In this document: piece by piece, positions 1-64,000 of the stretch
How positions within the stretch are numbered: the first letter of the stretch is position 1
Layout of the letters: the number at the start of each line of letters is the position of its first letter
Source of the DNA: Saccharopolyspora rosea
Lineage (GTDB): Bacteria; Actinomycetota; Actinomycetes; Mycobacteriales; Pseudonocardiaceae
Direction: 5' to 3'
Assembly (NCBI RefSeq): GCF_025643595.1
Contig: NZ_CP102826.1
Span: 1,736,001-1,800,000 of the forward strand
Length of the DNA stretch: 64,000 nt
Program-made: the position numbers and the translations under genes
Notes under the pieces: generated by a model
The model's database searches: none
What the model was told of the DNA's origin: nothing
Seen by the model: only the letters and a program-made list of their open reading frames with translations

Positions 1-7
1 GCGCACG

Positions 8-50
8 CGCGAAGGCCCCTCCGGGACGGGGGAGCGGAGGGGCCTTCGCG
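8..50. terminator. Strong intergenic hairpin, probable terminator
   Basis: A perfect 16-bp inverted repeat (8-23 paired with 35-50) encloses an 11-base loop. It lies 64 bases beyond the stop of the leftward choline dehydrogenase gene, so it probably ends that operon. There is no T-run, as is usual in high-GC actinomycetes. A gene outside the window on the left could share it. Confidence 0.7.
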
Positions 51-113
51 AGACGGCGCGGCGGGTCGCGGGATTCGGGGGTCAGGGGCGCCCGCGACCC
101 GCCGGCGCCGAGA

Positions 114-1664
114 TCAGCGGTTGTCCTCCTTGAGCATGTCGGAGCACTTCTCACCGATCGCCATCGTGGTGATGTTCGGGTTCACCGCGACCAGGAACGG
201 CATCGCCGAGGCGTCGGCGACGCGCAGGCCCTGCACGCCCTTGACGCGCAGCCGCGAGTCCAGCGGCTTGGTCGCGTCCTCGTCGGCACCCATCGGGCAG
301 GACGCCGCCGGGTGGTAGACGGTGTTGTGGGTGCGCCGGATGTAGTCGGCGATCTCGTCGTCGGTGCGCACGTCCGGGCCCGGGTAGAGCTCGGCACCGG
401 CCCACTCGGCCATCGCCGGCTGCGAGACGATCTCGCGGGCCAGCTTGATGCCCTCGGTCATCACCCGCATGTCGTGCGGGTCGGTGAAGTACCGCGGGTC
501 CACCTTCGGCTTGTCCCGGAAGTCCCGGCTGCGCAGCCGGACCGTGCCGGTGGAGCGGGCGCGGGTCACGTTCGGCGTCAGGCAGAACGTGTTCTCCGAG
601 GTCGGGTAGCCCTGCCGCACGGTGTGCATGTCGAAGGGCACCGAACCGTAGTGGAACATCAGGTCCGGCCGGTCCAGGCCCGGCTGGGTGGTGTGGAAGA
701 TGCCGATCTCCCACCACTGCGTGGAGTCGGTGACCATCGGCTTCTTGGCGTCCCAGCCGATGACGCCCTCCGGGTGGTCCTGCAGGTTGGACCCGACGCC
801 GGGGGAGTCGACGAGCACGTCGATGCCGAACTCGCGCAGGTGCTCGGCCGGCCCGATGCCGGACAGCATCAGCAGCTTCGGCGTGTCGATGGCACCGGAG
901 GACAGCACCACCTCGCGGCGGGCGCGGACGGTCCGGGTGTGGATCAGGTCCGGGTCCAGGTACTGCACGCCGGTCGCCCGGGTGCCGTCGAAGTCGACCT
1001 TCTTGACCCAGCACTGGGTGCGGATCTCCAGGTTGGGCCGCTTGCCCATGATCGGGTGCAGGTAGGACACCGACGACGAGGAGCGGGTGCCGTCCTCGCG
1101 GGCGTTGATCTGGAACCAGTTCGCGCCGTTGGTGACGGTCTTGCCGGAGTTGAACTCGGTGGTCGGGATGCCCCGCTGCTCGCACGCCTGGAGCAGCGCG
1201 GCGCCGCACGGGTCCTTCGGCGGGACGCTGCGGATCGTCACCGGCCCGCCGCGGCCGTGGTGCTCACCCGGCCCGTCGTTGGTCTCCAACCGCTTGTACA
1301 GCGGGAAGATGTCCTTGGCGCTCCAGCCCTTGGCGCCCATCGACTCCCACTCGTCGAGGTCCTCGGCGGGGGCCCAGAACGCGATGCAGGAGTTGTGCGA
1401 GGAACAGCCGCCGAGCACCCGGGCGCGGGCGTGGCGCATGAACGAGTTGCCGTTCTCCTGCGGCTCGATCAGGTAGTCCCAGTCGTAACCGGACTCCAGC
1501 AGGCCCATCCAGCGGTTGAGCTCCAGGATGGCCTTGTCGCCGACGTCGGAGGGGCCCGCTTCGAGCAGGCAGACGGTGACGTTCGGGTCCTCCGACAGCC
1601 GCGCGGCGACCGCGGCACCGGCGCTGCCGCCACCCACCACGACGTAGTCGAACTGATCGGTCAT
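114..1664 (-). CDS. betA: GMC-family choline dehydrogenase-like flavoprotein
   Basis: FAD-dependent alcohol dehydrogenase of the glucose-methanol-choline family; by context it probably oxidises choline to betaine aldehyde. The 516-residue length is typical of the family. The FAD-binding GGGSAG lies at residues 11-16, GMC signature one (ARVLGGCSSHNS) at 81-92, signature two (GAIDTPKLLMLSGIG) at 257-271, and the active-site pair is represented by His451 in YHPAA and Asn495 in VNPNITT. The ATG at 1664 is preceded by GGAGA. It follows an APC permease by 23 bp and a betaine-aldehyde-dehydrogenase-like gene, so the three look like one leftward operon. The substrate rests on this context; related GMC enzymes use other alcohols. 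Confidence 0.85.
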   Translation of the reverse strand: MTDQFDYVVVGGGSAGAAVAARLSEDPNVTVCLLEAGPSDVGDKAILELNRWMGLLESGYDWDYLIEPQENGNSFMRHARARVLGGCSSHNSCIAFWAPAEDLDEWESMGAKGWSAKDIFPLYKRLETNDGPGEHHGRGGPVTIRSVPPKDPCGAALLQACEQRGIPTTEFNSGKTVTNGANWFQINAREDGTRSSSSVSYLHPIMGKRPNLEIRTQCWVKKVDFDGTRATGVQYLDPDLIHTRTVRARREVVLSSGAIDTPKLLMLSGIGPAEHLREFGIDVLVDSPGVGSNLQDHPEGVIGWDAKKPMVTDSTQWWEIGIFHTTQPGLDRPDLMFHYGSVPFDMHTVRQGYPTSENTFCLTPNVTRARSTGTVRLRSRDFRDKPKVDPRYFTDPHDMRVMTEGIKLAREIVSQPAMAEWAGAELYPGPDVRTDDEIADYIRRTHNTVYHPAASCPMGADEDATKPLDSRLRVKGVQGLRVADASAMPFLVAVNPNITTMAIGEKCSDMLKEDNR

Positions 1665-1687
1665 GGGTCGAATCTCCGTTTCTCTGC

Positions 1688-3232
1688 TCAGGAAACAGCG
1701 GTTTTGGCGTCGTCCGAGTCGGATTCGTCAGCGGCGGCGGAGTGCTCGGCCAGCACGCCGACGCGGTGGCGCTGCACGAACCAGTAGTAGGCGAACCCGG
1801 CCAGTCCGGCGATGCCGACGAACAGGATCGAGCTGTACTGCAGGTACCAGTGGTACGGCGGGGTGGCGTTGTAGACCTCCTTGCGCGGCCACGCGAGGTT
1901 GATGGTCATGCCCAGGCCCCACACCACCGCGAGGACGTTCACCGGCAGGCCGAACTTGCCGAGGGTGAACCGGCCCTCGCGCTTGGCCGAGGACCACTTG
2001 CCGCGCAGCCGCGCGATCAGCATCGGCACCGTGACCAGCAGGTAGGACACGTAGATGAGGATGATCGCCAGGCTGGTGACCGCGGAGAAGATCTGCGGCT
2101 GGTTGATGTTGACCAGCAGCAGCGCCACGGCGATGACGCCGATGACGATCGCGGGCACCACCGGTGTCTGGAACCGCGGGCTGACCCGGGCCAGCTTGGA
2201 ACCACCGGGCAGCGCGTTGTCGCGGGCCATCGCGAAGGCGATGCGGATCGCGGCGGTGTGCACGGCCAGCACGCACACCGTGATCGCCACGAACACCACC
2301 AGCAGGAACAGCCGGCCGATGACCGGTCCGAGCGAGTCGGTGAGCACGAACTGGAGACCGTCGGTGGTCAGCTGCGGGGCGTGCAGGTCCTTGGCGGCCA
2401 TCAGCGACAGGATGATGATCAGCCCGCCGAGGATGAACGACGCGATCAGCGCCCGCAGGATCGCGCGCGGCGCGTTGCGGTGCGGATCGATGGACTCCTC
2501 GCCCAGCGAGGCCGCGGTGTCGAAGCCGTACATGACGTACGACGAGGCGATCCCGGCGACCAGGAAGGCACCGAGGTAGCCGGTGGAGTAGCCCGCGCCG
2601 GTGTTCTGGGTGTCCATGACCACCTGCGGGCCGCGGGTGGCGCACACCGCCAGCGCCAGGACCAGCAGCACCGCGGCGGCCAGTTCGATGAACACGCCGG
2701 CGCTGTTGATGCGCGCCATCAGCTTGACGCCGAAGGCGTTCACCAGCGTGGTGAACAGGATCAGCGCGGTCGCCAGGATGACGCCGTTGACGGCCTGGTC
2801 GGTGTCGTTGGAGCCGTTTCCGATGAACTGGAAGGCGCCCCAGATCTGCGGGAGCGTGTGCTGGTAGGCCAGCGCGGTCGCCGCGATCGACACGATCGAG
2901 GCCAGCAGCATCATCCAGCCCGCGAGCCAGCCGACGTGCTGGCCGCCGAGCTTCTTCGCCCAGTTGTACACGGAACCGGCGATCGGGTAGTGCGATGCCA
3001 GCTCGGCGAAACTCAACGCCACGAACAACTGGCCCACGAACACGATCGGCCAGGACCACCAGTACGCGGGACCGCCGAAGGACATGCCGAAATAGGACAG
3101 TTGGAAGGTGCCGGTGAGCACCGAGATGTAGCTGATCCCGGCGGCGAAGGTGTGGAAACTGCCGAGTGTTCTTTTCAGTTTGTTGGTGTAGCCGAACTCG
3201 TTGAGCTCGGCGTCGCCGGTGGGCGCGCTCAT
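1688..3232 (-). CDS. APC-superfamily amino acid/amine permease
   Basis: A 514-residue integral membrane transporter of the amino acid-polyamine-organocation superfamily with about 12 hydrophobic segments. The N-terminal segment with ISYISVLTG and the loop SHYPIAGSVYNWAKKLGG are typical of the amino acid/GABA/ethanolamine permease branch. The C-terminus is acidic and Ser/Asp-rich. It sits between betA-like and betB-like genes, so it may import choline, ethanolamine or a related amine. Choline importers are more often BCCT proteins, so this use of an APC carrier is an inference from position. A 182-bp gap separates it from the upstream aldehyde dehydrogenase, which leaves room for a separate promoter. 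Confidence 0.85.
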   Translation of the reverse strand: MSAPTGDAELNEFGYTNKLKRTLGSFHTFAAGISYISVLTGTFQLSYFGMSFGGPAYWWSWPIVFVGQLFVALSFAELASHYPIAGSVYNWAKKLGGQHVGWLAGWMMLLASIVSIAATALAYQHTLPQIWGAFQFIGNGSNDTDQAVNGVILATALILFTTLVNAFGVKLMARINSAGVFIELAAAVLLVLALAVCATRGPQVVMDTQNTGAGYSTGYLGAFLVAGIASSYVMYGFDTAASLGEESIDPHRNAPRAILRALIASFILGGLIIILSLMAAKDLHAPQLTTDGLQFVLTDSLGPVIGRLFLLVVFVAITVCVLAVHTAAIRIAFAMARDNALPGGSKLARVSPRFQTPVVPAIVIGVIAVALLLVNINQPQIFSAVTSLAIILIYVSYLLVTVPMLIARLRGKWSSAKREGRFTLGKFGLPVNVLAVVWGLGMTINLAWPRKEVYNATPPYHWYLQYSSILFVGIAGLAGFAYYWFVQRHRVGVLAEHSAAADESDSDDAKTAVS

Positions 3233-3414
3233 GCCCCGAACTCCTTTCCCGGGCTCGACCTCTCCGCCGGATGCGGAAAGGGGAGGACCGGGTGGTCTTT
3301 GCGCGTCAGCGGGTCGGCCGCCGGTGTGCGCGGCCGTCGAATGTCACCTGTGGACGATCGATCGGATTCGGCGCGCCGGAGCGGGATCCGCCGCCCGGCA
3401 CGCCGAAAACCGGA

Positions 3415-4947
<1,533 letters not shown>

Positions 4948-5394
4948 GGATCGTATTCCCCGTCTGGTTGATCGGAGCTTGCGTGTTTTCTGCGCCCGGG
5001 CGGCGCGGTTTATCGCGACGGTTTCATTCTTCGTCGCGGCGGCCCGTGATGCCTGCGAATCGGATCTTCGCGCGGATGCCACCAGCACGCTGTGCTGCTT
5101 TGCTCACCTCCTGGCGATCCATTCGGTGGTGGCGCCCGTTCGTTTGTGTCGCGCATTCGGCAATGGGTGTGGCGCAGTGCCGCGAAAGACCCTAACACCG
5201 TTGCTGTACATCTGTACATCACCGGGGTCGGAGAACTTCCGGATTCTGCCGAATTTCATGCTTTGAACAGGCAAAACGCCTGGCGGGTGACCTGGGCCGC
5301 ATCGCGCTCCGGCGCGGGCATGGCACGCTGTGGGACGAGCGTGCCGATGTCCGTGATGCGTGTGTTGCGAAGCACAGGGAGGAACACCGAGCGA
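4948..5394. promoter_or_regulatory. Divergent betB/TetR intergenic region
   Basis: This 447-bp gap between the leftward bet-like operon and the rightward TetR gene has no convincing coding sequence in either strand. It should contain both promoters. It is less GC-rich than the genes around it. The clearest motif is a tandem TGTACATC at 5205-5220. Confidence 0.6.
5205..5220. promoter_or_regulatory. Candidate TetR operator, tandem TGTACATC
   Basis: Two exact copies of TGTACATC lie head to tail, each containing the palindrome TGTACA. Together they read as a near-palindrome TGTACA-TC-TGTACA. The site lies about 175 bp upstream of the TetR start and 258 bp upstream of betB. Size and placement suit a TetR-family dimer site. 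Assignment to the neighbouring regulator is inferred. Confidence 0.5.
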
Positions 5395-5985
5395 ATGTCG
5401 ATCACCGAGCCGGCCCCGACCTCCCCGCGCGCCCGACGCAAGGACCCCGACCGGCGGGAGCGCATCGCGCGCGCCGCGATCACGGTGGTCGCCGAGCGCG
5501 GTGTCGAGAAGCTGACGCACCGCGCCGTGGCCGCCGCGGCGGAAGTGCCGCTCGGCTCGACCACCTACTACTTCGCCACCCTGGACGACCTGCTGGCCAG
5601 CGCTCTGCGGCAGGCCGCCGCGGACGACGTCGCCCAGCTCCGCGAGTGGGCCGGGTCGCTGGAGGAGCACCGCGACCTGGCCGCCGCGCTGACCGAACTG
5701 GTGCTGCACTACCTCGGACCGGAGCGCTCGCGCACCGCCGTCGAGCACGAGCTCTACATCGCCGCGCTGCACCGCCCCGCGCTGCGCCACGTCAGCCAGG
5801 AATGGGACACCGCGCTGGCCGAGCTGTTCACCGCGCACACCGATCCGGTCACCGGGCGCGCGCTGTCGGCGGTCTTCTGCGGACTGCTGCTGCAGGGCGT
5901 GGTCCGGGAATCGGTTCCCGCGCCCGAGGAGATCGAGATGATCTTCCGGCGGATTCTCCACGGCCGCGACGTTTCCTCGCGGTGA
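5395..5985 (+). CDS. TetR-family regulator, BetI-like
   Basis: A 196-residue TetR-family repressor. The ATG at 5395 is chosen because AGGGAGG lies 11 bases upstream; the long in-frame extension back to 5092 runs through the promoter region. The helix-turn-helix spans roughly residues 20-65, with the TetR-typical LGSTTYYFATLDDLL recognition helix area. The C-terminal ligand domain is all-helical. It is divergent from the choline/betaine-type operon and probably represses it, as BetI does in other bacteria. The ligand is not visible from sequence. Confidence 0.8.
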   Translation: MSITEPAPTSPRARRKDPDRRERIARAAITVVAERGVEKLTHRAVAAAAEVPLGSTTYYFATLDDLLASALRQAAADDVAQLREWAGSLEEHRDLAAALTELVLHYLGPERSRTAVEHELYIAALHRPALRHVSQEWDTALAELFTAHTDPVTGRALSAVFCGLLLQGVVRESVPAPEEIEMIFRRILHGRDVSSR

Positions 5986-6234
5986 CCGAGGTCTCTGCGA
6001 GGTCAACGGTGGATGTCCTGACGATTGCGACGGTTCGGGGCAGTTGATCCAGCCGCGCGCCGCAGTGGAGAATGTCGGCGTAGCGATGGCGTTACCGAGC
6101 GTCCGTCCGGGGTCGCCGGTTCAGTCCGGCGGAGCACATCGCGGGGACGCTTTTCAGGTGTACAACGGACACTGCCGCGTCGGGGGCGTGGCTCGCTCCA
6201 GCACCGTGGACCAACTGGCTAGTGGGGTGAGACC

Positions 6235-7176
6235 GTGGGGCACAACGAGGACCGGGAACTCGTGCCGCTGAAGTCGGATTTCGACGTCGTGTGGTACGGA
6301 TTCCGGCGATCGCAGGTGAAGTTCTACATCCAGCAGACCGAGGCCGAGGTCCGGATGCTCACCGAGGACCGCGACTCCGCGCTGAGCCAGGTGGCCGATC
6401 TGTCCGCCCAGCTGGACGAGGCCCGCGCCGAGATCGAGTCGTTGCGCAAGCAGCTCGACGAGCAGGCGCGGCAGCCCATCGACGAGTCCGCGCTGTCCGA
6501 CCGGCTGCGCCGGATGGTGCGGCTGGCCAAGGACGAGGCCGCCGAGGTCGTGTCGTCCGCGCAGGCCGCGGCCGAGCACGAGTGGGCGCGCTCCGAGCAG
6601 TCCGCGGCGGAACTGCGCGCCCGCTACGAGAAGCTCGTCTCCGAGGCCGACGAGTGGCGCCGCCAGTCCGAGCAGCAGCGCAACGAGATGCTGGCCCGCA
6701 CGCGCGACGAGGTGCAGCGGATGGCGCGCGAGGCCGAGCAGCACCGCCGCAAGCTGGACACCGAGGCCGAACAGCGGCGCACCCAGGTCGAGAAGGACTT
6801 CGAGATCTCCATGGCGGCCCGCCGCGAGGAGGAGATGCGCGTGCTCGCCGAGCGCGAGCAGACCAGCCGGGCCGAGGCGCAGCGCCGGGTGCGCGAGGCG
6901 ACCGCGGAGGCCGAGCGCCGCATCCGCCGCGCCGACGAGTACGCGCGGACGATGTTGCAGATGCGCCAGGACGTGGCCGAACGGGTCCGCGCCGCCCAGC
7001 AGGTGCTGGCCCAGGCCGAACCGTTCCTGGCGGCCACCGAGCGGGACGCCCCGGACGTGCTGTCCGACGCCTACGTCGACCGCGTCGTCCACAGTGGACG
7101 AGTGCCGGTGGAGGAGATCGAGGTTCCCGAGCAGCGCGCGGAGGAGCCCGAACCCGACGCCGCGGTCCGCGGTTGA
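6235..7176 (+). CDS. DivIVA-like coiled-coil protein
   Basis: A 313-residue cytoplasmic protein from a GTG start. The N-terminal block (VPLKSDFDVVWYGFRRSQV and following, about residues 8-35) is a globular DivIVA-type head. From about residue 40 to 270 it is nearly continuous heptad-rich coiled coil, very rich in Glu, Arg, Ala and Gln. The tail is acidic. Such proteins in actinomycetes act in polar growth or cytoskeleton-like scaffolds. Its precise role here is not deducible, and it appears monocistronic. Confidence 0.75.
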   Translation: MGHNEDRELVPLKSDFDVVWYGFRRSQVKFYIQQTEAEVRMLTEDRDSALSQVADLSAQLDEARAEIESLRKQLDEQARQPIDESALSDRLRRMVRLAKDEAAEVVSSAQAAAEHEWARSEQSAAELRARYEKLVSEADEWRRQSEQQRNEMLARTRDEVQRMAREAEQHRRKLDTEAEQRRTQVEKDFEISMAARREEEMRVLAEREQTSRAEAQRRVREATAEAERRIRRADEYARTMLQMRQDVAERVRAAQQVLAQAEPFLAATERDAPDVLSDAYVDRVVHSGRVPVEEIEVPEQRAEEPEPDAAVRG

Positions 7177-7363
7177 CCCGCTGCCGCCGCGCGCGGCGGT
7201 GCCGTCGCGCGGGCGGAGCAAGCGGTCCACCGACGGGTTCTGCACGCGGCGAGAACACGACACACCAGCGCGTCCCGGCGGCCGTTCCGGTGCCGCCGGA
7301 CCAGACTGGACCCGATGCTGAGCACGCGGACGCCGATGTCCGCGCTGAGCCCGGGGAGGCGCG

Positions 7364-8731
7364 ATGAGGTGGCGTGGTCTGGTCGCGGTGCTGCTGGCCT
7401 GCGGCCTGCTGCTGGTGGGCACGCCGGTCGGGGCGGCACCCGTCGACGACGTGCGGGAACGGCTCGACGCCGTGCCGGGTCTGACAGTGGTGGGCGAACG
7501 CCCGACCGAACCGGGGTTCCGGCTGTTCGACCTGACCTACACCCAGCCCGCCGACCACCGGAACCCGGCGGCCGGCACGTTCCAGCAGCGGCTGACGCTG
7601 CTGCACCGCGGCTTCGACCGGCCGACCGTGCTGTACACCAGCGGCTACAACCTGCCGCAGAAGACGACCCGCACCGAGCCGACGCGGCTGGTCGACGGCA
7701 ACCAAGTCAGCCTGGAGCACCGCTTCTTCGCGCCCTCGCGGCCCGACCCGGCCGACTGGCGCGACCTGGACATCTGGCAGGCCGCGACCGACGAGCACCG
7801 GGTCGTCGACGCGCTGCGCCGGGTCTACGCGCGCAACTGGATCACCACCGGGGCCAGCAAGGGCGGCATGACGGCCGTCTACCACCGCCGCTTCTACCCG
7901 CACGACGTGGACGGCACGGTCGCCTACGTCGCACCCGATGACGTCGACAACGACGCCGACCGCGGCTACGACGACTTCCTCGCCCACGTCGGCACCGATC
8001 CGGCCTGCCGCGCCGCGCTGACCGAGGCGCAGCGGGAGGCGCTGCGCCGCCGCGGGGAGCTGCGCGCGAAGTTCGACGACTACGCGCGCGCCCACCACCT
8101 GACCTTCGACCACGTCATCGGCGACAGCGACCGCGGTCTGGAAATGGTCGTGCAGGACGCGCTGTTCTCGTTCTGGCAGTACCGCGGCCAGGCGGACTGC
8201 TCGCGAATTCCGGCGGATACGGCGAGCACCGACGAATTCTTCCGCTTCCTGGACGAGACCGTCGGATTCGAGATGTACACGGACCAGGGCATCGACCCGT
8301 ACGTGCCCTACTACTACCAGGCGGGCACCCAGCTCGGCTGGCCGCACGTGTCCGACGCGCTGCTGGCGGACCTGCTGCACCACCGCGACCTGGGTGATCC
8401 GCGCAACCTCGTGCCGCGCGACATCCCGATGCGCTTCCGGCCGGGCGCCATGCGCCCGGTCGACGAGTGGGTGCGCACCCGGGGTTCGCAGCTGCTGTTC
8501 GTCTACGGGGCGAACGACCCGTGGAGCGCCGAACCGTTCGAACCCGGCGGTCCGGACTCGTACCGCTACTTCGTCCCCGGCGGCAACCACGGCTCGCAGA
8601 TCGCCGGTCTCCCGCCCCGGGACCGCGACGCCGCCACCGCGGCCCTGCGCCGCTGGGCCGACGCGGGCAACCCGGCCGCCCGCACCACGTCGCTCGACAC
8701 CGCCACCGTCCTGGGGCGCCACCCGCTGTAG
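7364..8731 (+). CDS. Secreted S37-family tripeptidyl aminopeptidase-like protease
   Basis: A 455-residue secreted serine peptidase resembling the Streptomyces PS-10/S37 aminopeptidases. A signal peptide covers about residues 1-25, ending near PVGAAP. The nucleophile is Ser165 in TTGASKGGMT; Asp in YGANDPW and His in GGNHGSQ near the C-terminus complete an alpha/beta-hydrolase triad. The ATG at 7364 is preceded by GGGGAGG. The role is release of peptides from extracellular protein. No operon partner is evident. Confidence 0.85.
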   Translation: MRWRGLVAVLLACGLLLVGTPVGAAPVDDVRERLDAVPGLTVVGERPTEPGFRLFDLTYTQPADHRNPAAGTFQQRLTLLHRGFDRPTVLYTSGYNLPQKTTRTEPTRLVDGNQVSLEHRFFAPSRPDPADWRDLDIWQAATDEHRVVDALRRVYARNWITTGASKGGMTAVYHRRFYPHDVDGTVAYVAPDDVDNDADRGYDDFLAHVGTDPACRAALTEAQREALRRRGELRAKFDDYARAHHLTFDHVIGDSDRGLEMVVQDALFSFWQYRGQADCSRIPADTASTDEFFRFLDETVGFEMYTDQGIDPYVPYYYQAGTQLGWPHVSDALLADLLHHRDLGDPRNLVPRDIPMRFRPGAMRPVDEWVRTRGSQLLFVYGANDPWSAEPFEPGGPDSYRYFVPGGNHGSQIAGLPPRDRDAATAALRRWADAGNPAARTTSLDTATVLGRHPL

Positions 8732-8787
8732 TGGTCCAGCTCCGCACCGGCACCGCCAAGCGCGACGAGTTCGGCGACAGGATCTCG

Positions 8788-9909
8788 TCAGGTGGTGCGG
8801 GCCGCCTGGCGGCGGGCGGCGAGGCGGTCGTAGGTGCGCATCAGGAAGCGGTGGGTCGGGCGTTCGACGAAGCGGGTGAGGGCCCAGCCGAGGCCCACGC
8901 CGGTGCACACCATGGCGAGGGTCTGCAGCGTCGGGCCGAAGCCGAGGTCCTGCAGCTCGCGGGACACCACGTAGCCGACCGTCTGGTGCACCAGGAACAC
9001 CCCGTAGGAGATCCCGGCGAACCAGGTGAAACGCCGTCCCAGCCAGTCCGGGATCACCCGGTTCCAGTCCGGGCCGCGCGCGGTCAGCGCGACGACGACC
9101 ATGCCGACGCAGACCGCGACCGTGGAGCCCCAGTCCGCGACCAGGCCCTCCGGGGTCTCGGAGTAGTTGTGCAGCGCCTGGCCGAGCATGCAACTGCCGA
9201 GCAGCGCGGCGAAGTGCGGGTGGCTGATCCGGTGGGTGGACCACAGCCAGATCGCCACGCCCGCGACGAACAGGTGCCAGCGGTGCACGCCGATGCCGTC
9301 GACGATCGTGCGGTACACCTCCGGCGGGTCCGAGACCCGCAGCGGCCACTGCGCGATCGGCACGAGCACCGCCGCCCACAGCACGCGGATGATCCGCTTG
9401 CCGTGCCCCCACCTGGTGCGGAACAGCAGCGCCGCCGCGGTGAAACCCATGAGCTGGAGCGGAACCGTCCAGTGCGACCCGTCGATGAAGAAGTAGTCGG
9501 CGGGTTTCCAGTTCCACAGCATCAGCCAGTTCGCCACCAGGTCGTCGGTGGTGGGGTAGAACCAGCCTTCGACCGCGGCCCAGCGCATGATCAGGTAGAT
9601 CACCAGGACCGCCGCGAGGAACGGCGGGAACAGCCGGGCTATCCGCCCCCACCAATAGCGCAGCAGCGTCCCGCGGCCGATGGTCACGCACGCGAAGTAC
9701 GCGGAGATCACCAGCAGCAGGCTCGCGCCGACCTGGTAGGGGAAGACGAACGTGCGCGGCAGCAGCTCCGGGTGCAGGTAGACGCTGAGGAAGGTCGCGT
9801 GGTAGAGCATGACCAGCGTCACGCACAGGGTGCGGACGACGTCCCAGCTGATCTTGCGGTTGCTCCTGCCCGAGACGGTCGTCGAGCGTACGGCGGTCTT
9901 CTCGGGCAC
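8788..9909 (-). CDS. Acyltransferase family 3 membrane protein
   Basis: A 373-residue integral membrane protein of the acyltransferase-3 (OafA/YrhL-like) family with about ten hydrophobic segments. The early WDVVRTLCVTLVMLYH block carries the conserved arginine and histidine of the family. These enzymes O-acylate sugars, lipids or wall glycans at the membrane. The acceptor cannot be told. It converges with the S37 peptidase gene, leaving a 56-bp spacer. Confidence 0.8.
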   Translation of the reverse strand: MPEKTAVRSTTVSGRSNRKISWDVVRTLCVTLVMLYHATFLSVYLHPELLPRTFVFPYQVGASLLLVISAYFACVTIGRGTLLRYWWGRIARLFPPFLAAVLVIYLIMRWAAVEGWFYPTTDDLVANWLMLWNWKPADYFFIDGSHWTVPLQLMGFTAAALLFRTRWGHGKRIIRVLWAAVLVPIAQWPLRVSDPPEVYRTIVDGIGVHRWHLFVAGVAIWLWSTHRISHPHFAALLGSCMLGQALHNYSETPEGLVADWGSTVAVCVGMVVVALTARGPDWNRVIPDWLGRRFTWFAGISYGVFLVHQTVGYVVSRELQDLGFGPTLQTLAMVCTGVGLGWALTRFVERPTHRFLMRTYDRLAARRQAARTT

Positions 9910-10331
9910 GCCGCCACGGTACCAGGGCGATTTGTCCGGATGTATTCAGTTGGCGGTTTCTGATCAGCGGTGATGCGCCGGAAACGGGGTTCTTGCCCGG
10001 ATGTTGGGTAAGTCACGGAACCGGCCGTCCGCCCGGCGAGTCCGCGGCCGGCGGTTCGTCCTCGCGCGATCAAGCGCGGAACGCGATTCGCCGGTCCGCA
10101 CGCCCACAACGATTCCGCGGCAATTCCGCCCGGTCGGAAATCGTCGAAAGCGCCGCCGCGCGGTGCGGAATTCGCGGCGGGAGGAAATGCGCGTGGGTGA
10201 CCGCTCGGTCCGGCGGCGGGTTCCGATCACGGTCGACATCCGGCGGTGATCGGACTCGTCGGTAACCATGGCCTTTTCCGGCGCCGCCGCCTACGGTTTC
10301 CCGCATCGTTCGAGGAGTGGTGGAGGTGACG
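9910..10331. other. Non-coding gap upstream of the AraC gene
   Basis: A 422-bp stretch between the divergent acyltransferase and AraC genes. Open frames here lack coding-like composition and ribosome sites. It is presumably promoter DNA for both genes. I see no clear repeat, hairpin or operator in it. Confidence 0.5.
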
Positions 10332-11264
10332 ATGCCCGGCACCGGTGCGGCCCCGCGCGCGGGTCATTCGTTCGACTCCTGGGAGCAGGCGGTCTCGGGG
10401 ACGTTCGTGCCGCTGCAGGCCAGTTCGCCGCAGCGCGAGCGGTTCCGGGGCAGCATCCGGGCGCGGGAGGTGGGCGCGGTGCACCTCGCCGAGGTGAGCG
10501 CCTCGCCGCACCGGGTGCGGCGCACCTCGAAGCTGATCCGCGGCACCGACTCCGGGCAGCTCAAGCTCAGCCTGCAACTGCGCGGTCACGGCCTGGTGTG
10601 CCAGGACGGGCGGGAGACCCTGCTGGGGCCGGGCGACTTCGCGCTCTACGACACCAGCCACCCGTACGTGCTCAGCTTCGACGAGGACTTCCGGGTGGTC
10701 GTGCTGATGTTCCCCCGCGAGTTCCTGCGGCTGCGCGCCGACGACCTCGCCGAGCTGCGCGCCCGCCGGTTCTGCGGGCGGGAGGGCACCGGGCTGCTGG
10801 TGCGCTCGCTGTTGCAGGACCTGTGCGAGCGGGACGAGGCCGGGACCCGCTCGGGCGTGCTCATCGCCGACGCGCTGCTCGACGTGCTCGCCGCGGCGGT
10901 GGTCGAGACGACCGGGCAGTACGCGGCGCGGCACCGGGACCTGCTCGGCGAGCTGCGCTCGTTCATCGAACGGCATCTCGACGACCCCGAGCTCGGTCCC
11001 GAGACGATCGCCGCGCGCAACCACATCTCGGTGCGCTACCTGCACAAGCTGTTCTCCGCCGACGGGACCCCGGTCAGCGGGTGGATCCGGCTGCGGCGGC
11101 TGGAGCGCTGCCGCCGCGACCTGGCCGACCCCGAACTGGCGGAACTGCCGGTCAGCGCCATCGCGGGTCGCTGGGGCCTGCCCAACGCCGCGCACTTCTC
11201 CAGGCTGTTCAAGGCGGCGTTCGGGGTGTCGCCGCGCGAGTACCGGACATCGCGCCTCGGGTGA
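10332..11264 (+). CDS. AraC-family regulator, FeaR-like by context
   Basis: A 310-residue activator with an N-terminal AraC-type ligand domain (about residues 10-190, cupin-like, with LLGPGDFALYDTSHPY) and a C-terminal double helix-turn-helix (about 205-310, ending in AHFSRLFKAAFGVSPREYR). I place the start at ATG 10332 because GGAGG at 10322-10326 is well spaced; a GTG at 10317 would add five residues. The following genes encode an aldehyde dehydrogenase and a copper amine oxidase, the same set FeaR controls in E. coli. It therefore probably activates them in response to an aromatic amine. Confidence 0.8.
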   Translation: MPGTGAAPRAGHSFDSWEQAVSGTFVPLQASSPQRERFRGSIRAREVGAVHLAEVSASPHRVRRTSKLIRGTDSGQLKLSLQLRGHGLVCQDGRETLLGPGDFALYDTSHPYVLSFDEDFRVVVLMFPREFLRLRADDLAELRARRFCGREGTGLLVRSLLQDLCERDEAGTRSGVLIADALLDVLAAAVVETTGQYAARHRDLLGELRSFIERHLDDPELGPETIAARNHISVRYLHKLFSADGTPVSGWIRLRRLERCRRDLADPELAELPVSAIAGRWGLPNAAHFSRLFKAAFGVSPREYRTSRLG

Positions 11265-11414
11265 GCGCTCGGCACCGCCGCGCGCCAGCAGTCCCGGGGG
11301 TGGACCCTTGAGTGCACTCGCGGACAACTGTCGTTCCTCCGCGGGCTAGACCGCCGGTCGCGGGGTGGGCTTCAGTGGTGGCCGACAGCTCGCGACGCGC
11401 TGGAGGGGACACCG

Positions 11415-12875
11415 TTGGACGTGCGGGAACAACTGCTCATCGGCGGACGCTGGGTCGACGCGGCAGGGGGCGGTCAGCTGCCCACCCGCGACCCGGCGAC
11501 CGGCGCGGAGATCGGGCGCTGCGCCGACGCCGGCGAGGCCGACGTGGACCGGGCGGTGGAGCACGCGCGCGCCGCGCTCGCCGACCCGGGTTGGCGGGAC
11601 ATGCCGCCCGCGGCCCGCGCCCGGTTGCTGTGGCGGATCGCCGATCTCGTCGAGGACAACGCCGAGCCGCTCGCCGAACTGGAGACCCGGGACCAGGGGC
11701 AGCCGATCGGCGTGGCGCGCAACGTCAGCGTGTCGATGGCGGCCGAGGTGTTCCGCTACTACGCCGGGTGGTGCACCAAGATCGAGGGCGCGACCTCGCC
11801 GGTCTCGGTGCCGGGCGCGCTGCACTACACCCGCCGCGAGCCGGTGGGCGTGTGCGCCCTGATCACGCCGTGGAACTTCCCGCTGATGATCGCGGCGTGG
11901 AAGCTCGCCCCCGCGCTGGCGTGCGGCAACACCGCGATCCTGAAACCGGCGGAGCAAACCCCGCTGTCCACTGTGGAACTCGCGCGGCTGTGCGTGCGGG
12001 CCGGGGTGCCGGACGGAGTGGTCAACTGCCTGACCGGCGGTCCGGACACCGGCCGCGCGCTCGTGGCGCACCCGGGGGTGGACAAGGTGTCGTTCACCGG
12101 TTCCACCGAGGTCGGCAAGGCGATCGTGGCCGCCTGCGCGGGCAACCTCAAGCGCGTCAGCCTCGAACTGGGCGGCAAGGCGCCGAGCATCATCGCCCGC
12201 GACGCCGACATCGACGCCGCCGTGGCCGGGAACCTGCAGGGCGCGTTGCTGAACTCCGGACAGGTCTGCGCCGCCTACACGCGCTTCTTCGTGGATTCCA
12301 AGCGGGTCGACGAGTTCGCCGAGAAGATCGCCCGCGCCGCCGACGGGCTCCGGCTGGGTCCCGGCATCGACGCGGCGTCCGAGCTCGGACCGCTGGTGTC
12401 GGCCGAACACCTCGACCAGGTCGCCGGGTACGTCGCGACGGGGGTGTCCGAGGGCGCGCAGCTGGTCACCGGCGGCACCCGCGCGGACGGCGAGCTGGCC
12501 GCCGGGAACTTCTTCCGCCCCACGGTGTTCACCGGCGTCACCGACGACATGACGATCGCGCGCGAGGAGATCTTCGGCCCGGTGCTGGCGATCCTGCCCT
12601 ACGACGATCCCGAGGAGCTGCCCGCGCGCGCCAACGGCACCGAGTACGGCCTCGCGGCGTGCGTGTGGACCAACGACCTCGCCACCGCGCACCGCACGGC
12701 CGCCGCGGTCCGCGCCGGCAACGTCTACGTCAACATGCTGCCGCTGCTGGACCCGGCGGCGCCGTGGGGCGGGTTCGGCGCCAGCGGCTGGGGACGCGAG
12801 ATGGGCTCGCACGCCCTGGACGAGTTCACCGAGACCAAGGGAGTCTGGATCAACATCGGAGGGCAGTCGCGATGA
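11415..12875 (+). CDS. Aldehyde dehydrogenase, probable arylacetaldehyde dehydrogenase
   Basis: A 486-residue NAD-dependent aldehyde dehydrogenase beginning at a TTG with GGAGGGG six bases upstream. Active-site residues are Asn154 (TPWN), Glu251 (LELGG) and Cys285 (GQVC). Its stop overlaps the start of the amine oxidase gene, so the two are translationally coupled. The oxidase makes an aldehyde from a primary amine and this enzyme would take it to the acid, as FeaB does with phenylacetaldehyde. Substrate identity is inferred from that pairing. Confidence 0.85.
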   Translation: MDVREQLLIGGRWVDAAGGGQLPTRDPATGAEIGRCADAGEADVDRAVEHARAALADPGWRDMPPAARARLLWRIADLVEDNAEPLAELETRDQGQPIGVARNVSVSMAAEVFRYYAGWCTKIEGATSPVSVPGALHYTRREPVGVCALITPWNFPLMIAAWKLAPALACGNTAILKPAEQTPLSTVELARLCVRAGVPDGVVNCLTGGPDTGRALVAHPGVDKVSFTGSTEVGKAIVAACAGNLKRVSLELGGKAPSIIARDADIDAAVAGNLQGALLNSGQVCAAYTRFFVDSKRVDEFAEKIARAADGLRLGPGIDAASELGPLVSAEHLDQVAGYVATGVSEGAQLVTGGTRADGELAAGNFFRPTVFTGVTDDMTIAREEIFGPVLAILPYDDPEELPARANGTEYGLAACVWTNDLATAHRTAAAVRAGNVYVNMLPLLDPAAPWGGFGASGWGREMGSHALDEFTETKGVWINIGGQSR

Positions 12876-14776
12876 CGAAGCACCCGCTGGACCCGCTGGA
12901 CGAGGACGAGATCCTGCGCAACCTGGAGATCCTCCGGCAAGCCGGCCTGGTGCGGGACGCGACGCGTTTCCCCCTGGTGCAGCTGGACGAACCGACCAAG
13001 GCCGCGGTGCTCGCCGGCGAGCCGGTGCCGCGGCGGGTGCGTTCCGTGCTCTGCGACGTCAAGACCGGCGAACTCGCCGTCGTCGTGGTCTCGCTGGACG
13101 ACGACCAGGTGGTCGACAAGACCGCGGTGGACCCGGGTGTGCAGGGCCAGCCGCCGGTGATGCTGGACGAGTACGACCTGGTCGAGCGGATCGTGCGGGC
13201 CGACGAGCAGTGGCGCGCGGCCATCCGGGACCGGGGCGTCGACGACGTCGAGAAGGTCCGGGTGTGCCCGCTGTCCGCCGGCTGGTTCGGTTTCGAGGAG
13301 GAACGCGGCAGGCGCATGCTGCGCGCGCTGGCGTTCCTGCAGAACCACCCCGGCGAACTGCCGTGGGCGCACCCGATCGACGGCGTCGTCGCCTACGTCG
13401 ACGTGATCGACCAGCGCGTCCTCCGCGTCGTCGACGACCGGAAGGCCACCATCCCGGCCGAGAGCGGCGACTACACCGACGAGGCGCTGTCCGGGCCGAC
13501 GCGCACCAGCCTCAAACCCATCGAGATCACCCAGCCGGACGGACCGAGCTTCACCGTCGACGGCTCCGAAGTCCGTTGGGAGAACTGGAGTTTCCGCGTC
13601 GGCTTCGATCCGCGCGAGGGCCTGGTGCTGCACCGCATCTCGTTCCGCGACGGCGATCGCGACCGACCGGTGGTCTACCGGGCCTCGGTGGCCGAGATGG
13701 TCGTCAACTACGGCGATCCGGCGCCCGCCCGGTTCTGGCAGAACTACTTCGACGCGGGCGAGTACTGCCTCGGCAAACTCGCCAACGAGCTCGTGCTCGG
13801 CTGCGACTGCCTCGGCGAGATCCACTACTTCGACGCGGTCGTCGCGGCCGAGGACGGCAATCCGCGCGTGCTGCGCAACGCGATCTGCATGCACGAAGAG
13901 GACTACGGCGTGCTGTGGAAGCACACCGACGTGTTCACCGGCTCCGCCGAGACCAGGCGGCAGCGGCGGTTGGTGATCTCGTTCTTCGTCACCGTCGGCA
14001 ACTACGACTACGGCTTCTACTGGAACCTGTACCTGGACGGCACCATCCAGCTGGAGGTCAAGGCGACCGGCATCGTGTTCACCTCCTCCTACCCGGAGGA
14101 GGGGTCGCGGCACGCCAGCGAGGTGGCGCCCGGACTCGGCGCCCCGTTCCACCAGCACCTGTTCAGCGCCCGGCTGGACATGATGGTCGACGGGGTGCGC
14201 AACGCCGTCGACGAGATCGAGGCGCGGCGCCTCCCGGCGGGCGAGGGCAACCCGCACGGCAACGCGTTCACCCGCAGCGTGACGCGCCTCGACCGGGAGA
14301 GCACCGCGGCCCGCGATGCCGACCCGGCGGCCGGGCGCACCTGGCACGTCGTCAACCCGGAGCGCACCAACCGGCTCGGCCAGCCCGTCGGCTACGCCCT
14401 GCACGCGCAGGGCACCCCGACCCTGCTGTCCGACCCGTCCTCGTGGATCGCGTCGCGGGCGGCGTTCGCGACCAAGCACCTGTGGGTCACCCGCTACGCC
14501 CCGGACGAGCGCTACCCGGCTGGCGAGTGGACGAACCAGAGCCACGGCGGGGACGGCCTGCCCGCGTACGCGGCGCAGGACCGCGGCGTCGACGGCGAGG
14601 ACATCGTGCTGTGGCACACCTTCGGCCTCACCCACTTCCCCCGCGTCGAGGACTGGCCGATCATGCCGGTGGACTACTGCGGCTTCACGCTCAAACCCGT
14701 CGGCTTCTTCGACCGCAACCCCGCCCTCGACGTCCCACCCGGCAACGGCGCGGCGTCGTCGTGCTGCGAGGGGTGA
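12872..14776 (+). CDS. tynA: Copper-containing primary amine oxidase
   Basis: A 634-residue topaquinone copper amine oxidase: primary amine + O2 + H2O to aldehyde + NH3 + H2O2. The topaquinone precursor is Tyr378 in GNYDY, the catalytic base is Asp294 in NYFDAGEY, and the copper ligands are His427 and His429 (HQH) with His588 near the C-terminus. The spacing of these residues parallels E. coli TynA. It lacks the E. coli N-terminal D1 domain and has no signal peptide, so it is probably cytoplasmic, as in Arthrobacter-type enzymes. The ATG overlaps the upstream stop (ATGA). Tyramine, phenylethylamine or histamine are likely substrates. Confidence 0.92.
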   Translation: MTKHPLDPLDEDEILRNLEILRQAGLVRDATRFPLVQLDEPTKAAVLAGEPVPRRVRSVLCDVKTGELAVVVVSLDDDQVVDKTAVDPGVQGQPPVMLDEYDLVERIVRADEQWRAAIRDRGVDDVEKVRVCPLSAGWFGFEEERGRRMLRALAFLQNHPGELPWAHPIDGVVAYVDVIDQRVLRVVDDRKATIPAESGDYTDEALSGPTRTSLKPIEITQPDGPSFTVDGSEVRWENWSFRVGFDPREGLVLHRISFRDGDRDRPVVYRASVAEMVVNYGDPAPARFWQNYFDAGEYCLGKLANELVLGCDCLGEIHYFDAVVAAEDGNPRVLRNAICMHEEDYGVLWKHTDVFTGSAETRRQRRLVISFFVTVGNYDYGFYWNLYLDGTIQLEVKATGIVFTSSYPEEGSRHASEVAPGLGAPFHQHLFSARLDMMVDGVRNAVDEIEARRLPAGEGNPHGNAFTRSVTRLDRESTAARDADPAAGRTWHVVNPERTNRLGQPVGYALHAQGTPTLLSDPSSWIASRAAFATKHLWVTRYAPDERYPAGEWTNQSHGGDGLPAYAAQDRGVDGEDIVLWHTFGLTHFPRVEDWPIMPVDYCGFTLKPVGFFDRNPALDVPPGNGAASSCCEG

Positions 14777-14823
14777 GGGCGCCCCGCCCGATCGCGGAAC
14801 CGCGCGGCGAACGGGTTACCAGC

Positions 14824-14854
14824 AGCGCCCGCCCGGTACGACCTGGCGGGCGCT
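14824..14854. terminator. Bidirectional terminator hairpin
   Basis: A perfect 10-bp stem (AGCGCCCGCC with its complement at 14845-14854) and an 11-base loop, placed between the converging amine oxidase gene and the small gene ending at 14871. Confidence 0.7.
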
Positions 14855-14870
14855 GTGCTTCGGCATGCGG

Positions 14871-15248
14871 TCAGGTCGTGCGCGACGGACTCACGTCCTG
14901 CGCGATGCGTTCGAAGATGTCGCAGTCGGTCTCCCGCTGCCATTCGGGCATGTCCGCCCAGTCAGCGACGTAGCCGGGCTTGGGGTCGGCGAAGTGCTTG
15001 TAGATCTGCCCGATCCAGCACAGCGCGACGAACCGGCCCTGCTGCTCGCGGGTCAGTTTGGACGCGGCGCCATCGGTGGCCTGGATGAAGTCCTGGACCT
15101 GTTGGTAGACAGCTGCCGCGCTGGCACGTTCCCAATCGGGGGTCTCGTCCCACGGAGTGATGTAGCCCGGCTTCGGCTCGCCGGGGTAGTACTTGTTCAC
15201 CCCAGCGATCCATGCCTCGCGGAAGATGCGCCCCTTCTCGTCCGACAC
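14871..15248 (-). CDS. Small protein with internal duplication, unknown function
   Basis: About 125 residues, probably from the GTG at 15248, which has GGAGAGG five bases upstream. A GTG at 15263 overlapping the upstream stop is an alternative. I do not recognise the family. The protein contains two similar halves: EPKPGYITPWDETPDWERA near residues 25-43 and DPKPGYVADWADMPEWQRE near 90-108, each followed by a helix. No signal peptide or membrane segment. It directly follows the XRE/TPR regulator in the same direction, so it is probably co-transcribed with it. Confidence 0.7.
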   Translation of the reverse strand: MSDEKGRIFREAWIAGVNKYYPGEPKPGYITPWDETPDWERASAAAVYQQVQDFIQATDGAASKLTREQQGRFVALCWIGQIYKHFADPKPGYVADWADMPEWQRETDCDIFERIAQDVSPSRTT

Positions 15249-15259
15249 TGAACCTCTCC

Positions 15260-16641
15260 TCACTGCTTCGGGCTGGTTGCGGATACGACGTCGTTGATCT
15301 GCGAATCCAGGTAGCGTACGTGCCGGTCGTTCAGGTACGGCACGAGTTCGTTGCGCAGGTCGCCGAGTTTGCGTCCGAGGTACCCGGCCGACGAAGTCTG
15401 TCGAGCAGCATCGAGGGCGGCGGCGCCGTGCATGAGCAGTTGCCTCACGTCTGCGCGCTGCGCGCTGACGGACGCGAGGTCAGCGAGCACGGCGCCTCTA
15501 CGGCGGGCCGATGGGGCTTGGACCAGTGCTTCGTTGAGCACGGGCTCGGCCAGCTGGGGACGCCGAAGCGTCACGTAACAGGAGCCCCGTTCCTCGGCCA
15601 GGCGCGAGTCTTCGAACCGGAGCCATCCGGTGCGGGCACCTTCGCGTCGAGGTGCACGACCTGCTCGGCCTTGTCCAAGGCCCGTTGGCAGGCGGACAGG
15701 TCTCCGAGCCCGGCGTACGTCTGCGCCTGGACGGCCGCGACCCAAAACCGAGTTGTGCGGTCTGGACTGCCCCGGACAGCGAGGTGCGCCGCCCGGTCCA
15801 GCATCGGCGAGGCGTGGTGGTACTGGCGTTCGTAGATGCTCAGAAAGGCCGTCCGGATCATGGCGCATGCCCACATGTCGAACTCACGCGCTTCCTTGCT
15901 GGCATGAGCGGCTTCGGAGTAGCAGTGCGCGGCGTCGGCGTAGTTGTCGCTGTCGAAGAAGATCTCGCCGCAGAGTTGGAAGAGGTCACTCGCGAGGGTG
16001 CACAGCTTGCGCCGCACATCCCCGCTCTGCGGTTCGTCCAGGCTGTTGGTCAGGGCTGCAAGATGCTGGCGTGCGGCCGGGAGGACTTGGCGTTTCGACC
16101 GGATCTGTGCGAACTGCTGCCACAGGCCAGCGTTCATCCGCTCGAAGTTGTCCACCGTTGCAGCGTCGAGGTAGCGGGGGTGCTCGACGCCGTGCCGGAC
16201 GCGATCGACGTCGATTGCGGGGATCGCGAGCAGACTTCCTGTGACCGTCATCAAGCGGAGTAGTTCACGGCGATTCACGTCGTCACGTTGCCAATCGTCG
16301 TCGTGCGGCGTGCCGGGGGACCGCGGGGGTTCGGTTGCTGGTGCGCTCCTTGCTACCTGTGCGCCTTGCAGTTCGGCAATCTTCAGTTGGTTCTGTCGCT
16401 CGCGGACCCGGTCGAAGTGAGCAAGCAGGTCACCATTCGCGCCGAGTGCGTCGTCGGCGGTGCTCCAGAAGTCGCGACCCGGAAACTGGCGGCCGGCCTC
16501 GATGTGGGAGATCGACGTTCGTGAGTAGTTCGTGATACGCCCGAGCTGGGTTTGGTCGAGCGGTGAAGCCTTCCGGTATCCAGCGAGGGAGGACCCGAGC
16601 GCACGGCGAAGTTGCGCGACTGCTTCCGACGTACGGGCCAT
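15260..16641 (-). pseudogene. XRE/TPR transcriptional regulator with a frameshift
   Basis: The N-terminal part (16641 to about 15626) encodes an XRE helix-turn-helix (residues about 10-75, with LGRITNYSRTSISHIEAGR) followed by a hydrophobic stretch and TPR-like helices. After VPAPD the frame breaks. The rest of the family's C-terminus (WLRFEDSRLAEERG onward to SPKQ, stop at 15260) continues in the next frame from about 15625. One missing base near 15626-15640 would restore a protein of about 460 residues. This is either a true inactivating mutation, a recent phase-variable state or a sequencing error. Such regulators commonly control small accessory or peptide clusters. It is divergent from the RiPP genes and may control them. 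Confidence 0.75.
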
Positions 16642-16724
16642 GAAGGTCTCCAGTCATGCGCGCGGCACGTGTCCGGTCCGGCGTACAGCGTAGCTACCTG
16701 CGTGGACACGGCGGGGTGGATAGG

Positions 16725-16743
16725 TGTGGGAGTTGTTCCCACA
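16725..16743. promoter_or_regulatory. Palindromic operator candidate in the RiPP divergent promoter
   Basis: A perfect 7-bp inverted repeat, TGTGGGA-GTTGT-TCCCACA, sits 83 bp upstream of the XRE start and 92 bp upstream of the first RiPP-side gene. A further CCCCCAC lies just to its right. It is the most conspicuous dyad in the 194-bp spacer, and a natural site for the XRE regulator (inferred). Confidence 0.5.
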
Positions 16744-16835
16744 TCATCCCCCACGCCAATTCCACACGGTTACCTCCCGACTGCGTAGCGCAACGGTCCG
16801 CTGAGGCGGACCCGACCGGCAGTGAAGGGGTAACG

Positions 16836-17018
16836 ATGGGCACCTTTACGAGGGCTCTTGCCGTGATGGCCGGGCGCGTGCTGGGTCTGGCCGCGCCCAG
16901 TGGGTTAGCGGTGGCCGTTGACGAGTGGAAACGGCGCCGGCGGACCGATGTCGACGACGATCAGGAAGACACCGACGACTGGCAGGAGGCGGCGCGCCGT
17001 GCACTGTATCGGGGTTGA
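16836..17018 (+). CDS. 60-residue small protein, first gene of the RiPP operon
   Basis: ATG at 16836 with GAAGGGG six bases upstream. Residues about 5-27 are hydrophobic (ALAVMAGRVLGLAAPSGLAV) and may form one membrane segment; a basic KRRRR follows, then an acidic stretch rich in Asp and Glu. Function unknown. The next gene starts inside its last codons, so translation is coupled. It could be a membrane-associated accessory of the peptide cluster. I see no core-peptide motif in it. Confidence 0.6.
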   Translation: MGTFTRALAVMAGRVLGLAAPSGLAVAVDEWKRRRRTDVDDDQEDTDDWQEAARRALYRG

Positions 17019-17259
17019 CGCGCTGCTTTCCGAGCTGAGACGCCAGGACTGGGCCCTCTACGTCTTTGGTCCGAACGACGGGATCCGGGCGCGTTCGCCG
17101 CGAGTGATCACCATGCGCGGCGAGCTCGCCGACGAGCTGGCCAACCTGGAGACCCGAATCTTTCGGCTTCCCGCCGAAATCCGCGACGCCGAACCCGAGG
17201 AACGCGCCCGCAATCCACGCGTGCTCGCCCGCGTTCTCGCCGCCGTCCGCCGCCTGTAA
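16999..17259 (+). CDS. 86-residue hypothetical protein upstream of the maturase
   Basis: I choose the GTG at 16999, nine bases after AGGAGG at 16984-16989, overlapping the end of the 60-residue gene by 20 bases. The product is soluble and mixed alpha/beta in appearance, with ALYVFGPNDGIRARSP near residues 20-36 and an Arg/Glu-rich helical C-terminus. I do not recognise it. Position between the regulator region and the radical SAM gene suggests a cluster component, perhaps a leader-binding or partner protein; that is a guess from context only. Confidence 0.6.
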   Translation: MHCIGVDALLSELRRQDWALYVFGPNDGIRARSPRVITMRGELADELANLETRIFRLPAEIRDAEPEERARNPRVLARVLAAVRRL

Positions 17260-17377
17260 GCCCGGCTTGGTGTCGGGCCCCGAACTTCGGCACCAGGTCG
17301 CGCGGCTGGGCCGTGCGTGGCCCCCGACGCATCGCCCAGCCGCTTCCAACTCGACGAAAGTGAGGGAAGGACACGCC

Positions 17378-18511
17378 GTGCCCGAACATGTACAAGCATC
17401 CGTCGCCGCCCCCGACAGCGTGATCATGCAGCCGACGACGCTCTGCAACCTCGATTGCCGTTACTGCTACCTGGCGGACCGCAAGAATGACCGTCGCATG
17501 ACGCCCGCGGTCGCACGGGCGGTCGCCGCGTCCGTACGGCGCTGGTTGTCGAGCAGAGCCGTCGAGGTCATCTGGCACGGAGGCGAACCCCTGGCGGCTG
17601 GCCGCGACCACCTCGGGCTGCTGTTCGACCAGTTCGCCGACGTCGAGGTGTCCCACAGCATCCAGACGAATGCCGTGCTGATCGACGAGGCGTGGTCCGC
17701 GTGGTTGGCGGAACGTCACGTCCGTGTCGGCGTGAGCATCGACGGCGCCGAGTGTGACAACGAGGCGCGCGTCGACTTCGCGGGACGGCCCGCATTCCGG
17801 CGGATCGAACGCGGCATCCGACGGTTGGTTGCCGACGGGCACCCGGTGTCGGTAATCGCCGTCGTGTCCGACCCAACGCCGGAGCGCGCTCGACGCCTCT
17901 ACCAAGCGGTCGCCGAGCTGGGCGCCCGGTGGTTGGGCGTGAACATCGAAGAGTGCGAAGGCGTGAACGACCGCAGCAACGAGCACGACCTCGGACAGGT
18001 CCGAGCGTTCTGGTCGGCACTGCTGGAAGAGTGGATCGCCGACGACCGGGTAGGGTTGCGCGACATCGATCGGGTGCTCGCCTATGCCGGGCGCGTGTTC
18101 AACGGCCACGCGGCGGGCGGCCGGACACCTGTGATCGACCCGCTTCCTACGGTCGGGTGGAACGGCAATGTCACGCTGATCTCGCCTGAACTTGCGGGCT
18201 TCAGGTCGGACCGCTTCGGTGATTTCGCGTGCGGCAACGTCCTAGCGCACGACCTCGACACGCTGGTCGAGCGCGGATCACGGTGCGCATGGGTCGCCGA
18301 GTACAGGCGTGGCCTCGCTCAATGCCATTCGACATGTCCGTATTTCGATTTCTGTGGAGGTGGTCACCCGGCGAACAGATACTTCGAGCTAGGCAGGTTC
18401 GATGTCGCGGAAACCAATTACTGCCGCAATGGTAAGATTGCATTAGTCGAGGGGGTGCTCGATGCCGCAAGGCGACCTGATCGACATTTCGAGCATGGTG
18501 TGGCGGAGTGA
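17378..18511 (+). CDS. amcB: Radical SAM/SPASM peptide maturase, AmcB-like
   Basis: A 377-residue radical S-adenosylmethionine enzyme starting at GTG 17378, seven bases after GAGGGAAGG. The 4Fe-4S/SAM motif is CNLDCRYC with Cys23, Cys27 and Cys30. WHGGEPL at about 66-72 is the GGE motif. The C-terminus has SPASM-type cysteines (CHSTCPYFDFCGGGHP and a later YCRNG) for auxiliary clusters. It is followed immediately by a precursor rich in WDN/FDN, so it probably cross-links aromatic side chains to the following residues to form three-residue cyclophanes, as described for XyeB, GrrM and FxsB enzymes. The pairing resembles the AmcA/AmcB family; that name is from memory. It carries one rare TTA leucine codon at 18443-18445. 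Confidence 0.85.
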   Translation: MPEHVQASVAAPDSVIMQPTTLCNLDCRYCYLADRKNDRRMTPAVARAVAASVRRWLSSRAVEVIWHGGEPLAAGRDHLGLLFDQFADVEVSHSIQTNAVLIDEAWSAWLAERHVRVGVSIDGAECDNEARVDFAGRPAFRRIERGIRRLVADGHPVSVIAVVSDPTPERARRLYQAVAELGARWLGVNIEECEGVNDRSNEHDLGQVRAFWSALLEEWIADDRVGLRDIDRVLAYAGRVFNGHAAGGRTPVIDPLPTVGWNGNVTLISPELAGFRSDRFGDFACGNVLAHDLDTLVERGSRCAWVAEYRRGLAQCHSTCPYFDFCGGGHPANRYFELGRFDVAETNYCRNGKIALVEGVLDAARRPDRHFEHGVAE

Positions 18512-18647
18512 ATCGGTGTTGCAGTCGCTGATCAGTCGCCGACCGATTTTCCCGTCGCTCCGCGCTTGGGACAACCGCGATTCGTGGGACAACGTCGGGG
18601 GCGGTTTCGACAACCGCCCGTCGTGGGACAACTGGAACAAGCGCTAA
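18462..18647 (+). CDS. amcA: RiPP precursor with four WDN/FDN motifs, AmcA-like
   Basis: A 61-residue peptide from ATG 18462, six bases after GAGGGGG, overlapping the last 50 bases of the maturase gene in another frame. Residues 1-34 look like a leader (MPQGDLIDISSMVWRSES at the start). The core, residues 35-61, repeats aromatic-Asp-Asn: WDN at 36-38, WDN at 42-44, FDN at 49-51, WDN at 55-57, with a further Trp-Asn at 58-59, ending in Lys-Arg. Aromatic-X-Asn is the known substrate pattern of three-residue cyclophane-forming radical SAM enzymes. Up to four cyclophanes are expected. The stop overlaps that of the opposite-strand pentapeptide-repeat gene by two bases. No protease or exporter gene is adjacent. 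Confidence 0.87.
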   Translation: MPQGDLIDISSMVWRSESVLQSLISRRPIFPSLRAWDNRDSWDNVGGGFDNRPSWDNWNKR

Positions 18648-19306
18648 TCGCTCACGGTGAGACCGGCCTCGGTGGCGATGAGGATCGCCGCCGAGGCTGC
18701 TTGCTCGGCGCTGATCCGGGCGCCGCGTAGTCCCAGCAGTCCGCTGGCTCCGGCGATCTGCGACGTCGTCAAATCGCACCCCACGGCCTTGGTCGCTTCG
18801 AACTCCACGCCTTCGAGCGAGCAGTCGGAGAACACGACGCTCGAAAGATCCCCGCTGATCGTGGCCTCGCGGAAGGTGCACTCGTGGAAGACGAGCGCGC
18901 CCTTCACGCTCTCGACATGGATGCTCGCATAGTCCAGGCGGCAGCCATCGATGTAGAGGTCGTTCGCCGACACCAGCGACATCCGGAAACCCATCGCGCG
19001 GCTGCGGACGATCTCGGTCCGCCGTGCTTTGACGCCCTGCCATGAGGCGCCGGACAGCTCGACGTCCTCGAATCGAACGTCAGACAATTCCAGCGGGGAC
19101 AACCGAACACCGGATAGGTCGGCTGAACGCACCAGGGAACGCGCGAGGGTGCCCTGGCCCTTCACTTCAGCGAACTCTCCGGACTCGATGAGGAGTTCGT
19201 CGTCGTCGAATTCTCCCTTGAAGGTGAACGCCTCGTCGGTCAGCTCCTCCGGGTCAAATGCCGGACGCTGAAGGGTGTGTCCATGCCCCAGTTTGCGAAA
19301 GTCCAT
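18644..19306 (-). CDS. Pentapeptide-repeat-like protein
   Basis: A 220-residue soluble protein. Residues about 60-190 show degenerate pentapeptide repeats of the A(D/N)LXX type (ADLSGVRLSPLELSDVRFED and further), predicting a right-handed beta-helix. The N-terminus is acidic (EFDDDELLIESGEF). Functions of such proteins range from gyrase protection to scaffolding and immunity factors. It is tail-to-tail with the RiPP precursor, so a role in self-protection is conceivable but unsupported. Confidence 0.75.
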   Translation of the reverse strand: MDFRKLGHGHTLQRPAFDPEELTDEAFTFKGEFDDDELLIESGEFAEVKGQGTLARSLVRSADLSGVRLSPLELSDVRFEDVELSGASWQGVKARRTEIVRSRAMGFRMSLVSANDLYIDGCRLDYASIHVESVKGALVFHECTFREATISGDLSSVVFSDCSLEGVEFEATKAVGCDLTTSQIAGASGLLGLRGARISAEQAASAAILIATEAGLTVSD

Positions 19307-19427
19307 GTCGGGACCATACCGGAGCGGCTCGCATTCCGGGCGGTGGGGACATGCGAAAAATGCGAAGGCGAACGATCCGGTGAGACGATCGATGCGGGAT
19401 TCGCGACGAGATGGAGGGGGAGCGGCG

Positions 19428-19637
19428 ATGACGTCGAGGTCGGCCTCCGGGTGGCGGAAGTCCAGCTATTCCGGGCCCAACAGCAGCTGCGTCGAGGTCG
19501 GTCGGACGGCCGACGGCGGGGCCGCGGTGCGCGACACCAAGGACCGCGGCGGCGGGTTCTTCGTCGCCACCGCGGCCCAGTGGTCGGCTTTCCTCGCCGC
19601 CGTCCGGTGCGGCCGGTTCGGCTCAGGTCAGTTCTGA
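19428..19637 (+). CDS. DUF397 small protein
   Basis: A 69-residue protein with the diagnostic WRKSSYSGPNSSCVEV near its N-terminus (residues about 9-24) and an RDTKD turn, matching DUF397. The start is ATG 19428 with GGAGGGGGAG five bases before. DUF397 proteins in actinomycetes usually pair with XRE regulators of the Scr1 type. Here no intact XRE partner is adjacent. Its 3' end overlaps the convergent permease gene by 15 bp. Confidence 0.85.
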   Translation: MTSRSASGWRKSSYSGPNSSCVEVGRTADGGAAVRDTKDRGGGFFVATAAQWSAFLAAVRCGRFGSGQF

Positions 19638-21062
19638 CTCGGCCGCTTCGACCGCGGCGAACTCCTCCTCGGGGGCGTTGGCGACGAGGTGGTGGCGGCT
19701 GTGGAACCAGAAGTACGCCAGGGCGGCCAGGAAGATCGCGGCCGTGATGCCCGCCGCCACCTCGTCGACGAAGAACGTGGCCACGACCGCCGCCAGCGCC
19801 AGGACCAGGGCGATCGTGGTGGTCACGACGCCGCCGGGCGTGCGGTAGGGGCGGCCCAGCGCCGGTTCGCGGAAGCGGAGCACGATGTGCGAGAGGTTCA
19901 GCAGCACGTACGACACGGTGGCTCCGAAGACCGCGATGTTGATCAGCAGCGCGCCGTCGCCGGTCGCGGTGGCCAGCGCGAACCCGATGCAGCCGGGGAC
20001 GATCAGCGCGAGGTAGGGCGTCTTGCGGGTGCCGGTGACCGACAGCCAGCGGGGCAGGTACCCCGCCCGGGAGAGGGCGAACAGCTGGCGCGACGAGGCG
20101 TAGACGATGGAGAAGAAGCTCGCGACCAGACCGGCCAGGCCGACGTAGTTGACCACCTCGGCCAGTGCGCTGTCGCCGCCCGCTGCGGCGCGGACCGCCG
20201 CGGGCAGCGGGTTGTCGGCACCCGCGATCGCCGACGAGCCCGCCCCGCCCGGGGCGAGCAGCAGGATCGTCGCGGCGAACACCAGCAGCACGCTGATCGC
20301 CGCGATGATGCCGCGCGGCATGTCCCGGCGCGGGTCGCGCGCCTCCTCGGCGGCCAGCGGAACTCCTTCCACCGCCAGGAAGAACCAGATGCCGTACACC
20401 AGCGAGGCCAGCACCCCGGCGTAGCCGTGCGGCAGGAAGTGGCTCGCGCCCAGTCCGGTGCCGGGCGCGATGTCGAACAGCTTGGCCACCGAGAACTCCG
20501 GGATCATGCCGACGGCGAAGGCGACCAGCGCGACCACCGCGACCGCGGTGATGGCGAACATCAGCCGCAGCGCCTCGCCGACCCCGTAGATGTGGATGCC
20601 GATGAAGACGACGAAGCACGCCAGGTAGACCGGCCAGCCGTTGGTCAACCCGAACAACCCGAGCGATTCGACGTAACCGCCGATGAACACCGCGATGGCC
20701 GCCGGGGCGATCGAGTACTCGATGAGGATCGCGGTGCCGGTGGCGAATCCGCCGAGCGGGCCGAGAGCGCGCCGGGCGAAACCGTACCCCGCCCCGGCCA
20801 CCGGCAGCGCCGAAGCCATTTCGGCGAGGCCGAAGACCATGCAGGTGTACATCGCCGCCATCAGGGCGGTGGCCAGCAGCAGGCCACCCCAGCCGCCCTG
20901 GGCCAGGCCGTAGTTCCACCCGGCGAAGTCGCCCGAGATCACGTAGGACACGCCGAGCCCGGCGAGCAGCACCCAGCCCGCCGCGCCTCGTTTGAGCTGC
21001 CGGTTCCGCAGGTAGTCGCCGCCGGCGTGCTCGTAGCCGACCTGGCGTCGTTTTCCGGTCAC
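19623..21062 (-). CDS. APC-superfamily permease of the polyamine cluster
   Basis: About 479 residues from the GTG at 21062, preceded by GGAAGGA; an earlier in-frame start at 21152 would run into the operator region. Twelve or so membrane segments, APC fold, with LPVAGAGYGFARRALGPLGG in the first cytoplasmic loop. It is divergent from a glutamine-synthetase-like gene and the two share a 239-bp promoter spacer with repeated ACCA/TGGT dyads. The likely cargo is putrescine or another polyamine or amino acid (inferred). Confidence 0.83.
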   Translation of the reverse strand: MTGKRRQVGYEHAGGDYLRNRQLKRGAAGWVLLAGLGVSYVISGDFAGWNYGLAQGGWGGLLLATALMAAMYTCMVFGLAEMASALPVAGAGYGFARRALGPLGGFATGTAILIEYSIAPAAIAVFIGGYVESLGLFGLTNGWPVYLACFVVFIGIHIYGVGEALRLMFAITAVAVVALVAFAVGMIPEFSVAKLFDIAPGTGLGASHFLPHGYAGVLASLVYGIWFFLAVEGVPLAAEEARDPRRDMPRGIIAAISVLLVFAATILLLAPGGAGSSAIAGADNPLPAAVRAAAGGDSALAEVVNYVGLAGLVASFFSIVYASSRQLFALSRAGYLPRWLSVTGTRKTPYLALIVPGCIGFALATATGDGALLINIAVFGATVSYVLLNLSHIVLRFREPALGRPYRTPGGVVTTTIALVLALAAVVATFFVDEVAAGITAAIFLAALAYFWFHSRHHLVANAPEEEFAAVEAAESELT

Positions 21063-21083
21063 GAGAGGGTCCTTCCGAGCGGG

Positions 21084-21114
21084 TACCACATTGGTATGGC
21101 CGTGGACCATTGGT
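21084..21114. promoter_or_regulatory. Two ACCA/TGGT dyads, candidate GntR operators
   Basis: TACCA-CAT-TGGTA at 21084-21096 is a perfect palindrome with a 3-base centre, and ACCA-T-TGGT at 21106-21114 is a second dyad. They lie just upstream of the permease start at 21062. A related site is at 21260. The FadR-type regulator at the end of the cluster is the obvious candidate ligand-responsive protein. Confidence 0.55.
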
Positions 21115-21257
21115 TGGTCGAGCAGAGTGCTGCGCTCGGCGGGGGATGTCAATACCCGTTCCGCTGAAGTTGATGTTGCGCCCGGATTTCCGGCGGAGCG
21201 CGCTGTTGACAGCGGTCGGGGCTGCTGCTTCCATGAGTGCCCTCAAAGGTCTGTTCC

Positions 21258-21270
21258 CATACCAATGGTG
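21258..21270. promoter_or_regulatory. Third ACCA/TGGT dyad, near the ligase start
   Basis: ACCA-A-TGGT at 21261-21269 inside CATACCAATGGTG. The 11-mer CCATACCAATG here is repeated in inverse orientation at 21089-21099, so the two ends of the divergent spacer carry matching sites. It lies about 32 bp upstream of the ligase GTG and could block its promoter. Confidence 0.55.
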
Positions 21271-21301
21271 ACCGGCGCGCGCCGGTCGGAGGGAGTCACC
21301 G

Positions 21302-22663
21302 GTGCTGAGCAGCGAACCGCCGTTGACCGTGGACCGCCTGCGCGAGAAGGTCGAGACCGGCGAGGTCGACACCGTCGTGGTCGCGTTGACCGACATGCAG
21401 GGCCGGTTGCAGGGCAAGCGCTGCTCCGGGCGCTACTTCCTGGACCAGGTCCTCGCCCACGGCACCGAGGCGTGCAACTACCTGCTCGCGGTGGACGTCG
21501 ACATGGCCACTGTGGACGGATACGCGATGACGTCCTGGGAGACCGGCTACGGCGACTTCGTGCTGCGCCCGGATCTCGGGACGCTGCGCCTGGTCCCGTG
21601 GCAGGAGGCCACCGCGCTGGTGCTGTGCGACGTGCTGTGGCACTCGGGCGAACCCGTCGCCCCGTCGCCGCGCCAGGTGCTGCGCAAGCAGCTGGACCGC
21701 CTCGCCGAACTCGGCCTGCGCGCGTTCGTCGGAACCGAGTTGGAGTTCCTGGTCTTCCGGGACAGCTACGAGCAGGCGTGGGACAAGCGCTACCACGGGT
21801 TGACCCCGGCCAATCAGTACAATGTGGACTACTCCATCGCCGGGACCGGCAGGATAGAACGGCTGCTGCGCCGCATCCGCAACGACATGACCGGGGCCGG
21901 GCTCTACGTCGAGTCCGCCAAGGGGGAGTGCAACCTCGGCCAGCACGAGATCGCCATCCGCTACGACGAGGCGTTGGCCAGTTGCGACAACCACGCGCTC
22001 TACAAGAACGGCGCCAAGGAGATCGCCGCGCAGGAGGGCATGAGCCTCAGCTTCATGGCCAAGTACGACCAGCGGGAGGGCAACTCCTGCCACATCCACG
22101 TCAGCCTGCGCGACGCCGACGGCTCCGCGATGCCCGGTGCCGGCCGGTACGGGTTCTCGCCGCTCATGGAGCACTTCATCGCCGGGCAGCTCGCGTGCCT
22201 GCCGGAGTTCACCTACTTCCTGGCGCCGAACATCAACTCCTACAAGCGTTTCGCGCCCGGCAGCTTCGCCCCGACCCAGGTCGCGTGGGGGCGCGACAAC
22301 CGCACCTGCGCGCTGCGCGTGGTCGGGCACGGCGAGGGCCTGCGCGTGGAGAACCGCGTCCCCGGCGGGGACGTGAACCCCTACCTCGCGGTCGCCGCGT
22401 TGCTGGCGGCCGGACTCCACGGGATCACCGAGGAATTACCGCTCGAACCGATGCTGGAAGGCAACGCCTACACGGCGGACAAGGACGGCGTGCCGACGAC
22501 GTTGCGGCAGGCCGCCGGGCTGCTGGCGGACAGCAAGATCGCGGCCGAGGCGTTCGGCCGCGACGTCGTGGACCACTACGTCAACGCCGCGCGCGTCGAA
22601 CTGGACGCGTTCGACTCGGCCGTCACCGACTGGGAGCGGATCCGTGGTTTCGAACGGCTGTGA
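21302..22663 (+). CDS. Glutamine-synthetase-like gamma-glutamylpolyamine synthetase
   Basis: A 453-residue member of the glutamine synthetase superfamily, PuuA/GlnA3-like: it would ATP-dependently attach glutamate to an amine such as putrescine. Visible family blocks are GTELEFLVF, ESAKGECNLGQHEI, HIHVSL, the ATP site KRFAPGSFAPTQVAWGRDNR and the closing ENRVPGGDVNPYLA. The GTG at 21302 follows CGGAGGGAG. The PuuD-type hydrolase gene starts inside its 3' end. A rare TTA leucine codon lies at 22436-22438. True GlnA is made unlikely by this context. Confidence 0.82.
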   Translation: MLSSEPPLTVDRLREKVETGEVDTVVVALTDMQGRLQGKRCSGRYFLDQVLAHGTEACNYLLAVDVDMATVDGYAMTSWETGYGDFVLRPDLGTLRLVPWQEATALVLCDVLWHSGEPVAPSPRQVLRKQLDRLAELGLRAFVGTELEFLVFRDSYEQAWDKRYHGLTPANQYNVDYSIAGTGRIERLLRRIRNDMTGAGLYVESAKGECNLGQHEIAIRYDEALASCDNHALYKNGAKEIAAQEGMSLSFMAKYDQREGNSCHIHVSLRDADGSAMPGAGRYGFSPLMEHFIAGQLACLPEFTYFLAPNINSYKRFAPGSFAPTQVAWGRDNRTCALRVVGHGEGLRVENRVPGGDVNPYLAVAALLAAGLHGITEELPLEPMLEGNAYTADKDGVPTTLRQAAGLLADSKIAAEAFGRDVVDHYVNAARVELDAFDSAVTDWERIRGFERL

Positions 22664-23378
22664 CCGCCCGGTCGTCGGCATCAGCACCTACGTCGAGCAG
22701 GCCAGCTGGGGCGTCTGGAACCGGGAAGCCGCGCTGCTGCCGTACGTCTACGTCAGCGGCGTGCACCGGGCGGGCGGCATGCCGGTGATGCTCCCCGTGC
22801 TGCCGGACTCCGCCGACACCGCGGTGTCCACTGTGGATGCCGTGGTGATAGCCGGTGGTGCCGACGTCGATCCCGCGCGGTACGGGCGGTCCGCGCATCC
22901 CGCGCTCGGACCGGTGCAACCGCACCGGGACGTCTGGGAGGAGGAGCTGATCCGGTGCGCGCTGCGGCGCGGGACCCCGGTGCTCGGGGTGTGCCGGGGA
23001 GCCCAGGTGCTCAACGTGGCGCTCGGCGGCACGTTGCACCAGCACCTGCCGGATTCGGTGCGCCACCGGCGACATCAGCCCGCTCCCGCGGAATTCGGCA
23101 CCAGCGAGGTGCGGGTCCGACCGCGGACCCGCCTCGCTGCGGTGCTGGGCGAGCGGGTCGGCGTGCCCTGCTACCACCACCAGGCCATCGACGAGATCGG
23201 GCGGGGACTGGAAGTGGTGGCGCGGGCCGAGGACGGCACGGTCGAGGCGGTCGAGCTGCCCGGCCACCGCTTCGCCATCGGCGTGCAGTGGCACCCGGAA
23301 CAGGACGCAGTGGACAACCGGCTGTTCGCGGCGCTGGTCGCCGCGGCGAAGGAGGTACGCGGTGAACACCGCGCATGA
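22644..23378 (+). CDS. Gamma-glutamyl-gamma-aminobutyrate hydrolase, PuuD-like
   Basis: A 244-residue class I glutamine-amidotransferase-like hydrolase (peptidase C26). The nucleophile is Cys117 in LGVCRGAQ, and His217 and Glu219 in WHPEQ complete the triad. In the Puu pathway it releases GABA and glutamate from gamma-glutamyl-GABA. The GTG at 22644 overlaps the upstream gene by 20 bp and its end overlaps the next gene by 17 bp, so the operon is translationally coupled. Confidence 0.87.
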   Translation: MVSNGCDRPVVGISTYVEQASWGVWNREAALLPYVYVSGVHRAGGMPVMLPVLPDSADTAVSTVDAVVIAGGADVDPARYGRSAHPALGPVQPHRDVWEEELIRCALRRGTPVLGVCRGAQVLNVALGGTLHQHLPDSVRHRRHQPAPAEFGTSEVRVRPRTRLAAVLGERVGVPCYHHQAIDEIGRGLEVVARAEDGTVEAVELPGHRFAIGVQWHPEQDAVDNRLFAALVAAAKEVRGEHRA

Positions 23379-24729
23379 CGTGATCAACCCCGCGACCGAA
23401 CAGGTCGTGGAGACCGTGCGGCTGTGCTCGGTGGCCGAGACCGACGAGGCCGTCGCGAAGGCGGTGCGCGCCCAGCGCACCTGGGCCGCGCTGGCACCGG
23501 CCGACCGCGCCCGGCTGCTGCGCCGGTTCGCCGACGCCGTGGACGGCGACGTCGAGAACCTGGCGCGGCTGGAGGTCCGCAACTCCGGGCACACCATCGG
23601 CAACGCGCGCGGCGAGGCGGCCAACGTCCGCGACGTGCTGGAGTACTACGCGGCGGCGCCGGAACGGCTGTTCGGGCGGCAGATCCCGGTCGCGGGCGGG
23701 ATCGACGTGACCTTCCAGGAACCGCTCGGCGTGGTCGGCGTCATCGTGCCGTGGAACTTCCCGATGCCGATCGCCGGATGGGGCTTCGCCCCCGCGCTGG
23801 CCGCCGGCAACGCCGTGCTGCTCAAACCCGCCGAACTCACCCCGCTCACCGCGCTGCGCCTCGGTGAACTCGCGCTGGAAGCCGGACTTCCCGAGGGACT
23901 GCTCCAGGTCCTGCCCGGCGCGGGCCCGGTGGTCGGCGAACGGTTCGTCACCCACCCCGACGTGCGCAAGGTCGTGTTCACCGGCTCGACCCGCGTCGGC
24001 ACCCGGATCATGGCGGGCTGCGCGCAGCAGGTGAAGCGGGTGACGCTGGAACTCGGCGGCAAGAGCGCCAACATCGTCTTCGCCGACGCGGACCTGGAGC
24101 GGGCCGCGGCCACCGCCCCCTACGGCGTGTTCGACAACGCGGGGCAGGACTGCTGCGCGCGGTCCCGCATCCTCGTGCAGCGCTCGGTGCACGACCGCTT
24201 CATGGAACTGCTGGAACCGGCGGTGCGCGGGGTCGTGGTCGGCGACCCGAACGACGAGAAGACCGAGATGGGGCCGCTGATCTCCGCCGCGCACCGCGAG
24301 AAGGTCGCCGGTTACGTGCCGGACGGGGCGCCGGTCGCGTTCCGGGGCGAGGCGCCGGACGGGCCCGGTTTCTGGTTCCCGCCCACGGTCCTCGCGCCGG
24401 TCGAGGTCACCGACCCGGCCTTCACCGAGGAGATCTTCGGGCCGGTCGTCACCGTCGTGCCGTTCGACGACGAGGCCGACGCGGTGCGCATCGCCAACGA
24501 CACCGACTACGGGCTGTCCGGGTCGATCTGGACCCGCGACACCGGGCGGGCGCTGCGGGTCTCCCGCGCCGTGGAGGCCGGGAACCTGTCGGTCAACTCG
24601 CACGCGTCCGTGCGGCACAGCACGCCGTTCGGCGGGTTCAAGCGCTCCGGCCTCGGCCGGGAGCTCGGCCCCGACGCCGCCGCCGCGTTCACCGAGACCA
24701 AGAACGTGTTCATCAGCACCGAGGAGTGA
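23362..24729 (+). CDS. Aldehyde dehydrogenase, PuuC-like
   Basis: A 455-residue NAD(P)-dependent aldehyde dehydrogenase. Asn132 (PWNF), Glu230 (LELGG) and Cys264 (GQDCC) mark the active site; the double cysteine after GQD is seen in some amino-aldehyde dehydrogenases. Between PuuD-like and SDR genes it probably oxidises gamma-glutamyl-aminobutyraldehyde or a free aminoaldehyde. GTG start, preceded by GGAGG within the previous gene. Confidence 0.85.
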   Translation: MNTAHDVINPATEQVVETVRLCSVAETDEAVAKAVRAQRTWAALAPADRARLLRRFADAVDGDVENLARLEVRNSGHTIGNARGEAANVRDVLEYYAAAPERLFGRQIPVAGGIDVTFQEPLGVVGVIVPWNFPMPIAGWGFAPALAAGNAVLLKPAELTPLTALRLGELALEAGLPEGLLQVLPGAGPVVGERFVTHPDVRKVVFTGSTRVGTRIMAGCAQQVKRVTLELGGKSANIVFADADLERAAATAPYGVFDNAGQDCCARSRILVQRSVHDRFMELLEPAVRGVVVGDPNDEKTEMGPLISAAHREKVAGYVPDGAPVAFRGEAPDGPGFWFPPTVLAPVEVTDPAFTEEIFGPVVTVVPFDDEADAVRIANDTDYGLSGSIWTRDTGRALRVSRAVEAGNLSVNSHASVRHSTPFGGFKRSGLGRELGPDAAAAFTETKNVFISTEE

Positions 24730-24733
24730 GGAC

Positions 24734-25501
24734 ATGACCGGACGTCTGCAGGACCGCGTGGCCGTCATCACCGGCGGCGGCAGCGGCATCGGCCTGGCCA
24801 CCGCGCGGCGCTTCGCCTCCGAGGGGGCCAAGGTCGCGATCGTCGACATCGACCAGGACACCGGCAAGCGCGCCGCCGACGAGGTCGGCGGGACGTTCGT
24901 CGCCGCCGACGTCACCGACCCCGACGCGGTCGCGGGCCTGTTCGCCGAGGTGCACGACCGGTACGGGTCGGTGGACATCGCCTTCAACAACGCGGGGATC
25001 TCCCCGCCCGACGACGACTCCATCCTGGACACCGACCTCGACGCGTGGCGCCGGGTGCAGGAGGTCAACCTCACCTCGGTCTACCTGTGCTGCAAGCACG
25101 CCATCCCGTACATGCGGCGGCAGGGCAAGGGGTCGATCATCAACACCGCGTCGTTCGTGGCCGTCATGGGCGCGGCGACCTCGCAGATCTCCTACACCGC
25201 CAGCAAAGGCGGGGTGCTGTCGCTGTCGCGGGAACTCGGCGTGCAGTTCGCCCGCGAGGGGATCCGGGTCAACGCGCTGTGCCCGGGACCGGTGAACACC
25301 CCGCTGCTGCAGGAGTTGTTCGCCAAGGACCCGGAGCGGGCCCAGCGGCGGCTGGTGCACGTGCCCATGGGTCGCTTCGCCGAGGCCGACGAGATCGCCG
25401 CCGCGGTCACGTTCCTGGCCAGCGACGACGCCTCGTTCGTCACGGCCTCGCAGTTCCTCGTGGACGGTGGCATCTCCGGCGCCTACGTCACGCCGCTGTG
25501 A
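24734..25501 (+). CDS. SDR-family dehydrogenase/reductase
   Basis: A 255-residue classical short-chain dehydrogenase. The cofactor motif TGGGSGIG lies at about residues 13-20, NNAG near 88, and the catalytic pair is in SYTASKGG near 155-162. It begins 4 bp after the aldehyde dehydrogenase stop, so it belongs to the same operon. The Puu pathway as known does not need an SDR, so it may serve an alternative alcohol or keto intermediate. Substrate unknown. Confidence 0.82.
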   Translation: MTGRLQDRVAVITGGGSGIGLATARRFASEGAKVAIVDIDQDTGKRAADEVGGTFVAADVTDPDAVAGLFAEVHDRYGSVDIAFNNAGISPPDDDSILDTDLDAWRRVQEVNLTSVYLCCKHAIPYMRRQGKGSIINTASFVAVMGAATSQISYTASKGGVLSLSRELGVQFAREGIRVNALCPGPVNTPLLQELFAKDPERAQRRLVHVPMGRFAEADEIAAAVTFLASDDASFVTASQFLVDGGISGAYVTPL

Positions 25502-25547
25502 CCGGTGCGCGTATCGTCGCCGGGGACACTGTCTCGGGAGTGACGAG

Positions 25548-26297
25548 TTGACCAGCAGCGGAGACGAACCCCTCGTCCTGCAGGACCGGGCGAGCGACGC
25601 GTTGTTCCGCGCCGTGCGCACCGGCAACGCGTTCGAGGAGACCGTGGAACGGCTGCTGCAGGCCATCCGGCTCGGCGTGGTGGCGCCCGGCGAGCGGCTG
25701 CCCGCCGAGCGGGAACTGGCCACCCGGCTCAAGGTCAGCCGGGTCACGCTGCGGGAGGCCATCCGCGCGTTGCAGGAGGCGGGTTACGTGGAGTCCCGCC
25801 GCGGCCGGTACGGCGGGACCTTCGTCAACGTCGAACCGCCCCGCTCGACCCGCAAGGGGCCGCGCCGGATCGCCCGCGAGATGGGCGTCGACCTGCACGA
25901 CGCCCTGACCCACCGGCACGTGCTGGAAACCGGTGCCGCCGAGATGGCCGCCGCCCGCGATCTCGGCGAGGCCGAACGGGCGCACCTGGTGTCGCTGCTG
26001 TCCAACGCGGGCAACGCGGAACTGCAGAACTACCGGCGGATGGACTCCCGCCTGCACCTGGCCATCGCGGAGCTCACCGGCTCGGCGTCGCTGACCTCCG
26101 CGGTGGCCGACGTGCGGATGCGGCTCAACGAACTCCTCGACGCGATACCCCTGCTGGAGCGCAACATCGTGCACTCCAACGAACAGCACGAGGAGGTCGT
26201 GCGCGCCATCCTCGACGGCGACCCCGATGCGGCGCGCCGCAGCATGGCCGAACACCTCGACGGCACCGCCTCGCTCCTCCGGGGCTTCCTGTCCTGA
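25548..26297 (+). CDS. GntR-family (FadR subfamily) regulator
   Basis: A 249-residue regulator starting at TTG 25548, seven bases after GGGAG. The winged helix covers about residues 20-90 (LPAERELATRLKVSRVTLRE). The C-terminal FCD ligand domain is all-helical and has conserved Asp/His positions for metal or acid binding. As last gene of the cluster it probably senses a polyamine catabolite and binds the ACCA/TGGT dyads around 21090-21270. FadR-type proteins usually act as repressors. Confidence 0.82.
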   Translation: MTSSGDEPLVLQDRASDALFRAVRTGNAFEETVERLLQAIRLGVVAPGERLPAERELATRLKVSRVTLREAIRALQEAGYVESRRGRYGGTFVNVEPPRSTRKGPRRIAREMGVDLHDALTHRHVLETGAAEMAAARDLGEAERAHLVSLLSNAGNAELQNYRRMDSRLHLAIAELTGSASLTSAVADVRMRLNELLDAIPLLERNIVHSNEQHEEVVRAILDGDPDAARRSMAEHLDGTASLLRGFLS

Positions 26298-26414
26298 GAG
26301 CCCGTCGGTGGACTCGTCGTGCGTGGCACGTCGGGTTGCCCGGACGGGCGGCCGCGGCGCTGAAGGGGTGGCTGGTTCCGGTGTTCTTCGAACTGGCGAA
26401 CTAGACTTCGGCGA

Positions 26415-27158
26415 GTGGCGGAATACCGGATCGACGACCTGGCCCGGGCTGCGGGAACGACCGTGCGCAACGTGCGCGTCTACCAGGACCGCGGGCTGCT
26501 GCCACCGCCGCGGCGGAGCGGGCGCGCGGCGATCTACTCCGACGCGCACCTGGTACGGCTGCGGCTGATCATCAACATGCTGGAGCGCGGTTACGCGTTC
26601 GCGCAGATCAAGGAGATGCTGTCCGCGTGGGCGGCCGGTCGCAGCCTCGCCGACGTGCTCGGCCTGGAGGAAGAGGTGGGCGCTTCCTGGGCCGACGAGG
26701 CGCCGCGCGCGGTGACCACCGCCGAACTGCGCGAGCTGTTCGGCGACGAGCTCACCGAGGACAACATCGCGCGGGCGGTCGAACTCGGGATGCTGGAACG
26801 CAGCGGACGGCGGTACGTCGCACCCAGCCCGCGGCTGCTGGAAGCCGGGGCGGAACTCGTCGGGCTCGGCGTGCCGCTCGACGAGGTCATCGACCTGGCG
26901 GACCAGTTGCAGGACGACATCGACCACGTCGCCGGGCTGCTCGTCGAGGTCGTCCGCAAGCACGTGCTGACCCGGGCGGTGCCCGACGCCGACGAGATCC
27001 CCTACTACTCCGACGTGCTGCGCAGGCTGCGGCCGCTGGTGATGTCCGCGCTGCACGCGGCGGCGGCGCGCTCCGCCGAACGCGTCATCCCGCAGGTGCT
27101 CGGCGACCGGCTCGTCGAACTCGTCGGCGAAGGCCACGAACCCGGCCAGGCGTCCTGA
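26415..27158 (+). CDS. MerR-family transcriptional regulator
   Basis: A 247-residue protein with an N-terminal MerR winged helix (about residues 1-70, with TTVRNVRVYQDRGLLPPPRR) followed by a long helical C-terminal part of about 170 residues. There are no metal-binding cysteine clusters, so it is probably a small-molecule or stress sensor. GTG start. No target operon is adjacent other than itself; the next gene is convergent tex. Confidence 0.8.
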   Translation: MAEYRIDDLARAAGTTVRNVRVYQDRGLLPPPRRSGRAAIYSDAHLVRLRLIINMLERGYAFAQIKEMLSAWAAGRSLADVLGLEEEVGASWADEAPRAVTTAELRELFGDELTEDNIARAVELGMLERSGRRYVAPSPRLLEAGAELVGLGVPLDEVIDLADQLQDDIDHVAGLLVEVVRKHVLTRAVPDADEIPYYSDVLRRLRPLVMSALHAAAARSAERVIPQVLGDRLVELVGEGHEPGQAS

Positions 27159-27172
27159 GCACCCGCCGTCGA

Positions 27173-27263
27173 ACTCGTTGTGCGTGGTGGTGCCGGAACC
27201 GCCCTGGCGGAAGGGAAAGCGGTTGACGCCGCTTGCCGTGCCCGTTCCGGGAACCAGGTTCGA
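27173..27263 (+). repeat. Dispersed structured repeat, partial copy G
   Basis: Carries the head (TTGTGCGTGG) and the terminal hairpin AAGCGG-TTGA-CGCCGCTT with the tail TTCCGGGAACCAGGTTCGAAG of the family described at 38633-38854, but lacks the central part. It lies between the MerR stop and the terminator at 27293. Confidence 0.6.
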
Positions 27264-27292
27264 AGCCCGGCGCCCCCGGCGTTCGCGCCCGA

Positions 27293-27332
27293 GAAACGGC
27301 CGCTCGGGTCGCGCGACCCGAGCGGCCGTTTC
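27293..27332. terminator. Bidirectional terminator hairpin
   Basis: A perfect 18-bp stem with a GCGC loop, starting GAAACGGCC and ending GGCCGTTTC. It lies between the converging MerR gene and tex, so it can stop transcription from both sides. It is one of the strongest hairpins in the window. Confidence 0.85.
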
Positions 27333-27342
27333 GCCGGTGTGG

Positions 27343-29715
<2,373 letters not shown>

Positions 29716-29931
29716 GATGCTGATCCGCCTTCTGTTGCGATCTTCGCCAGATCCGGCCCCGCATTCTGCCGGACGCCGCACGTCGCCCTGGTCCCGACGT
29801 GCGTCGGCGTGTCGGGCCGGTCGCGGACCGGGGCGGGGCGGTCACTCCGCGCGGCTGATCGGTGCGGGGCGACCGGCGTTGTCGCGCAACGGGAACGGCC
29901 GGTCACGCACCGCCGCGGGAGACCAGTGCGG

Positions 29932-31398
29932 TCAGGACGGGCGGTTGCGGGCCAGCCAGCGGCGCCGGTGTTCGGCCGCGAGGCGCTCGGCTTCCGCCTG
30001 GGCAGCGGGGGAGACCTCGTCGTCGCACCAGGACTGGAGCACGGGCAGCAGGTGGGCCAGGAAGTCGCGGCCCGCACCGGTGAGATCGCCGTGCTCGGCG
30101 AGGGTGCGGGCGGCGTCGCGGGTGGCGGTGCGCCAGCGCGCGAACTCGGTGTCGGCGCGCCGGTCCGGCCGCTCGCGGCGCCAGAAGCCGGTGACGCCGA
30201 GGTGCGCGTAGATGCCCTGCAGCAGCCCGGCGGCCGGGCGCGGGTCCTCGCGCCACGGGGCGTAGAAGCGGACGCCGTCGTCCGGGGCGAGCAGCGGCAC
30301 CAGGTCGATCAGCGCCGCCAGCTTGGTGTGCTGCACCTCGTGCGCGAGGGTGAGGGCGGCGGACCGGGCGTCGTCGGGCAACGACATCGCCACGCACCCG
30401 AACAGGTCGTTGAAGGTGGCGCTGACCTGGCCCGTCGACGAATTCACCAGCGGAGTCAGCACCCGCAGCGCCGCCGCGACCTCCTCGGCGACCGGCCGGT
30501 GCCACCGCACCAGGTGCCGCCAACCCTCGGCGAGGCGGCGCTGCCACAGGTCGCGGCGAGCCGAACCAGTGGCGCGTGGGCGCCTCGGTGGGGGGTGGTG
30601 GTCGGGTGACGGGTTGTCGGTGGCGCGCAGGCGCTTCCGTGGGGGGTGGTGGTCGGGTGACGGGTTGTCGGTGGCGCGCAGGCGCTTCCGTGGGGGGTGG
30701 TGGTCGGGTGACGGGTTGTCGGTGGCGCGCAGGCGCTTCCGTGGGGGGTGGTGGTCGGGTGACGGGAGGGCAGGTTCCACGGCCACGTTGTCGGGCACGG
30801 GGCGGTCGCCGAGCCCGTCGACGGCGAGGTCCAGGCGCAGGCCGTCGTGCTCGGCGCGGATCCGGTCGAGGCCCCGCCAGCCGGGGCCCGAGCCCAGCTG
30901 CGCGGTCGTGCGCCCGTCGGTGAGCGTCCCGGCGACCAGGTGCACCGGTCCGCACGGGGGTGCGGGCAACGTCGCCACCCCGACCGACGGCAGCGCCACC
31001 GACTCGGCGGGCGGGAGTTCGACGGGCACGTCGACACCGCCGCGCCACGCCGCCGCGGCGGCGACGTGCGCGAGGCGTTCCGGCTCGGCCTCCTCGGTGC
31101 GCCCCGCGTCCAGCCGCAGGGCGGTCCGCAACGCCCACGCGCCGACGTGCGGATATCCGACCACGTCGGCGACGGCGCGCGGCGCGCGGCGCTCCACCTC
31201 GCCGAGCGCGCGGAAGGCGCACCGCGTCAGGCGGGCGCCCGGATGTCCGGTGGCGTCGGCGAGGTCGAGGATCGCGCGCAGCAGCAACAGGGTCTTGCTG
31301 CGGCGCGCGTCGGCCAGCAGCCGGATCGCCTCCGGCCCGCCGCCGCCCCGGGCCAGCGCCGCGAACACCTCGCCGGGGATCCGGTGCCGCGCCGTCAC
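29932..31398 (-). CDS. HExxH-motif protein of the FXS RiPP system
   Basis: A 488-residue protein starting at a GTG whose bases overlap the FxsB stop (GTGA). It carries HEVQH at residues 353-357, the zinc-metalloprotease-like HExxH motif that defines the domain often fused to, or next to, FxsB. The N-terminal half is helical. Residues about 211-277 are a low-complexity insert encoded by four 51-bp tandem repeats (unit PSPDHHPPRKRLRATDN). The insert is proline-, histidine- and arginine-rich and probably disordered. It is thought to act on the FxsA peptide together with FxsB; the exact chemistry of the domain is not certain to me. Confidence 0.8.
   Translation of the reverse strand: MTARHRIPGEVFAALARGGGGPEAIRLLADARRSKTLLLLRAILDLADATGHPGARLTRCAFRALGEVERRAPRAVADVVGYPHVGAWALRTALRLDAGRTEEAEPERLAHVAAAAAWRGGVDVPVELPPAESVALPSVGVATLPAPPCGPVHLVAGTLTDGRTTAQLGSGPGWRGLDRIRAEHDGLRLDLAVDGLGDRPVPDNVAVEPALPSPDHHPPRKRLRATDNPSPDHHPPRKRLRATDNPSPDHHPPRKRLRATDNPSPDHHPPPRRPRATGSARRDLWQRRLAEGWRHLVRWHRPVAEEVAAALRVLTPLVNSSTGQVSATFNDLFGCVAMSLPDDARSAALTLAHEVQHTKLAALIDLVPLLAPDDGVRFYAPWREDPRPAAGLLQGIYAHLGVTGFWRRERPDRRADTEFARWRTATRDAARTLAEHGDLTGAGRDFLAHLLPVLQSWCDDEVSPAAQAEAERLAAEHRRRWLARNRPS
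30568..30766 (-). repeat. 51-bp tandem repeat, four copies, inside the HExxH gene
   Basis: Units start at 30568, 30619, 30670 and 30721. Units two to four are identical over their shared length and the first differs at a few positions. The length of 51 keeps the reading frame. On the gene strand the unit contains CCCGTCACCCGACCACCACC, which is also in dispersed repeat copies C and D. Confidence 0.9.
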
Positions 31399-32534
31399 GC
31401 CGGTTCTTCCCGCAGCCGCGCCACGTCCCGGGCGACGGTGTCGCGGATGTGGCCGATCAGCCGGTACAGATCCGGGCAGTACACCGACGGGTTGGCGAAA
31501 CCGCCGCCGCGCCGGTACCGGTGCGCGTGCAGACCACCTCCGCACACCCGGTGCAGCCGGCAGGAGCGGCAGTCCGGGGCGATTTCCGGCGCCCGCAGCG
31601 CGGGCGAGCGCAGCGCGTCGTCGAAGGAGTCGGTGGCCACGTGGCAGCCGGTCGCGGCCGCGCCCTGGTAGGCCGAGGTGAGCATGTCGGACGCCTCGAT
31701 CGAACCGTCGGTCTCCACCACCGCCATCGGCGGTGCGGACAGGCCGATGCCCTCGACCGCGGACTGCCCGCCGAGCAGCACGTGGAGCACCTCGGTGAAC
31801 AGCCGCACCCGGGTTTCCCGCACGGGAGCGCGGTACCAGCGGTCGAACACCGCGATCAGCCAGTCCGCGTACGGGGTCGCGGTGGTGCCCGGGCCCCGGC
31901 CGGGCGGCGGGGACGACCAGTTCCCGTTCGGCAGCAGGAAATCCACCGCGGGCGGGTCGAACCGCAGCAGGCTCTCGTAGGTCTCGACCGGGTCGTTGCG
32001 CACGTCGACGGTGCACAGCAGCCCGCCGTACACCTCGGGGTGGCGGCGCAGCGCGGTGAGCGACTCGGCCACCGCGGCGTAGCTGCCGGTCCCGCCGCGG
32101 CGCTTGCGGCGCCGGTCGTGGGCCTGCCGCGAACCGTCCAGGCTGACGCCGACGCGGACCCCGAGTTCGCCGAACAGGCGCAGGAAACGGGAGTCCAGGC
32201 GGAGTCCGTTGGTCTGCAGCCCCACCCGCACCGCGGTGCGCGGCCCGACCGCCTCGCGGACCGCCGACACGCAGAACGCCAGCCGGTCCGGCCCGGCCAG
32301 CAGCGGTTCGCCGCCGTGCAGCACCACGTCGACACCGGCGAGACCGTGCGCGTGGGCGTGTTCGGCGATCCGGTCGGCGGCCTGCCGCGCGGTCCGCCGG
32401 GACATCACCACCGGCCGCTCCCGCCACCGCTGGTCGGCCATCGTGTAGACGTAGCAGTGGTCGCAGGCCAGGTCGCACCGGCTGTGGACCTTGAGGATGA
32501 ACTGCCGCAGGAACCGTTGCGCGGGCCGCGCCAT
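31395..32534 (-). CDS. fxsB: FxsB-family radical SAM/SPASM cyclophane maturase
   Basis: A 379-residue radical SAM enzyme from ATG 32534. The SAM cluster motif is CDLACDHC (Cys20, Cys24, Cys27), GGEPL follows near residue 68, and the C-terminal region has CRSCRLHRVCGGG and a later YCPDLY, typical of SPASM/twitch clusters. FxsB enzymes link an aromatic side chain of FxsA to a nearby residue. The peptide gene is divergent, 172 bp away, and the HExxH gene follows with overlapping start and stop. In many genomes FxsB and HExxH are one protein; here they are separate. Confidence 0.9.
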   Translation of the reverse strand: MARPAQRFLRQFILKVHSRCDLACDHCYVYTMADQRWRERPVVMSRRTARQAADRIAEHAHAHGLAGVDVVLHGGEPLLAGPDRLAFCVSAVREAVGPRTAVRVGLQTNGLRLDSRFLRLFGELGVRVGVSLDGSRQAHDRRRKRRGGTGSYAAVAESLTALRRHPEVYGGLLCTVDVRNDPVETYESLLRFDPPAVDFLLPNGNWSSPPPGRGPGTTATPYADWLIAVFDRWYRAPVRETRVRLFTEVLHVLLGGQSAVEGIGLSAPPMAVVETDGSIEASDMLTSAYQGAAATGCHVATDSFDDALRSPALRAPEIAPDCRSCRLHRVCGGGLHAHRYRRGGGFANPSVYCPDLYRLIGHIRDTVARDVARLREEPA

Positions 32535-32706
32535 GCCCGCTGATTCTAGGTGCGCGCCCGGTGCCCGCCCTACGCCGAACGGACGCAGCGGGTGCGGCGC
32601 GTCCACAGTGGTCGCGCTGCTCCGAACGGAGTGCGGTGCGCGCACTGCCCACCTGCCGCGGCCTAGATCCACTAACGTTGGTCGTGTCCTGGAGGACGAA
32701 CGGGCG

Positions 32707-32886
32707 GTGCTGGACATGGGTGACGGCGAGGCCGATCTGCGGTCGGACCTGATCGACCTGACCGAGGTCGATCTGGCCCGGCTCGCCGAGCTGCCGAGTT
32801 CGGCGCTGGCCGTGTCGCTGCGCCGGATCCTGCAGGACGACGGCACCTCACCGGACCAGTACGCCTCGTTCCAGAACACCATCTGA
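32707..32886 (+). CDS. fxsA: FxsA-like RiPP precursor ending in FQNTI
   Basis: A 59-residue peptide, probably from the GTG at 32707 (GGAGG at 32691-32695); an ATG at 32716 is the alternative but too far from a ribosome site. The leader is acidic and helical (SDLIDLTEVDLARLAELP and SALAVSLRRIL), typical of FxsA. The extreme C-terminus is YASFQNTI. The family is named for FxSxx-COOH; here the position is Phe-Gln-Asn, which matches the aromatic-X-Asn cyclophane pattern. The fxsT gene starts 13 bp downstream. Confidence 0.8.
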   Translation: MLDMGDGEADLRSDLIDLTEVDLARLAELPSSALAVSLRRILQDDGTSPDQYASFQNTI

Positions 32887-32899
32887 CCAGGGGGAGCCT

Positions 32900-35800
32900 G
32901 TGGCTGGGTTGCGCGCGGGTGCGGACGACGGGCGCCGGACGGAGGATCCGGCGGCCACGCCCGGGAATCCGCCGGCGACGATCGTCGCGTTCACCTCGCC
33001 CGCCACGGGCATCGGCCGCACCGGCGTGGTGTCGAACCTGGCCTGGGTGCTGGCCTCCGCCGGGCACCGGGTCGGGGTCGCCGACTGGGGCACCGAGCCG
33101 CCCCGCGTGCACGACTACCTGCGGCCGTTCCTCGCCGGAACGCTGCCGTCCGCGGAGCTGCTCGGCCCGCGGCTGGCCGAGGCGCTGTCCGCGCGGCGGG
33201 GCCGCACCGCGCCGTTCGTCGAGGCGCGGCGCTACGAACTCCCCGCCGGCCTGGGGCGCATCGACGTGGCGGCCGCGACCGATCCGGGCACGCCGGTGCC
33301 CGGGTTCACCCCGCAACCGGACGGTGACGTGGCCCTGCTGCGCGAGGCGATCCGGTCCACCTCCTACGACTACGTGCTCATCGACGGTCCCGGCGACATG
33401 ACGGTGGAGGGCGTGACCCGGCTGGCGCGGCTGTGCGACGCCGTCGCGGTCTGCTTCCCGCCCCGGCGCGGCGCGATCGCGCGGGCGGTGGAGATCGCCC
33501 GCGAGGTGTGGGACCAGGCGTCGGTGGGGGTGCGGATCGTCGGGGTGCCGGTGCAGGTCGACGACCGCGACGAGCGGTTGGCGCGGCGGGCGCGGGAAGC
33601 GATCCGGGAGTCCTTCGGCGCGCTGCCGACCGAGCGCGGGGCCGACGGCCGGATCTCGTCCGCCGAGCTGGTGGAGATCCCGTGGCAACCGCACGACGCC
33701 TACGAGGAGACGCTGTCCGCCCTGGTCGACGAGCCGGGCGGTCCGGCACCGGCGGCGTACCGGCGGCTCGCCGGGGCGGTCGTGGGCGCCGATCCGGGGC
33801 TGCCGCCGGAGATCCCGTCCAAGGTGCGGGAGAGCTACCGGCGTGCGGTCGGGCTGGGCGAATCCCCGGTGCCGGAGCGGATCATGCTCGCCTACGCGGC
33901 ACCGGACCGGCCGTGGGCCGACTGGGTGCGCGACCGGTTGGAGGCAGCGGGAGCGCGGGTCGAGCGGTTCGCCGACTCCGACGACCCTGAGCAGGCGAGC
34001 GTGCTGGTGCTGGCTTCCCCGCACCTGGCCCGGTCGGCGGCGGGGCGCCGGGTGCGGCGGCTGGTCGCCGACGGGCATCCCGGTGACGTCGCGGTCCTGC
34101 CGGTCACCGAGGACGAGGTGGCCGCCGATTTCGCTTCGCTACCGCGGATTCCGGTGGACCGGCGCGACGAGGCCGCCACCCGCGCCCGGCTGTTGGCCCG
34201 GTTCTCGCTGGTCGACCGGCCCGACGGCGCCCCGGACGCGGTCCGCTTCCCGGCGAGTCGGCCGGCGCGGTCCAACCTCGCGCCGCGCAACCGGGGATTC
34301 GTCGGCCGCGCCGCGGAGATCGAGGCGATCCGGGACCACTTCGCCTCCTCCGGCGAGCCGTGGACGTTGTGCGGCGAGGCGGGGATCGGCAAGAGCGAAC
34401 TCGCCCGCGAGTACGCCCACCGGTTCGCCTTCGACTACGACTGGGTGTGGTGGATCCCCGCGCACAACCGCCGGGCGGTGCGCCGGGGGCTGGTCGAGCT
34501 GGCGTCCCAGCTGCGCGCGCCGGTCGGGGTGGACAGCGCGGAGGCGGCGCTGCGGGTGCTGTCCGGGCCCGGACGCCGGTTGCTGGTCTTCGACGGCGCC
34601 GACGACCCCGACGTGCTGTCCGGACTCGTGCCGGACGGGCACGTCCTGGTCACCACCCGCGCCGAAGCAGGGAAGGTGCTGGGCAGGTTCCGCGGCGAGG
34701 ACAGCGTCACCATGCTGCGCCGGGTGGTCCGGGACCTGTCCGTGGAGGACGCGCGGCGGGTCGCCCGCCGGGTGGAGCACATGCCGCTGGCGCTGCGGTT
34801 GGCGGCGGCGTGGATCCGGGAGGGCGTGGACCTGCTGTCCCGGTACGGCAACACCCGCGCGGAGTCCGCGGCCTGGTCGGCCGCCGAGTACTGCGCGCGC
34901 TTGGACCGGGCCGGCGGGGACCCCCCGACCGCCGCCGTCGCGGTGCTGCTGGACACCCTGCGCGAGGAACCGGTCGGGCGCGCCGCGGTGCGGATCGGCC
35001 AGGTCTGCTCGTTCCTGTCCGCCGAGGGCGTGGCGCTGCGGCTGCTGCGCACCCGTCCGGTGGTGGAGGCCGCGGCGCAGGCCGCGCCGGAGGTGGCGCG
35101 CGACAGCCTCGAACTGGACCGCGTGCTGTGGCGCGGCGCGCACTTCGGCCTGTTCGACCTGGACTGGCGGCAGCCGCCCACGCTGCGCGTGCACCGCGTG
35201 GTCCAGGACCTGGTGGGGCGGCTCATGTCCGACGGCGAACGCGCCGAGCGGCAGGCCGAGGCGTTGCGCGGGCTGGCGGCGTTCGCGCCGTCGGACGCCG
35301 AGGACGAACCGCCGGAACGGGCCGCCGACCACGCCGAACTGCAGAAGCACCTCGTCCCGTCCGGCGCGCTGGACAGCACCGACCCGGTGGTCCGCCGGTG
35401 GGTGGTGGACCAGCTGCGCTACCTGCACACCCGGGGCGGCCCGGACGCCTGGCGGTTCGCCGCCGACCTCGGCCACCGGCTGCGGGAGAGCTGGTCGGCG
35501 GACGGCCCCGACGCGGCGTTGCGGCTGCGGCTGGGTTTCCAGCTCGCCAACCTGCACCGCGACCTCGGTGAACACGGCGAGGCGCTGCGGCTGGACGAGG
35601 AGGTGCTGGCCGAGCAGCGGCGCGTGCTGGGCACCACGCACCCGCGCACGCTGAAGACCGCGCGCGGACTCGCGGCCGGGTACCGCGCGCTGGGCCGGTT
35701 CGACGACGCGGTGGCCGAGGACCGCTCGACGTTGCGCGGGCTGCGCGACAGCCTCGGCGACGACCACCCGGACACGTTGCGCGCGGCCAACAACCTGGCC

Positions 35801-36607
35801 CGGTCGCTGTGCCTGGTCGGCAACCTGCCCGCCGCGCTGGAGGTGCAGGAGGAGAACCGGGAGCGGCGGCTCGCGCTGTTCGGACCCGACCACCCCGACG
35901 TGTGGTGGTCGGCGGCGTCGGTCGGCAACTACCTGTGCGAGCTCGGCCGGTACCCGAAGGCGCTCGCGGTGCTCAAGGACGCGCTGGACCGGGTGCTGGC
36001 GATCCGCCCGGCCAACCACCCCGACGAACTGCGGATCCAGTGGTTGCGGGCGATCGCGCTGCGCCGCTCCGGGGACGCGGTGGCCGCGCGCGACCGCAAC
36101 GCCGAGACGCTCCGGGCGTACCGCGCGCTGCACGGCGAGCAGCACCCCAGCACCACGGCGTGCAAGCTGAGCTACGCCGCGGACCACCACGGCACGGGCG
36201 ACTCGGCGACGGCCGCGCGCCTCGGCGCGGACTGCCTGGACGAATACCGCCGCACGCTCGGCGCCTTCCACCCGTTCACCCTGCTCTGCCAGGTCGACCA
36301 AGGGATTTTCCTGCGCGGCTGCGGGGACGTCGAGCAGGCGCTCGCGTTGATCGACGAAGCGTGCGGCGGGCTGCGCGCCCGGCTCGGCGAGGCGCACCCG
36401 TGGACGGTGGCCGCCAACCTCGACCACGCGCGGGCGCTGGCCGCGGTCGGCGAGGTCGATGCGGCCGTGCGCGCGCAGCGGGAGGCGTACGAGACCGGTC
36501 TGGAGTTCCTGGTCCGCGACCACCCGTACACCCAGCTCGCCGCCGGGAACCTGGGGCTGGAGACCGATGACTGGCAGGAAGCGGTGCTCGATGTGCCGAC
36601 CGTGTGA
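32900..36607 (+). CDS. fxsT: FxsT: ParA-like/TIR-like/NB-ARC/TPR protein of the FXS system
   Basis: A 1235-residue protein from GTG 32900 (GGGGGAG just upstream). The N-terminal P-loop domain of ParA/MinD type (about 25-260) has a degenerate Walker A, SPATGIGRTG, and a DWGTEP loop. A TIR-like domain spans about 330-440 (IMLAYAAPDRPWADWVRD). An NB-ARC ATPase follows, with Walker A GEAGIGKS near 492-499 and Walker B RRLLVFDGADD near 556-566. From about 890 to the end there are TPR repeats with DHPDTL-type units. The architecture is that of STAND signalling proteins and matches the tetratricopeptide protein of FxSxx-COOH systems. It may sense the modified peptide or the antiporter system encoded downstream; its actual output is unknown. 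Confidence 0.85.
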   Translation: MAGLRAGADDGRRTEDPAATPGNPPATIVAFTSPATGIGRTGVVSNLAWVLASAGHRVGVADWGTEPPRVHDYLRPFLAGTLPSAELLGPRLAEALSARRGRTAPFVEARRYELPAGLGRIDVAAATDPGTPVPGFTPQPDGDVALLREAIRSTSYDYVLIDGPGDMTVEGVTRLARLCDAVAVCFPPRRGAIARAVEIAREVWDQASVGVRIVGVPVQVDDRDERLARRAREAIRESFGALPTERGADGRISSAELVEIPWQPHDAYEETLSALVDEPGGPAPAAYRRLAGAVVGADPGLPPEIPSKVRESYRRAVGLGESPVPERIMLAYAAPDRPWADWVRDRLEAAGARVERFADSDDPEQASVLVLASPHLARSAAGRRVRRLVADGHPGDVAVLPVTEDEVAADFASLPRIPVDRRDEAATRARLLARFSLVDRPDGAPDAVRFPASRPARSNLAPRNRGFVGRAAEIEAIRDHFASSGEPWTLCGEAGIGKSELAREYAHRFAFDYDWVWWIPAHNRRAVRRGLVELASQLRAPVGVDSAEAALRVLSGPGRRLLVFDGADDPDVLSGLVPDGHVLVTTRAEAGKVLGRFRGEDSVTMLRRVVRDLSVEDARRVARRVEHMPLALRLAAAWIREGVDLLSRYGNTRAESAAWSAAEYCARLDRAGGDPPTAAVAVLLDTLREEPVGRAAVRIGQVCSFLSAEGVALRLLRTRPVVEAAAQAAPEVARDSLELDRVLWRGAHFGLFDLDWRQPPTLRVHRVVQDLVGRLMSDGERAERQAEALRGLAAFAPSDAEDEPPERAADHAELQKHLVPSGALDSTDPVVRRWVVDQLRYLHTRGGPDAWRFAADLGHRLRESWSADGPDAALRLRLGFQLANLHRDLGEHGEALRLDEEVLAEQRRVLGTTHPRTLKTARGLAAGYRALGRFDDAVAEDRSTLRGLRDSLGDDHPDTLRAANNLARSLCLVGNLPAALEVQEENRERRLALFGPDHPDVWWSAASVGNYLCELGRYPKALAVLKDALDRVLAIRPANHPDELRIQWLRAIALRRSGDAVAARDRNAETLRAYRALHGEQHPSTTACKLSYAADHHGTGDSATAARLGADCLDEYRRTLGAFHPFTLLCQVDQGIFLRGCGDVEQALALIDEACGGLRARLGEAHPWTVAANLDHARALAAVGEVDAAVRAQREAYETGLEFLVRDHPYTQLAAGNLGLETDDWQEAVLDVPTV

Positions 36608-36622
36608 GGGGGTGTTCCCGGC

Positions 36623-37555
36623 GTGAACGCGCAGGACGAGGCCGATCTGCCGGAGGCGTCGGTGGAACGGCGGGCGCCGCACGCCGGCGCGGACTACGGC
36701 GAGGTCGTCGAGTTGTGCCGCCGGGTGGTGCTCGGCGGGCGCGGGCCGCGGTACCTGGCCCACTACACCGACGGCGTGTTCGACTTCGCGGTCAACGACG
36801 TGGCCGACGGTCCCGACCCCTACGGCCGGGTGGGGCACCACGTGGTGAACGAGGTCGGTGCGCTGGACGCGGCGTTGGAGGAGGTGCGCACCGGTCGGCT
36901 CATCCGGGTGGTCCTGCGCACCGACGCCGGTGCGGTGCTCTGCTGCTCGGTGGTGCCGCGCGAGCACCTGGTCGGTTTCGTCCCGGACGTGGCCGCGGTG
37001 TGGTCGGCGGACGTCGAGCTGGCGAAGCTGGTGACGCAGCTGCGCGCCCGCGTCAGCCTCGGTTCGCAGAACCCGGGCGGCTGGTTGTCGGCGAAACCCG
37101 AGGACCTCGGCGGGCCTCCCGCACCGTCCGAAGTGGACGAAGAGCGGACGGTGCCCGGCGGCGACCCCGAGCAGCTGTGCCGCGCGGCGCTCAGCCCCGC
37201 CGACCTGCACTACGCGGCGCTGTGGGGCGGTGGCGAACCGGTGGTCGCCGAGGACGTCTTCGACGATCCCGCGGTCGGCCGGTTCTTCACCCAGCTCGAC
37301 CCCGGTGCGCGGCGCCGGTTCTACGCCGAGCTGGGCAGCCGGTTGCCGACCGTCGTGGGCCAGTTCGGCCGCATCGTGGGCCCGGTGCTGGCGCCGCGGG
37401 TGCGGCAGCTCACCCTCGACGTCGAGCAGGGTGCCGTCTACTACTACCGGCTCCGGCCCGGCGAGTACCTGGTCGGCGTGACGCTGGACCAGAACGCCGT
37501 GGCGCTCGCCGAGCGGCGGATGACCGACCTGTCGATGGCGTTCGCGGGCGGCTGA
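36623..37555 (+). CDS. Hypothetical protein with two possible roadblock-like domains
   Basis: A 310-residue soluble protein from GTG 36623, 15 bp after fxsT and overlapping the antiporter gene by one base. Two similar blocks, RVVLRTDAGAVLCCSVVPRE near residues 93-112 and LTLDVEQGAVYYYRLRPGEY near 258-277, resemble the strand-turn-strand of roadblock/LC7 domains. That assignment is tentative. The operon position links it to the FXS system and to ion transport. No signal peptide. Confidence 0.6.
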   Translation: MNAQDEADLPEASVERRAPHAGADYGEVVELCRRVVLGGRGPRYLAHYTDGVFDFAVNDVADGPDPYGRVGHHVVNEVGALDAALEEVRTGRLIRVVLRTDAGAVLCCSVVPREHLVGFVPDVAAVWSADVELAKLVTQLRARVSLGSQNPGGWLSAKPEDLGGPPAPSEVDEERTVPGGDPEQLCRAALSPADLHYAALWGGGEPVVAEDVFDDPAVGRFFTQLDPGARRRFYAELGSRLPTVVGQFGRIVGPVLAPRVRQLTLDVEQGAVYYYRLRPGEYLVGVTLDQNAVALAERRMTDLSMAFAGG

Positions 37556-38613
37556 TGGGCGGGATCGGGACGGCCGCGGTGCGACGGCTGGCGCTGTTCG
37601 TCGCCGCCGTCGCGGTCGGGTGGGCGGTCGCCGCCGGGTTCGGGCTGCACGGGGTGGAGCGCTCGCCCGCGTACTTCCTCGTCGCGTCGACGTTGCTCGC
37701 CGTCGGGTTGTTCGGCAGCGCCCACGGGATCTCGCCGCACGCGGTCCGGTCGAACCTGCGCGTGGTGGTGCTGGCCGTCACCGTCGGCGTGCTGGCGAAG
37801 GCGCTGCTGATCGGCGCGGTGATGGTGCTGTGCTTCGGCTCGCCCGCCTTCCTGGTGCTGGGCGTGGCGGTCGCGCAGATCGATCCGCTGTCGGTGGCGG
37901 CGATGAACCACGGGTCCCGGCTGTCCCCGGGCGGGCGCGCCGTGCTCGCGGCCTGGTCGGCGTTCGACGACCCGGTGACCATGCTGCTGACCGTCTACCT
38001 GTCCGGCTTCGCGCTGGGAATGCTCGGCAGGACACCGGTTTCCGGCTCGGCGGCGGACGGCGGCGTGCTGTCGTTGCTCGCCGATCTGGGCGTGAACCTG
38101 CTGTTCGCGGCGTGTGCGTTCGCGCTGTGGAAGGCCGTCCGCCGCCACCGGGTGCTCGCCTTCGCCCTGCTGGCGGTGGTTTTCGCGGTCGCGATCTGGC
38201 AGTTCCTGATGCTGGGGCTGGCGCTGACCGCGCTGTTCCTGCGCCCGGGCGTGGACCGGCTGCTCGACCGGGCCGTGCAGGTGGCCTTCCTGGTGGCCTC
38301 GGTCGGCCTGGGGGTGCTGCTGGTCAACGGCGTGCACGTGCTCGCGGGAGCAGCGCTCGGCGCGGCCGCGTTCGCCGCGCAGGCCGTGGTGAGCCCGCTG
38401 ATCACCCGGGGACTGCCCGGCCGGGACCGCGGTTTCCTGGCGGTGAGCCAGCAGAACGGGATCACGGCGATCATCCTGGCCCTGCTGCTGGAGCCGGATT
38501 TCCCGCTGGCCGTGGGCGTGATCGGCCCCGCGATCGTGGTGGTGAACCTGCTGCACGCGACCGCCGCCACGGCGTGGGCCGCACGGCGACCGGAAGCCGT
38601 GCGGTCCGGCTAG
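37555..38613 (+). CDS. Cation/proton antiporter-like membrane protein
   Basis: A 352-residue membrane protein with about 10-12 hydrophobic segments, resembling the CPA (Na+/H+ exchanger) superfamily. VAQIDPLSVAAMNHG and AWSAFDDPVTMLLTVYLSG hold the acidic residues expected in the ion-binding core. It starts at TGATG, overlapping the upstream stop. Its position at the end of the fxsA-fxsT operon is notable because it would be co-expressed with the peptide. Ion specificity is unknown. Confidence 0.75.
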   Translation: MGGIGTAAVRRLALFVAAVAVGWAVAAGFGLHGVERSPAYFLVASTLLAVGLFGSAHGISPHAVRSNLRVVVLAVTVGVLAKALLIGAVMVLCFGSPAFLVLGVAVAQIDPLSVAAMNHGSRLSPGGRAVLAAWSAFDDPVTMLLTVYLSGFALGMLGRTPVSGSAADGGVLSLLADLGVNLLFAACAFALWKAVRRHRVLAFALLAVVFAVAIWQFLMLGLALTALFLRPGVDRLLDRAVQVAFLVASVGLGVLLVNGVHVLAGAALGAAAFAAQAVVSPLITRGLPGRDRGFLAVSQQNGITAIILALLLEPDFPLAVGVIGPAIVVVNLLHATAATAWAARRPEAVRSG

Positions 38614-38632
38614 GGACTATTTCGGGAGTGCT

Positions 38633-38854
38633 GTGCGTGGCGGTGCCGGGAGCGGAACCTCAGCGGCCCGCCCGTCGCCCGACCCCCCCCGAGGAGGCGC
38701 TGACGCGCCGCAGTCACATCGGCTCCGGGAGCCCCGACTCATGTATGCCCAATACACAGCGTCGGGGCTGTCCTCGCGAGACGACCGCTGAGAACCCGCA
38801 GCGGTGCCAGCTGCGAGACCACTCACCGAACGAGAAAGCGGCTGACGCCGCTTG
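38633..38854 (+). repeat. Dispersed structured repeat, copy A
   Basis: A 222-bp element in the gap after the antiporter gene. It begins GTGCGTGGCGGTGCCGG. CTCAGCGG (38659-38666) can pair with CCGCTGAG (38785-38792), enclosing an inner hairpin AGCCCCGAC (38730-38738) with GTCGGGGCT (38761-38769) and TGTAT with ATACA (38742-38746, 38752-38756). The terminal hairpin is AAGCGGC-TGAC-GCCGCTT at 38836-38853. Other copies are B at 47073, C at 49519 and D at 57559, with partial copies at 27173, 45712 and 55609. Confidence 0.9.
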
Positions 38855-38865
38855 TAAAACACGCG

Positions 38866-41127
38866 CTAACCCGAACCCAGCAGGGCCTGTTGGACGCGGG
38901 CGCCCAGGCCGTCGAGGGTTTCGCGGAGGTCGGCCTTCCGGGGCGGGGTGACCGGGGCGGCGGTCAGTTCGCCGAGGACGTCGAGGCCGAACAGCGGGAC
39001 GTACTCGTACAGCACGTCGTAGGTGCGGCACAGCGCGGCGAGGCGTTCGCGGTCGACGTCGTAGAGCTCGCCTTCCTCGTCGGTCGCCGACGAGCGGTAC
39101 CACTCGTTGACGCCGTCCCGGAACGCCTCGACCAGGCCGGTCAGCACGACCGCGACGCCGGCCGCCTGGAACGCCTGCTGGTTGCGCAGCCGCAGCCAGT
39201 CGCGCATACCGCGGCGGGCGGCGGTCGCCTGGTCCTGCTCGGTGCCGAACGCCTCGCGCACCACGGCGTCGAGCCGTCGCAGCGAATCCAGCGCCGCCAG
39301 CGCCTCGTCGAACAGCCGCGCCACGTCCTCCGGCAACCGCAGGCGCGGTGCGGGGGAATCGGATCCCGCGGGCGCGTGCACCGTGTCGGAGACCTCGGAC
39401 AGTTCGCGTTGCAGCACGCCGAACTTGCGGTCGGCGGAACCGCGCAGGTCGTTGAGGCTCGTGGTGATCTGGTCCAGCAGGCGTTGGGTGTTGGACTGCT
39501 GGCGGCTCATCCGGTCCAGCCGGTCGTGCAGCGCGCGGATCGGGTCGTCGCCGACCACGTCCTCCAGGTTGCGGATGCGGGTGGCCAGGGCGCTGGCGAG
39601 CGTTTCGGTGAACGTCCAGTGGTCGTAGACCAGGGGTTCGCCGCCGAACGCGGCGCTGAGCTCGCCGACGAACTCGGCGGGCAGGTAGCCCACCACGACG
39701 AGCAGCACCTCGGTGCGGGCGGTGGCGTTGCGGATCGCCGTGGCCCGTCGCACCAGGCGCTCGGCGTCCTCGGGATCCAGCACGGACTCGGCGAGCACCA
39801 GCGCGCACCCGGCGCCCCGGGCGCCGACCGGTACCCAGTAGTCGGCCCGCGAATGCTCGTCCTGGCCCACCAGGTGGTCGCGCAGGTAGCCGGAGCCCTG
39901 CGCGGTGAGCACCCGGCGCACCGCGCCGCGCACGTCGTCGATGCCGGCCTGGTCGAACTGGTTGTTGCGGGCCACCTCGTAGACCATCGGCACGGTCACC
40001 GGGCCGTCCCGTTCGACCGCGGTCCGGTAGAGCTGGTAGCACAGCCGCACGATCTTGCGCGCGTTGCCGTCGGTGATCTTCACCAGGTAGCCGACGGTGT
40101 CCGGGGTGAACGGTTCCAGCCGGGCCTCGCCGTGCACGCGCCGCTGGCTCTCCCGGATGAACTCCGCGGTGTTCTCGCCGCTGAGCGAGGACACCGTGAT
40201 GACCCGGCCGATCCGCTGCCGGGCGTTGCCGCTGAGCACGTCGAGGTAGTCCGGCAGCCCGGCGAGCACCAGCAGCGCCCGCGCCCCGGCGCAGACCTCC
40301 AGCAGCTTCTTGAACGCCTCGATGGCGTCCTCGGTGGGACGGCTGGAGGCCGACAGCACCTTGTCCAGCTCGTCGACCACCACGACGAACCGGCGGTCGC
40401 GGTGGCCGTAGAGCAGCGCGAAGACGCCCATCGCCTCCAGCGCCGCCGCCTCGGTGGAGATCGCCGTGTCGATGCCCCGGTCCTTGAGGATCTGGTCCGG
40501 TTCGTGGCCGGTCAGCCACTCCCACACCGCGTCGTCGAAGCCGCGCCGCAGCAGCAGCGTCAGCGCGGTGCCGAACGCCTCGTTGCGGGTGACCCGTTCC
40601 AGCGTGTGCTGCACCTGTTGCAGGAAGCTGCTCTCCATCAGGCCGAACCGCTCGACGATGCCGACCGGGTCGATCTCGCCGTCGCGCAGCGGTCGCGCGA
40701 CGTCCGAGCCGAAGCCGGAGGAGCTCAGCGCGTCGGCCACGATGTCGGCGTAGTACTCGCGCACCCGGTCCCGGACGTCGTCGAGCTCCAACTGCTCGAT
40801 GAACCGCTTGTACAGCGCGACGAACGTGCCCGCCGGGGCGTCCAGGTACACGGCCTTGGTGACCGCCGGGGCGGTCTCCCGCGCGTGCTGGAGCAACCGG
40901 ACGGCCAGGTGCGTCTTGCCGGTGCCGTAGTCGCCGACGATCGCGATCACGTGGCCTGGGCGGCTGGAGGCGGGGGAGACGAGGTAGTCGTCGAGCAGCC
41001 GCAGCGCCTCGCGGATGGCCGGCGTGGGCACGGTGACGGTGTCCGGGGCGAACTCGGTGACGCGGGCGATCGCCGTGGGGGAGAAGGGGTTGGCCTCACT
41101 GGTGAGGACAACGTGGCCGTCACTCAT
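38866..41127 (-). CDS. Large AAA-type ATPase of an uncharacterised three-gene operon
   Basis: A 753-residue ATPase from ATG 41127. Walker A is GDYGTGKT at residues 65-72; Walker B is in RFVVVVDELDKVL near 250; sensor-like LVLAGLPDYLDVLSG follows. The middle resembles ORC/Cdc6- or KAP-like AAA domains with a winged-helix lid (SGYLRDHLVGQDEHSRADYW). The C-terminal third is helical with coiled-coil potential (RMSRQQSNTQRLLDQITTSL). The start overlaps the stop of the upstream ATPase gene. I do not recognise the family. Coupling to another ATPase and a lipoprotein suggests a membrane-linked conflict or signalling system (inferred). Confidence 0.75.
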   Translation of the reverse strand: MSDGHVVLTSEANPFSPTAIARVTEFAPDTVTVPTPAIREALRLLDDYLVSPASSRPGHVIAIVGDYGTGKTHLAVRLLQHARETAPAVTKAVYLDAPAGTFVALYKRFIEQLELDDVRDRVREYYADIVADALSSSGFGSDVARPLRDGEIDPVGIVERFGLMESSFLQQVQHTLERVTRNEAFGTALTLLLRRGFDDAVWEWLTGHEPDQILKDRGIDTAISTEAAALEAMGVFALLYGHRDRRFVVVVDELDKVLSASSRPTEDAIEAFKKLLEVCAGARALLVLAGLPDYLDVLSGNARQRIGRVITVSSLSGENTAEFIRESQRRVHGEARLEPFTPDTVGYLVKITDGNARKIVRLCYQLYRTAVERDGPVTVPMVYEVARNNQFDQAGIDDVRGAVRRVLTAQGSGYLRDHLVGQDEHSRADYWVPVGARGAGCALVLAESVLDPEDAERLVRRATAIRNATARTEVLLVVVGYLPAEFVGELSAAFGGEPLVYDHWTFTETLASALATRIRNLEDVVGDDPIRALHDRLDRMSRQQSNTQRLLDQITTSLNDLRGSADRKFGVLQRELSEVSDTVHAPAGSDSPAPRLRLPEDVARLFDEALAALDSLRRLDAVVREAFGTEQDQATAARRGMRDWLRLRNQQAFQAAGVAVVLTGLVEAFRDGVNEWYRSSATDEEGELYDVDRERLAALCRTYDVLYEYVPLFGLDVLGELTAAPVTPPRKADLRETLDGLGARVQQALLGSG

Positions 41128-42038
41128 AACGTCGATCCCTGCCCGCCGGCGTCCATGCTCCGCCTGAAGAAGTAGTCGGTGATCTCCTCGTAGCTCAGTT
41201 CTAGCGCATCGTCCGCCGGTGGGTCCCGCCGTTGCTCCTCGTACACCCCGTGGAGGAGGTTCTGCAACTGGCCGATCGACATCGGCAGGGCAGTGACACG
41301 CTGCATGGTCTCCTCGCTCACCCTGCGGTACACACCGGCATCCGGGTGAAGTTCGGACCGCTCCTGCCGGGCCCGCGCGAACCGCCAGCCGTCGCCCTCC
41401 GACAGCGGGCCGACGCGCAGCAGCAGCGGCGTCACCCGGCACGCCTCGGCGATGTCCTTCCAGCGCCGGTCCACATTGTCCGGGTAGGAGCTCTCGGCGA
41501 AGAAGACCAGCCGCGGCCGGGTGAACCGGGCGTAGTGCGCGATCTCCTTGGTCAGGTCCTCGGAGTGCGGGAGCAGGATGATCAGCACCGTTCCGGGGTC
41601 GAGCAGCGAGCTCAGCTGCCGGTAGCCCAGTTCCAGGTTGTCCGTGCGGTCTTCCAGCCCCTTGAGCTGGTCGGCGTCGAGCAGCTGCCGGGAGCGCACG
41701 TCGTCGAGCACGCAGGAGAACACGTGGCGCAGCCGGTACTCGATGGGGTCGCTGGGCGAGGACTCGTCCACCAGCGAGATGATCTGGGCCTTGTCGAGCT
41801 GCCCGGACAGCCAGCTCGCGCAGCGGTTGATCAGCGAGGTCTTGCCGCAGCCGCGCTGCCCCGTGGTGACGACCAGCCCGCCCTGGGCGGCGACGTCGCC
41901 GATGAGCTCCTGGAACTCCTCGAACGCCTGCTGGCAGTGGTCCACGGGAACGTAGTAGTCCTCGTGCTCGTCGATCTGGAACGGGCACAGCGGCGCCAGC
42001 GGCCTGCCCTCCATACCGGGCACCAGGTACGGGTTCAT
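41124..42038 (-). CDS. Second P-loop ATPase of the three-gene operon
   Basis: A 304-residue soluble protein. Walker A is TGQRGCGKTS at residues 59-68 and a hydrophobic strand VLIILLPHSEDL occupies the expected Walker B region, although without the classic DE pair. It starts at ATG 42038 with GGAGGAC upstream; the start overlaps the lipoprotein stop and its end overlaps the next ATPase start. The N-terminus begins NPYLVPGMEGRPLAPLCPF. The missing canonical Walker B suggests a regulatory NTPase partner. Function unknown. Confidence 0.72.
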   Translation of the reverse strand: MNPYLVPGMEGRPLAPLCPFQIDEHEDYYVPVDHCQQAFEEFQELIGDVAAQGGLVVTTGQRGCGKTSLINRCASWLSGQLDKAQIISLVDESSPSDPIEYRLRHVFSCVLDDVRSRQLLDADQLKGLEDRTDNLELGYRQLSSLLDPGTVLIILLPHSEDLTKEIAHYARFTRPRLVFFAESSYPDNVDRRWKDIAEACRVTPLLLRVGPLSEGDGWRFARARQERSELHPDAGVYRRVSEETMQRVTALPMSIGQLQNLLHGVYEEQRRDPPADDALELSYEEITDYFFRRSMDAGGQGSTL

Positions 42039-42874
42039 CTGTCCTCCCCCAGCGGTCGTGCGCGGTGCATGTCCCGGTGCGGGCGCCACGGGTGCTCCAG
42101 CGCGTGGGCCACCCGGCCGACCTGTTCGTCCACTTCGGACACCAGATCGCGCAGGGCGCGCGCCCGCTCGGCCCGCTGCTCGTCGCCCAGCTCCGTCCAC
42201 CCTTCGACGATCGGTTCGCCGAGCCGGTTTCCGGACAGCACCGATCGGAGGTCTCGCGGTCGCCGCCAGCGGGACCGCAGCACGCAGACCGTCCGCAGCC
42301 GGGCGCCGAGCTCGTCGCGGCCCTCGTCCACGGCGCGGGCCGACGGCTTCCCGGAGGTGCTGTGCGCGGTCCGGGCGGCCAGGTAGTCCTTGACGGCGCC
42401 GTGGAACTTGGCCGCCGAGGCGCGCAGGTCGTCGGCCAGCAGCCGGCCGCGGCTGATCTCGTCCCGCCACGTCGTGGTGAGCAGTGTCAGCACCGCGCCG
42501 ACCAGCACCGGCAGCAGCACGTTGACCATCGACATGAACGTGCTGGTGCCCGACGAGCCGGGCACCGAGGCGACGGCGATCGCCTTGCAGGCGCGGTCGA
42601 AGTCCTCGCCGCGGGCGCGCCGCCAGTCCGGCACGGTGTACTCGCGCGCGCCGACCCGCAGCCGGTCGGGGGTCCGGCCGTGCCGGGCGAGCCCGAGCGA
42701 CACGGCGGAGTCGACCAGCGGGGCCCGCTGCGCCGCTGACAGGCAGAACACCACGGCGGCGTCGTCGCGCGCCCGGTCGTCGTCACTGGCGCACGCCGCG
42801 AGGGGCCACAGCGCCAGCACGAGCACCACGACCACCGGCCACCGGGCACGTTCCACGATCATCTTTCCTACCAC
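42035..42874 (-). CDS. Putative lipoprotein/membrane protein, first gene of the ATPase operon
   Basis: A 279-residue protein with an N-terminal hydrophobic segment and lipobox-like PLAAC (Cys28 if the ATG at 42874 is used; an ATG at 42862 would give a shorter signal). A second hydrophobic stretch, VNVLLPVLVGAVLTLL, about residues 115-131, probably crosses the membrane. A cytoplasmic Arg-rich C-terminal domain of about 140 residues would then face the two ATPases. The topology suggests an outside sensor and an inside effector contact. No known domain recognised. Confidence 0.7.
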   Translation of the reverse strand: MVGKMIVERARWPVVVVLVLALWPLAACASDDDRARDDAAVVFCLSAAQRAPLVDSAVSLGLARHGRTPDRLRVGAREYTVPDWRRARGEDFDRACKAIAVASVPGSSGTSTFMSMVNVLLPVLVGAVLTLLTTTWRDEISRGRLLADDLRASAAKFHGAVKDYLAARTAHSTSGKPSARAVDEGRDELGARLRTVCVLRSRWRRPRDLRSVLSGNRLGEPIVEGWTELGDEQRAERARALRDLVSEVDEQVGRVAHALEHPWRPHRDMHRARPLGEDR

Positions 42875-43176
42875 CCGCGAAGGGGTCTTCGAGACGGAAA
42901 TCCGGGGAATGCCGGGTCGGCGGTGGCGGTCGTGCCCGATGGGGCAGAAGGGGTCGGTGGGTTCGCGCGCCGGGAGCCGCGGGTGGGGTTGGACGGTGTG
43001 ACGGGGGCCGCTATGGTGGCGTGCGGAATCGGAACAGGTTCAGGCCAATCCACTCCGGTCGTCACAGTTAGTGAGCAGTCGGCCGGTCCGCGGTAGCTCA
43101 TACGGGTTAAACCAGGTACCTGCGTACGTACAAACCTCGATGCAGGTACACGCTCCGTGGTGGAGTCTGGAATCCC
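42875..43176. other. Divergent promoter gap before the lysozyme gene
   Basis: 302 bp between the leftward ATPase operon and the rightward GH25 gene. Around 43113-43151 there are two CAGGTAC copies and a TACGTAC; their meaning is unclear. No coding sequence or known riboswitch consensus was seen. Confidence 0.45.
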
Positions 43177-44409
43177 GTGAGACCCGAAACCCCCGACCAA
43201 CCAAGATCCCCCGAAGACGAGAACGGCGGCGCCTCCACCCCGAACGAGGCGCGCACCTGGCGTTCCACCGCGCTGGCGGTCGACCACGCCCTGCGCTCGG
43301 CAGTGGATCGAGTGCGGCCGGCGGCGCACCGCGTCCGCGAGTGGCTCGCGCCGCTCCTCGAACGCATCGTGCGGTGGCTGGCGCCACTGCTGCAGCGCGT
43401 CCAGGACAACCGGCAGGTGCGGCGCATCCGGGAGAGGGTTGCGCCGCACGTCGAGGCGGTCCGGGAGCGGCTCCCCGAATCCGGTCGGGCCGCGACCCGC
43501 ACCCGGTCGATGCAGGTCGGCGGCGCCATCGCGGCCGTCGGCGTGCTCGGCGTCGTGGTCGCCGGAGTGGCCACCGGCGGTGGCGCCTCCCAGCAGGCCG
43601 AGGTCACCGACGCCGCGCAGGCCGCCCCGATGGCCGGCGCCCCGGCCCCGGTGACGCCCGAGCGGGCCCAGCCCGCGCCCGAGGCCGCCCCGGCCCCGCA
43701 GCCCAGCGGTGACCAGGGCAACGTCCCGCCGCCCCCGCCGCCCCCGCCCGCCCCGGAACCCGAGGCGCCGGAAGGCCCGCCGGTCGACGGCATCGACGTG
43801 TCCAACCACAACGGCGACATCGACTGGCAGCAGGTCGCCGCGTCCGGCAAGAAGTTCACCTTCGTGCTGGCCACCGACGGCACCAGCTTCAGCAACCCGC
43901 GCTACAGCGAGCAGTACCACGGCGCCAAGGACGCCGGGCTGATCGCCGGTGCCTACCACTTCGCCCGTCCGGACTCCTCCTCGGCGGAGGTGCAGGCGCA
44001 GCGGTTCCTCGACGTCGCCGACTACCAGAACGACCACAAGACCCTGCCGCCGGTGCTGGACCTGGAGGTGGACCCGAACAGCGGCGGCTGCTACGGCCTG
44101 TCGGTCGACGACATGAACCTGTGGGTCAAGACCTTCAACGACAAGGTCAAGGAGCGCACCGGCAAGGAGCCGATCATCTACGCCAACCCGTCCTTCTGGC
44201 GGCAGTGCATGGGTGGCACCGACTCCTTCGGCCACCACAACCTGTGGCTGGCCTCCTACGGTGTCGACAGCCCGTCGGTGCCCAACGGCTTCGACGGCTG
44301 GGACTTCTGGCAGTACTCCGAGGAGGGCCAGGTCCCCGGCATCGGTGGCTCGACCGACCTGAACAAGTACCAGCACGGCATCGCGAAGCTCCAGCAGCTG
44401 GCCCGGTGA
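43177..44409 (+). CDS. Membrane-anchored GH25 lysozyme-like muramidase
   Basis: A 410-residue protein from GTG 43177. Residues 1-110 are a cytoplasmic, Arg-rich helical region; 113-134 form one membrane segment; 135-200 are an Ala/Pro linker with a run of prolines; about 200-410 is a glycoside hydrolase 25 domain (GIDVSNHNGDIDW, LPPVLDLEVDPN with the catalytic acids, GWDFWQYSEEG). It should cleave the MurNAc-GlcNAc bond of peptidoglycan outside the membrane. The long cytoplasmic head is unusual for GH25 and may link the enzyme to division or growth machinery. A terminator follows. Confidence 0.87.
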   Translation: MRPETPDQPRSPEDENGGASTPNEARTWRSTALAVDHALRSAVDRVRPAAHRVREWLAPLLERIVRWLAPLLQRVQDNRQVRRIRERVAPHVEAVRERLPESGRAATRTRSMQVGGAIAAVGVLGVVVAGVATGGGASQQAEVTDAAQAAPMAGAPAPVTPERAQPAPEAAPAPQPSGDQGNVPPPPPPPPAPEPEAPEGPPVDGIDVSNHNGDIDWQQVAASGKKFTFVLATDGTSFSNPRYSEQYHGAKDAGLIAGAYHFARPDSSSAEVQAQRFLDVADYQNDHKTLPPVLDLEVDPNSGGCYGLSVDDMNLWVKTFNDKVKERTGKEPIIYANPSFWRQCMGGTDSFGHHNLWLASYGVDSPSVPNGFDGWDFWQYSEEGQVPGIGGSTDLNKYQHGIAKLQQLAR

Positions 44410-44424
44410 CCGAGCCTCCCTCAG

Positions 44425-44457
44425 GCGGGCCGTCCGCGTTCGACGCGGGCGGCCCGC
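44425..44457 (+). terminator. Terminator after the lysozyme gene
   Basis: GCGGGCCG pairs with CGGCCCGC around a shorter CCGC/GCGG stem; the structure is followed by TTTCG. It starts 16 bases after the lysozyme stop and is in the right orientation. Confidence 0.8.
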
Positions 44458-44604
44458 TTTCGTCGTGCCCGGCCGGTGAAGTCGGGACTTTGGGCCCGCG
44501 CACGACACCGGCGGCAGCGGGCATGCTGGTAGCGGTCCGGATGCGATCGGACACCCTCCGCGAGCATCCGGTGGTATCCGTGTGCGAAGAGGTTGGAGAC
44601 CCCG

Positions 44605-44877
44605 TTGCCGTTCTGCCCTCCCCAGCACGTCCGCGCCGACGTCGGTGCGACGCTGCTCCCGGTGCTCACCGCGCTGGAGTCCGCCCAGACCGTGCGCTGG
44701 GCGATGGACGGCCTCGACAGCCGTGATCGCCGAGCCGTCTCGGTCGTCCGCCACGAAGTCGCCATGCTGTGGCACTGGGTCCGCGTGAGCCGCGACGAGT
44801 GCACCGAGTACTCCGCGCTGCTCGACGGCCTGGCCGACTTCGCGCAGCACGCCGACCGCGCGCTCGACGCGCTCTGA
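44605..44877 (+). CDS. Small helical protein of about 90 residues
   Basis: TTG at 44605 with GGAG six bases upstream is my preferred start; a TTG at 44593 would add four residues. The product is soluble and helical (TLLPVLTALESAQTVRWAMDG, VRHEVAMLWHWVRVSRDEC). Composition and third-base GC bias look coding. No family recognised and no partner gene. It ends just before a strong bidirectional hairpin. Confidence 0.5.
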   Translation: MPFCPPQHVRADVGATLLPVLTALESAQTVRWAMDGLDSRDRRAVSVVRHEVAMLWHWVRVSRDECTEYSALLDGLADFAQHADRALDAL

Positions 44878-44888
44878 TCCCCACCGAC

Positions 44889-44914
44889 GGCGCCCCGCTT
44901 CCCGGCGGGGCGCC
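44889..44914. terminator. Bidirectional terminator hairpin
   Basis: A perfect 10-bp stem GGCGCCCCGC with its complement and a TTCCCG loop, between the small gene ending at 44877 and the convergent SDR gene ending at 44929. Confidence 0.8.
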
Positions 44915-44928
44915 GCCGGTGTCCCGGA

Positions 44929-45657
44929 TCACTGGCTCGTGTAGCCCCCGTCAGCGACGAACTCGGAGCCGGTGCAGTAGCCGGAGGCGTCGGAGGCGAG
45001 GAAGACGACGAGTTCGGCGAGCTGCTCGGGCGTGCCGATCCGCCGCAACGGCTGGTGCTGGGCCATTCCCGACACGTCGATGCCCTCGGTCATCTCGGTT
45101 CCGACGAACCCCGGGTGCACCGAGTTGACCCGGATCCCGTCCGGGCCGAACTCCTGCGCCGCCGCCTTGGTCATGCCGCGCACCGCCCACTTCGACGCGA
45201 CGTAACCGAGGATGCCCGGGAAGGCGATGATCCCGCCGATCGACGAGATGTTGACGATCGACCCGGTCCCGGCGCGGCGCATCGACGGCAGCACCGCCTT
45301 CATGCCCAGGAACACGCCGACCTGGTTGACGTCGATCACCTTGCGGTAGTCCGCTTCGGACAGCGTCTCGATGGGGTCGGTGTGCACCACGCCCGCGTTG
45401 TTCACCAACACCGACACCGGCCCGAACGCCTCCTCGGCAGCGCCCACCACCTCGTCCCAGCGGCCCGCGTCGGTGACGTCGAGCGGCTCGAACCGCACCG
45501 CGTCGCCGAGTTCTCCCGCCAGCCGGGCGCCCTCGTCGGCGAGCACGTCGGCCACCACGACCGACGCGCCCTCCACCGCGAGCGCCCGCACCTGCGCCGC
45601 ACCGAGCCCCCGCGCCCCGCCGGTGACGATCGCGACCTTGCCGTCAGTCCTACCCAC
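44929..45657 (-). CDS. FabG3-like hydroxysteroid dehydrogenase (SDR)
   Basis: A 242-residue SDR from GTG 45657, with AAGGGAG upstream. TGGARGLG is the cofactor motif (about residues 11-18), NNAG near 83, and the catalytic Tyr/Lys are in GYVASKWAVRG near 148. The sequence closely follows the mycobacterial 3-alpha/20-beta-hydroxysteroid dehydrogenase FabG3 pattern (NISSIGGI, RVNSVHPG). It is divergent from fadA6 and shares a KstR2-like site, so a hydroxysteroid or HIP-derived hydroxyl is a reasonable substrate. A fragment of the dispersed repeat lies in its upstream region. Confidence 0.82.
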   Translation of the reverse strand: MGRTDGKVAIVTGGARGLGAAQVRALAVEGASVVVADVLADEGARLAGELGDAVRFEPLDVTDAGRWDEVVGAAEEAFGPVSVLVNNAGVVHTDPIETLSEADYRKVIDVNQVGVFLGMKAVLPSMRRAGTGSIVNISSIGGIIAFPGILGYVASKWAVRGMTKAAAQEFGPDGIRVNSVHPGFVGTEMTEGIDVSGMAQHQPLRRIGTPEQLAELVVFLASDASGYCTGSEFVADGGYTSQ

Positions 45658-45711
45658 GCCCGGGCTCCCTTCGTCCTGGGGAAAATCAGCGTCTGCCTTC
45701 GCACCCGAAGC

Positions 45712-45800
45712 AAGCGGCTGACGCCGCTTGCCGCGCGGGTTCCGGGAGCAGGTTCGAAGACAGGCACTGAGATTCCGCTCCCGGCACCGCCACGCAACAA
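45712..45800. repeat. Dispersed structured repeat, rearranged partial copy E
   Basis: Begins with the terminal hairpin AAGCGGC-TGAC-GCCGCTT and the tail GGTTCCGGGAGCAGGTTCG. It is followed by the family's head sequence in reverse orientation (ATTCCGCTCCCGGCACCGCC). So head and tail are both present but inverted relative to copies A-D. It lies in the fabG3/fadA6 divergent promoter. Confidence 0.65.
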
Positions 45801-45813
45801 CACTCACATGTCT

Positions 45814-45827
45814 ACCAAACGCTTGCT
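45814..45827. promoter_or_regulatory. KstR2-like operator, fabG3/fadA6
   Basis: ACCAAACGCTTGCT matches the known mycobacterial KstR2 consensus AnCAAGnnCTTGnT with one mismatch. It lies 61 bp upstream of fadA6 and 157 bp upstream of the SDR start. Confidence 0.7.
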
Positions 45828-45887
45828 TGCTCCACTAGACTGCCGCGGCAGGTCCTGGCGGCGTCGCCCGCGACGGAAAGGACGAAC

Positions 45888-47051
45888 ATGGCCGAGGCGT
45901 ACATCATCGACGCGGTCCGCACTCCGATGGGCAAACGCGGTGGCGGGCTCAGCGGCATCCACCCGGCGGACCTGTCCGCGCACGTGCTGCGCGTCCTCGT
46001 CGAACGGACCGCGATCGACCCGGCGGCGGTCGACGACGTGGTGTGGGGATGCGTCGACACCGTCGGCGGGCAGGCGGGCAACATCGGCAGGACGGGCTGG
46101 CTGGCGGCCGGTTTCCCGGAGCACGTGCCCGGGGTCACGGTGGACCGCCAGTGCGGTTCCTCGCAGCAGGCCGTGCACTTCGCCGCGCAGGCGGTGCTCA
46201 GCGGCACCGCCGACCTGGTGGTCGCGGGCGGCGTGCAGAACATGAGCGCCATCCCGATCGGCAGCGCGCTGCTCGGTTCGGACCAGCTCGGGTTCCCGGT
46301 CGCCTACGGGCCGGGATCGGGCTCCACGGGGTGGCAGGCGCGCTACGGCGACGAGGCGGTCACCCAGTTCCGCGGCGCCGAGCTGATGGCCGACAAGTGG
46401 GGCATCTCCCGCGAGGACATGGAGGAGTACGCGCTGACCAGCCACCGCCGGGCGGTCGCCGCGACCGACGCCGGGCACTTCGACGCCGAACTGGCGCCGA
46501 TCGCCGGGGTGGAGCTGGACGAGGGGCCGCGGCGGGACACCAGCCGCGAGAAACTGGCCGAGCTGAAGACGTTGAGCGAGGGCGGCAAGCTCACCGCCGG
46601 GCTGGCCAGCCAGATCTCCGACGGTTCGGCCGCGCTGCTGGTCGCCTCCGAACGCGCGGTCGCCGAGCACGGACTCACCCCGCGCGCCCGCGTGCACCAC
46701 ATGAGCGTGCGCGGCGACGACCCGGTGTTCATGCTCTCCGCCCCGATCCCGGCGACCCGGCACGCGCTGGCGAAGACCGGACTGCGGGCCTCGGACATCG
46801 ACGTGGTGGAGATCAACGAGGCGTTCGCCAGCGTGGTGCTGGCCTGGGAGAAGGAGATCGACATCGACCCGGAGCGGGTCAACCCCAACGGCGGCGCCAT
46901 CGCCCTCGGCCACCCGCTGGGCGCCACCGGGGCCAAGCTGATGACCACGCTGCTGGGCGAGCTGGAACGGCGCGGCGCCCGGTACGGGCTGCAGACGATG
47001 TGCGAGGGCGGCGGCACCGCGAACGTGACGATCGTGGAACGGCTCGGCTGA
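45888..47051 (+). CDS. fadA6: Thiolase FadA6, steroid ring catabolism
   Basis: A 387-residue degradative thiolase. The nucleophile is Cys89 in DRQCGSSQQ, with His342 in GHPLGATG and Cys372 in MCEGGG as acid/base residues and NEAFA as the substrate loop. The overall sequence follows mycobacterial FadA6, which cleaves a late C8-C10 ketoacyl-CoA from steroid rings C/D. It lies downstream of a KstR2-like site and next to the other HIP-pathway genes. Products would be shorter acyl-CoA and acetyl-CoA. Confidence 0.88.
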   Translation: MAEAYIIDAVRTPMGKRGGGLSGIHPADLSAHVLRVLVERTAIDPAAVDDVVWGCVDTVGGQAGNIGRTGWLAAGFPEHVPGVTVDRQCGSSQQAVHFAAQAVLSGTADLVVAGGVQNMSAIPIGSALLGSDQLGFPVAYGPGSGSTGWQARYGDEAVTQFRGAELMADKWGISREDMEEYALTSHRRAVAATDAGHFDAELAPIAGVELDEGPRRDTSREKLAELKTLSEGGKLTAGLASQISDGSAALLVASERAVAEHGLTPRARVHHMSVRGDDPVFMLSAPIPATRHALAKTGLRASDIDVVEINEAFASVVLAWEKEIDIDPERVNPNGGAIALGHPLGATGAKLMTTLLGELERRGARYGLQTMCEGGGTANVTIVERLG

Positions 47052-47072
47052 GAGTGTGTCTTTGAACTCGTT

Positions 47073-47246
47073 GTGCGTGGCGGTGCCGGTGGCGGAACCT
47101 CAGCGGCCGTCTCGGCTCCGGGAGCCCCGACATCATGTAGCCCCCTACACCACGTCGGGGCTGTCCTCGCGAGACGACCGCTGAGAACCCGCGGCGGTGC
47201 GAGCTGCGAGACCACTCACCGAAAGAGAAAGCGGCTCACGCCGCTT
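47073..47246 (+). repeat. Dispersed structured repeat, copy B
   Basis: A shorter copy (174 bp) between fadA6 and the first MaoC gene. It lacks the central segment with GACCACC that copies A, C and D have. The inner stem pairs AGCCCCGAC (47123-47131) with GTCGGGGCT (47154-47162). The apical stem reads TGTAG/CTACA (47136-47140, 47145-47149), against TGTAT/ATACA elsewhere, a compensated change. The terminal hairpin is AAGCGGC-TCAC-GCCGCTT. A decayed second tail follows to about 47330. Confidence 0.88.
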
Positions 47247-47345
47247 ACCACGCCCCCTCGGAACCAAGTTCAAAGACAGGCACTCAGCGGCCGTCTCGGT
47301 ACCAGGTTCGAAGACGGGCTCTGAACGGCGGCGGAAAGGACGGGC

Positions 47346-47807
47346 ATGCCCATCAACCGGGACTTCATCGGGTACACCTTCGACTCCGACGGGCCCTACG
47401 AGGTCACCCGCGGCAAGATCCGCGAGTTCGCCGACGCGATCGGCGACCCCGAACCGGCCTACCGCGACGCGGCGGCGGCGCGGGAGCTGGGCCATCCCGA
47501 CGTCATCGCCCCGCCCACGTTCGCGATCGTGGCGTCCGGGGCGGCCTCGGCGAACAACCCGATCCTGCTGCCGGAGTTCGGGCTGAACTACCGGATGGTC
47601 GTGCACGGCGAGCAGACGTTCCGCCACCGCAGGCCGATCCGGGCCGGTGACGTGCTCAGCGCGTCCGGGCGCATCGCCGAGATCCGCGATGCCGGGAACA
47701 ACGAACTGGTGCGCATCGAGACCGACCTGCGCGACGCCGCGGGCGACCTCGTCTGCACCGCGGTCAACGTGATCGTCTCGCGGGGAACCGCGTCTGGAGG
47801 GCAGTGA
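47346..47807 (+). CDS. MaoC-like hydratase subunit (HadA-type)
   Basis: A 153-residue hot-dog protein from ATG 47346. The N-terminal GYTFDSDGPYEVTRGKIREFADAIGD and PPTFAIV are those of the FAS1 dehydratase/MaoC N-terminal family, the non-catalytic partner in HadA/HadB-type heterodimers. The catalytic Asp/His motif is absent, as expected. Four bases separate it from the HadB-type gene. Near steroid genes it may help hydrate an enoyl-CoA intermediate. Confidence 0.82.
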   Translation: MPINRDFIGYTFDSDGPYEVTRGKIREFADAIGDPEPAYRDAAAARELGHPDVIAPPTFAIVASGAASANNPILLPEFGLNYRMVVHGEQTFRHRRPIRAGDVLSASGRIAEIRDAGNNELVRIETDLRDAAGDLVCTAVNVIVSRGTASGGQ

Positions 47808-47810
47808 GCG

Positions 47811-48239
47811 ATGGCGGCGAACGTGCGCTACGACGACGTCGAGGCCGGGACCAGCATCGGTGCGCAGCGCTACCCGATCAGCCGGCTGTCGCTGGTGAAG
47901 TACTGCGGCGCGTCGGGCGACTTCAACGTGATCCACTGGAACGAGCGGATCGCCAAGCAGGCCGGGCTGCCGGACGTGATCGCCCACGGCATGCTCACCA
48001 TGGCCGAGGCGATCCGGCTGGTCACGGAGTGGGCGGGCGACCCGGCCGCGGTCGTCGAGTACGGCGTCCGCTTCGCCAAACCGGTCGTCGTCCCCGACGA
48101 CGACCGGGGCGTCGAGGTGGAGGTCGCCGGCACGGTGACCGAGAAGCTGGACGACAAGCGGGTGGCGATCGAGCTGACGGCCCACGTCGGCGACGTCGAG
48201 GTCCTGTCCGCCGCCAGCGCCGTGGTGCAGCTCAGCTGA
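47811..48239 (+). CDS. MaoC-like (R)-specific enoyl-CoA hydratase subunit (HadB-type)
   Basis: A 142-residue hot-dog protein with the complete hydratase-2 motif: Asp37 and His42 in GDFNVIHWNE, then GLPDVIAHGM. It is the catalytic partner of the preceding subunit. In mycobacteria HadAB dehydrate mycolate precursors. Here the neighbours are steroid catabolic genes, so acyl-CoA hydration in beta-oxidation is more likely. No KstR2 site was seen directly upstream; readthrough from fadA6 is possible. Confidence 0.85.
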   Translation: MAANVRYDDVEAGTSIGAQRYPISRLSLVKYCGASGDFNVIHWNERIAKQAGLPDVIAHGMLTMAEAIRLVTEWAGDPAAVVEYGVRFAKPVVVPDDDRGVEVEVAGTVTEKLDDKRVAIELTAHVGDVEVLSAASAVVQLS

Positions 48240-48380
48240 CGGACGCCCCGGGAAAACCGCGTTGGCGGGCGGCTTCGCTGCGCGACGAGCCGCCCGCTGC
48301 CGCCGCGTTGAGCGAGCTGGCGGCACCGCCGAGGGGGCTGCGCGCGACCTCGTCGCGGAGTTCCCGCCACATGGCGCTCA

Positions 48381-49487
48381 TCAGCCGAATTCCGCGTCGT
48401 CGAGCGGCAGGCGGGCCCGGTGCCGGCTCGGGCTGCCGAACAGGTGGTGCGCGGCGTGGGCGCGCTTGAGGTGCAGGTGCGCCTCGTGCTCCCAGGTGAT
48501 GCCGATGCCGCCGTGCAGCTGGACCCCCTCGGCGGCGACCTGCGAGTACGCCTCGCAGCAGTGCGATTTGGCCATCGCCGCCCAGGTCGGCGCGTTCGCG
48601 TCACCGGTGGCCACGGCCCAGCTCGCCGCGTACGACAGCGAACGCGCCGACTCGACCGCGACGTAGCAGTCGGCCAACCGGTGCTTGAGCGCCTGGAACG
48701 AACCGATCGGCCGGCCGAACTGGTGGCGCAGCTTGCAGTACTCGACGATCTGCCACAGCCAGCGCTCGGCGGCGCCGATCTGCTCGGCCGCGACCGCCGC
48801 CGCGGCGACGTCGCGCACCCGGCGCAGGACCTCGGGCGCCCCGCCGACGCGGCCGACCGGGATGGCCGGGGTCGCGTCCAGCCGGACCTCGCCGAGGCTT
48901 CGCGTCAGGTCCATCCCCACTGGCGCGCTGACGGCCGGTTCGGACGCCTCGAACAGCGTCGGCCCCTCGTCGGCGTCGGCGACGACGAGCACCACGTCGG
49001 CGTCGGCGGCGTCGAGGACGTACGCCTTGCGGCCGTCGAGCAGCCAGCGGTCGCCGTCCCGGCGGGCCTTGGTCGCCGACACGTCGACGCGCCAGGGGGA
49101 TTCCGGGTCGGCCCAGGCCAGGCAGGCGATCCGCTCGCCGGAGGCGATGCCGGGCAGCAGCCGCGCGCACGCGTCCTCGTCACCGGAGGCCAGCAGCGCC
49201 TCGGCCGCGAGGACCACGCTGCCCAGGAACGGGCCCGGCACCAGGAGCCTGCCCAGCTCCTCGACGACGATCAGCGTCTCCAGCAGGCTGAACCCGTGCC
49301 CGCCGCAGTGCTCGGGGATCGCCAGGCCGTGCGCGCCGACCTGCCCGGCCAGCTGCTCCCACACCGCCCGGTCCCACCCGGGGGCGGGCCGGTCGTGCGG
49401 CGGGATGTGCGGACCGCCGTGGCGGTCCAGCAACCTGCGCACCGTGCTGCGCAGTTCTTCCTGCTCCTCGCTGAAAGCAAAACGCAC
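48381..49487 (-). CDS. fadE33: Acyl-CoA dehydrogenase subunit, FadE33-like
   Basis: A 368-residue acyl-CoA dehydrogenase-like protein from GTG 49487 (AGGAGG six bases upstream). The N-terminal FSEEQEELRSTVRRLLDRHG and the C-terminal QLHGGIGITWEHEAHLHL blocks are typical. It is a paralogue of the neighbouring fadE32 and, like it, lacks the IYxGxNEIQRN segment of FadE30/31. Mycobacterial FadE31 forms hetero-tetramers with FadE32 or FadE33. It is separated from fadE32 by a 291-bp gap filled by repeat copy C. Confidence 0.82.
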   Translation of the reverse strand: MRFAFSEEQEELRSTVRRLLDRHGGPHIPPHDRPAPGWDRAVWEQLAGQVGAHGLAIPEHCGGHGFSLLETLIVVEELGRLLVPGPFLGSVVLAAEALLASGDEDACARLLPGIASGERIACLAWADPESPWRVDVSATKARRDGDRWLLDGRKAYVLDAADADVVLVVADADEGPTLFEASEPAVSAPVGMDLTRSLGEVRLDATPAIPVGRVGGAPEVLRRVRDVAAAAVAAEQIGAAERWLWQIVEYCKLRHQFGRPIGSFQALKHRLADCYVAVESARSLSYAASWAVATGDANAPTWAAMAKSHCCEAYSQVAAEGVQLHGGIGITWEHEAHLHLKRAHAAHHLFGSPSRHRARLPLDDAEFG

Positions 49488-49518
49488 CAACGCCTCCTGG
49501 GACACATGTCTACTCGTT

Positions 49519-49744
49519 TTGCGTGGCGGTGCCGGTAGCGGAACCTCAGCGGCCCGCCCGTCACCCGACCACCGCCCCCCAACGAGGCGCTGACGCGCCA
49601 CAGCCACACCGGCTCCGGGAGCCCCTCCTGATGTATGCCCAATACACGGCGTCGGGGCTGTCCTCGCGAGCCGACCGCTGAGAACCCGCGGCGGTGCAAG
49701 TTGCTTGCGTACTCACCGAAAGAGAAAGCGGCTCACGCCGCTTG
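49519..49744 (+). repeat. Dispersed structured repeat, copy C, between fadE33 and fadE32
   Basis: A 226-bp copy. The inner stem is mismatched (AGCCCCTCC at 49620-49628 against GTCGGGGCT at 49651-49659), intermediate between copies A and D. The central segment contains GGCGC-TGAC-GCGCC, another small hairpin, and CCCGTCACCCGACCACC shared with the tandem repeat at 30568. The terminal hairpin is AAGCGGC-TCAC-GCCGCTT. It lies opposite to the direction of transcription of the fadE genes. Confidence 0.9.
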
Positions 49745-49778
49745 CCACGACCCTTCAGACCCTGATTCGAAAACAGGC

Positions 49779-50795
49779 TCACGCGCCGCCCACCGGGGTG
49801 TCCGGGTCGTCGCGCAGGGACTCGGCGACGCGGTGGCGGTGGCGGGTCGGGGTGCCCCAGGCCGTGCGCAGTGCGGTGGCCTTGGTCAGCCACAGGTGGA
49901 GGTCGTGCTCGACCGTGTAGCCGATCGCGCCGTGCACCTGCAGGGCGGTGCGGGCCGCGGTGTGGGCGGCCTCGGTCGCGGCGAGCTTGGCCGCCGAGGC
50001 GTCCCGGGACCGGCAGGCCGCACCGGAGTCCGCGGACAGGCACGCGCCCCACACCAGCGGCCGTGCGAACTCCAGCCGCAGCAGCGCGTCGGCGAGGTGG
50101 TGCTTGACGGCCTGGAACTCGCCGATCGGCCGCCCGAACTGGTGCCGCTCGGTGACGTACCGCGTCGAGACGTCCAGCATCCGCCGCCCGAGCCCGAGGG
50201 CGTAGGCGGCGCAGGCGAGCACGGCCCGGTCGAAGGCCGCCCCGACCGCCGCCGGGGCGCACGGCACCTCGTGCAGCCCGCTCGGGTGGACCGCGAACAA
50301 CCGGCGCGCCGGGTCCACCGACTCCTGCCGGGACAGGCCCGGCCGGTCCAGCCGCCGCGCGCCGAACCGCCCGCAGTGGAACACCGCGTCGGCCTGGTCG
50401 GCGTCCAGCGCGTACGGGACGTCGTCGGCGACGATCGCGGTGCCCAGCGACTTCCCGGCGGCCACCCTGGACAACCAGGACTCCTCGGCGGGCGAGCCCG
50501 CGAGCAGCGTCGGCAGGAAGGCCAGGGACTCCACCAGCGGGCCGGGCAGCGCGTGGTAGCCGAGCACCTCCGCGCACACGGCCAGCTCCACCGGTCCGAG
50601 GCCCAGCCCGCCGGAACCCTCCGGCACGCACAGCCCCGTGACGCCGAGCTCGGCGAGCCCGCGCCACACGTCCCACCACCCGTCGACCTCGCCGCGCGCC
50701 CACTGGCGCGCGATGCGCCCGGTGTCGGACGCGTCGAGCAGGTCGCCCAGGGTGGCGGCCATGGCCCGCTGGTCGTCGTCGAGCGCGAACCTCAT
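49779..50795 (-). CDS. fadE32: Acyl-CoA dehydrogenase subunit, FadE32-like
   Basis: A 338-residue acyl-CoA dehydrogenase-like protein from ATG 50795, overlapping the fadE31 stop. Visible blocks are GLGLGPVELAVCAEVLGYHALPGP, RHQFGRPIGEFQAVKHHLAD and QVHGAIGYTVEHDLHLW. The short length and the missing FadE30-type terminal motif fit a beta-type subunit that needs FadE31. The expected role is dehydrogenation of a C/D-ring-derived acyl-CoA. Confidence 0.83.
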   Translation of the reverse strand: MRFALDDDQRAMAATLGDLLDASDTGRIARQWARGEVDGWWDVWRGLAELGVTGLCVPEGSGGLGLGPVELAVCAEVLGYHALPGPLVESLAFLPTLLAGSPAEESWLSRVAAGKSLGTAIVADDVPYALDADQADAVFHCGRFGARRLDRPGLSRQESVDPARRLFAVHPSGLHEVPCAPAAVGAAFDRAVLACAAYALGLGRRMLDVSTRYVTERHQFGRPIGEFQAVKHHLADALLRLEFARPLVWGACLSADSGAACRSRDASAAKLAATEAAHTAARTALQVHGAIGYTVEHDLHLWLTKATALRTAWGTPTRHRHRVAESLRDDPDTPVGGA

Positions 50796-51943
50796 CGCGA
50801 CCCCCTCGGCAGTCCGAGAACGCGTTCCGCCACCACGTTGCGCTGGATCTCGTTGGTACCCGCGTAGATCGGCCCGGCCAGCGAGAACAGGTAACCGTCC
50901 AGCCACGCCCCGCCCCGGGGCGCCTCGGTGGCCCCGGGCGTCAGCTCGGCGCGCGGCCCCAGCAGCTCCAGCGCGGTCTCGTGCATCGCGATGTCCAGTT
51001 CCGACCAGAACAGCTTGTTCAGGCTGGCTTCGGCGCCGACCGAGCCGCCCTCGGCGATCGTCGTGACCGTCCCGAACGTCGCCAGCCGGTACGCCTGCGC
51101 GCCGATCCAGGCGTCGACGACGCGGTCCCGCGCGGCCTGCTCGCCCTGCCATTCGGCGACCAGCCGCCGCACGGTGGCCAGGAACCGGCCGGGACTGCGC
51201 AGCGTGAGGCCGCGTTCGTTGCCGGCTGTGCTCATCGCCACCCGCCAGCCGTTGCCGGGCTCGCCGATCACGTCCTCGTCCGGCACGAAGACCTCGTCGA
51301 GGAACAGCTCGGCGAACGCGGGTTTCCCGTCGATGCGGCCGATCGGCCGCACCGTCACGCCCTCGGCGTCCAGCGGGAACATGAAGTAGGTCAGGCCGCG
51401 GTGGCGCTGTTGCGACGGGTCGCTGCGGAACAGGCCGAAGGCGCGGTCCGCGAACGCCGCCCGGGAACTCCACGTCTTCTGCCCGGACAGCAGCCACCCG
51501 CCGTCGACCCGGCTGGCGCGGCTGCGCAGCGACGCCAGGTCGCTGCCCGCCTCCGGCTCGGACCACGCCTGCGCCCAGATCTGCTCGCCGGAAGCCACCC
51601 GCGGCAGGACCCGGCGGCACTGCTCGGCGGTGCCGTGCTCGAACAGCGTCGGCGCGAGCAGGAAGATGCCGTTCTGGCTGACCCGGCCGGGTGCCCCGGC
51701 CGCGTAGTACTCCTCCTCGAACAGCACCCACTGCAACAGCGAGGCCGCGCGGCCGCCGTACTCCTCGGGCCACGAGACCACGGACAGCCGGGCCTCGGAA
51801 AGCCGCCGCTCCCACTCGCGGTGCGCGGCGAAGCCCTCCTCGGTCTCCAGGGAGGGCAGCGGTTCGCGGGGGACGTTGGCGCGCAGCCAGGCGCGCACCT
51901 CGTCGCGGAACGCCACGTCCTGGTCGGACAACGTCAGATCCAC
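50792..51943 (-). CDS. fadE31: Acyl-CoA dehydrogenase, FadE31-like
   Basis: A 383-residue FAD-dependent acyl-CoA dehydrogenase. WSEPEAGSDLASL and GQKTWSSRAAFAD are the FAD/substrate blocks; the C-terminus is GPIYAGTNEIQRN. The sequence follows mycobacterial FadE31 closely. It is translationally coupled to fadE32 and follows the enoyl-CoA hydratase by 3 bp, so one operon runs leftward from the KstR2 site at 52849. Confidence 0.87.
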   Translation of the reverse strand: MDLTLSDQDVAFRDEVRAWLRANVPREPLPSLETEEGFAAHREWERRLSEARLSVVSWPEEYGGRAASLLQWVLFEEEYYAAGAPGRVSQNGIFLLAPTLFEHGTAEQCRRVLPRVASGEQIWAQAWSEPEAGSDLASLRSRASRVDGGWLLSGQKTWSSRAAFADRAFGLFRSDPSQQRHRGLTYFMFPLDAEGVTVRPIGRIDGKPAFAELFLDEVFVPDEDVIGEPGNGWRVAMSTAGNERGLTLRSPGRFLATVRRLVAEWQGEQAARDRVVDAWIGAQAYRLATFGTVTTIAEGGSVGAEASLNKLFWSELDIAMHETALELLGPRAELTPGATEAPRGGAWLDGYLFSLAGPIYAGTNEIQRNVVAERVLGLPRGSR

Positions 51944-51946
51944 GGC

Positions 51947-52795
51947 TCACTCCTTCGCGGCGTCGCGCATGCTGCGGGCGTCCATGCCGCTCAGCGAGTC
52001 GGACCCGACCTCCGCGTTGTGCGCGTGGGCGAAGTGGTGCAGGCCGAACGCCGAGTCCATGCCGCTGTGCAGTCCCATCAGGTCCTCGGCCTGGTTGACC
52101 GCCTTCTTCGCCAGCGACAGGCCGAACATCGGCATCGCGGCGACGTCCTCGGCCAGCCGCGCGGTGGCCTCGGCCAGCTCCTCGCGCGGCACGACCCGGT
52201 TGACCATGCCGACCTCGCGGGCCCGCGCGGCGCTCATCCGCTGCCCGGTGAACAGGAACTCCTTGGCCACGCGCGGGCCGAGCACCCACGGGTGCGCGAA
52301 GTACTCGACGCCGGGGATGCCCATCCGCACCACGGGGTCGGCGAAGAACGCGTCCTCGCTGGCCACGATCAGGTCGCACACCCACGCCAGCATCAGCCCG
52401 CCTGCCACGCAGGCGCCCTGCACCGAGGCGATCGCCGGTTTCGGCATCTCCCGCCAGCGGCGGCACATGCCCAGGTAGACCTCCTGCTCGCGGGCGAACC
52501 GGGATTCGCCGCCGGAGTGCCGGGTGTGGTCCCACCACAGCCCCGCGCGGCGGTCGAAGGGCACGTCGGCATCGCGGCCGGGGGAGCCGATGTCGTGCCC
52601 GGCCGAGAAGTGCTCGCCCTCGCCCGCCAGCACGATCACCCGGACCTCGTCGTCCGCGCAGGCCCGGTAGAACGCGTCGTCCAGCGCGTAGGTCATCGCG
52701 GAGTTCTGGGCGTTGCGGTACTCGGGGCGGTTCATCGTCACCACGGCGACCCGCCCGCGCCGCTCGTAGTGGACGACCGGTTCCTCTGCTGCCAT
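51947..52795 (-). CDS. Enoyl-CoA hydratase/isomerase family protein
   Basis: A 282-residue crotonase-fold enzyme from ATG 52795. HFSAGHDI and CVAGGLMLAWVCDLIVA form the CoA/oxyanion pocket. It is the first gene of the leftward echA-fadE31-fadE32 operon and divergent from fadE30. It probably acts in beta-oxidation of the opened ring intermediates; the precise step is not assigned. The catalytic glutamates of classical hydratases are not obvious, so isomerase or hydrolase chemistry is possible. Confidence 0.83.
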   Translation of the reverse strand: MAAEEPVVHYERRGRVAVVTMNRPEYRNAQNSAMTYALDDAFYRACADDEVRVIVLAGEGEHFSAGHDIGSPGRDADVPFDRRAGLWWDHTRHSGGESRFAREQEVYLGMCRRWREMPKPAIASVQGACVAGGLMLAWVCDLIVASEDAFFADPVVRMGIPGVEYFAHPWVLGPRVAKEFLFTGQRMSAARAREVGMVNRVVPREELAEATARLAEDVAAMPMFGLSLAKKAVNQAEDLMGLHSGMDSAFGLHHFAHAHNAEVGSDSLSGMDARSMRDAAKE

Positions 52796-52848
52796 CGGCG
52801 CGCTCCTCGCTGGCGATTTCGCGGTCGGAGTCGAAGATAGCCGAAACA

Positions 52849-52862
52849 AGCAAGTGCTTGGT
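52849..52862. promoter_or_regulatory. KstR2 operator, echA/fadE30
   Basis: AGCAAGTGCTTGGT matches the known KstR2 consensus AnCAAGnnCTTGnT at every fixed position. It lies 54 bp upstream of the leftward hydratase gene and 40 bp upstream of the fadE30 GTG. Confidence 0.8.
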
Positions 52863-52901
52863 AGAGTCCGGATCCGTTGGCCACGGCAGCGGGAGGCACC
52901 G

Positions 52902-54062
52902 GTGGACCTCACCGACAACGAGGAGGAGGCGGCGTTCCGCCGCGACGTCCGGGAGTGGCTCGGCGACCACCTGACCGGCGAGTTCGCCGAGGCGCGCGGG
53001 CTGGGCGGGCCGGGCAGCGAGCACGAGGGGTTCGACGTCCGGCTGGCGTGGGACCGGCTGCTCGCCGAGCACGGCTGGACCTGCCTGGGCTGGCCGCGCG
53101 AGTTCGGCGGCCGGGACGCGACCGTGCAGCAGCAGCTGATCTTCCACGAGGAGTACGCCCGGGCGAACGCGCCGGTGCGGGTCGGTCACGTCGGCGAGGA
53201 GCTGCTCGGCCCCACGCTCATCGCGTTCGGCACCCCCGAGCAGCAGCGGCGCTTCCTGCCGGAGATCGCGGCGGCTCGCGAGCTGTGGTGCCAGGGCTAC
53301 TCCGAACCCGGCGCGGGTTCGGACCTCGCCGGGGTGGCCACCACGGCCCGGCAGGACGACAGCGGCGACTGGGTGATCAACGGGCAGAAGGTGTGGACCT
53401 CGCTGGCGCACGTCGCGGACTGGTGCTTCGCCGTGGTCCGCACCGGCGGAGGCGAGCGGCACAAGGGACTTTCGTACCTGTTGGTGCCGATGGACCAGCC
53501 CGGCGTGCAGGTGCGGCCGATCGTCCAGCTCACCGGGACCTCGGAGTTCAACGAGGTGTTCTTCGACGGCGCCCGCACCGCCGCGGCGAACGTGGTCGGC
53601 GAGGTCGGCGACGGCTGGCGCGTCGCGATGGGCACCCTCGGTTTCGAACGGGGCGTCGGCACCGTCGACCAGCAGGTGGTGTTCCGCCGCGAACTCGCGG
53701 GGATCGTCGAACTCGCCCGCGCCACCGGCGCGCTGGACGACCCGCTGCTGCGCGACCGCATCGCGCAGGCCCGCACCGGGCTGGAGGCGCTGCGGTGCAC
53801 CGTGCTGCGGGCGCTGTCCGGGCCCGCCACCGGACCGCAGGCGTCGGTGCTGAAACTGCTGTGGTCCACCTTCCACCGCGGGCTCGGTGAGCTGGCCGCC
53901 GAGGTCGCCGGAGCGGGCGGGCTGCTGGCCCGCGGCGCTCCCTACGACCTGGACTCCTGGCAGCGGCTGTTCCTGTTCACCCGCGCCGACACGATCTACG
54001 GCGGCTCCAACGAGATCCAGCGCAACATCATCGCCGAACGAGTGCTCGGCCTGCCCAAGTAG
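52902..54062 (+). CDS. fadE30: Acyl-CoA dehydrogenase FadE30
   Basis: A 386-residue FAD enzyme from GTG 52902. CQGYSEPGAGSDLAGVAT, INGQKVWTSLAH and the C-terminal TIYGGSNEIQRNIIAERV match mycobacterial FadE30, which dehydrogenates HIC-CoA-type esters of the steroid C/D rings. It is followed 10 bp later by ipdF, as in mycobacteria where the two are neighbours. KstR2 control is expected. Confidence 0.88.
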   Translation: MDLTDNEEEAAFRRDVREWLGDHLTGEFAEARGLGGPGSEHEGFDVRLAWDRLLAEHGWTCLGWPREFGGRDATVQQQLIFHEEYARANAPVRVGHVGEELLGPTLIAFGTPEQQRRFLPEIAAARELWCQGYSEPGAGSDLAGVATTARQDDSGDWVINGQKVWTSLAHVADWCFAVVRTGGGERHKGLSYLLVPMDQPGVQVRPIVQLTGTSEFNEVFFDGARTAAANVVGEVGDGWRVAMGTLGFERGVGTVDQQVVFRRELAGIVELARATGALDDPLLRDRIAQARTGLEALRCTVLRALSGPATGPQASVLKLLWSTFHRGLGELAAEVAGAGGLLARGAPYDLDSWQRLFLFTRADTIYGGSNEIQRNIIAERVLGLPK

Positions 54063-54072
54063 AGGAGCGACC

Positions 54073-54846
54073 ATGACCGAAGCCCCGCCCGCGCACGGCC
54101 TGCTCCGGGGCCGGACCGCGGTGGTCACCGCCGCCGCGGGCACCGGGATCGGCTCGGCCACCGCCCGGCGCATGATCGAGGAGGGCGCCGCCGTGCTGAT
54201 CTCCGACCGGCACGAGCGCCGGTTGGCGGAGGCCCGCGACGAGCTCGCCGAGATCCCCGGCGCCCGGGTCGTCGCGGTGCCCTGCGACGTCACCGACGAG
54301 CAGCAGGTGGAGCGCTTGTTCGAGGCGGCGACCACCGAGTTCGGCCGCCTGGACGTCCTGGTGAACAACGCCGGGCTGGGCGGTACCGCGTCGATCCTGG
54401 ACATGACCGACGAGCAGTGGAGCCGGGTCCTCGACGTCACGCTCAACGGCACGTTCCGCTGCACCCGCGCCGCCGTCCGGTTGTTCCGCGAGCAGGGCGG
54501 CGGGGGAGTGGTGGTCAACAACGCCTCGGTCGTCGGCTGGCGCGCCCAGGCCGGGCAGGCGCACTACGCCGCCGCCAAGGCCGGGGTCATGGCGCTGACC
54601 AGGTGCGCGGCGATCGACGCGGCGCACCTGGGCGTGCGCATCAACGCGGTTGCGCCCAGTCTGGTGATGCACCCGCACCTCGCGAAGGTGACCGACGAGC
54701 AGACCCTGGCCGAGTTGACCGCGCGGGAGGCGTTCGGGCGTTCCGCGCAACCGTGGGAGGTGGCCAACGTGATCGTGTTCCTGGCCAGCGACTACTCCAC
54801 GTATCTGACCGGTGAGGTCGTCTCCGTCAGCAACCAGCACCCGTAG
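54073..54846 (+). CDS. ipdF: SDR-family IpdF, 5-hydroxy-HIC-CoA reductase/dehydrogenase
   Basis: A 257-residue SDR. The cofactor motif is TAAAGTGIGSATARR (about 22-36), NNAGLGG near 102, the catalytic pair is in HYAAAKAGVMALTRC near 165, and the end SVSNQHP is that of mycobacterial Rv3559c/IpdF. IpdF interconverts the 5-oxo and 5-hydroxy forms of the HIP-derived CoA ester. It is in an operon with fadE30. Confidence 0.86.
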   Translation: MTEAPPAHGLLRGRTAVVTAAAGTGIGSATARRMIEEGAAVLISDRHERRLAEARDELAEIPGARVVAVPCDVTDEQQVERLFEAATTEFGRLDVLVNNAGLGGTASILDMTDEQWSRVLDVTLNGTFRCTRAAVRLFREQGGGGVVVNNASVVGWRAQAGQAHYAAAKAGVMALTRCAAIDAAHLGVRINAVAPSLVMHPHLAKVTDEQTLAELTAREAFGRSAQPWEVANVIVFLASDYSTYLTGEVVSVSNQHP

Positions 54847-54953
54847 CCGTGCGGTCCGCGCCGCAGTCGCACCCGCCGCCCGACCAGCACCCCCGCCAGG
54901 CGCTCCGCGCCGCAGTTGCAAGTGCCCCGGAACCGGTTTGAGAGGATGACGTC

Positions 54954-55583
54954 GTGGTAGCTACCAAGCGCTTGTCCACGCGCGGCCGGGCGGGCCGGGA
55001 GTCCGGCGGCTCCGAGCGGCGCGCCGAACTGCTGGCGATCGCCGCCGAGCTGTTCGCCACCCGCGGCTTCCTGGCGACGACCGTGCGCGAGATCGCCGAC
55101 GAGGCGGGGATCCTCTCCGGCAGCCTGTACCACCACTTCGACTCCAAGGAGTCGATGGCCGAGGAGATCCTGCGCGGCTTCCTGGAGGAGCAGAAGCAGG
55201 CGTACGAACAGGTGTTGCGGGAGAACGACGATCCGCGCGAGGCGATCGCCGAGCTGATCCGGGTCTCGTTCCGGGCGATGCAGCGCGACCGCGCGGCGAT
55301 CGCGATCTTCCAGAACGAGTCGCAGTACCTGTCCCAGTTCGACCGGTTCGCGTTCCTGCGGCAGTCCGCCCACGACTTCGAGCGGCTGTGGACGCGGGTC
55401 CTGCAGGACGGCCAGCGGCGCGGCGTGTTCCGCACCGACCTCAACGTCAGGCTGGCCTACCGCTTCATCCGCGACATGGTCTGGACGACCGTGCACTGGT
55501 ACAACCCGCGCGGCAAGCTGACCGCCAACGTGATCGCCGAGCAGTACATCCAGATCCTCTGCGAGGGCATCGTCGCGCAGTGA
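54954..55583 (+). CDS. kstR2: TetR-family repressor KstR2
   Basis: A 209-residue TetR regulator from GTG 54954, nine bases after GAGAGG. The helix-turn-helix is at about 25-70 (TTVREIADEAGILSGSLYHHF), identical in key positions to mycobacterial KstR2. The C-terminus ends in the VYRFIRD-like AYRFIRDMVWTTVHWY block. KstR2 represses the HIP-catabolic regulon and is released by HIP-CoA. Its own operator lies inside the first codons of the gene. A partial dispersed repeat follows the stop. Confidence 0.9.
   Translation: MVATKRLSTRGRAGRESGGSERRAELLAIAAELFATRGFLATTVREIADEAGILSGSLYHHFDSKESMAEEILRGFLEEQKQAYEQVLRENDDPREAIAELIRVSFRAMQRDRAAIAIFQNESQYLSQFDRFAFLRQSAHDFERLWTRVLQDGQRRGVFRTDLNVRLAYRFIRDMVWTTVHWYNPRGKLTANVIAEQYIQILCEGIVAQ
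54963..54976. promoter_or_regulatory. KstR2 operator overlapping the kstR2 start
   Basis: ACCAAGCGCTTGTC matches AnCAAGnnCTTGnT except for the last base. It begins 9 bases after the GTG, so it lies inside codons 4-8. Autorepression by a road-block or by a leaderless promoter arrangement is implied. Confidence 0.72.
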
Positions 55584-55608
55584 CGACTGATTTCTTCCGT
55601 GTTCTTCT

Positions 55609-55712
55609 TGGGTGGCGGTGCAGGTAGCGAGACCACTCACCGAGAAGAGAAAGCGGCTGGCGCCGCTTGCCACGCCTGTTCCGGGAGCAGGTTCAAAGGC
55701 AGGTACTCAGCG
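55609..55712 (+). repeat. Dispersed structured repeat, partial copy F
   Basis: Holds a short head (GGTGGCGGTGCAGGTAGCG), GAGACCACTCACCGA, the terminal hairpin AAGCGGC-TGGC-GCCGCTT and the tail TTCCGGGAGCAGGTTC, without the central hairpins. It fills the gap between kstR2 and the convergent ipdC. Confidence 0.75.
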
Positions 55713-55713
55713 C

Positions 55714-56787
55714 TCATGGTTGGTGCACGGCGGTGGAGCGTTCGCGGAGGATCCGGGCTGCTTCGGTGACGATTCCGTCGATGAGTTCCGCGCAGCTGGG
55801 GAGTTCGTCGATGACGCCGACGGCCTGCCCGGCGGGCAGGATTCCGGCGTCGGGGTGGCCTTCGACCAGTGCGGACCTGATCAGCATCGGCGTGTTGGCG
55901 GCCAGCAGCAGCCGGCTGAACGGCAGCCCGTGCGCGCGGCGCATCGCCAGGCCATCGCCGATCATCCGCCGCCAGCTCATCCCCGTCAGGGACCGGAAGG
56001 CGACCGCCTGCCGCAGCGCGTCCGGCAGTCTGCGCAGCAGGCTCCGCGACTCCGCCGAGTCGGTCAGCGCGGTGCGCAGCATCCGGTGCGGCAGCCCGTC
56101 GACGCGCGAGGTGACCACCGTGTCGTTGACCGACGCCGCCAGGTACGCCTGCTTGACCTCGCGGGGCACGGCGCTGTCCGAGGTGAGCAGGAACCGGGTG
56201 CCCATCGCGATCCCGGCCGCCCCGTAGCACAGCGCGGCGGCGAGCCCGCGGCCGTCGAAGAAGCCGCCCGCGGCGATCACCGGGATGTCCACCGCGTCGA
56301 CCACCTGCGGCAGCAGCAGCGTGGTGGCCACCGAACCGGTGTGCCCGCCGCCCTCGCCGCCCTGCACCAGCACGGCGTCCGCGCCCCAGCCGGCGACCTT
56401 CTCGGCGTGCCGCCGCGCGCCCACCGACGGGATCACCACGACACCGGCGTCCTTGAGCTTGCCGATCAACCGCTCGCTGGGCGCGAGGGCGAAGGAGGCG
56501 ACCGCGACCCGCTCGCGGATCAGCAGGTCCACCCGCTCCTCGGCGTCCCCGGCGTCGGCGCGCAGGTTCACCCCGAACGGCTGGTCGGTGCGGGACTTGA
56601 CCTCGCGCACCGCCTCGGCCAGCTGCGGCAACGTCATCGTGGCGGAGGCCAGGACGCCCAGCCCGCCCGCCTCGGCCGTCGCCGACACCAGCCGCGGACC
56701 GGCGACCCAGCCCATCCCGGTCTGCACCACCGGGTGGCGGACTCCGGTCAGCTCGCACAGCGGGGTGGTCAGCACTCGCGAGGTCAT
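55714..56787 (-). CDS. ipdC: Nitronate-monooxygenase-like flavoprotein IpdC
   Basis: A 357-residue FMN protein of the 2-nitropropane dioxygenase family. PVVQTGMGWVAGP is near the N-terminus, the FMN phosphate region is GGEGGGHTGS near 140, and PVIAAGGFFDGRGL near 175. In steroid degraders the homologue IpdC (Rv3553) dehydrogenates the 5-hydroxy CoA ester of the C/D-ring intermediate. The ATG overlaps the ipdB stop. Confidence 0.86.
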   Translation of the reverse strand: MTSRVLTTPLCELTGVRHPVVQTGMGWVAGPRLVSATAEAGGLGVLASATMTLPQLAEAVREVKSRTDQPFGVNLRADAGDAEERVDLLIRERVAVASFALAPSERLIGKLKDAGVVVIPSVGARRHAEKVAGWGADAVLVQGGEGGGHTGSVATTLLLPQVVDAVDIPVIAAGGFFDGRGLAAALCYGAAGIAMGTRFLLTSDSAVPREVKQAYLAASVNDTVVTSRVDGLPHRMLRTALTDSAESRSLLRRLPDALRQAVAFRSLTGMSWRRMIGDGLAMRRAHGLPFSRLLLAANTPMLIRSALVEGHPDAGILPAGQAVGVIDELPSCAELIDGIVTEAARILRERSTAVHQP

Positions 56788-57527
56788 GCCGGGACCTCCT
56801 GGTCGCGCAGCTTCGCCGGGTCGAGCACGTCGCGGATCAGCTCCAGCTCGTGCTCGGTCGGCAGCCGGGTCTGCTCGACCTCGTCGACGACCAGCGGGAA
56901 CCCGGTGCGCTCCTGGACCTCCTCGACGGCGACCCCGGGGTGCACCGAGCGCAGCCGCATCGCGCCGTCCGGACCGGTGAAGTCGAGCACGGCCAGATCG
57001 GTCACCACCACCCGCACGTCGTGGAAGCGAGCGCCCGCCCGGCGCGCCCGGTCGTGCCCGACGCCGGAGACGAGGTCCACGGACTCGACGAAGATCCGCT
57101 TGCTGTGCCGGGCGACCCAGTAGTTGGTGGTGTGGTTGACGGTGTTGCCCGGCGCCCCGCGCACGCCGATCAGCTGCACCTTCGGCCGGTCCCACGGGCC
57201 GATGCGGGAGATGTTCTGGTTGCCGTACCGGTCGAGCTGGCTGGCTCCCATCATGACCCGCCGCTGCCCGCCCGCCACCAGGTCGAGGACCCGGCGGTAG
57301 GGCATCCAGCCCTCGGTGGTCCCGTCCGCCTCGGCGCCCAGCGGGGTCGGCTCGGCCAGCAGCACCGCCTCGCCGTCGGTGAGCAGCAGGTCGGGCGCGG
57401 TGGTCAGCCGCGCCAGCCGGGCGCCCAGCCCGGGGATCAAGCCGATCGGCGAGGCCAGCACCTCACCGGCGTCCCGCCAGGTGTCGGCGCAGGCGACCGT
57501 GCAGATCTCGGCACGCGTGATGTCCAT
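56784..57527 (-). CDS. ipdB: IpdB, beta subunit of COCHEA-CoA hydrolase
   Basis: A 247-residue CoA-transferase-family protein from ATG 57527. ITRAEICTVACADTWRDAGE begins the domain; GASQLDRYGNQNISRIGPWD and NHTTNYWV are conserved in IpdB. With IpdA it forms the heteromer that hydrolytically opens steroid ring C. Normally ipdA and ipdB are adjacent; here repeat copy D lies between them. Confidence 0.87.
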   Translation of the reverse strand: MDITRAEICTVACADTWRDAGEVLASPIGLIPGLGARLARLTTAPDLLLTDGEAVLLAEPTPLGAEADGTTEGWMPYRRVLDLVAGGQRRVMMGASQLDRYGNQNISRIGPWDRPKVQLIGVRGAPGNTVNHTTNYWVARHSKRIFVESVDLVSGVGHDRARRAGARFHDVRVVVTDLAVLDFTGPDGAMRLRSVHPGVAVEEVQERTGFPLVVDEVEQTRLPTEHELELIRDVLDPAKLRDQEVPA

Positions 57528-57558
57528 CGGGCCTCCCTGGTGAAAGGTGGAACTCGTT

Positions 57559-57782
57559 GTGCGTGGCGGTGCCGGTGGCGGAACCTCAGCGGCCCGCCCG
57601 TCACCCGACCACCACCCCCACGGAGGCGCTTCGCGCCACAGCCACATCGGCTCCGGGAGCCCCTCCTGATGTATGCCCAATACACGGCGGAGGGGCTGTC
57701 CTCGCGAGACGACCGCTGAGAACCCGCGGCGGTGCCGGTTGCGAGACCGCTCACCGAAAGAGAAAGCGGCTGGTGCCGCTTG
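57559..57782 (+). repeat. Dispersed structured repeat, copy D, between ipdB and ipdA
   Basis: A 224-bp copy filling the 281-bp gap. The inner stem is AGCCCCTCC (57658-57666) with GGAGGGGCT (57689-57697): three positions differ from copy A and the pairing partners have changed to match. TGTAT/ATACA (57670-57674, 57680-57684) forms the apical stem. The terminal hairpin is AAGCGGC-TGGT-GCCGCTT. The segment CCCGTCACCCGACCACCACC is the one shared with the 30568 tandem repeat. Confidence 0.92.
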
Positions 57783-57808
57783 CCACGACTCTTCGGCGAC
57801 CAAGGTCC

Positions 57809-58669
57809 TCAGACTCCCGCCGCCTTGGCGTGGAAGGCGTCCACCGCGGCCTGGTAGTCCTGCTCGTCGCCGTCGAGGAACTCGGCGCGGAAGGCGTCCC
57901 AGTCCTCGGCGCTCGCCGCGTACCGGCGCTGGAACGCCTCGTCGCGCCCGTAGTCCGGGGCGCAGCTGGTGAAGTGCGCCCCGCGGGGCGTCTCCACCAC
58001 GCCGGTCGGGTGGATGCGGTTGATCAGCAGCGACTGCACCGGGCCGGACTCCAGCAGTTCCTCGGTGGGCACCACCCGCTCGCAGCTGACGAAGCTGCGC
58101 CGCGCCGCCGCGCACATCAGGTCGTCGAAGTACGGGTCCGGGCCGAGGTACTGGGCGTTGCCGCGGCGGTCCGCCCGGTTCATGTGCACCAGCGCCACGT
58201 CGAGTTCCAACGCGGGCATCGCCACCAGCTCCTCGCCGTCGTCGTACGGGGAGACGACGGTGCGCAGCTGCGGGTTGAGCGCCATGACGTCCGAGCCGAT
58301 CCCGGCCCGGGTGGGCAGGAACGGCAGGCGCGCGGCGGCGGCGCGCAGCCCGGTGAGCACCATGCCCTCGTCGTACTCGGAGACCTCCGGTCCGCCCTGC
58401 TGGCGGGCCGCGCGGAAGTGCGGGTCCAGCGGGATCGAGTCCAGCGACACGAACCCGTACACGACGCGCCGGACCTTGCCCGCCGCGCACAGCAGACCCA
58501 CGTCCGGTCCGCCGTAGGAGACGACGGTCAGGTCCCGGAGGTCCGAGCGCAGGATCGCGCGCACCAGCGCCATCGGTTTGCGGCGCGATCCCCAGCCCCC
58601 GATGCCGACGGTCATCCCGTCGCGCAGTTCGGCGACCACCTCGTCCACGGTCGTCAACTTGTCCGCCAC
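57809..58669 (-). CDS. ipdA: IpdA, alpha subunit of COCHEA-CoA hydrolase
   Basis: A 286-residue CoA-transferase-family protein from GTG 58669, overlapping the echA20 end by 16 bp. MTVGIGGWGSRRKPMALVRA is the typical N-terminal glycine-rich block, followed by VVSYGGPDVGLL. It matches mycobacterial IpdA (Rv3551). With IpdB it opens ring C in the HIP pathway. Confidence 0.87.
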   Translation of the reverse strand: MADKLTTVDEVVAELRDGMTVGIGGWGSRRKPMALVRAILRSDLRDLTVVSYGGPDVGLLCAAGKVRRVVYGFVSLDSIPLDPHFRAARQQGGPEVSEYDEGMVLTGLRAAAARLPFLPTRAGIGSDVMALNPQLRTVVSPYDDGEELVAMPALELDVALVHMNRADRRGNAQYLGPDPYFDDLMCAAARRSFVSCERVVPTEELLESGPVQSLLINRIHPTGVVETPRGAHFTSCAPDYGRDEAFQRRYAASAEDWDAFRAEFLDGDEQDYQAAVDAFHAKAAGV

Positions 58670-59430
58670 TGCGCCCCCTCGTGTCCGTCGCGGACGAATG
58701 CGTCCCGGGCCCGGTCGGAGACCCCGGTGAGGTTGAGTTCGAAGGTGAAGCTCTGCTCGAAGCGGTAGCTGCGGTTGACGTCGACCGGGTCGATGCCGTT
58801 CAGCGACGCCTTGGCGGCGCGGATCACGGTCGGTTGCTTCCCGGCGATCTCGGCGGCGAACCCGAGCGCGGCGTCGTCGAGGGCGTCGCGTTCCACGACC
58901 TCCCAGACGGATCCGTAGTGGTGCAGCTGCCGCGCGGTCGCGGTCCGCCCGGTGTAGAACATCGCGCGCATCGCGTGCTGCGGTACCAGCCGGGCCAGGT
59001 GGGTGGCCGCGCCGAGCGCGCCCCGGTCCACCTCGGGCAGACCGAACGTGGCGTCCTCGGAGGCGATGATGACGTCGGAGTTGCCGACCAGCCCGATGCC
59101 GCCGCCGAGGCAGAACCCGTGCACCGCGCTGATCACCGGCACCGGGCACTCGTAGACCGCCTTGAACGCCTCGTAGCAGCCGCGGTTGACCTCGACGAGC
59201 TTGTCGTGGCCGGGATCGGCGGAGATTTCCTTGATGTCCACCCCGGCGTTGAAACCCCGGCCCTCCGCCCGCAGCACCACCACGCGCGTGTCCGGGTCGG
59301 CTCCGGCACCGCGCACGGCTTCGGCGAGTTCGAACCAGCCTGCCACGGGCAGTGCGTTCACCGGCGGGTGGTCCACGGTGACGACCACGATTCCCGGCTC
59401 GTGGCGCGTTTCGCGTGTGCCCATCTGCAC
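58654..59430 (-). CDS. echA20: EchA20, ring-D-opening crotonase-family hydrolase
   Basis: A 258-residue crotonase-fold protein from GTG 59430 (an ATG two codons later is possible). GRGFNAGVDIKE and GFCLGGGIGLVGNSDVI form the CoA/oxyanion site; FGLPEVDRGALGAATHLARLV is shared with mycobacterial EchA20 (Rv3550), which hydrolyses ring D of HIEC-CoA. It heads the leftward echA20-ipdA-ipdB-ipdC operon and is divergent from two SDR genes. Confidence 0.88.
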   Translation of the reverse strand: MQMGTRETRHEPGIVVVTVDHPPVNALPVAGWFELAEAVRGAGADPDTRVVVLRAEGRGFNAGVDIKEISADPGHDKLVEVNRGCYEAFKAVYECPVPVISAVHGFCLGGGIGLVGNSDVIIASEDATFGLPEVDRGALGAATHLARLVPQHAMRAMFYTGRTATARQLHHYGSVWEVVERDALDDAALGFAAEIAGKQPTVIRAAKASLNGIDPVDVNRSYRFEQSFTFELNLTGVSDRARDAFVRDGHEGAQWRTS

Positions 59431-59437
59431 CTGCCAA

Positions 59438-59451
59438 ACCTAGCACTTGTT
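59438..59451. promoter_or_regulatory. KstR2-like operator, echA20/SDR
   Basis: ACCTAGCACTTGTT matches the KstR2 consensus with one mismatch (T for A at the fourth position). It lies 8 bp upstream of the echA20 GTG and 66 bp upstream of the divergent SDR. Confidence 0.68.
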
Positions 59452-59516
59452 TGGTTTGGTTGTTACCGTAGCAACACCGCCGAACGTGCCGCCAGCACCG
59501 CAGAACGGGAGGCCCG

Positions 59517-60296
59517 ATGGCCGTCGAGATCGACCTGTCCGGCCGCGTCGTGCTGGTGACCGGTGGGACCCGGGGCATCGGCGCCGGGATCGCGGAGGTC
59601 TTCCTGCGCGCCGGGGCCGAGGTGCACGTGTGCGGCCGCCGGCCCCCGGAGCGGATGCCCGAGCACGCCGGGCGGACGGCCCGGTTCGCCTCCGCCGACG
59701 TCCGCGACCCCGAGCAGGTTTCCGCGCTGGTCGACGGGATCGCCCGGGAGTCGGGCCGGTTGGACGTGCTGGTCAACAACGCGGGCGGCTCCCCGGCGGC
59801 GGACACCGCGTCGGCGTCGATCCGCTTCCACCACAAGGTGATCGAGCTGAACCTGGTCGCACCGCTGCTGGTCGCGCAACGCGCGCTGCCGCTGCTGGCC
59901 GACAGCTCCGGGTCGATCGTCATGATCAGCAGCGTGTCGGCGCGGCGGCCCTCCCCGGGCACCGCGGCCTACGGCGCGGCCAAGGCCGGGCTGGACAACC
60001 TGACCGCGACGCTGGCGCAGGAGTTCGCGCCCCGGGTGCGGGTCAACTCGGTCACCGTCGGCCTGGTGCGCGCCGAGGACCAGCCCGAGCACTACGGGGC
60101 GGATGCGGACGAGATGGCCCGGGTGGTGCCGATGGGGCGGCTGGCCGAACCCGCCGACGTCGGCGGCGCGTGCCTGTTCCTGGCCTCACCGCTGGCCCGG
60201 CACGTCACCGGTTCGTCGGTGACGGTGCACGGCGGCGGGGAGACCTCGGCGTACCTGACCGCACTGCGGTCCGAAGTGGACGGAGGAGAGCGGTGA
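59517..60296 (+). CDS. SDR, Rv3549c-like, steroid C/D-ring catabolism
   Basis: A 259-residue SDR. TGGTRGIG is the cofactor motif, NNAGGSP near 88, and the catalytic pair is in AYGAAKAGLDNLTA near 151. It parallels mycobacterial Rv3549c, also KstR2-controlled and divergent from echA20. A role in oxidising or reducing an intermediate is expected; the specific step is not known to me. The next SDR starts in its stop codon. Confidence 0.82.
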   Translation: MAVEIDLSGRVVLVTGGTRGIGAGIAEVFLRAGAEVHVCGRRPPERMPEHAGRTARFASADVRDPEQVSALVDGIARESGRLDVLVNNAGGSPAADTASASIRFHHKVIELNLVAPLLVAQRALPLLADSSGSIVMISSVSARRPSPGTAAYGAAKAGLDNLTATLAQEFAPRVRVNSVTVGLVRAEDQPEHYGADADEMARVVPMGRLAEPADVGGACLFLASPLARHVTGSSVTVHGGGETSAYLTALRSEVDGGER

Positions 60297-61195
60297 TCTG
60301 CGAAGGCAGCGTCGTCATCGTCACCGGCGCGGCGCGCGGACTGGGTCGCGCGCACGCCCTGGAATTCGCCCGCCAGGGCGCCAAGGTCGTGGTCAACGAC
60401 ATCGGCGTCGCGCTCGACGGCACCGGCGGGGACGACCAGCCCGCGCACCGGGTCGCCGAGGAGATCCGCGCGCTGGGCGGGCGGGCCGTGGTGCACGGCG
60501 CCGACGTCGCCGACTGGGCGCAGGCGCGCGATCTCGTGGCGTGCGCGGTGGAGACGTTCGGCCGGCTGGACGCGTTGGTCAACAACGCCGGGTTCGTCCG
60601 CGACCGGATGTTCGTCAACCTCTCCGAGCAGGAGTGGGACGACGTGGTCCGGGTGCACCTGAAGGGCCACGCGGCGACGCTGCGCCACGCCGCCGAGCAC
60701 TGGCGCGGGCGCGCCAAGGCGGGCGAGCAGGTGCGGGCCCGGGTGGTCAACACGACGTCCGGCGCGGGCCTGCTCGGCAGCGTCGGCCAGACCAACTACG
60801 CCGCGGCCAAGGCGGGCATCGCGGCCCTGACCGTCAACACCGCGGCCGAACTCGGCCGCTACGGCATCACGGTCAACGCGATCGCCCCCTCGGCGCGCAC
60901 CCGGATGACCGAACAGGTCTTCGCCGACGCGATGGCCCGCCCGGACGACGGCGCTTTCGACGCCATGTCCCCGGAGAACGTCTCCCCGCTGGTCGTCTGG
61001 CTGGCCAGCCCGGAAGCGGGGGACGTCACCGGCCGGGTCTTCGACGTCCAGGGCGGCTGCATCACCGTCGCCAACGGCTGGTCCTGGGGACCGTCCCAGG
61101 ACGCCACCCGCCGCTGGCGACCGGACGAGATCGGCCCGGCGATCCGCGACCTGTTGGCCAAGGCCCCGGCTCCGGAGCCGGTGTACGGGGCGTGA
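60293..61195 (+). CDS. SDR, Rv3548c-like
   Basis: A 300-residue SDR from GTG 60293, overlapping the previous stop (GTGA). TGAARGLG, then an insertion VALDGTGGDDQPAH after the second strand typical of the multifunctional-enzyme-type SDRs, NNAGFVRDRMF near 97, and NYAAAKAGIAALT near 162. It resembles mycobacterial Rv3548c, a (3R)-hydroxyacyl-CoA-dehydrogenase-like protein. It is co-transcribed with the preceding SDR. Confidence 0.82.
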   Translation: MICEGSVVIVTGAARGLGRAHALEFARQGAKVVVNDIGVALDGTGGDDQPAHRVAEEIRALGGRAVVHGADVADWAQARDLVACAVETFGRLDALVNNAGFVRDRMFVNLSEQEWDDVVRVHLKGHAATLRHAAEHWRGRAKAGEQVRARVVNTTSGAGLLGSVGQTNYAAAKAGIAALTVNTAAELGRYGITVNAIAPSARTRMTEQVFADAMARPDDGAFDAMSPENVSPLVVWLASPEAGDVTGRVFDVQGGCITVANGWSWGPSQDATRRWRPDEIGPAIRDLLAKAPAPEPVYGA

Positions 61196-61262
61196 GCCTT
61201 CAGCGTTCGAACTCCTCGCGGCTCAACGACGACCGGCGCACGTGTTCCACTGCCCGTTCTTC

Positions 61263-61865
61263 TCAGGCACCTCCGCCCAGCACGGCGTCGAGATCGGCGG
61301 TGGTGATCGGGGTCGCCTGGCGGGGCAGGACGCGTTCGGTGAGGAAGGCGTGCACCTCGGGGTCGGGGTCGGCGCAGGCGTCGGTGAGCACGAGGAGCCG
61401 GTAGTCGCGGTCCGCGGCGTCGCGGGCGGTGGACAGGACCACTCCGCTGGTGGAGATGCCGGCGAGGAGCAGCGTCGTGATGCCGCGGTCGCGGAGCTGC
61501 TGGTCGAGGTCGGTGGTGGAGAACGCGCCGACCCGCGTCTTGCGGACGACGATGTCCTCCGGGGCGGGTGCGATCCGATCGTGGATCGCGGTGGCGGGTG
61601 AGTCGACGTGCATGGTGGCGCGCCGTTCCGGGGTGAGGGCGGCGGCCATCGGGCTGGTCTCGGGCATCGCTGCGTAGTCGGCTTCGGTGAAGGCGACCCG
61701 GACGTGCCCGACGTGCCCGCCGTGGCCGCGCACGGTGCTGATGGCGTCCGCGGCGCGGGCCAGCAGGGGCGCGGGTTCGGGCAGCAGGCCGACGATGCCG
61801 TTCTGGTAGTCCATCACCAGCAGCGCGGTGCGTCGCGGGTCGACGGTCGGAGTTGTCGCGGACAA
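61263..61865 (-). CDS. Isochorismatase-like hydrolase lacking the cysteine
   Basis: A 200-residue isochorismatase-fold protein. Asp19 in VMDYQNG and Lys109 in VRKTRVGAF are two residues of the usual Asp-Lys-Cys triad. The position of the nucleophilic cysteine (TSGCV in relatives) is Val142 here, TSGVVLST. It may therefore follow the cysteine-independent isochorismatase mechanism, or not be a hydrolase. It is 34 bp downstream of the MFS gene and probably belongs to the marR-mfs operon. Confidence 0.8.
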   Translation of the reverse strand: MSATTPTVDPRRTALLVMDYQNGIVGLLPEPAPLLARAADAISTVRGHGGHVGHVRVAFTEADYAAMPETSPMAAALTPERRATMHVDSPATAIHDRIAPAPEDIVVRKTRVGAFSTTDLDQQLRDRGITTLLLAGISTSGVVLSTARDAADRDYRLLVLTDACADPDPEVHAFLTERVLPRQATPITTADLDAVLGGGA

Positions 61866-61899
61866 CGGGATTTTCCTTCCTGTGGCGGAATTGTCGGGG

Positions 61900-63285
61900 T
61901 CAGGTGGTGGCCGCGCGGCCGCGCAGCGAGCGGTCGGCGACGGTGACGAGCAGGAACAGGCCGCCGACGACGAGCAGCAGCGCGGCCAGGTGGTGCAGGC
62001 CGGTGGTGTCGGCGGTGCGGCCGTAGCAGGCGGCCTGGGCGGCGGAGGCGGTGATCGCGCCGAGGTAGCCGGCGGTGCGCAGCAGTCCGGCCGACGAGCC
62101 GATGCGGTCCGGATCAGCCTGCTGGTACACCGCGTTCTGCAGGGCGAGGCCGTTGAGCCCCTGGGGGATGCCGAAGACCAGGGCGATGATCACCAGCAGC
62201 CAGATCCCGCTGCCGCGGTCCAGCAGCAGCATCAGGGCGCAGGCGACGAGCTGGGCGGTGGCGCCGACGACGAGCTTGCCGCGGATCTCCTCGTGGCGTC
62301 CGGTGACGGCGGAGACGACGATCGCGGTCGCGAACACCGGGAGCTGGACGAGCCCGGCCGCGCTGGCGGACAGGCCGCGACCGCTCTCGATCCACTGGGT
62401 GTAGCCGTAGAGGAAGGCGTAGCTGACCACGTAGGCCATCAGCGCACGCGCGTAGGTGGTCAGCAGCGGCCGGTTGCCGCCCAGCGTCCGCAGGTCGATG
62501 AACGGGTTCGCGGCGCGCAGTTCCCGCACCGCGAACGCGGCGGCTCCCACCGCGGTGAGCACGAGCAGGTACCAGCCGGACGTGCGCGGGTGCATCAGGA
62601 ACAGCAGCAGGGCCACGAGGGTCCCGGCGAACAGCGCCATGCCCGGGACGTCCAGATCGACCCGCCGACGTTCGGGGAGCGGGGTTCTCGGCAGCCGCCG
62701 CGCGCCGAGGACCAGGGCGACGAGCGCGAGCGGGATGTTGACCGCCAGCGTGGTCCGCCAGCCGCCCAACCCGATCAGCAACCCGCCCAGCGGCGGGCCG
62801 ACGACCGCGACCGTCTGGGTGGACACCGCCAGCGCGGTCAGCACGCCCGCGGGGCTGTGCCGACCGGTGCGCTCGGCCTCGTCCCGGATCATCCGCATCG
62901 CGGCCGGATACCCCGCGCACGTGCCGAATCCCAGCAGCACCCGGGCGGCGATCAGCACCCCGAGGTTCGGCGCGAGCGTGCCGAGCACCCCGGCCGCGCC
63001 CACCAGTCCGGCCGCGGTCAGGAACAGCCGCCGGGGTCCGTGCACGTCGATGAGCCGTCCGACGACCGGTTGCCCGACCGCGGTGGCCAGGTACAGCGCC
63101 GACACCAGCCACGCCGTGGCGGTCGGCGGTGCTCCGAAGGCGACGCCGATCGGCACCAGCGACACCGCGATGATCGAGGAGTTGACCGGGTTGAGTACCG
63201 CGCCCGAGATCATCGGGGCCAGCAGCCGGCGGTCGAATCCGCCGTCGTGGCCGGCGAAGCGCGCGCGGAGCCGCGCGGGGATCAC
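61900..63285 (-). CDS. MFS drug/metabolite exporter (DHA2-like)
   Basis: A 461-residue major facilitator with about 14 hydrophobic segments. GRLIDVHGPRRLFLTAAGLV is the A-motif-type loop between helices 2 and 3, and PPLGGLLIGLGGWRTTLAVN is the antiporter C motif region. GTG start at 63285 overlapping the MarR stop (GTGA). Under MarR control it probably exports a toxic compound. Confidence 0.86.
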   Translation of the reverse strand: MIPARLRARFAGHDGGFDRRLLAPMISGAVLNPVNSSIIAVSLVPIGVAFGAPPTATAWLVSALYLATAVGQPVVGRLIDVHGPRRLFLTAAGLVGAAGVLGTLAPNLGVLIAARVLLGFGTCAGYPAAMRMIRDEAERTGRHSPAGVLTALAVSTQTVAVVGPPLGGLLIGLGGWRTTLAVNIPLALVALVLGARRLPRTPLPERRRVDLDVPGMALFAGTLVALLLFLMHPRTSGWYLLVLTAVGAAAFAVRELRAANPFIDLRTLGGNRPLLTTYARALMAYVVSYAFLYGYTQWIESGRGLSASAAGLVQLPVFATAIVVSAVTGRHEEIRGKLVVGATAQLVACALMLLLDRGSGIWLLVIIALVFGIPQGLNGLALQNAVYQQADPDRIGSSAGLLRTAGYLGAITASAAQAACYGRTADTTGLHHLAALLLVVGGLFLLVTVADRSLRGRAATT

Positions 63286-63725
63286 TCCCGCACCAGCCGG
63301 TCCAGCAGCTCCAGCGCCTCGATGATCCGTTCGCGCTCGGCCTCGGTGTAGCGCTCCTGCATGGCCCGGGTCAGCCACTCCTCGCGGGTGGCCCGAGCGC
63401 CTTCGGCGTGCTCGCGACCGGCCGCGGTCAGCGTGATCACCTGGCGGCGGCCGTCCTCGGGGTCGGGGCCGCGCTCGACCAGCCCGCGCTCCCGCAGGGC
63501 GGACAGCGTGGCCGCCATCGACTGCGGCCGGACCCGTTCCGCACCGGCGAGCACGCTCGCCGACGACGGACCTTCCTTCACCAGCCGGGCCAGCACCGAC
63601 GTCTGGGAGGCGGTCAGCTCCTCGGTGGCGGCGACCTCCTTCAGGCGGCGTCGCAGCCTGCCGAACAGCACCCGCAGACCGCGGGCCGCGGACACCGCGC
63701 GGTCGGACACGTCGCTCTCGCTCAT
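63282..63725 (-). CDS. MarR-family regulator
   Basis: A 147-residue MarR protein. The winged helix (LTASQTSVLARLVKEGPSSASVLA and RRQVITLTAAGREHA) is at about 38-105. It is coupled to the MFS gene and, from the dyads in its upstream region, probably autoregulated. The inducer is unknown. Confidence 0.87.
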   Translation of the reverse strand: MSESDVSDRAVSAARGLRVLFGRLRRRLKEVAATEELTASQTSVLARLVKEGPSSASVLAGAERVRPQSMAATLSALRERGLVERGPDPEDGRRQVITLTAAGREHAEGARATREEWLTRAMQERYTEAERERIIEALELLDRLVRE

Positions 63726-63749
63726 GCCCTCACGCTAGGATCGTCAGTC

Positions 63750-63780
63750 CAGACTGTCAAGTCTGACCTGAACAGTTCAG
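63750..63780. promoter_or_regulatory. Two dyads upstream of marR, candidate operators
   Basis: CAGACT-GTCA-AGTCTG at 63750-63765 and CTGAAC-A-GTTCAG at 63768-63780 are perfect inverted repeats in tandem, 25 bp upstream of the marR start. They are natural MarR sites. Confidence 0.65.
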
Positions 63781-63853
63781 GCTGACCAATTTCGGCGCGA
63801 ACCGGTCCCGGTGCGCCCGCGCGAAGGAGCACTGTGGACCCGCCGACGTGGAC

Positions 63854-63878
63854 GTGCCCGGGCGCGGGGCCCGGGCAC
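63854..63878 (-). terminator. Hairpin after the gene entering from the right
   Basis: A perfect 10-bp stem GTGCCCGGGC with its complement and a 5-base loop. It lies 45 bp beyond the stop of the partial leftward gene at the window edge. Confidence 0.65.
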
Positions 63879-63922
63879 TGCGCAGTCGTGATGTCGTTGT
63901 CCCGCAACCGGTTCCGCCGGAA

Positions 63923-64000
63923 TCAGGTCAGCAGCAGCCGGACGGTGAGTTCCAGTCGGTTGGAGACGTCCGAGGCGGACGCCCGGCGGGTCACCCAGGC
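63923..64000 (-). CDS. Partial gene, C-terminal 25 residues
   Basis: The last 25 codons of a leftward gene cut by the window edge; it reads AWVTRRASASDVSNRLELTV then RLLLT and stops at 63923. The following hairpin supports a real gene end. The ending resembles C-terminal helices of PucR/CdaR-type regulators, but too little is visible to assign it. Confidence 0.4.
   Translation of the reverse strand, partial: AWVTRRASASDVSNRLELTVRLLLT

Follow-up and report, generated by a model that had tools for sequence, protein, structure and literature searches.

Linkage of a conserved pentapeptide repeat protein gene to the predicted AmcA/AmcB cyclophane peptide locus of Saccharopolyspora rosea, and its possible role in immunity

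Among the triceptides (PMC11002830), the XncB, OscB/GrrM and MscB systems combine a radical SAM/SPASM maturase with a precursor peptide that carries aromatic-X-Asn motifs. Both OscB and XncB connect a Trp or Phe with the second residue after it, Asn among others: OscB bonds C7 of Trp with the C-beta of Asn or Asp, and XncB or OscB bonds C4 of Phe with the C-beta of Asn (PMC11002830). AmcA/AmcB is a named, functionally blank family, whose models (NF041721 and NF041718, respectively) name only the peptide and the maturase. A search of the open-access literature, with subscription papers mostly outside its reach, gave no paper on the family, its product or its function.

Pentapeptide repeat proteins (PRPs) are known from the gene clusters of several antibiotics. 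According to PMC9886550, the PRPs AlbG, CysO and McbG accompany albicidin, cystobactamid and microcin B17, all of which inhibit gyrase, and DNA mimicry has been suggested for PRPs. The PRP of the speirobactin cluster was taken as a self-resistance factor by its authors, the gyrase target being assigned via resistant mutants (PMC12406682), and topoisomerase inhibitors have been found by PRP-guided mining (PMC9231227). None of the matches listed from the open-access literature mentioned both a pentapeptide repeat and a cyclophane, and the terms radical SAM, RiPP, PRP and immunity came together there in one mining review only, in whose excerpts they are unlinked.

The locus described here is a member of the AmcA/AmcB family and is located in a stretch of 64,000 nucleotides of S. 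rosea DNA (hereafter, the window), with the precursor gene directly after the maturase gene and overlapping it. It shares with the triceptides the aromatic-X-Asn motifs and the radical SAM/SPASM maturase, and differs from them in a maturase that falls outside the GrrM/OscB model, in four closely packed motifs and in the presence of a PRP gene. The system of microcin B17 and McbG is similar in having a ribosomal, modified peptide and a PRP gene in the cluster (PMC9886550 and PMC10886550). The microcin B17 operon has export genes, whereas the amc locus has no linked exporter, its cyclophanes are predicted and its PRP has a putative role. Microcin B17 carries azole rings. To the two genes named by the family models we add a PRP partner, the division of the core into two lobes and the finding that the PRP gene persists; the linkage and the persistence, together with a target prediction, are the new part of this work.

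The amcA and amcB genes

The gene amcA (18462..18647, forward strand) has an ATG start and encodes a precursor peptide of 61 residues, MPQGDLIDISSMVWRSESVLQSLISRRPIFPSLRAWDNRDSWDNVGGGFDNRPSWDNWNKR. The peptide contains the aromatic-Asp-Asn motifs WDN36, WDN42, FDN49 and WDN55, followed by W58-N-K, and all four motifs are included in its C-terminal 26 residues, WDNRDSWDNVGGGFDNRPSWDNWNKR. The initial annotation had described this peptide and its overlap with the end of a radical SAM gene, and both descriptions hold: amcA starts inside 17378-18511 and shares with that ORF its final 50 bases. The peptide scored 60.2 bits against the AmcA model NF041721 (cut-off 40, E 1.8e-16) and is the single AmcA match in the whole 6.56 Mb genome. 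Shuffling of its 61 residues gave four [WFY]DN motifs in 0 of 200000 shuffles and three motifs in 2 of 200000, so that the motif density is not explained by composition. As in triceptide precursors, the core presents aromatic-X-Asn motifs, here four and conserved in the family.

The feature had been drawn from position 16836, where two small ORFs are located. These are unconserved, and the conserved unit runs rightward to 19306. Among the compared loci besides the window, the first ORF (16836-17018) had no match and the second (17002-17259) had only a 25-residue match (locus L143); both were discarded as parts of the system.

The gene amcB (17378..18511, forward strand) has a GTG start and encodes a radical SAM/SPASM cyclophane maturase of 377 residues; an upstream TTG at 17267 is a possible alternative start. 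The protein exceeded the cut-off of the AmcB model NF041718 by a small margin (441.7 bits, cut-off 425) and matched Pfam Radical_SAM with 52.9 bits, and the Pfam scan returned no SPASM match. It contains the sequence CNLDCRYC (17444..17467, forward strand), which is the CxxxCxxC [4Fe-4S] motif of radical SAM enzymes, and a Cys-rich C-terminal region, CHSTCPYFDFCGGG...NYC, both as expected of a maturase of this type. Against the GrrM/OscB model TIGR04261 it scored 216.7 bits (cut-off 310), which places it outside that subfamily. Since peptide and maturase both passed curated NCBI equivalog cut-offs, the AmcA/AmcB assignment made in the initial annotation is right; the comparison with AmcA/AmcB and triceptide models that it had proposed agreed for the former and failed for the GrrM/OscB model.

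Nor was the initial reading refuted by the homologous clusters, as 16 of 34 AmcB relatives have a WDN-type peptide directly downstream of AmcB, in a sample made up of loci L032-L064 (33 of 80 loci) and L112. The remaining 18 have other precursors, or none was found, and WDN is therefore not universal in the wider AmcB clade. In 23 of the 25 genomes with an AmcA match in the taxonomic family of the window, AmcB, or what is left of it, is directly followed by a WDN-type peptide, the two exceptions being L150, where the contig ends, and L160, which has no AmcB. Plasmid records were rejected as amc carriers, as their six matches at E 1e-30 were all annotated GrrM/OscB.

The core of amcA (18567..18647, forward strand), parsed as WDN, WDN, FDN and WDN, consists of the lobes WDN-RDS-WDN and FDN-RPS-WDN, a VGGG joint and a WNKR tail. 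This two-pair pattern, in which the spacing of six inside each pair is built in and not measured, fits 35 of 36 AmcA sequences, with an inter-pair linker of 3 to 9 residues. The comparison leaves out L046, whose peptide is the same as that of L044, and 22 loci of genus g4 (see below), and includes an incomplete AmcA from L158. Trp-x-Asn or Trp-x-Lys is found after the final motif in 34 of 35 sequences (exception L155). In the window and three close relatives, pN/pS is 0.04 for the core (synonymous change 0.51, amino-acid change 0.02), which indicates strong purifying selection on its codons, and 0.66 for the leader, where selection is much weaker. In six Streptomyces loci the values are 0.22 and 0.98, respectively. 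The number and chemistry of the rings in the product are predicted.

The PRP gene and its linkage to amcA

The initial annotation, which stands as regards the peptide and its family, had overlooked a conserved partner. This is a PRP gene (18644..19306, reverse strand) encoding 220 residues, convergent with amcA, for which we propose a role in self-immunity. The two genes overlap in their stop codons within the sequence CTAA (18644..18647), which holds the TAA of amcA on the forward strand and the TAG of the PRP gene on the reverse strand; the same 4-base overlap occurs in 9 of the 23 convergent loci measured. The protein matched PF00805 (32.2 bits, gathering score 20.2) and PF13576 (29.7 bits, cut-off 27), and missed PF13599 (32.9 bits, cut-off 38).

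AmcA matches were found in 25 of 390 genomes of the family, and the PRP gene adjoins amcA in 24 of these, window included, with the copy of L151 split over two frames. The sole miss (genome G705, locus L160) has a 25-bit AmcA match with neither AmcB nor PRP, which we take as a chance match and still count as a miss. Among the 34 AmcB relatives, a PRP match at E 1e-3 is present in 16 of 16 with WDN-type AmcA versus 0 of 18 others (Fisher p 4.5e-10, a value that ignores shared descent). One of the 16, L056, has an internally deleted AmcB, and two of the 18, L038 and L064, are on short or cut contigs. Loci L139, L146 and L153 appear to be the genomes of L056, L032 and L033, the AmcB-relative and family samples thus having three genomes in common.

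An order-wide search of 397 genomes revealed 26 AmcA matches. Genus g4, which belongs to a different family, accounts for 22 of these (two below the AmcA cut-off), and in 22 of 22 the PRP gene is directly downstream of amcA in the same direction. The PRP gene is also beside amcA in 12 of 12 Streptomyces WDN loci, which are co-directional and close relatives of one another, and in L034. The same PRP neighbour is thus kept in the convergent as well as in the co-directional gene order. As the loci of one genus are related by descent, the linkage counts do not represent independent events.

Beyond these three genes, the window has a divergent XRE/NsdA-family regulator gene (15571..16641, reverse strand; NF053720, 112 bits, cut-off 75), which was rejected as a core component, its near full-length match being found only in L141 (71% identical) and a partial one in L053. 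A DUF397 gene beside the PRP gene (19422..19637, forward strand; PF04149, 71.7 bits) has matches in three other compared loci only, none directly beside the PRP gene, and is probably outside the system. No exporter or protease was found among the six window neighbours scanned, one of which had no Pfam match, in agreement with the earlier reading. Flanking regions of relatives were examined by mutual comparison, and family models were applied to the window neighbours; besides AmcB, PRP and overlapping ORFs, no further gene common to many amc loci of the family appeared among the 25 largest flanking-ORF clusters. The 12 Streptomyces loci have three more neighbours in common, which may be simple synteny. 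In PADLOC, no defence model matched apart from weak hits, viperin-like for AmcB and to RmrA (13 bits) for the regulator, and a reading of the locus as a defence system was discarded because only these weak matches were found.

Persistence of the PRP gene without AmcB

When the 390 genomes were searched for the PRP, 53 had a match below 1e-40, comprising 23 AmcA genomes and 30 without AmcA. The latter, together with four weaker matches, formed a set of 34 PRP-selected loci, near which no intact AmcB was found; amc remnants are present in three of them (L161, L165 and L192). Altogether, 93 amc or PRP loci were scored by crude rules of ORF length and match length, 59 selected via AmcA/AmcB and 34 via PRP. 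Both genes are intact in 45 of the 59, 13 have an intact PRP without an intact AmcB, and in one both are broken; among the 34, the PRP is intact in 28 and not intact in six. Over the 93 loci, AmcB is intact in 45, each with an intact PRP, and an intact PRP without an intact AmcB occurs in 41. An intact AmcB without an intact PRP occurs in 0 of 93, a count that applies to WDN-type loci, as the 18 non-WDN AmcB relatives live without PRP.

Some scores are to be read with care. In L150 the contig ends within AmcB; L144 and L158 seem to carry single frameshifts, possibly sequencing errors; L220 has an ORF of 391 residues and is probably intact; and L151 was scored as PRP-intact despite the split of its PRP match over two frames. 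For L175 and L183, matches to another radical SAM gene were disregarded. In the PRP tree, which excludes L151, L192, L193 and L194 (matched stretches of 150 residues or less), the labels 'amc' and 'PRP only' switch at least eight times, four of them forced by starred branches. The direction of change is AmcB loss where remnants exist, and it is seen only there. A PRP that outlasts AmcB is the pattern expected of an immunity gene outliving its toxin, unlike that of a maturation helper.

Predicted fold and proposed function

AlphaFold2 models of the window PRP (pLDDT 89.4, pTM 0.88) and of a remote Streptomyces PRP (pLDDT 77.7, poor in the first 39 residues) both present a solenoid with a C-terminal helix, as in gyrase-protecting PRPs. 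In Foldseek, the best solved match of the window PRP was 6FLS, a clostridial PRP, then EfsQnr, and for the Streptomyces PRP EfsQnr was the best, followed by synthetic solenoids. AlbG, QnrB1 and MfpA rank close behind for both models, with TM-scores to these three and to EfsQnr of about 0.22 to 0.66, and HetL also matches. When 12 amc PRPs were combined in a profile, EfsQnr was the best solved match (E 5.7e-20; 6FLS 6.6e-13). As single sequences, the Streptomyces amc PRP matched EfsQnr best and MfpA second, and the window PRP matched a synthetic solenoid best, with EfsQnr and MfpA near E 0.002. An unrelated control PRP (L226) behaved like the window PRP, with synthetic solenoids as best matches, so that the single-sequence argument is weak. 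Taken as sequence comparisons, these results suggest with moderate support that the amc PRPs resemble gyrase protectors.

The window PRP is acidic (pI 4.66, net charge -15), and the median charge over 55 relatives is -11. It is similar to AlbG, EfsQnr, QnrB1 and MfpA in its predicted beta-solenoid, C-terminal helix, acidity and length, and differs in an identity of about 13-23% (Foldseek) and in scores below the cut-offs of the Qnr model NF033086 (22.7 versus 240 bits) and the MfpA model NF000349 (16.7 versus 360 bits). The protein is thus outside the Qnr and MfpA families, and a function like theirs may be considered.

We propose that the three genes form a minimal toxin-and-immunity cassette, in which the AmcAB product poisons DNA gyrase and the PRP provides self-immunity, a reading to which we give about an even chance. 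Of its parts, the protection by the PRP against the AmcA product is probable, and the choice of gyrase as the target of that product is evenly balanced. In each motif, AmcB would form a bond between a ring carbon of Trp or Phe and the beta-carbon of Asn at position i+2, and up to four three-residue cyclophanes would form, in two rigid lobes. The product would probably be antibacterial, with DNA gyrase or a related type II topoisomerase as its target, and the PRP, an acidic and probably dimeric beta-solenoid mimicking DNA, would free gyrase of the poison, an action proposed for AlbG, CysO and McbG. As neither a dedicated exporter nor a leader peptidase was found, the peptide would be released via general cell machinery or act inside the cell, where a role is possible. 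One may speculate, and no more, that a peptide with a two-fold build would fit an enzyme that is itself two-fold, as gyrase is. More tentatively, and somewhat short of an even chance, AmcA products may be a chemically new class of gyrase poisons, two-lobed and multi-cyclophane, with a dedicated PRP immunity, the many amcAB-free PRP genes of the family being left-over or acquired resistance.

Several observations count against the proposed cassette. PRPs have many roles, and gyrase protectors are over-represented among the solved structures; 6FLS, which heads the fold matches of the window PRP, is not listed as a gyrase protector, and matches to HetL and synthetic solenoids occur too; and the PRP fails the Qnr and MfpA models. 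The PRP gene is on the opposite strand in the window and thus not co-transcribed with amcA, which is odd for an immunity gene. The PRP-only loci are possibly older stand-alone genes that were joined by amcAB, remnants being present in only 3 of 34, and no exporter or peptidase is linked.

The lack of an exporter or protease among the window neighbours scanned would also suit an intracellular addiction or abortive-infection cassette, whose modified peptide stays inside the cell with the PRP as antitoxin. Such a cassette would agree with the absence of a widely common flank gene among the 25 largest flank clusters, with the tail-to-tail overlap of the amcA and PRP genes and with the lower GC at 15000-19999 (0.63-0.68), as in acquired DNA. 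PADLOC, however, gives it only the viperin-like and RmrA matches mentioned above, and an addiction cassette should resist loss, whereas many loci have lost AmcB and retained the PRP, a pattern that equally fits toxin-first loss; we consider this reading unlikely. Somewhat less likely still, the PRP would protect against the peptide at a target other than a topoisomerase. Protection is favoured by the linkage and persistence of the PRP irrespective of what the target is, and the PRP scores below the Qnr and MfpA cut-offs are consistent with another one. On the other hand, EfsQnr and AlbG rank high for both PRP models, and the antibiotic-cluster PRPs with a target stated in the source excerpts accompany gyrase or topoisomerase inhibitors, the target of alkylpyrone-407 not being shown there.

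The constant proximity of amc and PRP genes, whose convergent, overlapping 3' ends could set them against each other, might also reflect a regulatory and not toxic pair, in which the modified peptide binds the PRP as a working partner and tunes gyrase control; for MfpA and Qnr, an action on gyrase that benefits the host cell is described in PMC10886550. This is improbable, since 28 of the 34 PRP-selected loci have an intact PRP without an intact AmcB, which indicates a PRP independent of the peptide, and an intact AmcB beside a WDN-type AmcA was never seen without an intact PRP. Already disfavoured, and very improbable, is a PRP that is a neutral neighbour carried by descent. The loci within each genus are related, and inheritance of the cassette inflates the counts; however, the association covers several lineages and two gene orders, the PRP is absent from the 18 non-WDN AmcB relatives, and PRP genes are uncommon in the genome, where two Pfam scans found one other place and, as both missed the window PRP, undercount.

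For the AmcA/AmcB family, the conserved immunity-type partner of our preferred toxin-and-immunity reading is a first lead to function and gives a testable target prediction, in a three-gene system small enough for expression in a laboratory strain. If this reading is true, the peptides would represent a scaffold unlike quinolones, albicidins and azole microcins, and gyrase would be, to our knowledge, the first such target for triceptides. PRP-guided mining would then reveal producers and resistant neighbours, and the PRP genes without amcAB would document, in nature, a resistance that has outlived its toxin.

Genomic setting of the amc cassette

The GC content of the window falls to 0.63–0.68 at 15000–19999, against 0.70–0.74 before this segment and mostly 0.71–0.73 after it, and is likewise low (0.67) at 21000–21999. 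The amc cassette, which comprises the radical SAM/SPASM maturase gene amcB, the precursor gene amcA and the gene of a pentapeptide-repeat protein (PRP), has an aldehyde dehydrogenase gene on one side and amino acid permease and glutamine synthetase-like genes on the other, as if it had been inserted there. The NsdA-family regulator to the left of amcB (15260–16641, minus strand) may be split across two frames; by eye, an overlapping ORF in another frame (15260–15874) resembles its continuation.

A second cyclophane system is present in the window at 31395–36607, where an FxsB maturase gene on the minus strand (445.7 bits against a cut-off of 370) is divergent from the gene of a TPR protein of the FxSxx-COOH system (718 bits against a cut-off of 300).

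Relatives of the cassette in other genomes

The surroundings of the Streptomyces amc loci within the range L042–L063 have three further ORFs in common, found in 12, 12 and 9 loci and located in L047, for example, at 5715–7220, 7229–7768 and 10096–10821, which possibly reflects synteny. Locus L151 is decaying: only both ends of AmcB remain and the PRP match is divided between two frames, with AmcA still open.

Precursors paired with AmcB relatives

Substrate motifs within the AmcB clade extend beyond WDN. At L036, L037 and L112, AmcB relatives with 51–53% identity are paired with a different precursor, ending in AWNHFENIPTF(F/Y)NWNNRPR, and a PRP match is absent from these three loci.

At L059 and L061, which belong to Roseobacter and a Geminicoccaceae bacterium, the AmcB relative is preceded by the gene of a small protein that ends in NW repeats; this gene thus lies upstream, not downstream.

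PRP relatives beside another radical SAM gene

At two loci free of amcAB (L175 and L183), a relative of the PRP gene lies tail-to-tail with a radical SAM gene other than amcB, at about 4100–5020 when the loci are oriented with PRP on the minus strand. This gene encodes a Cys-rich tail at its end (CDPRCEPYTAGCHPEC...), and among the matches listed it reaches no NCBIfam cut-off. The same type of PRP perhaps serves a second peptide system at these loci.
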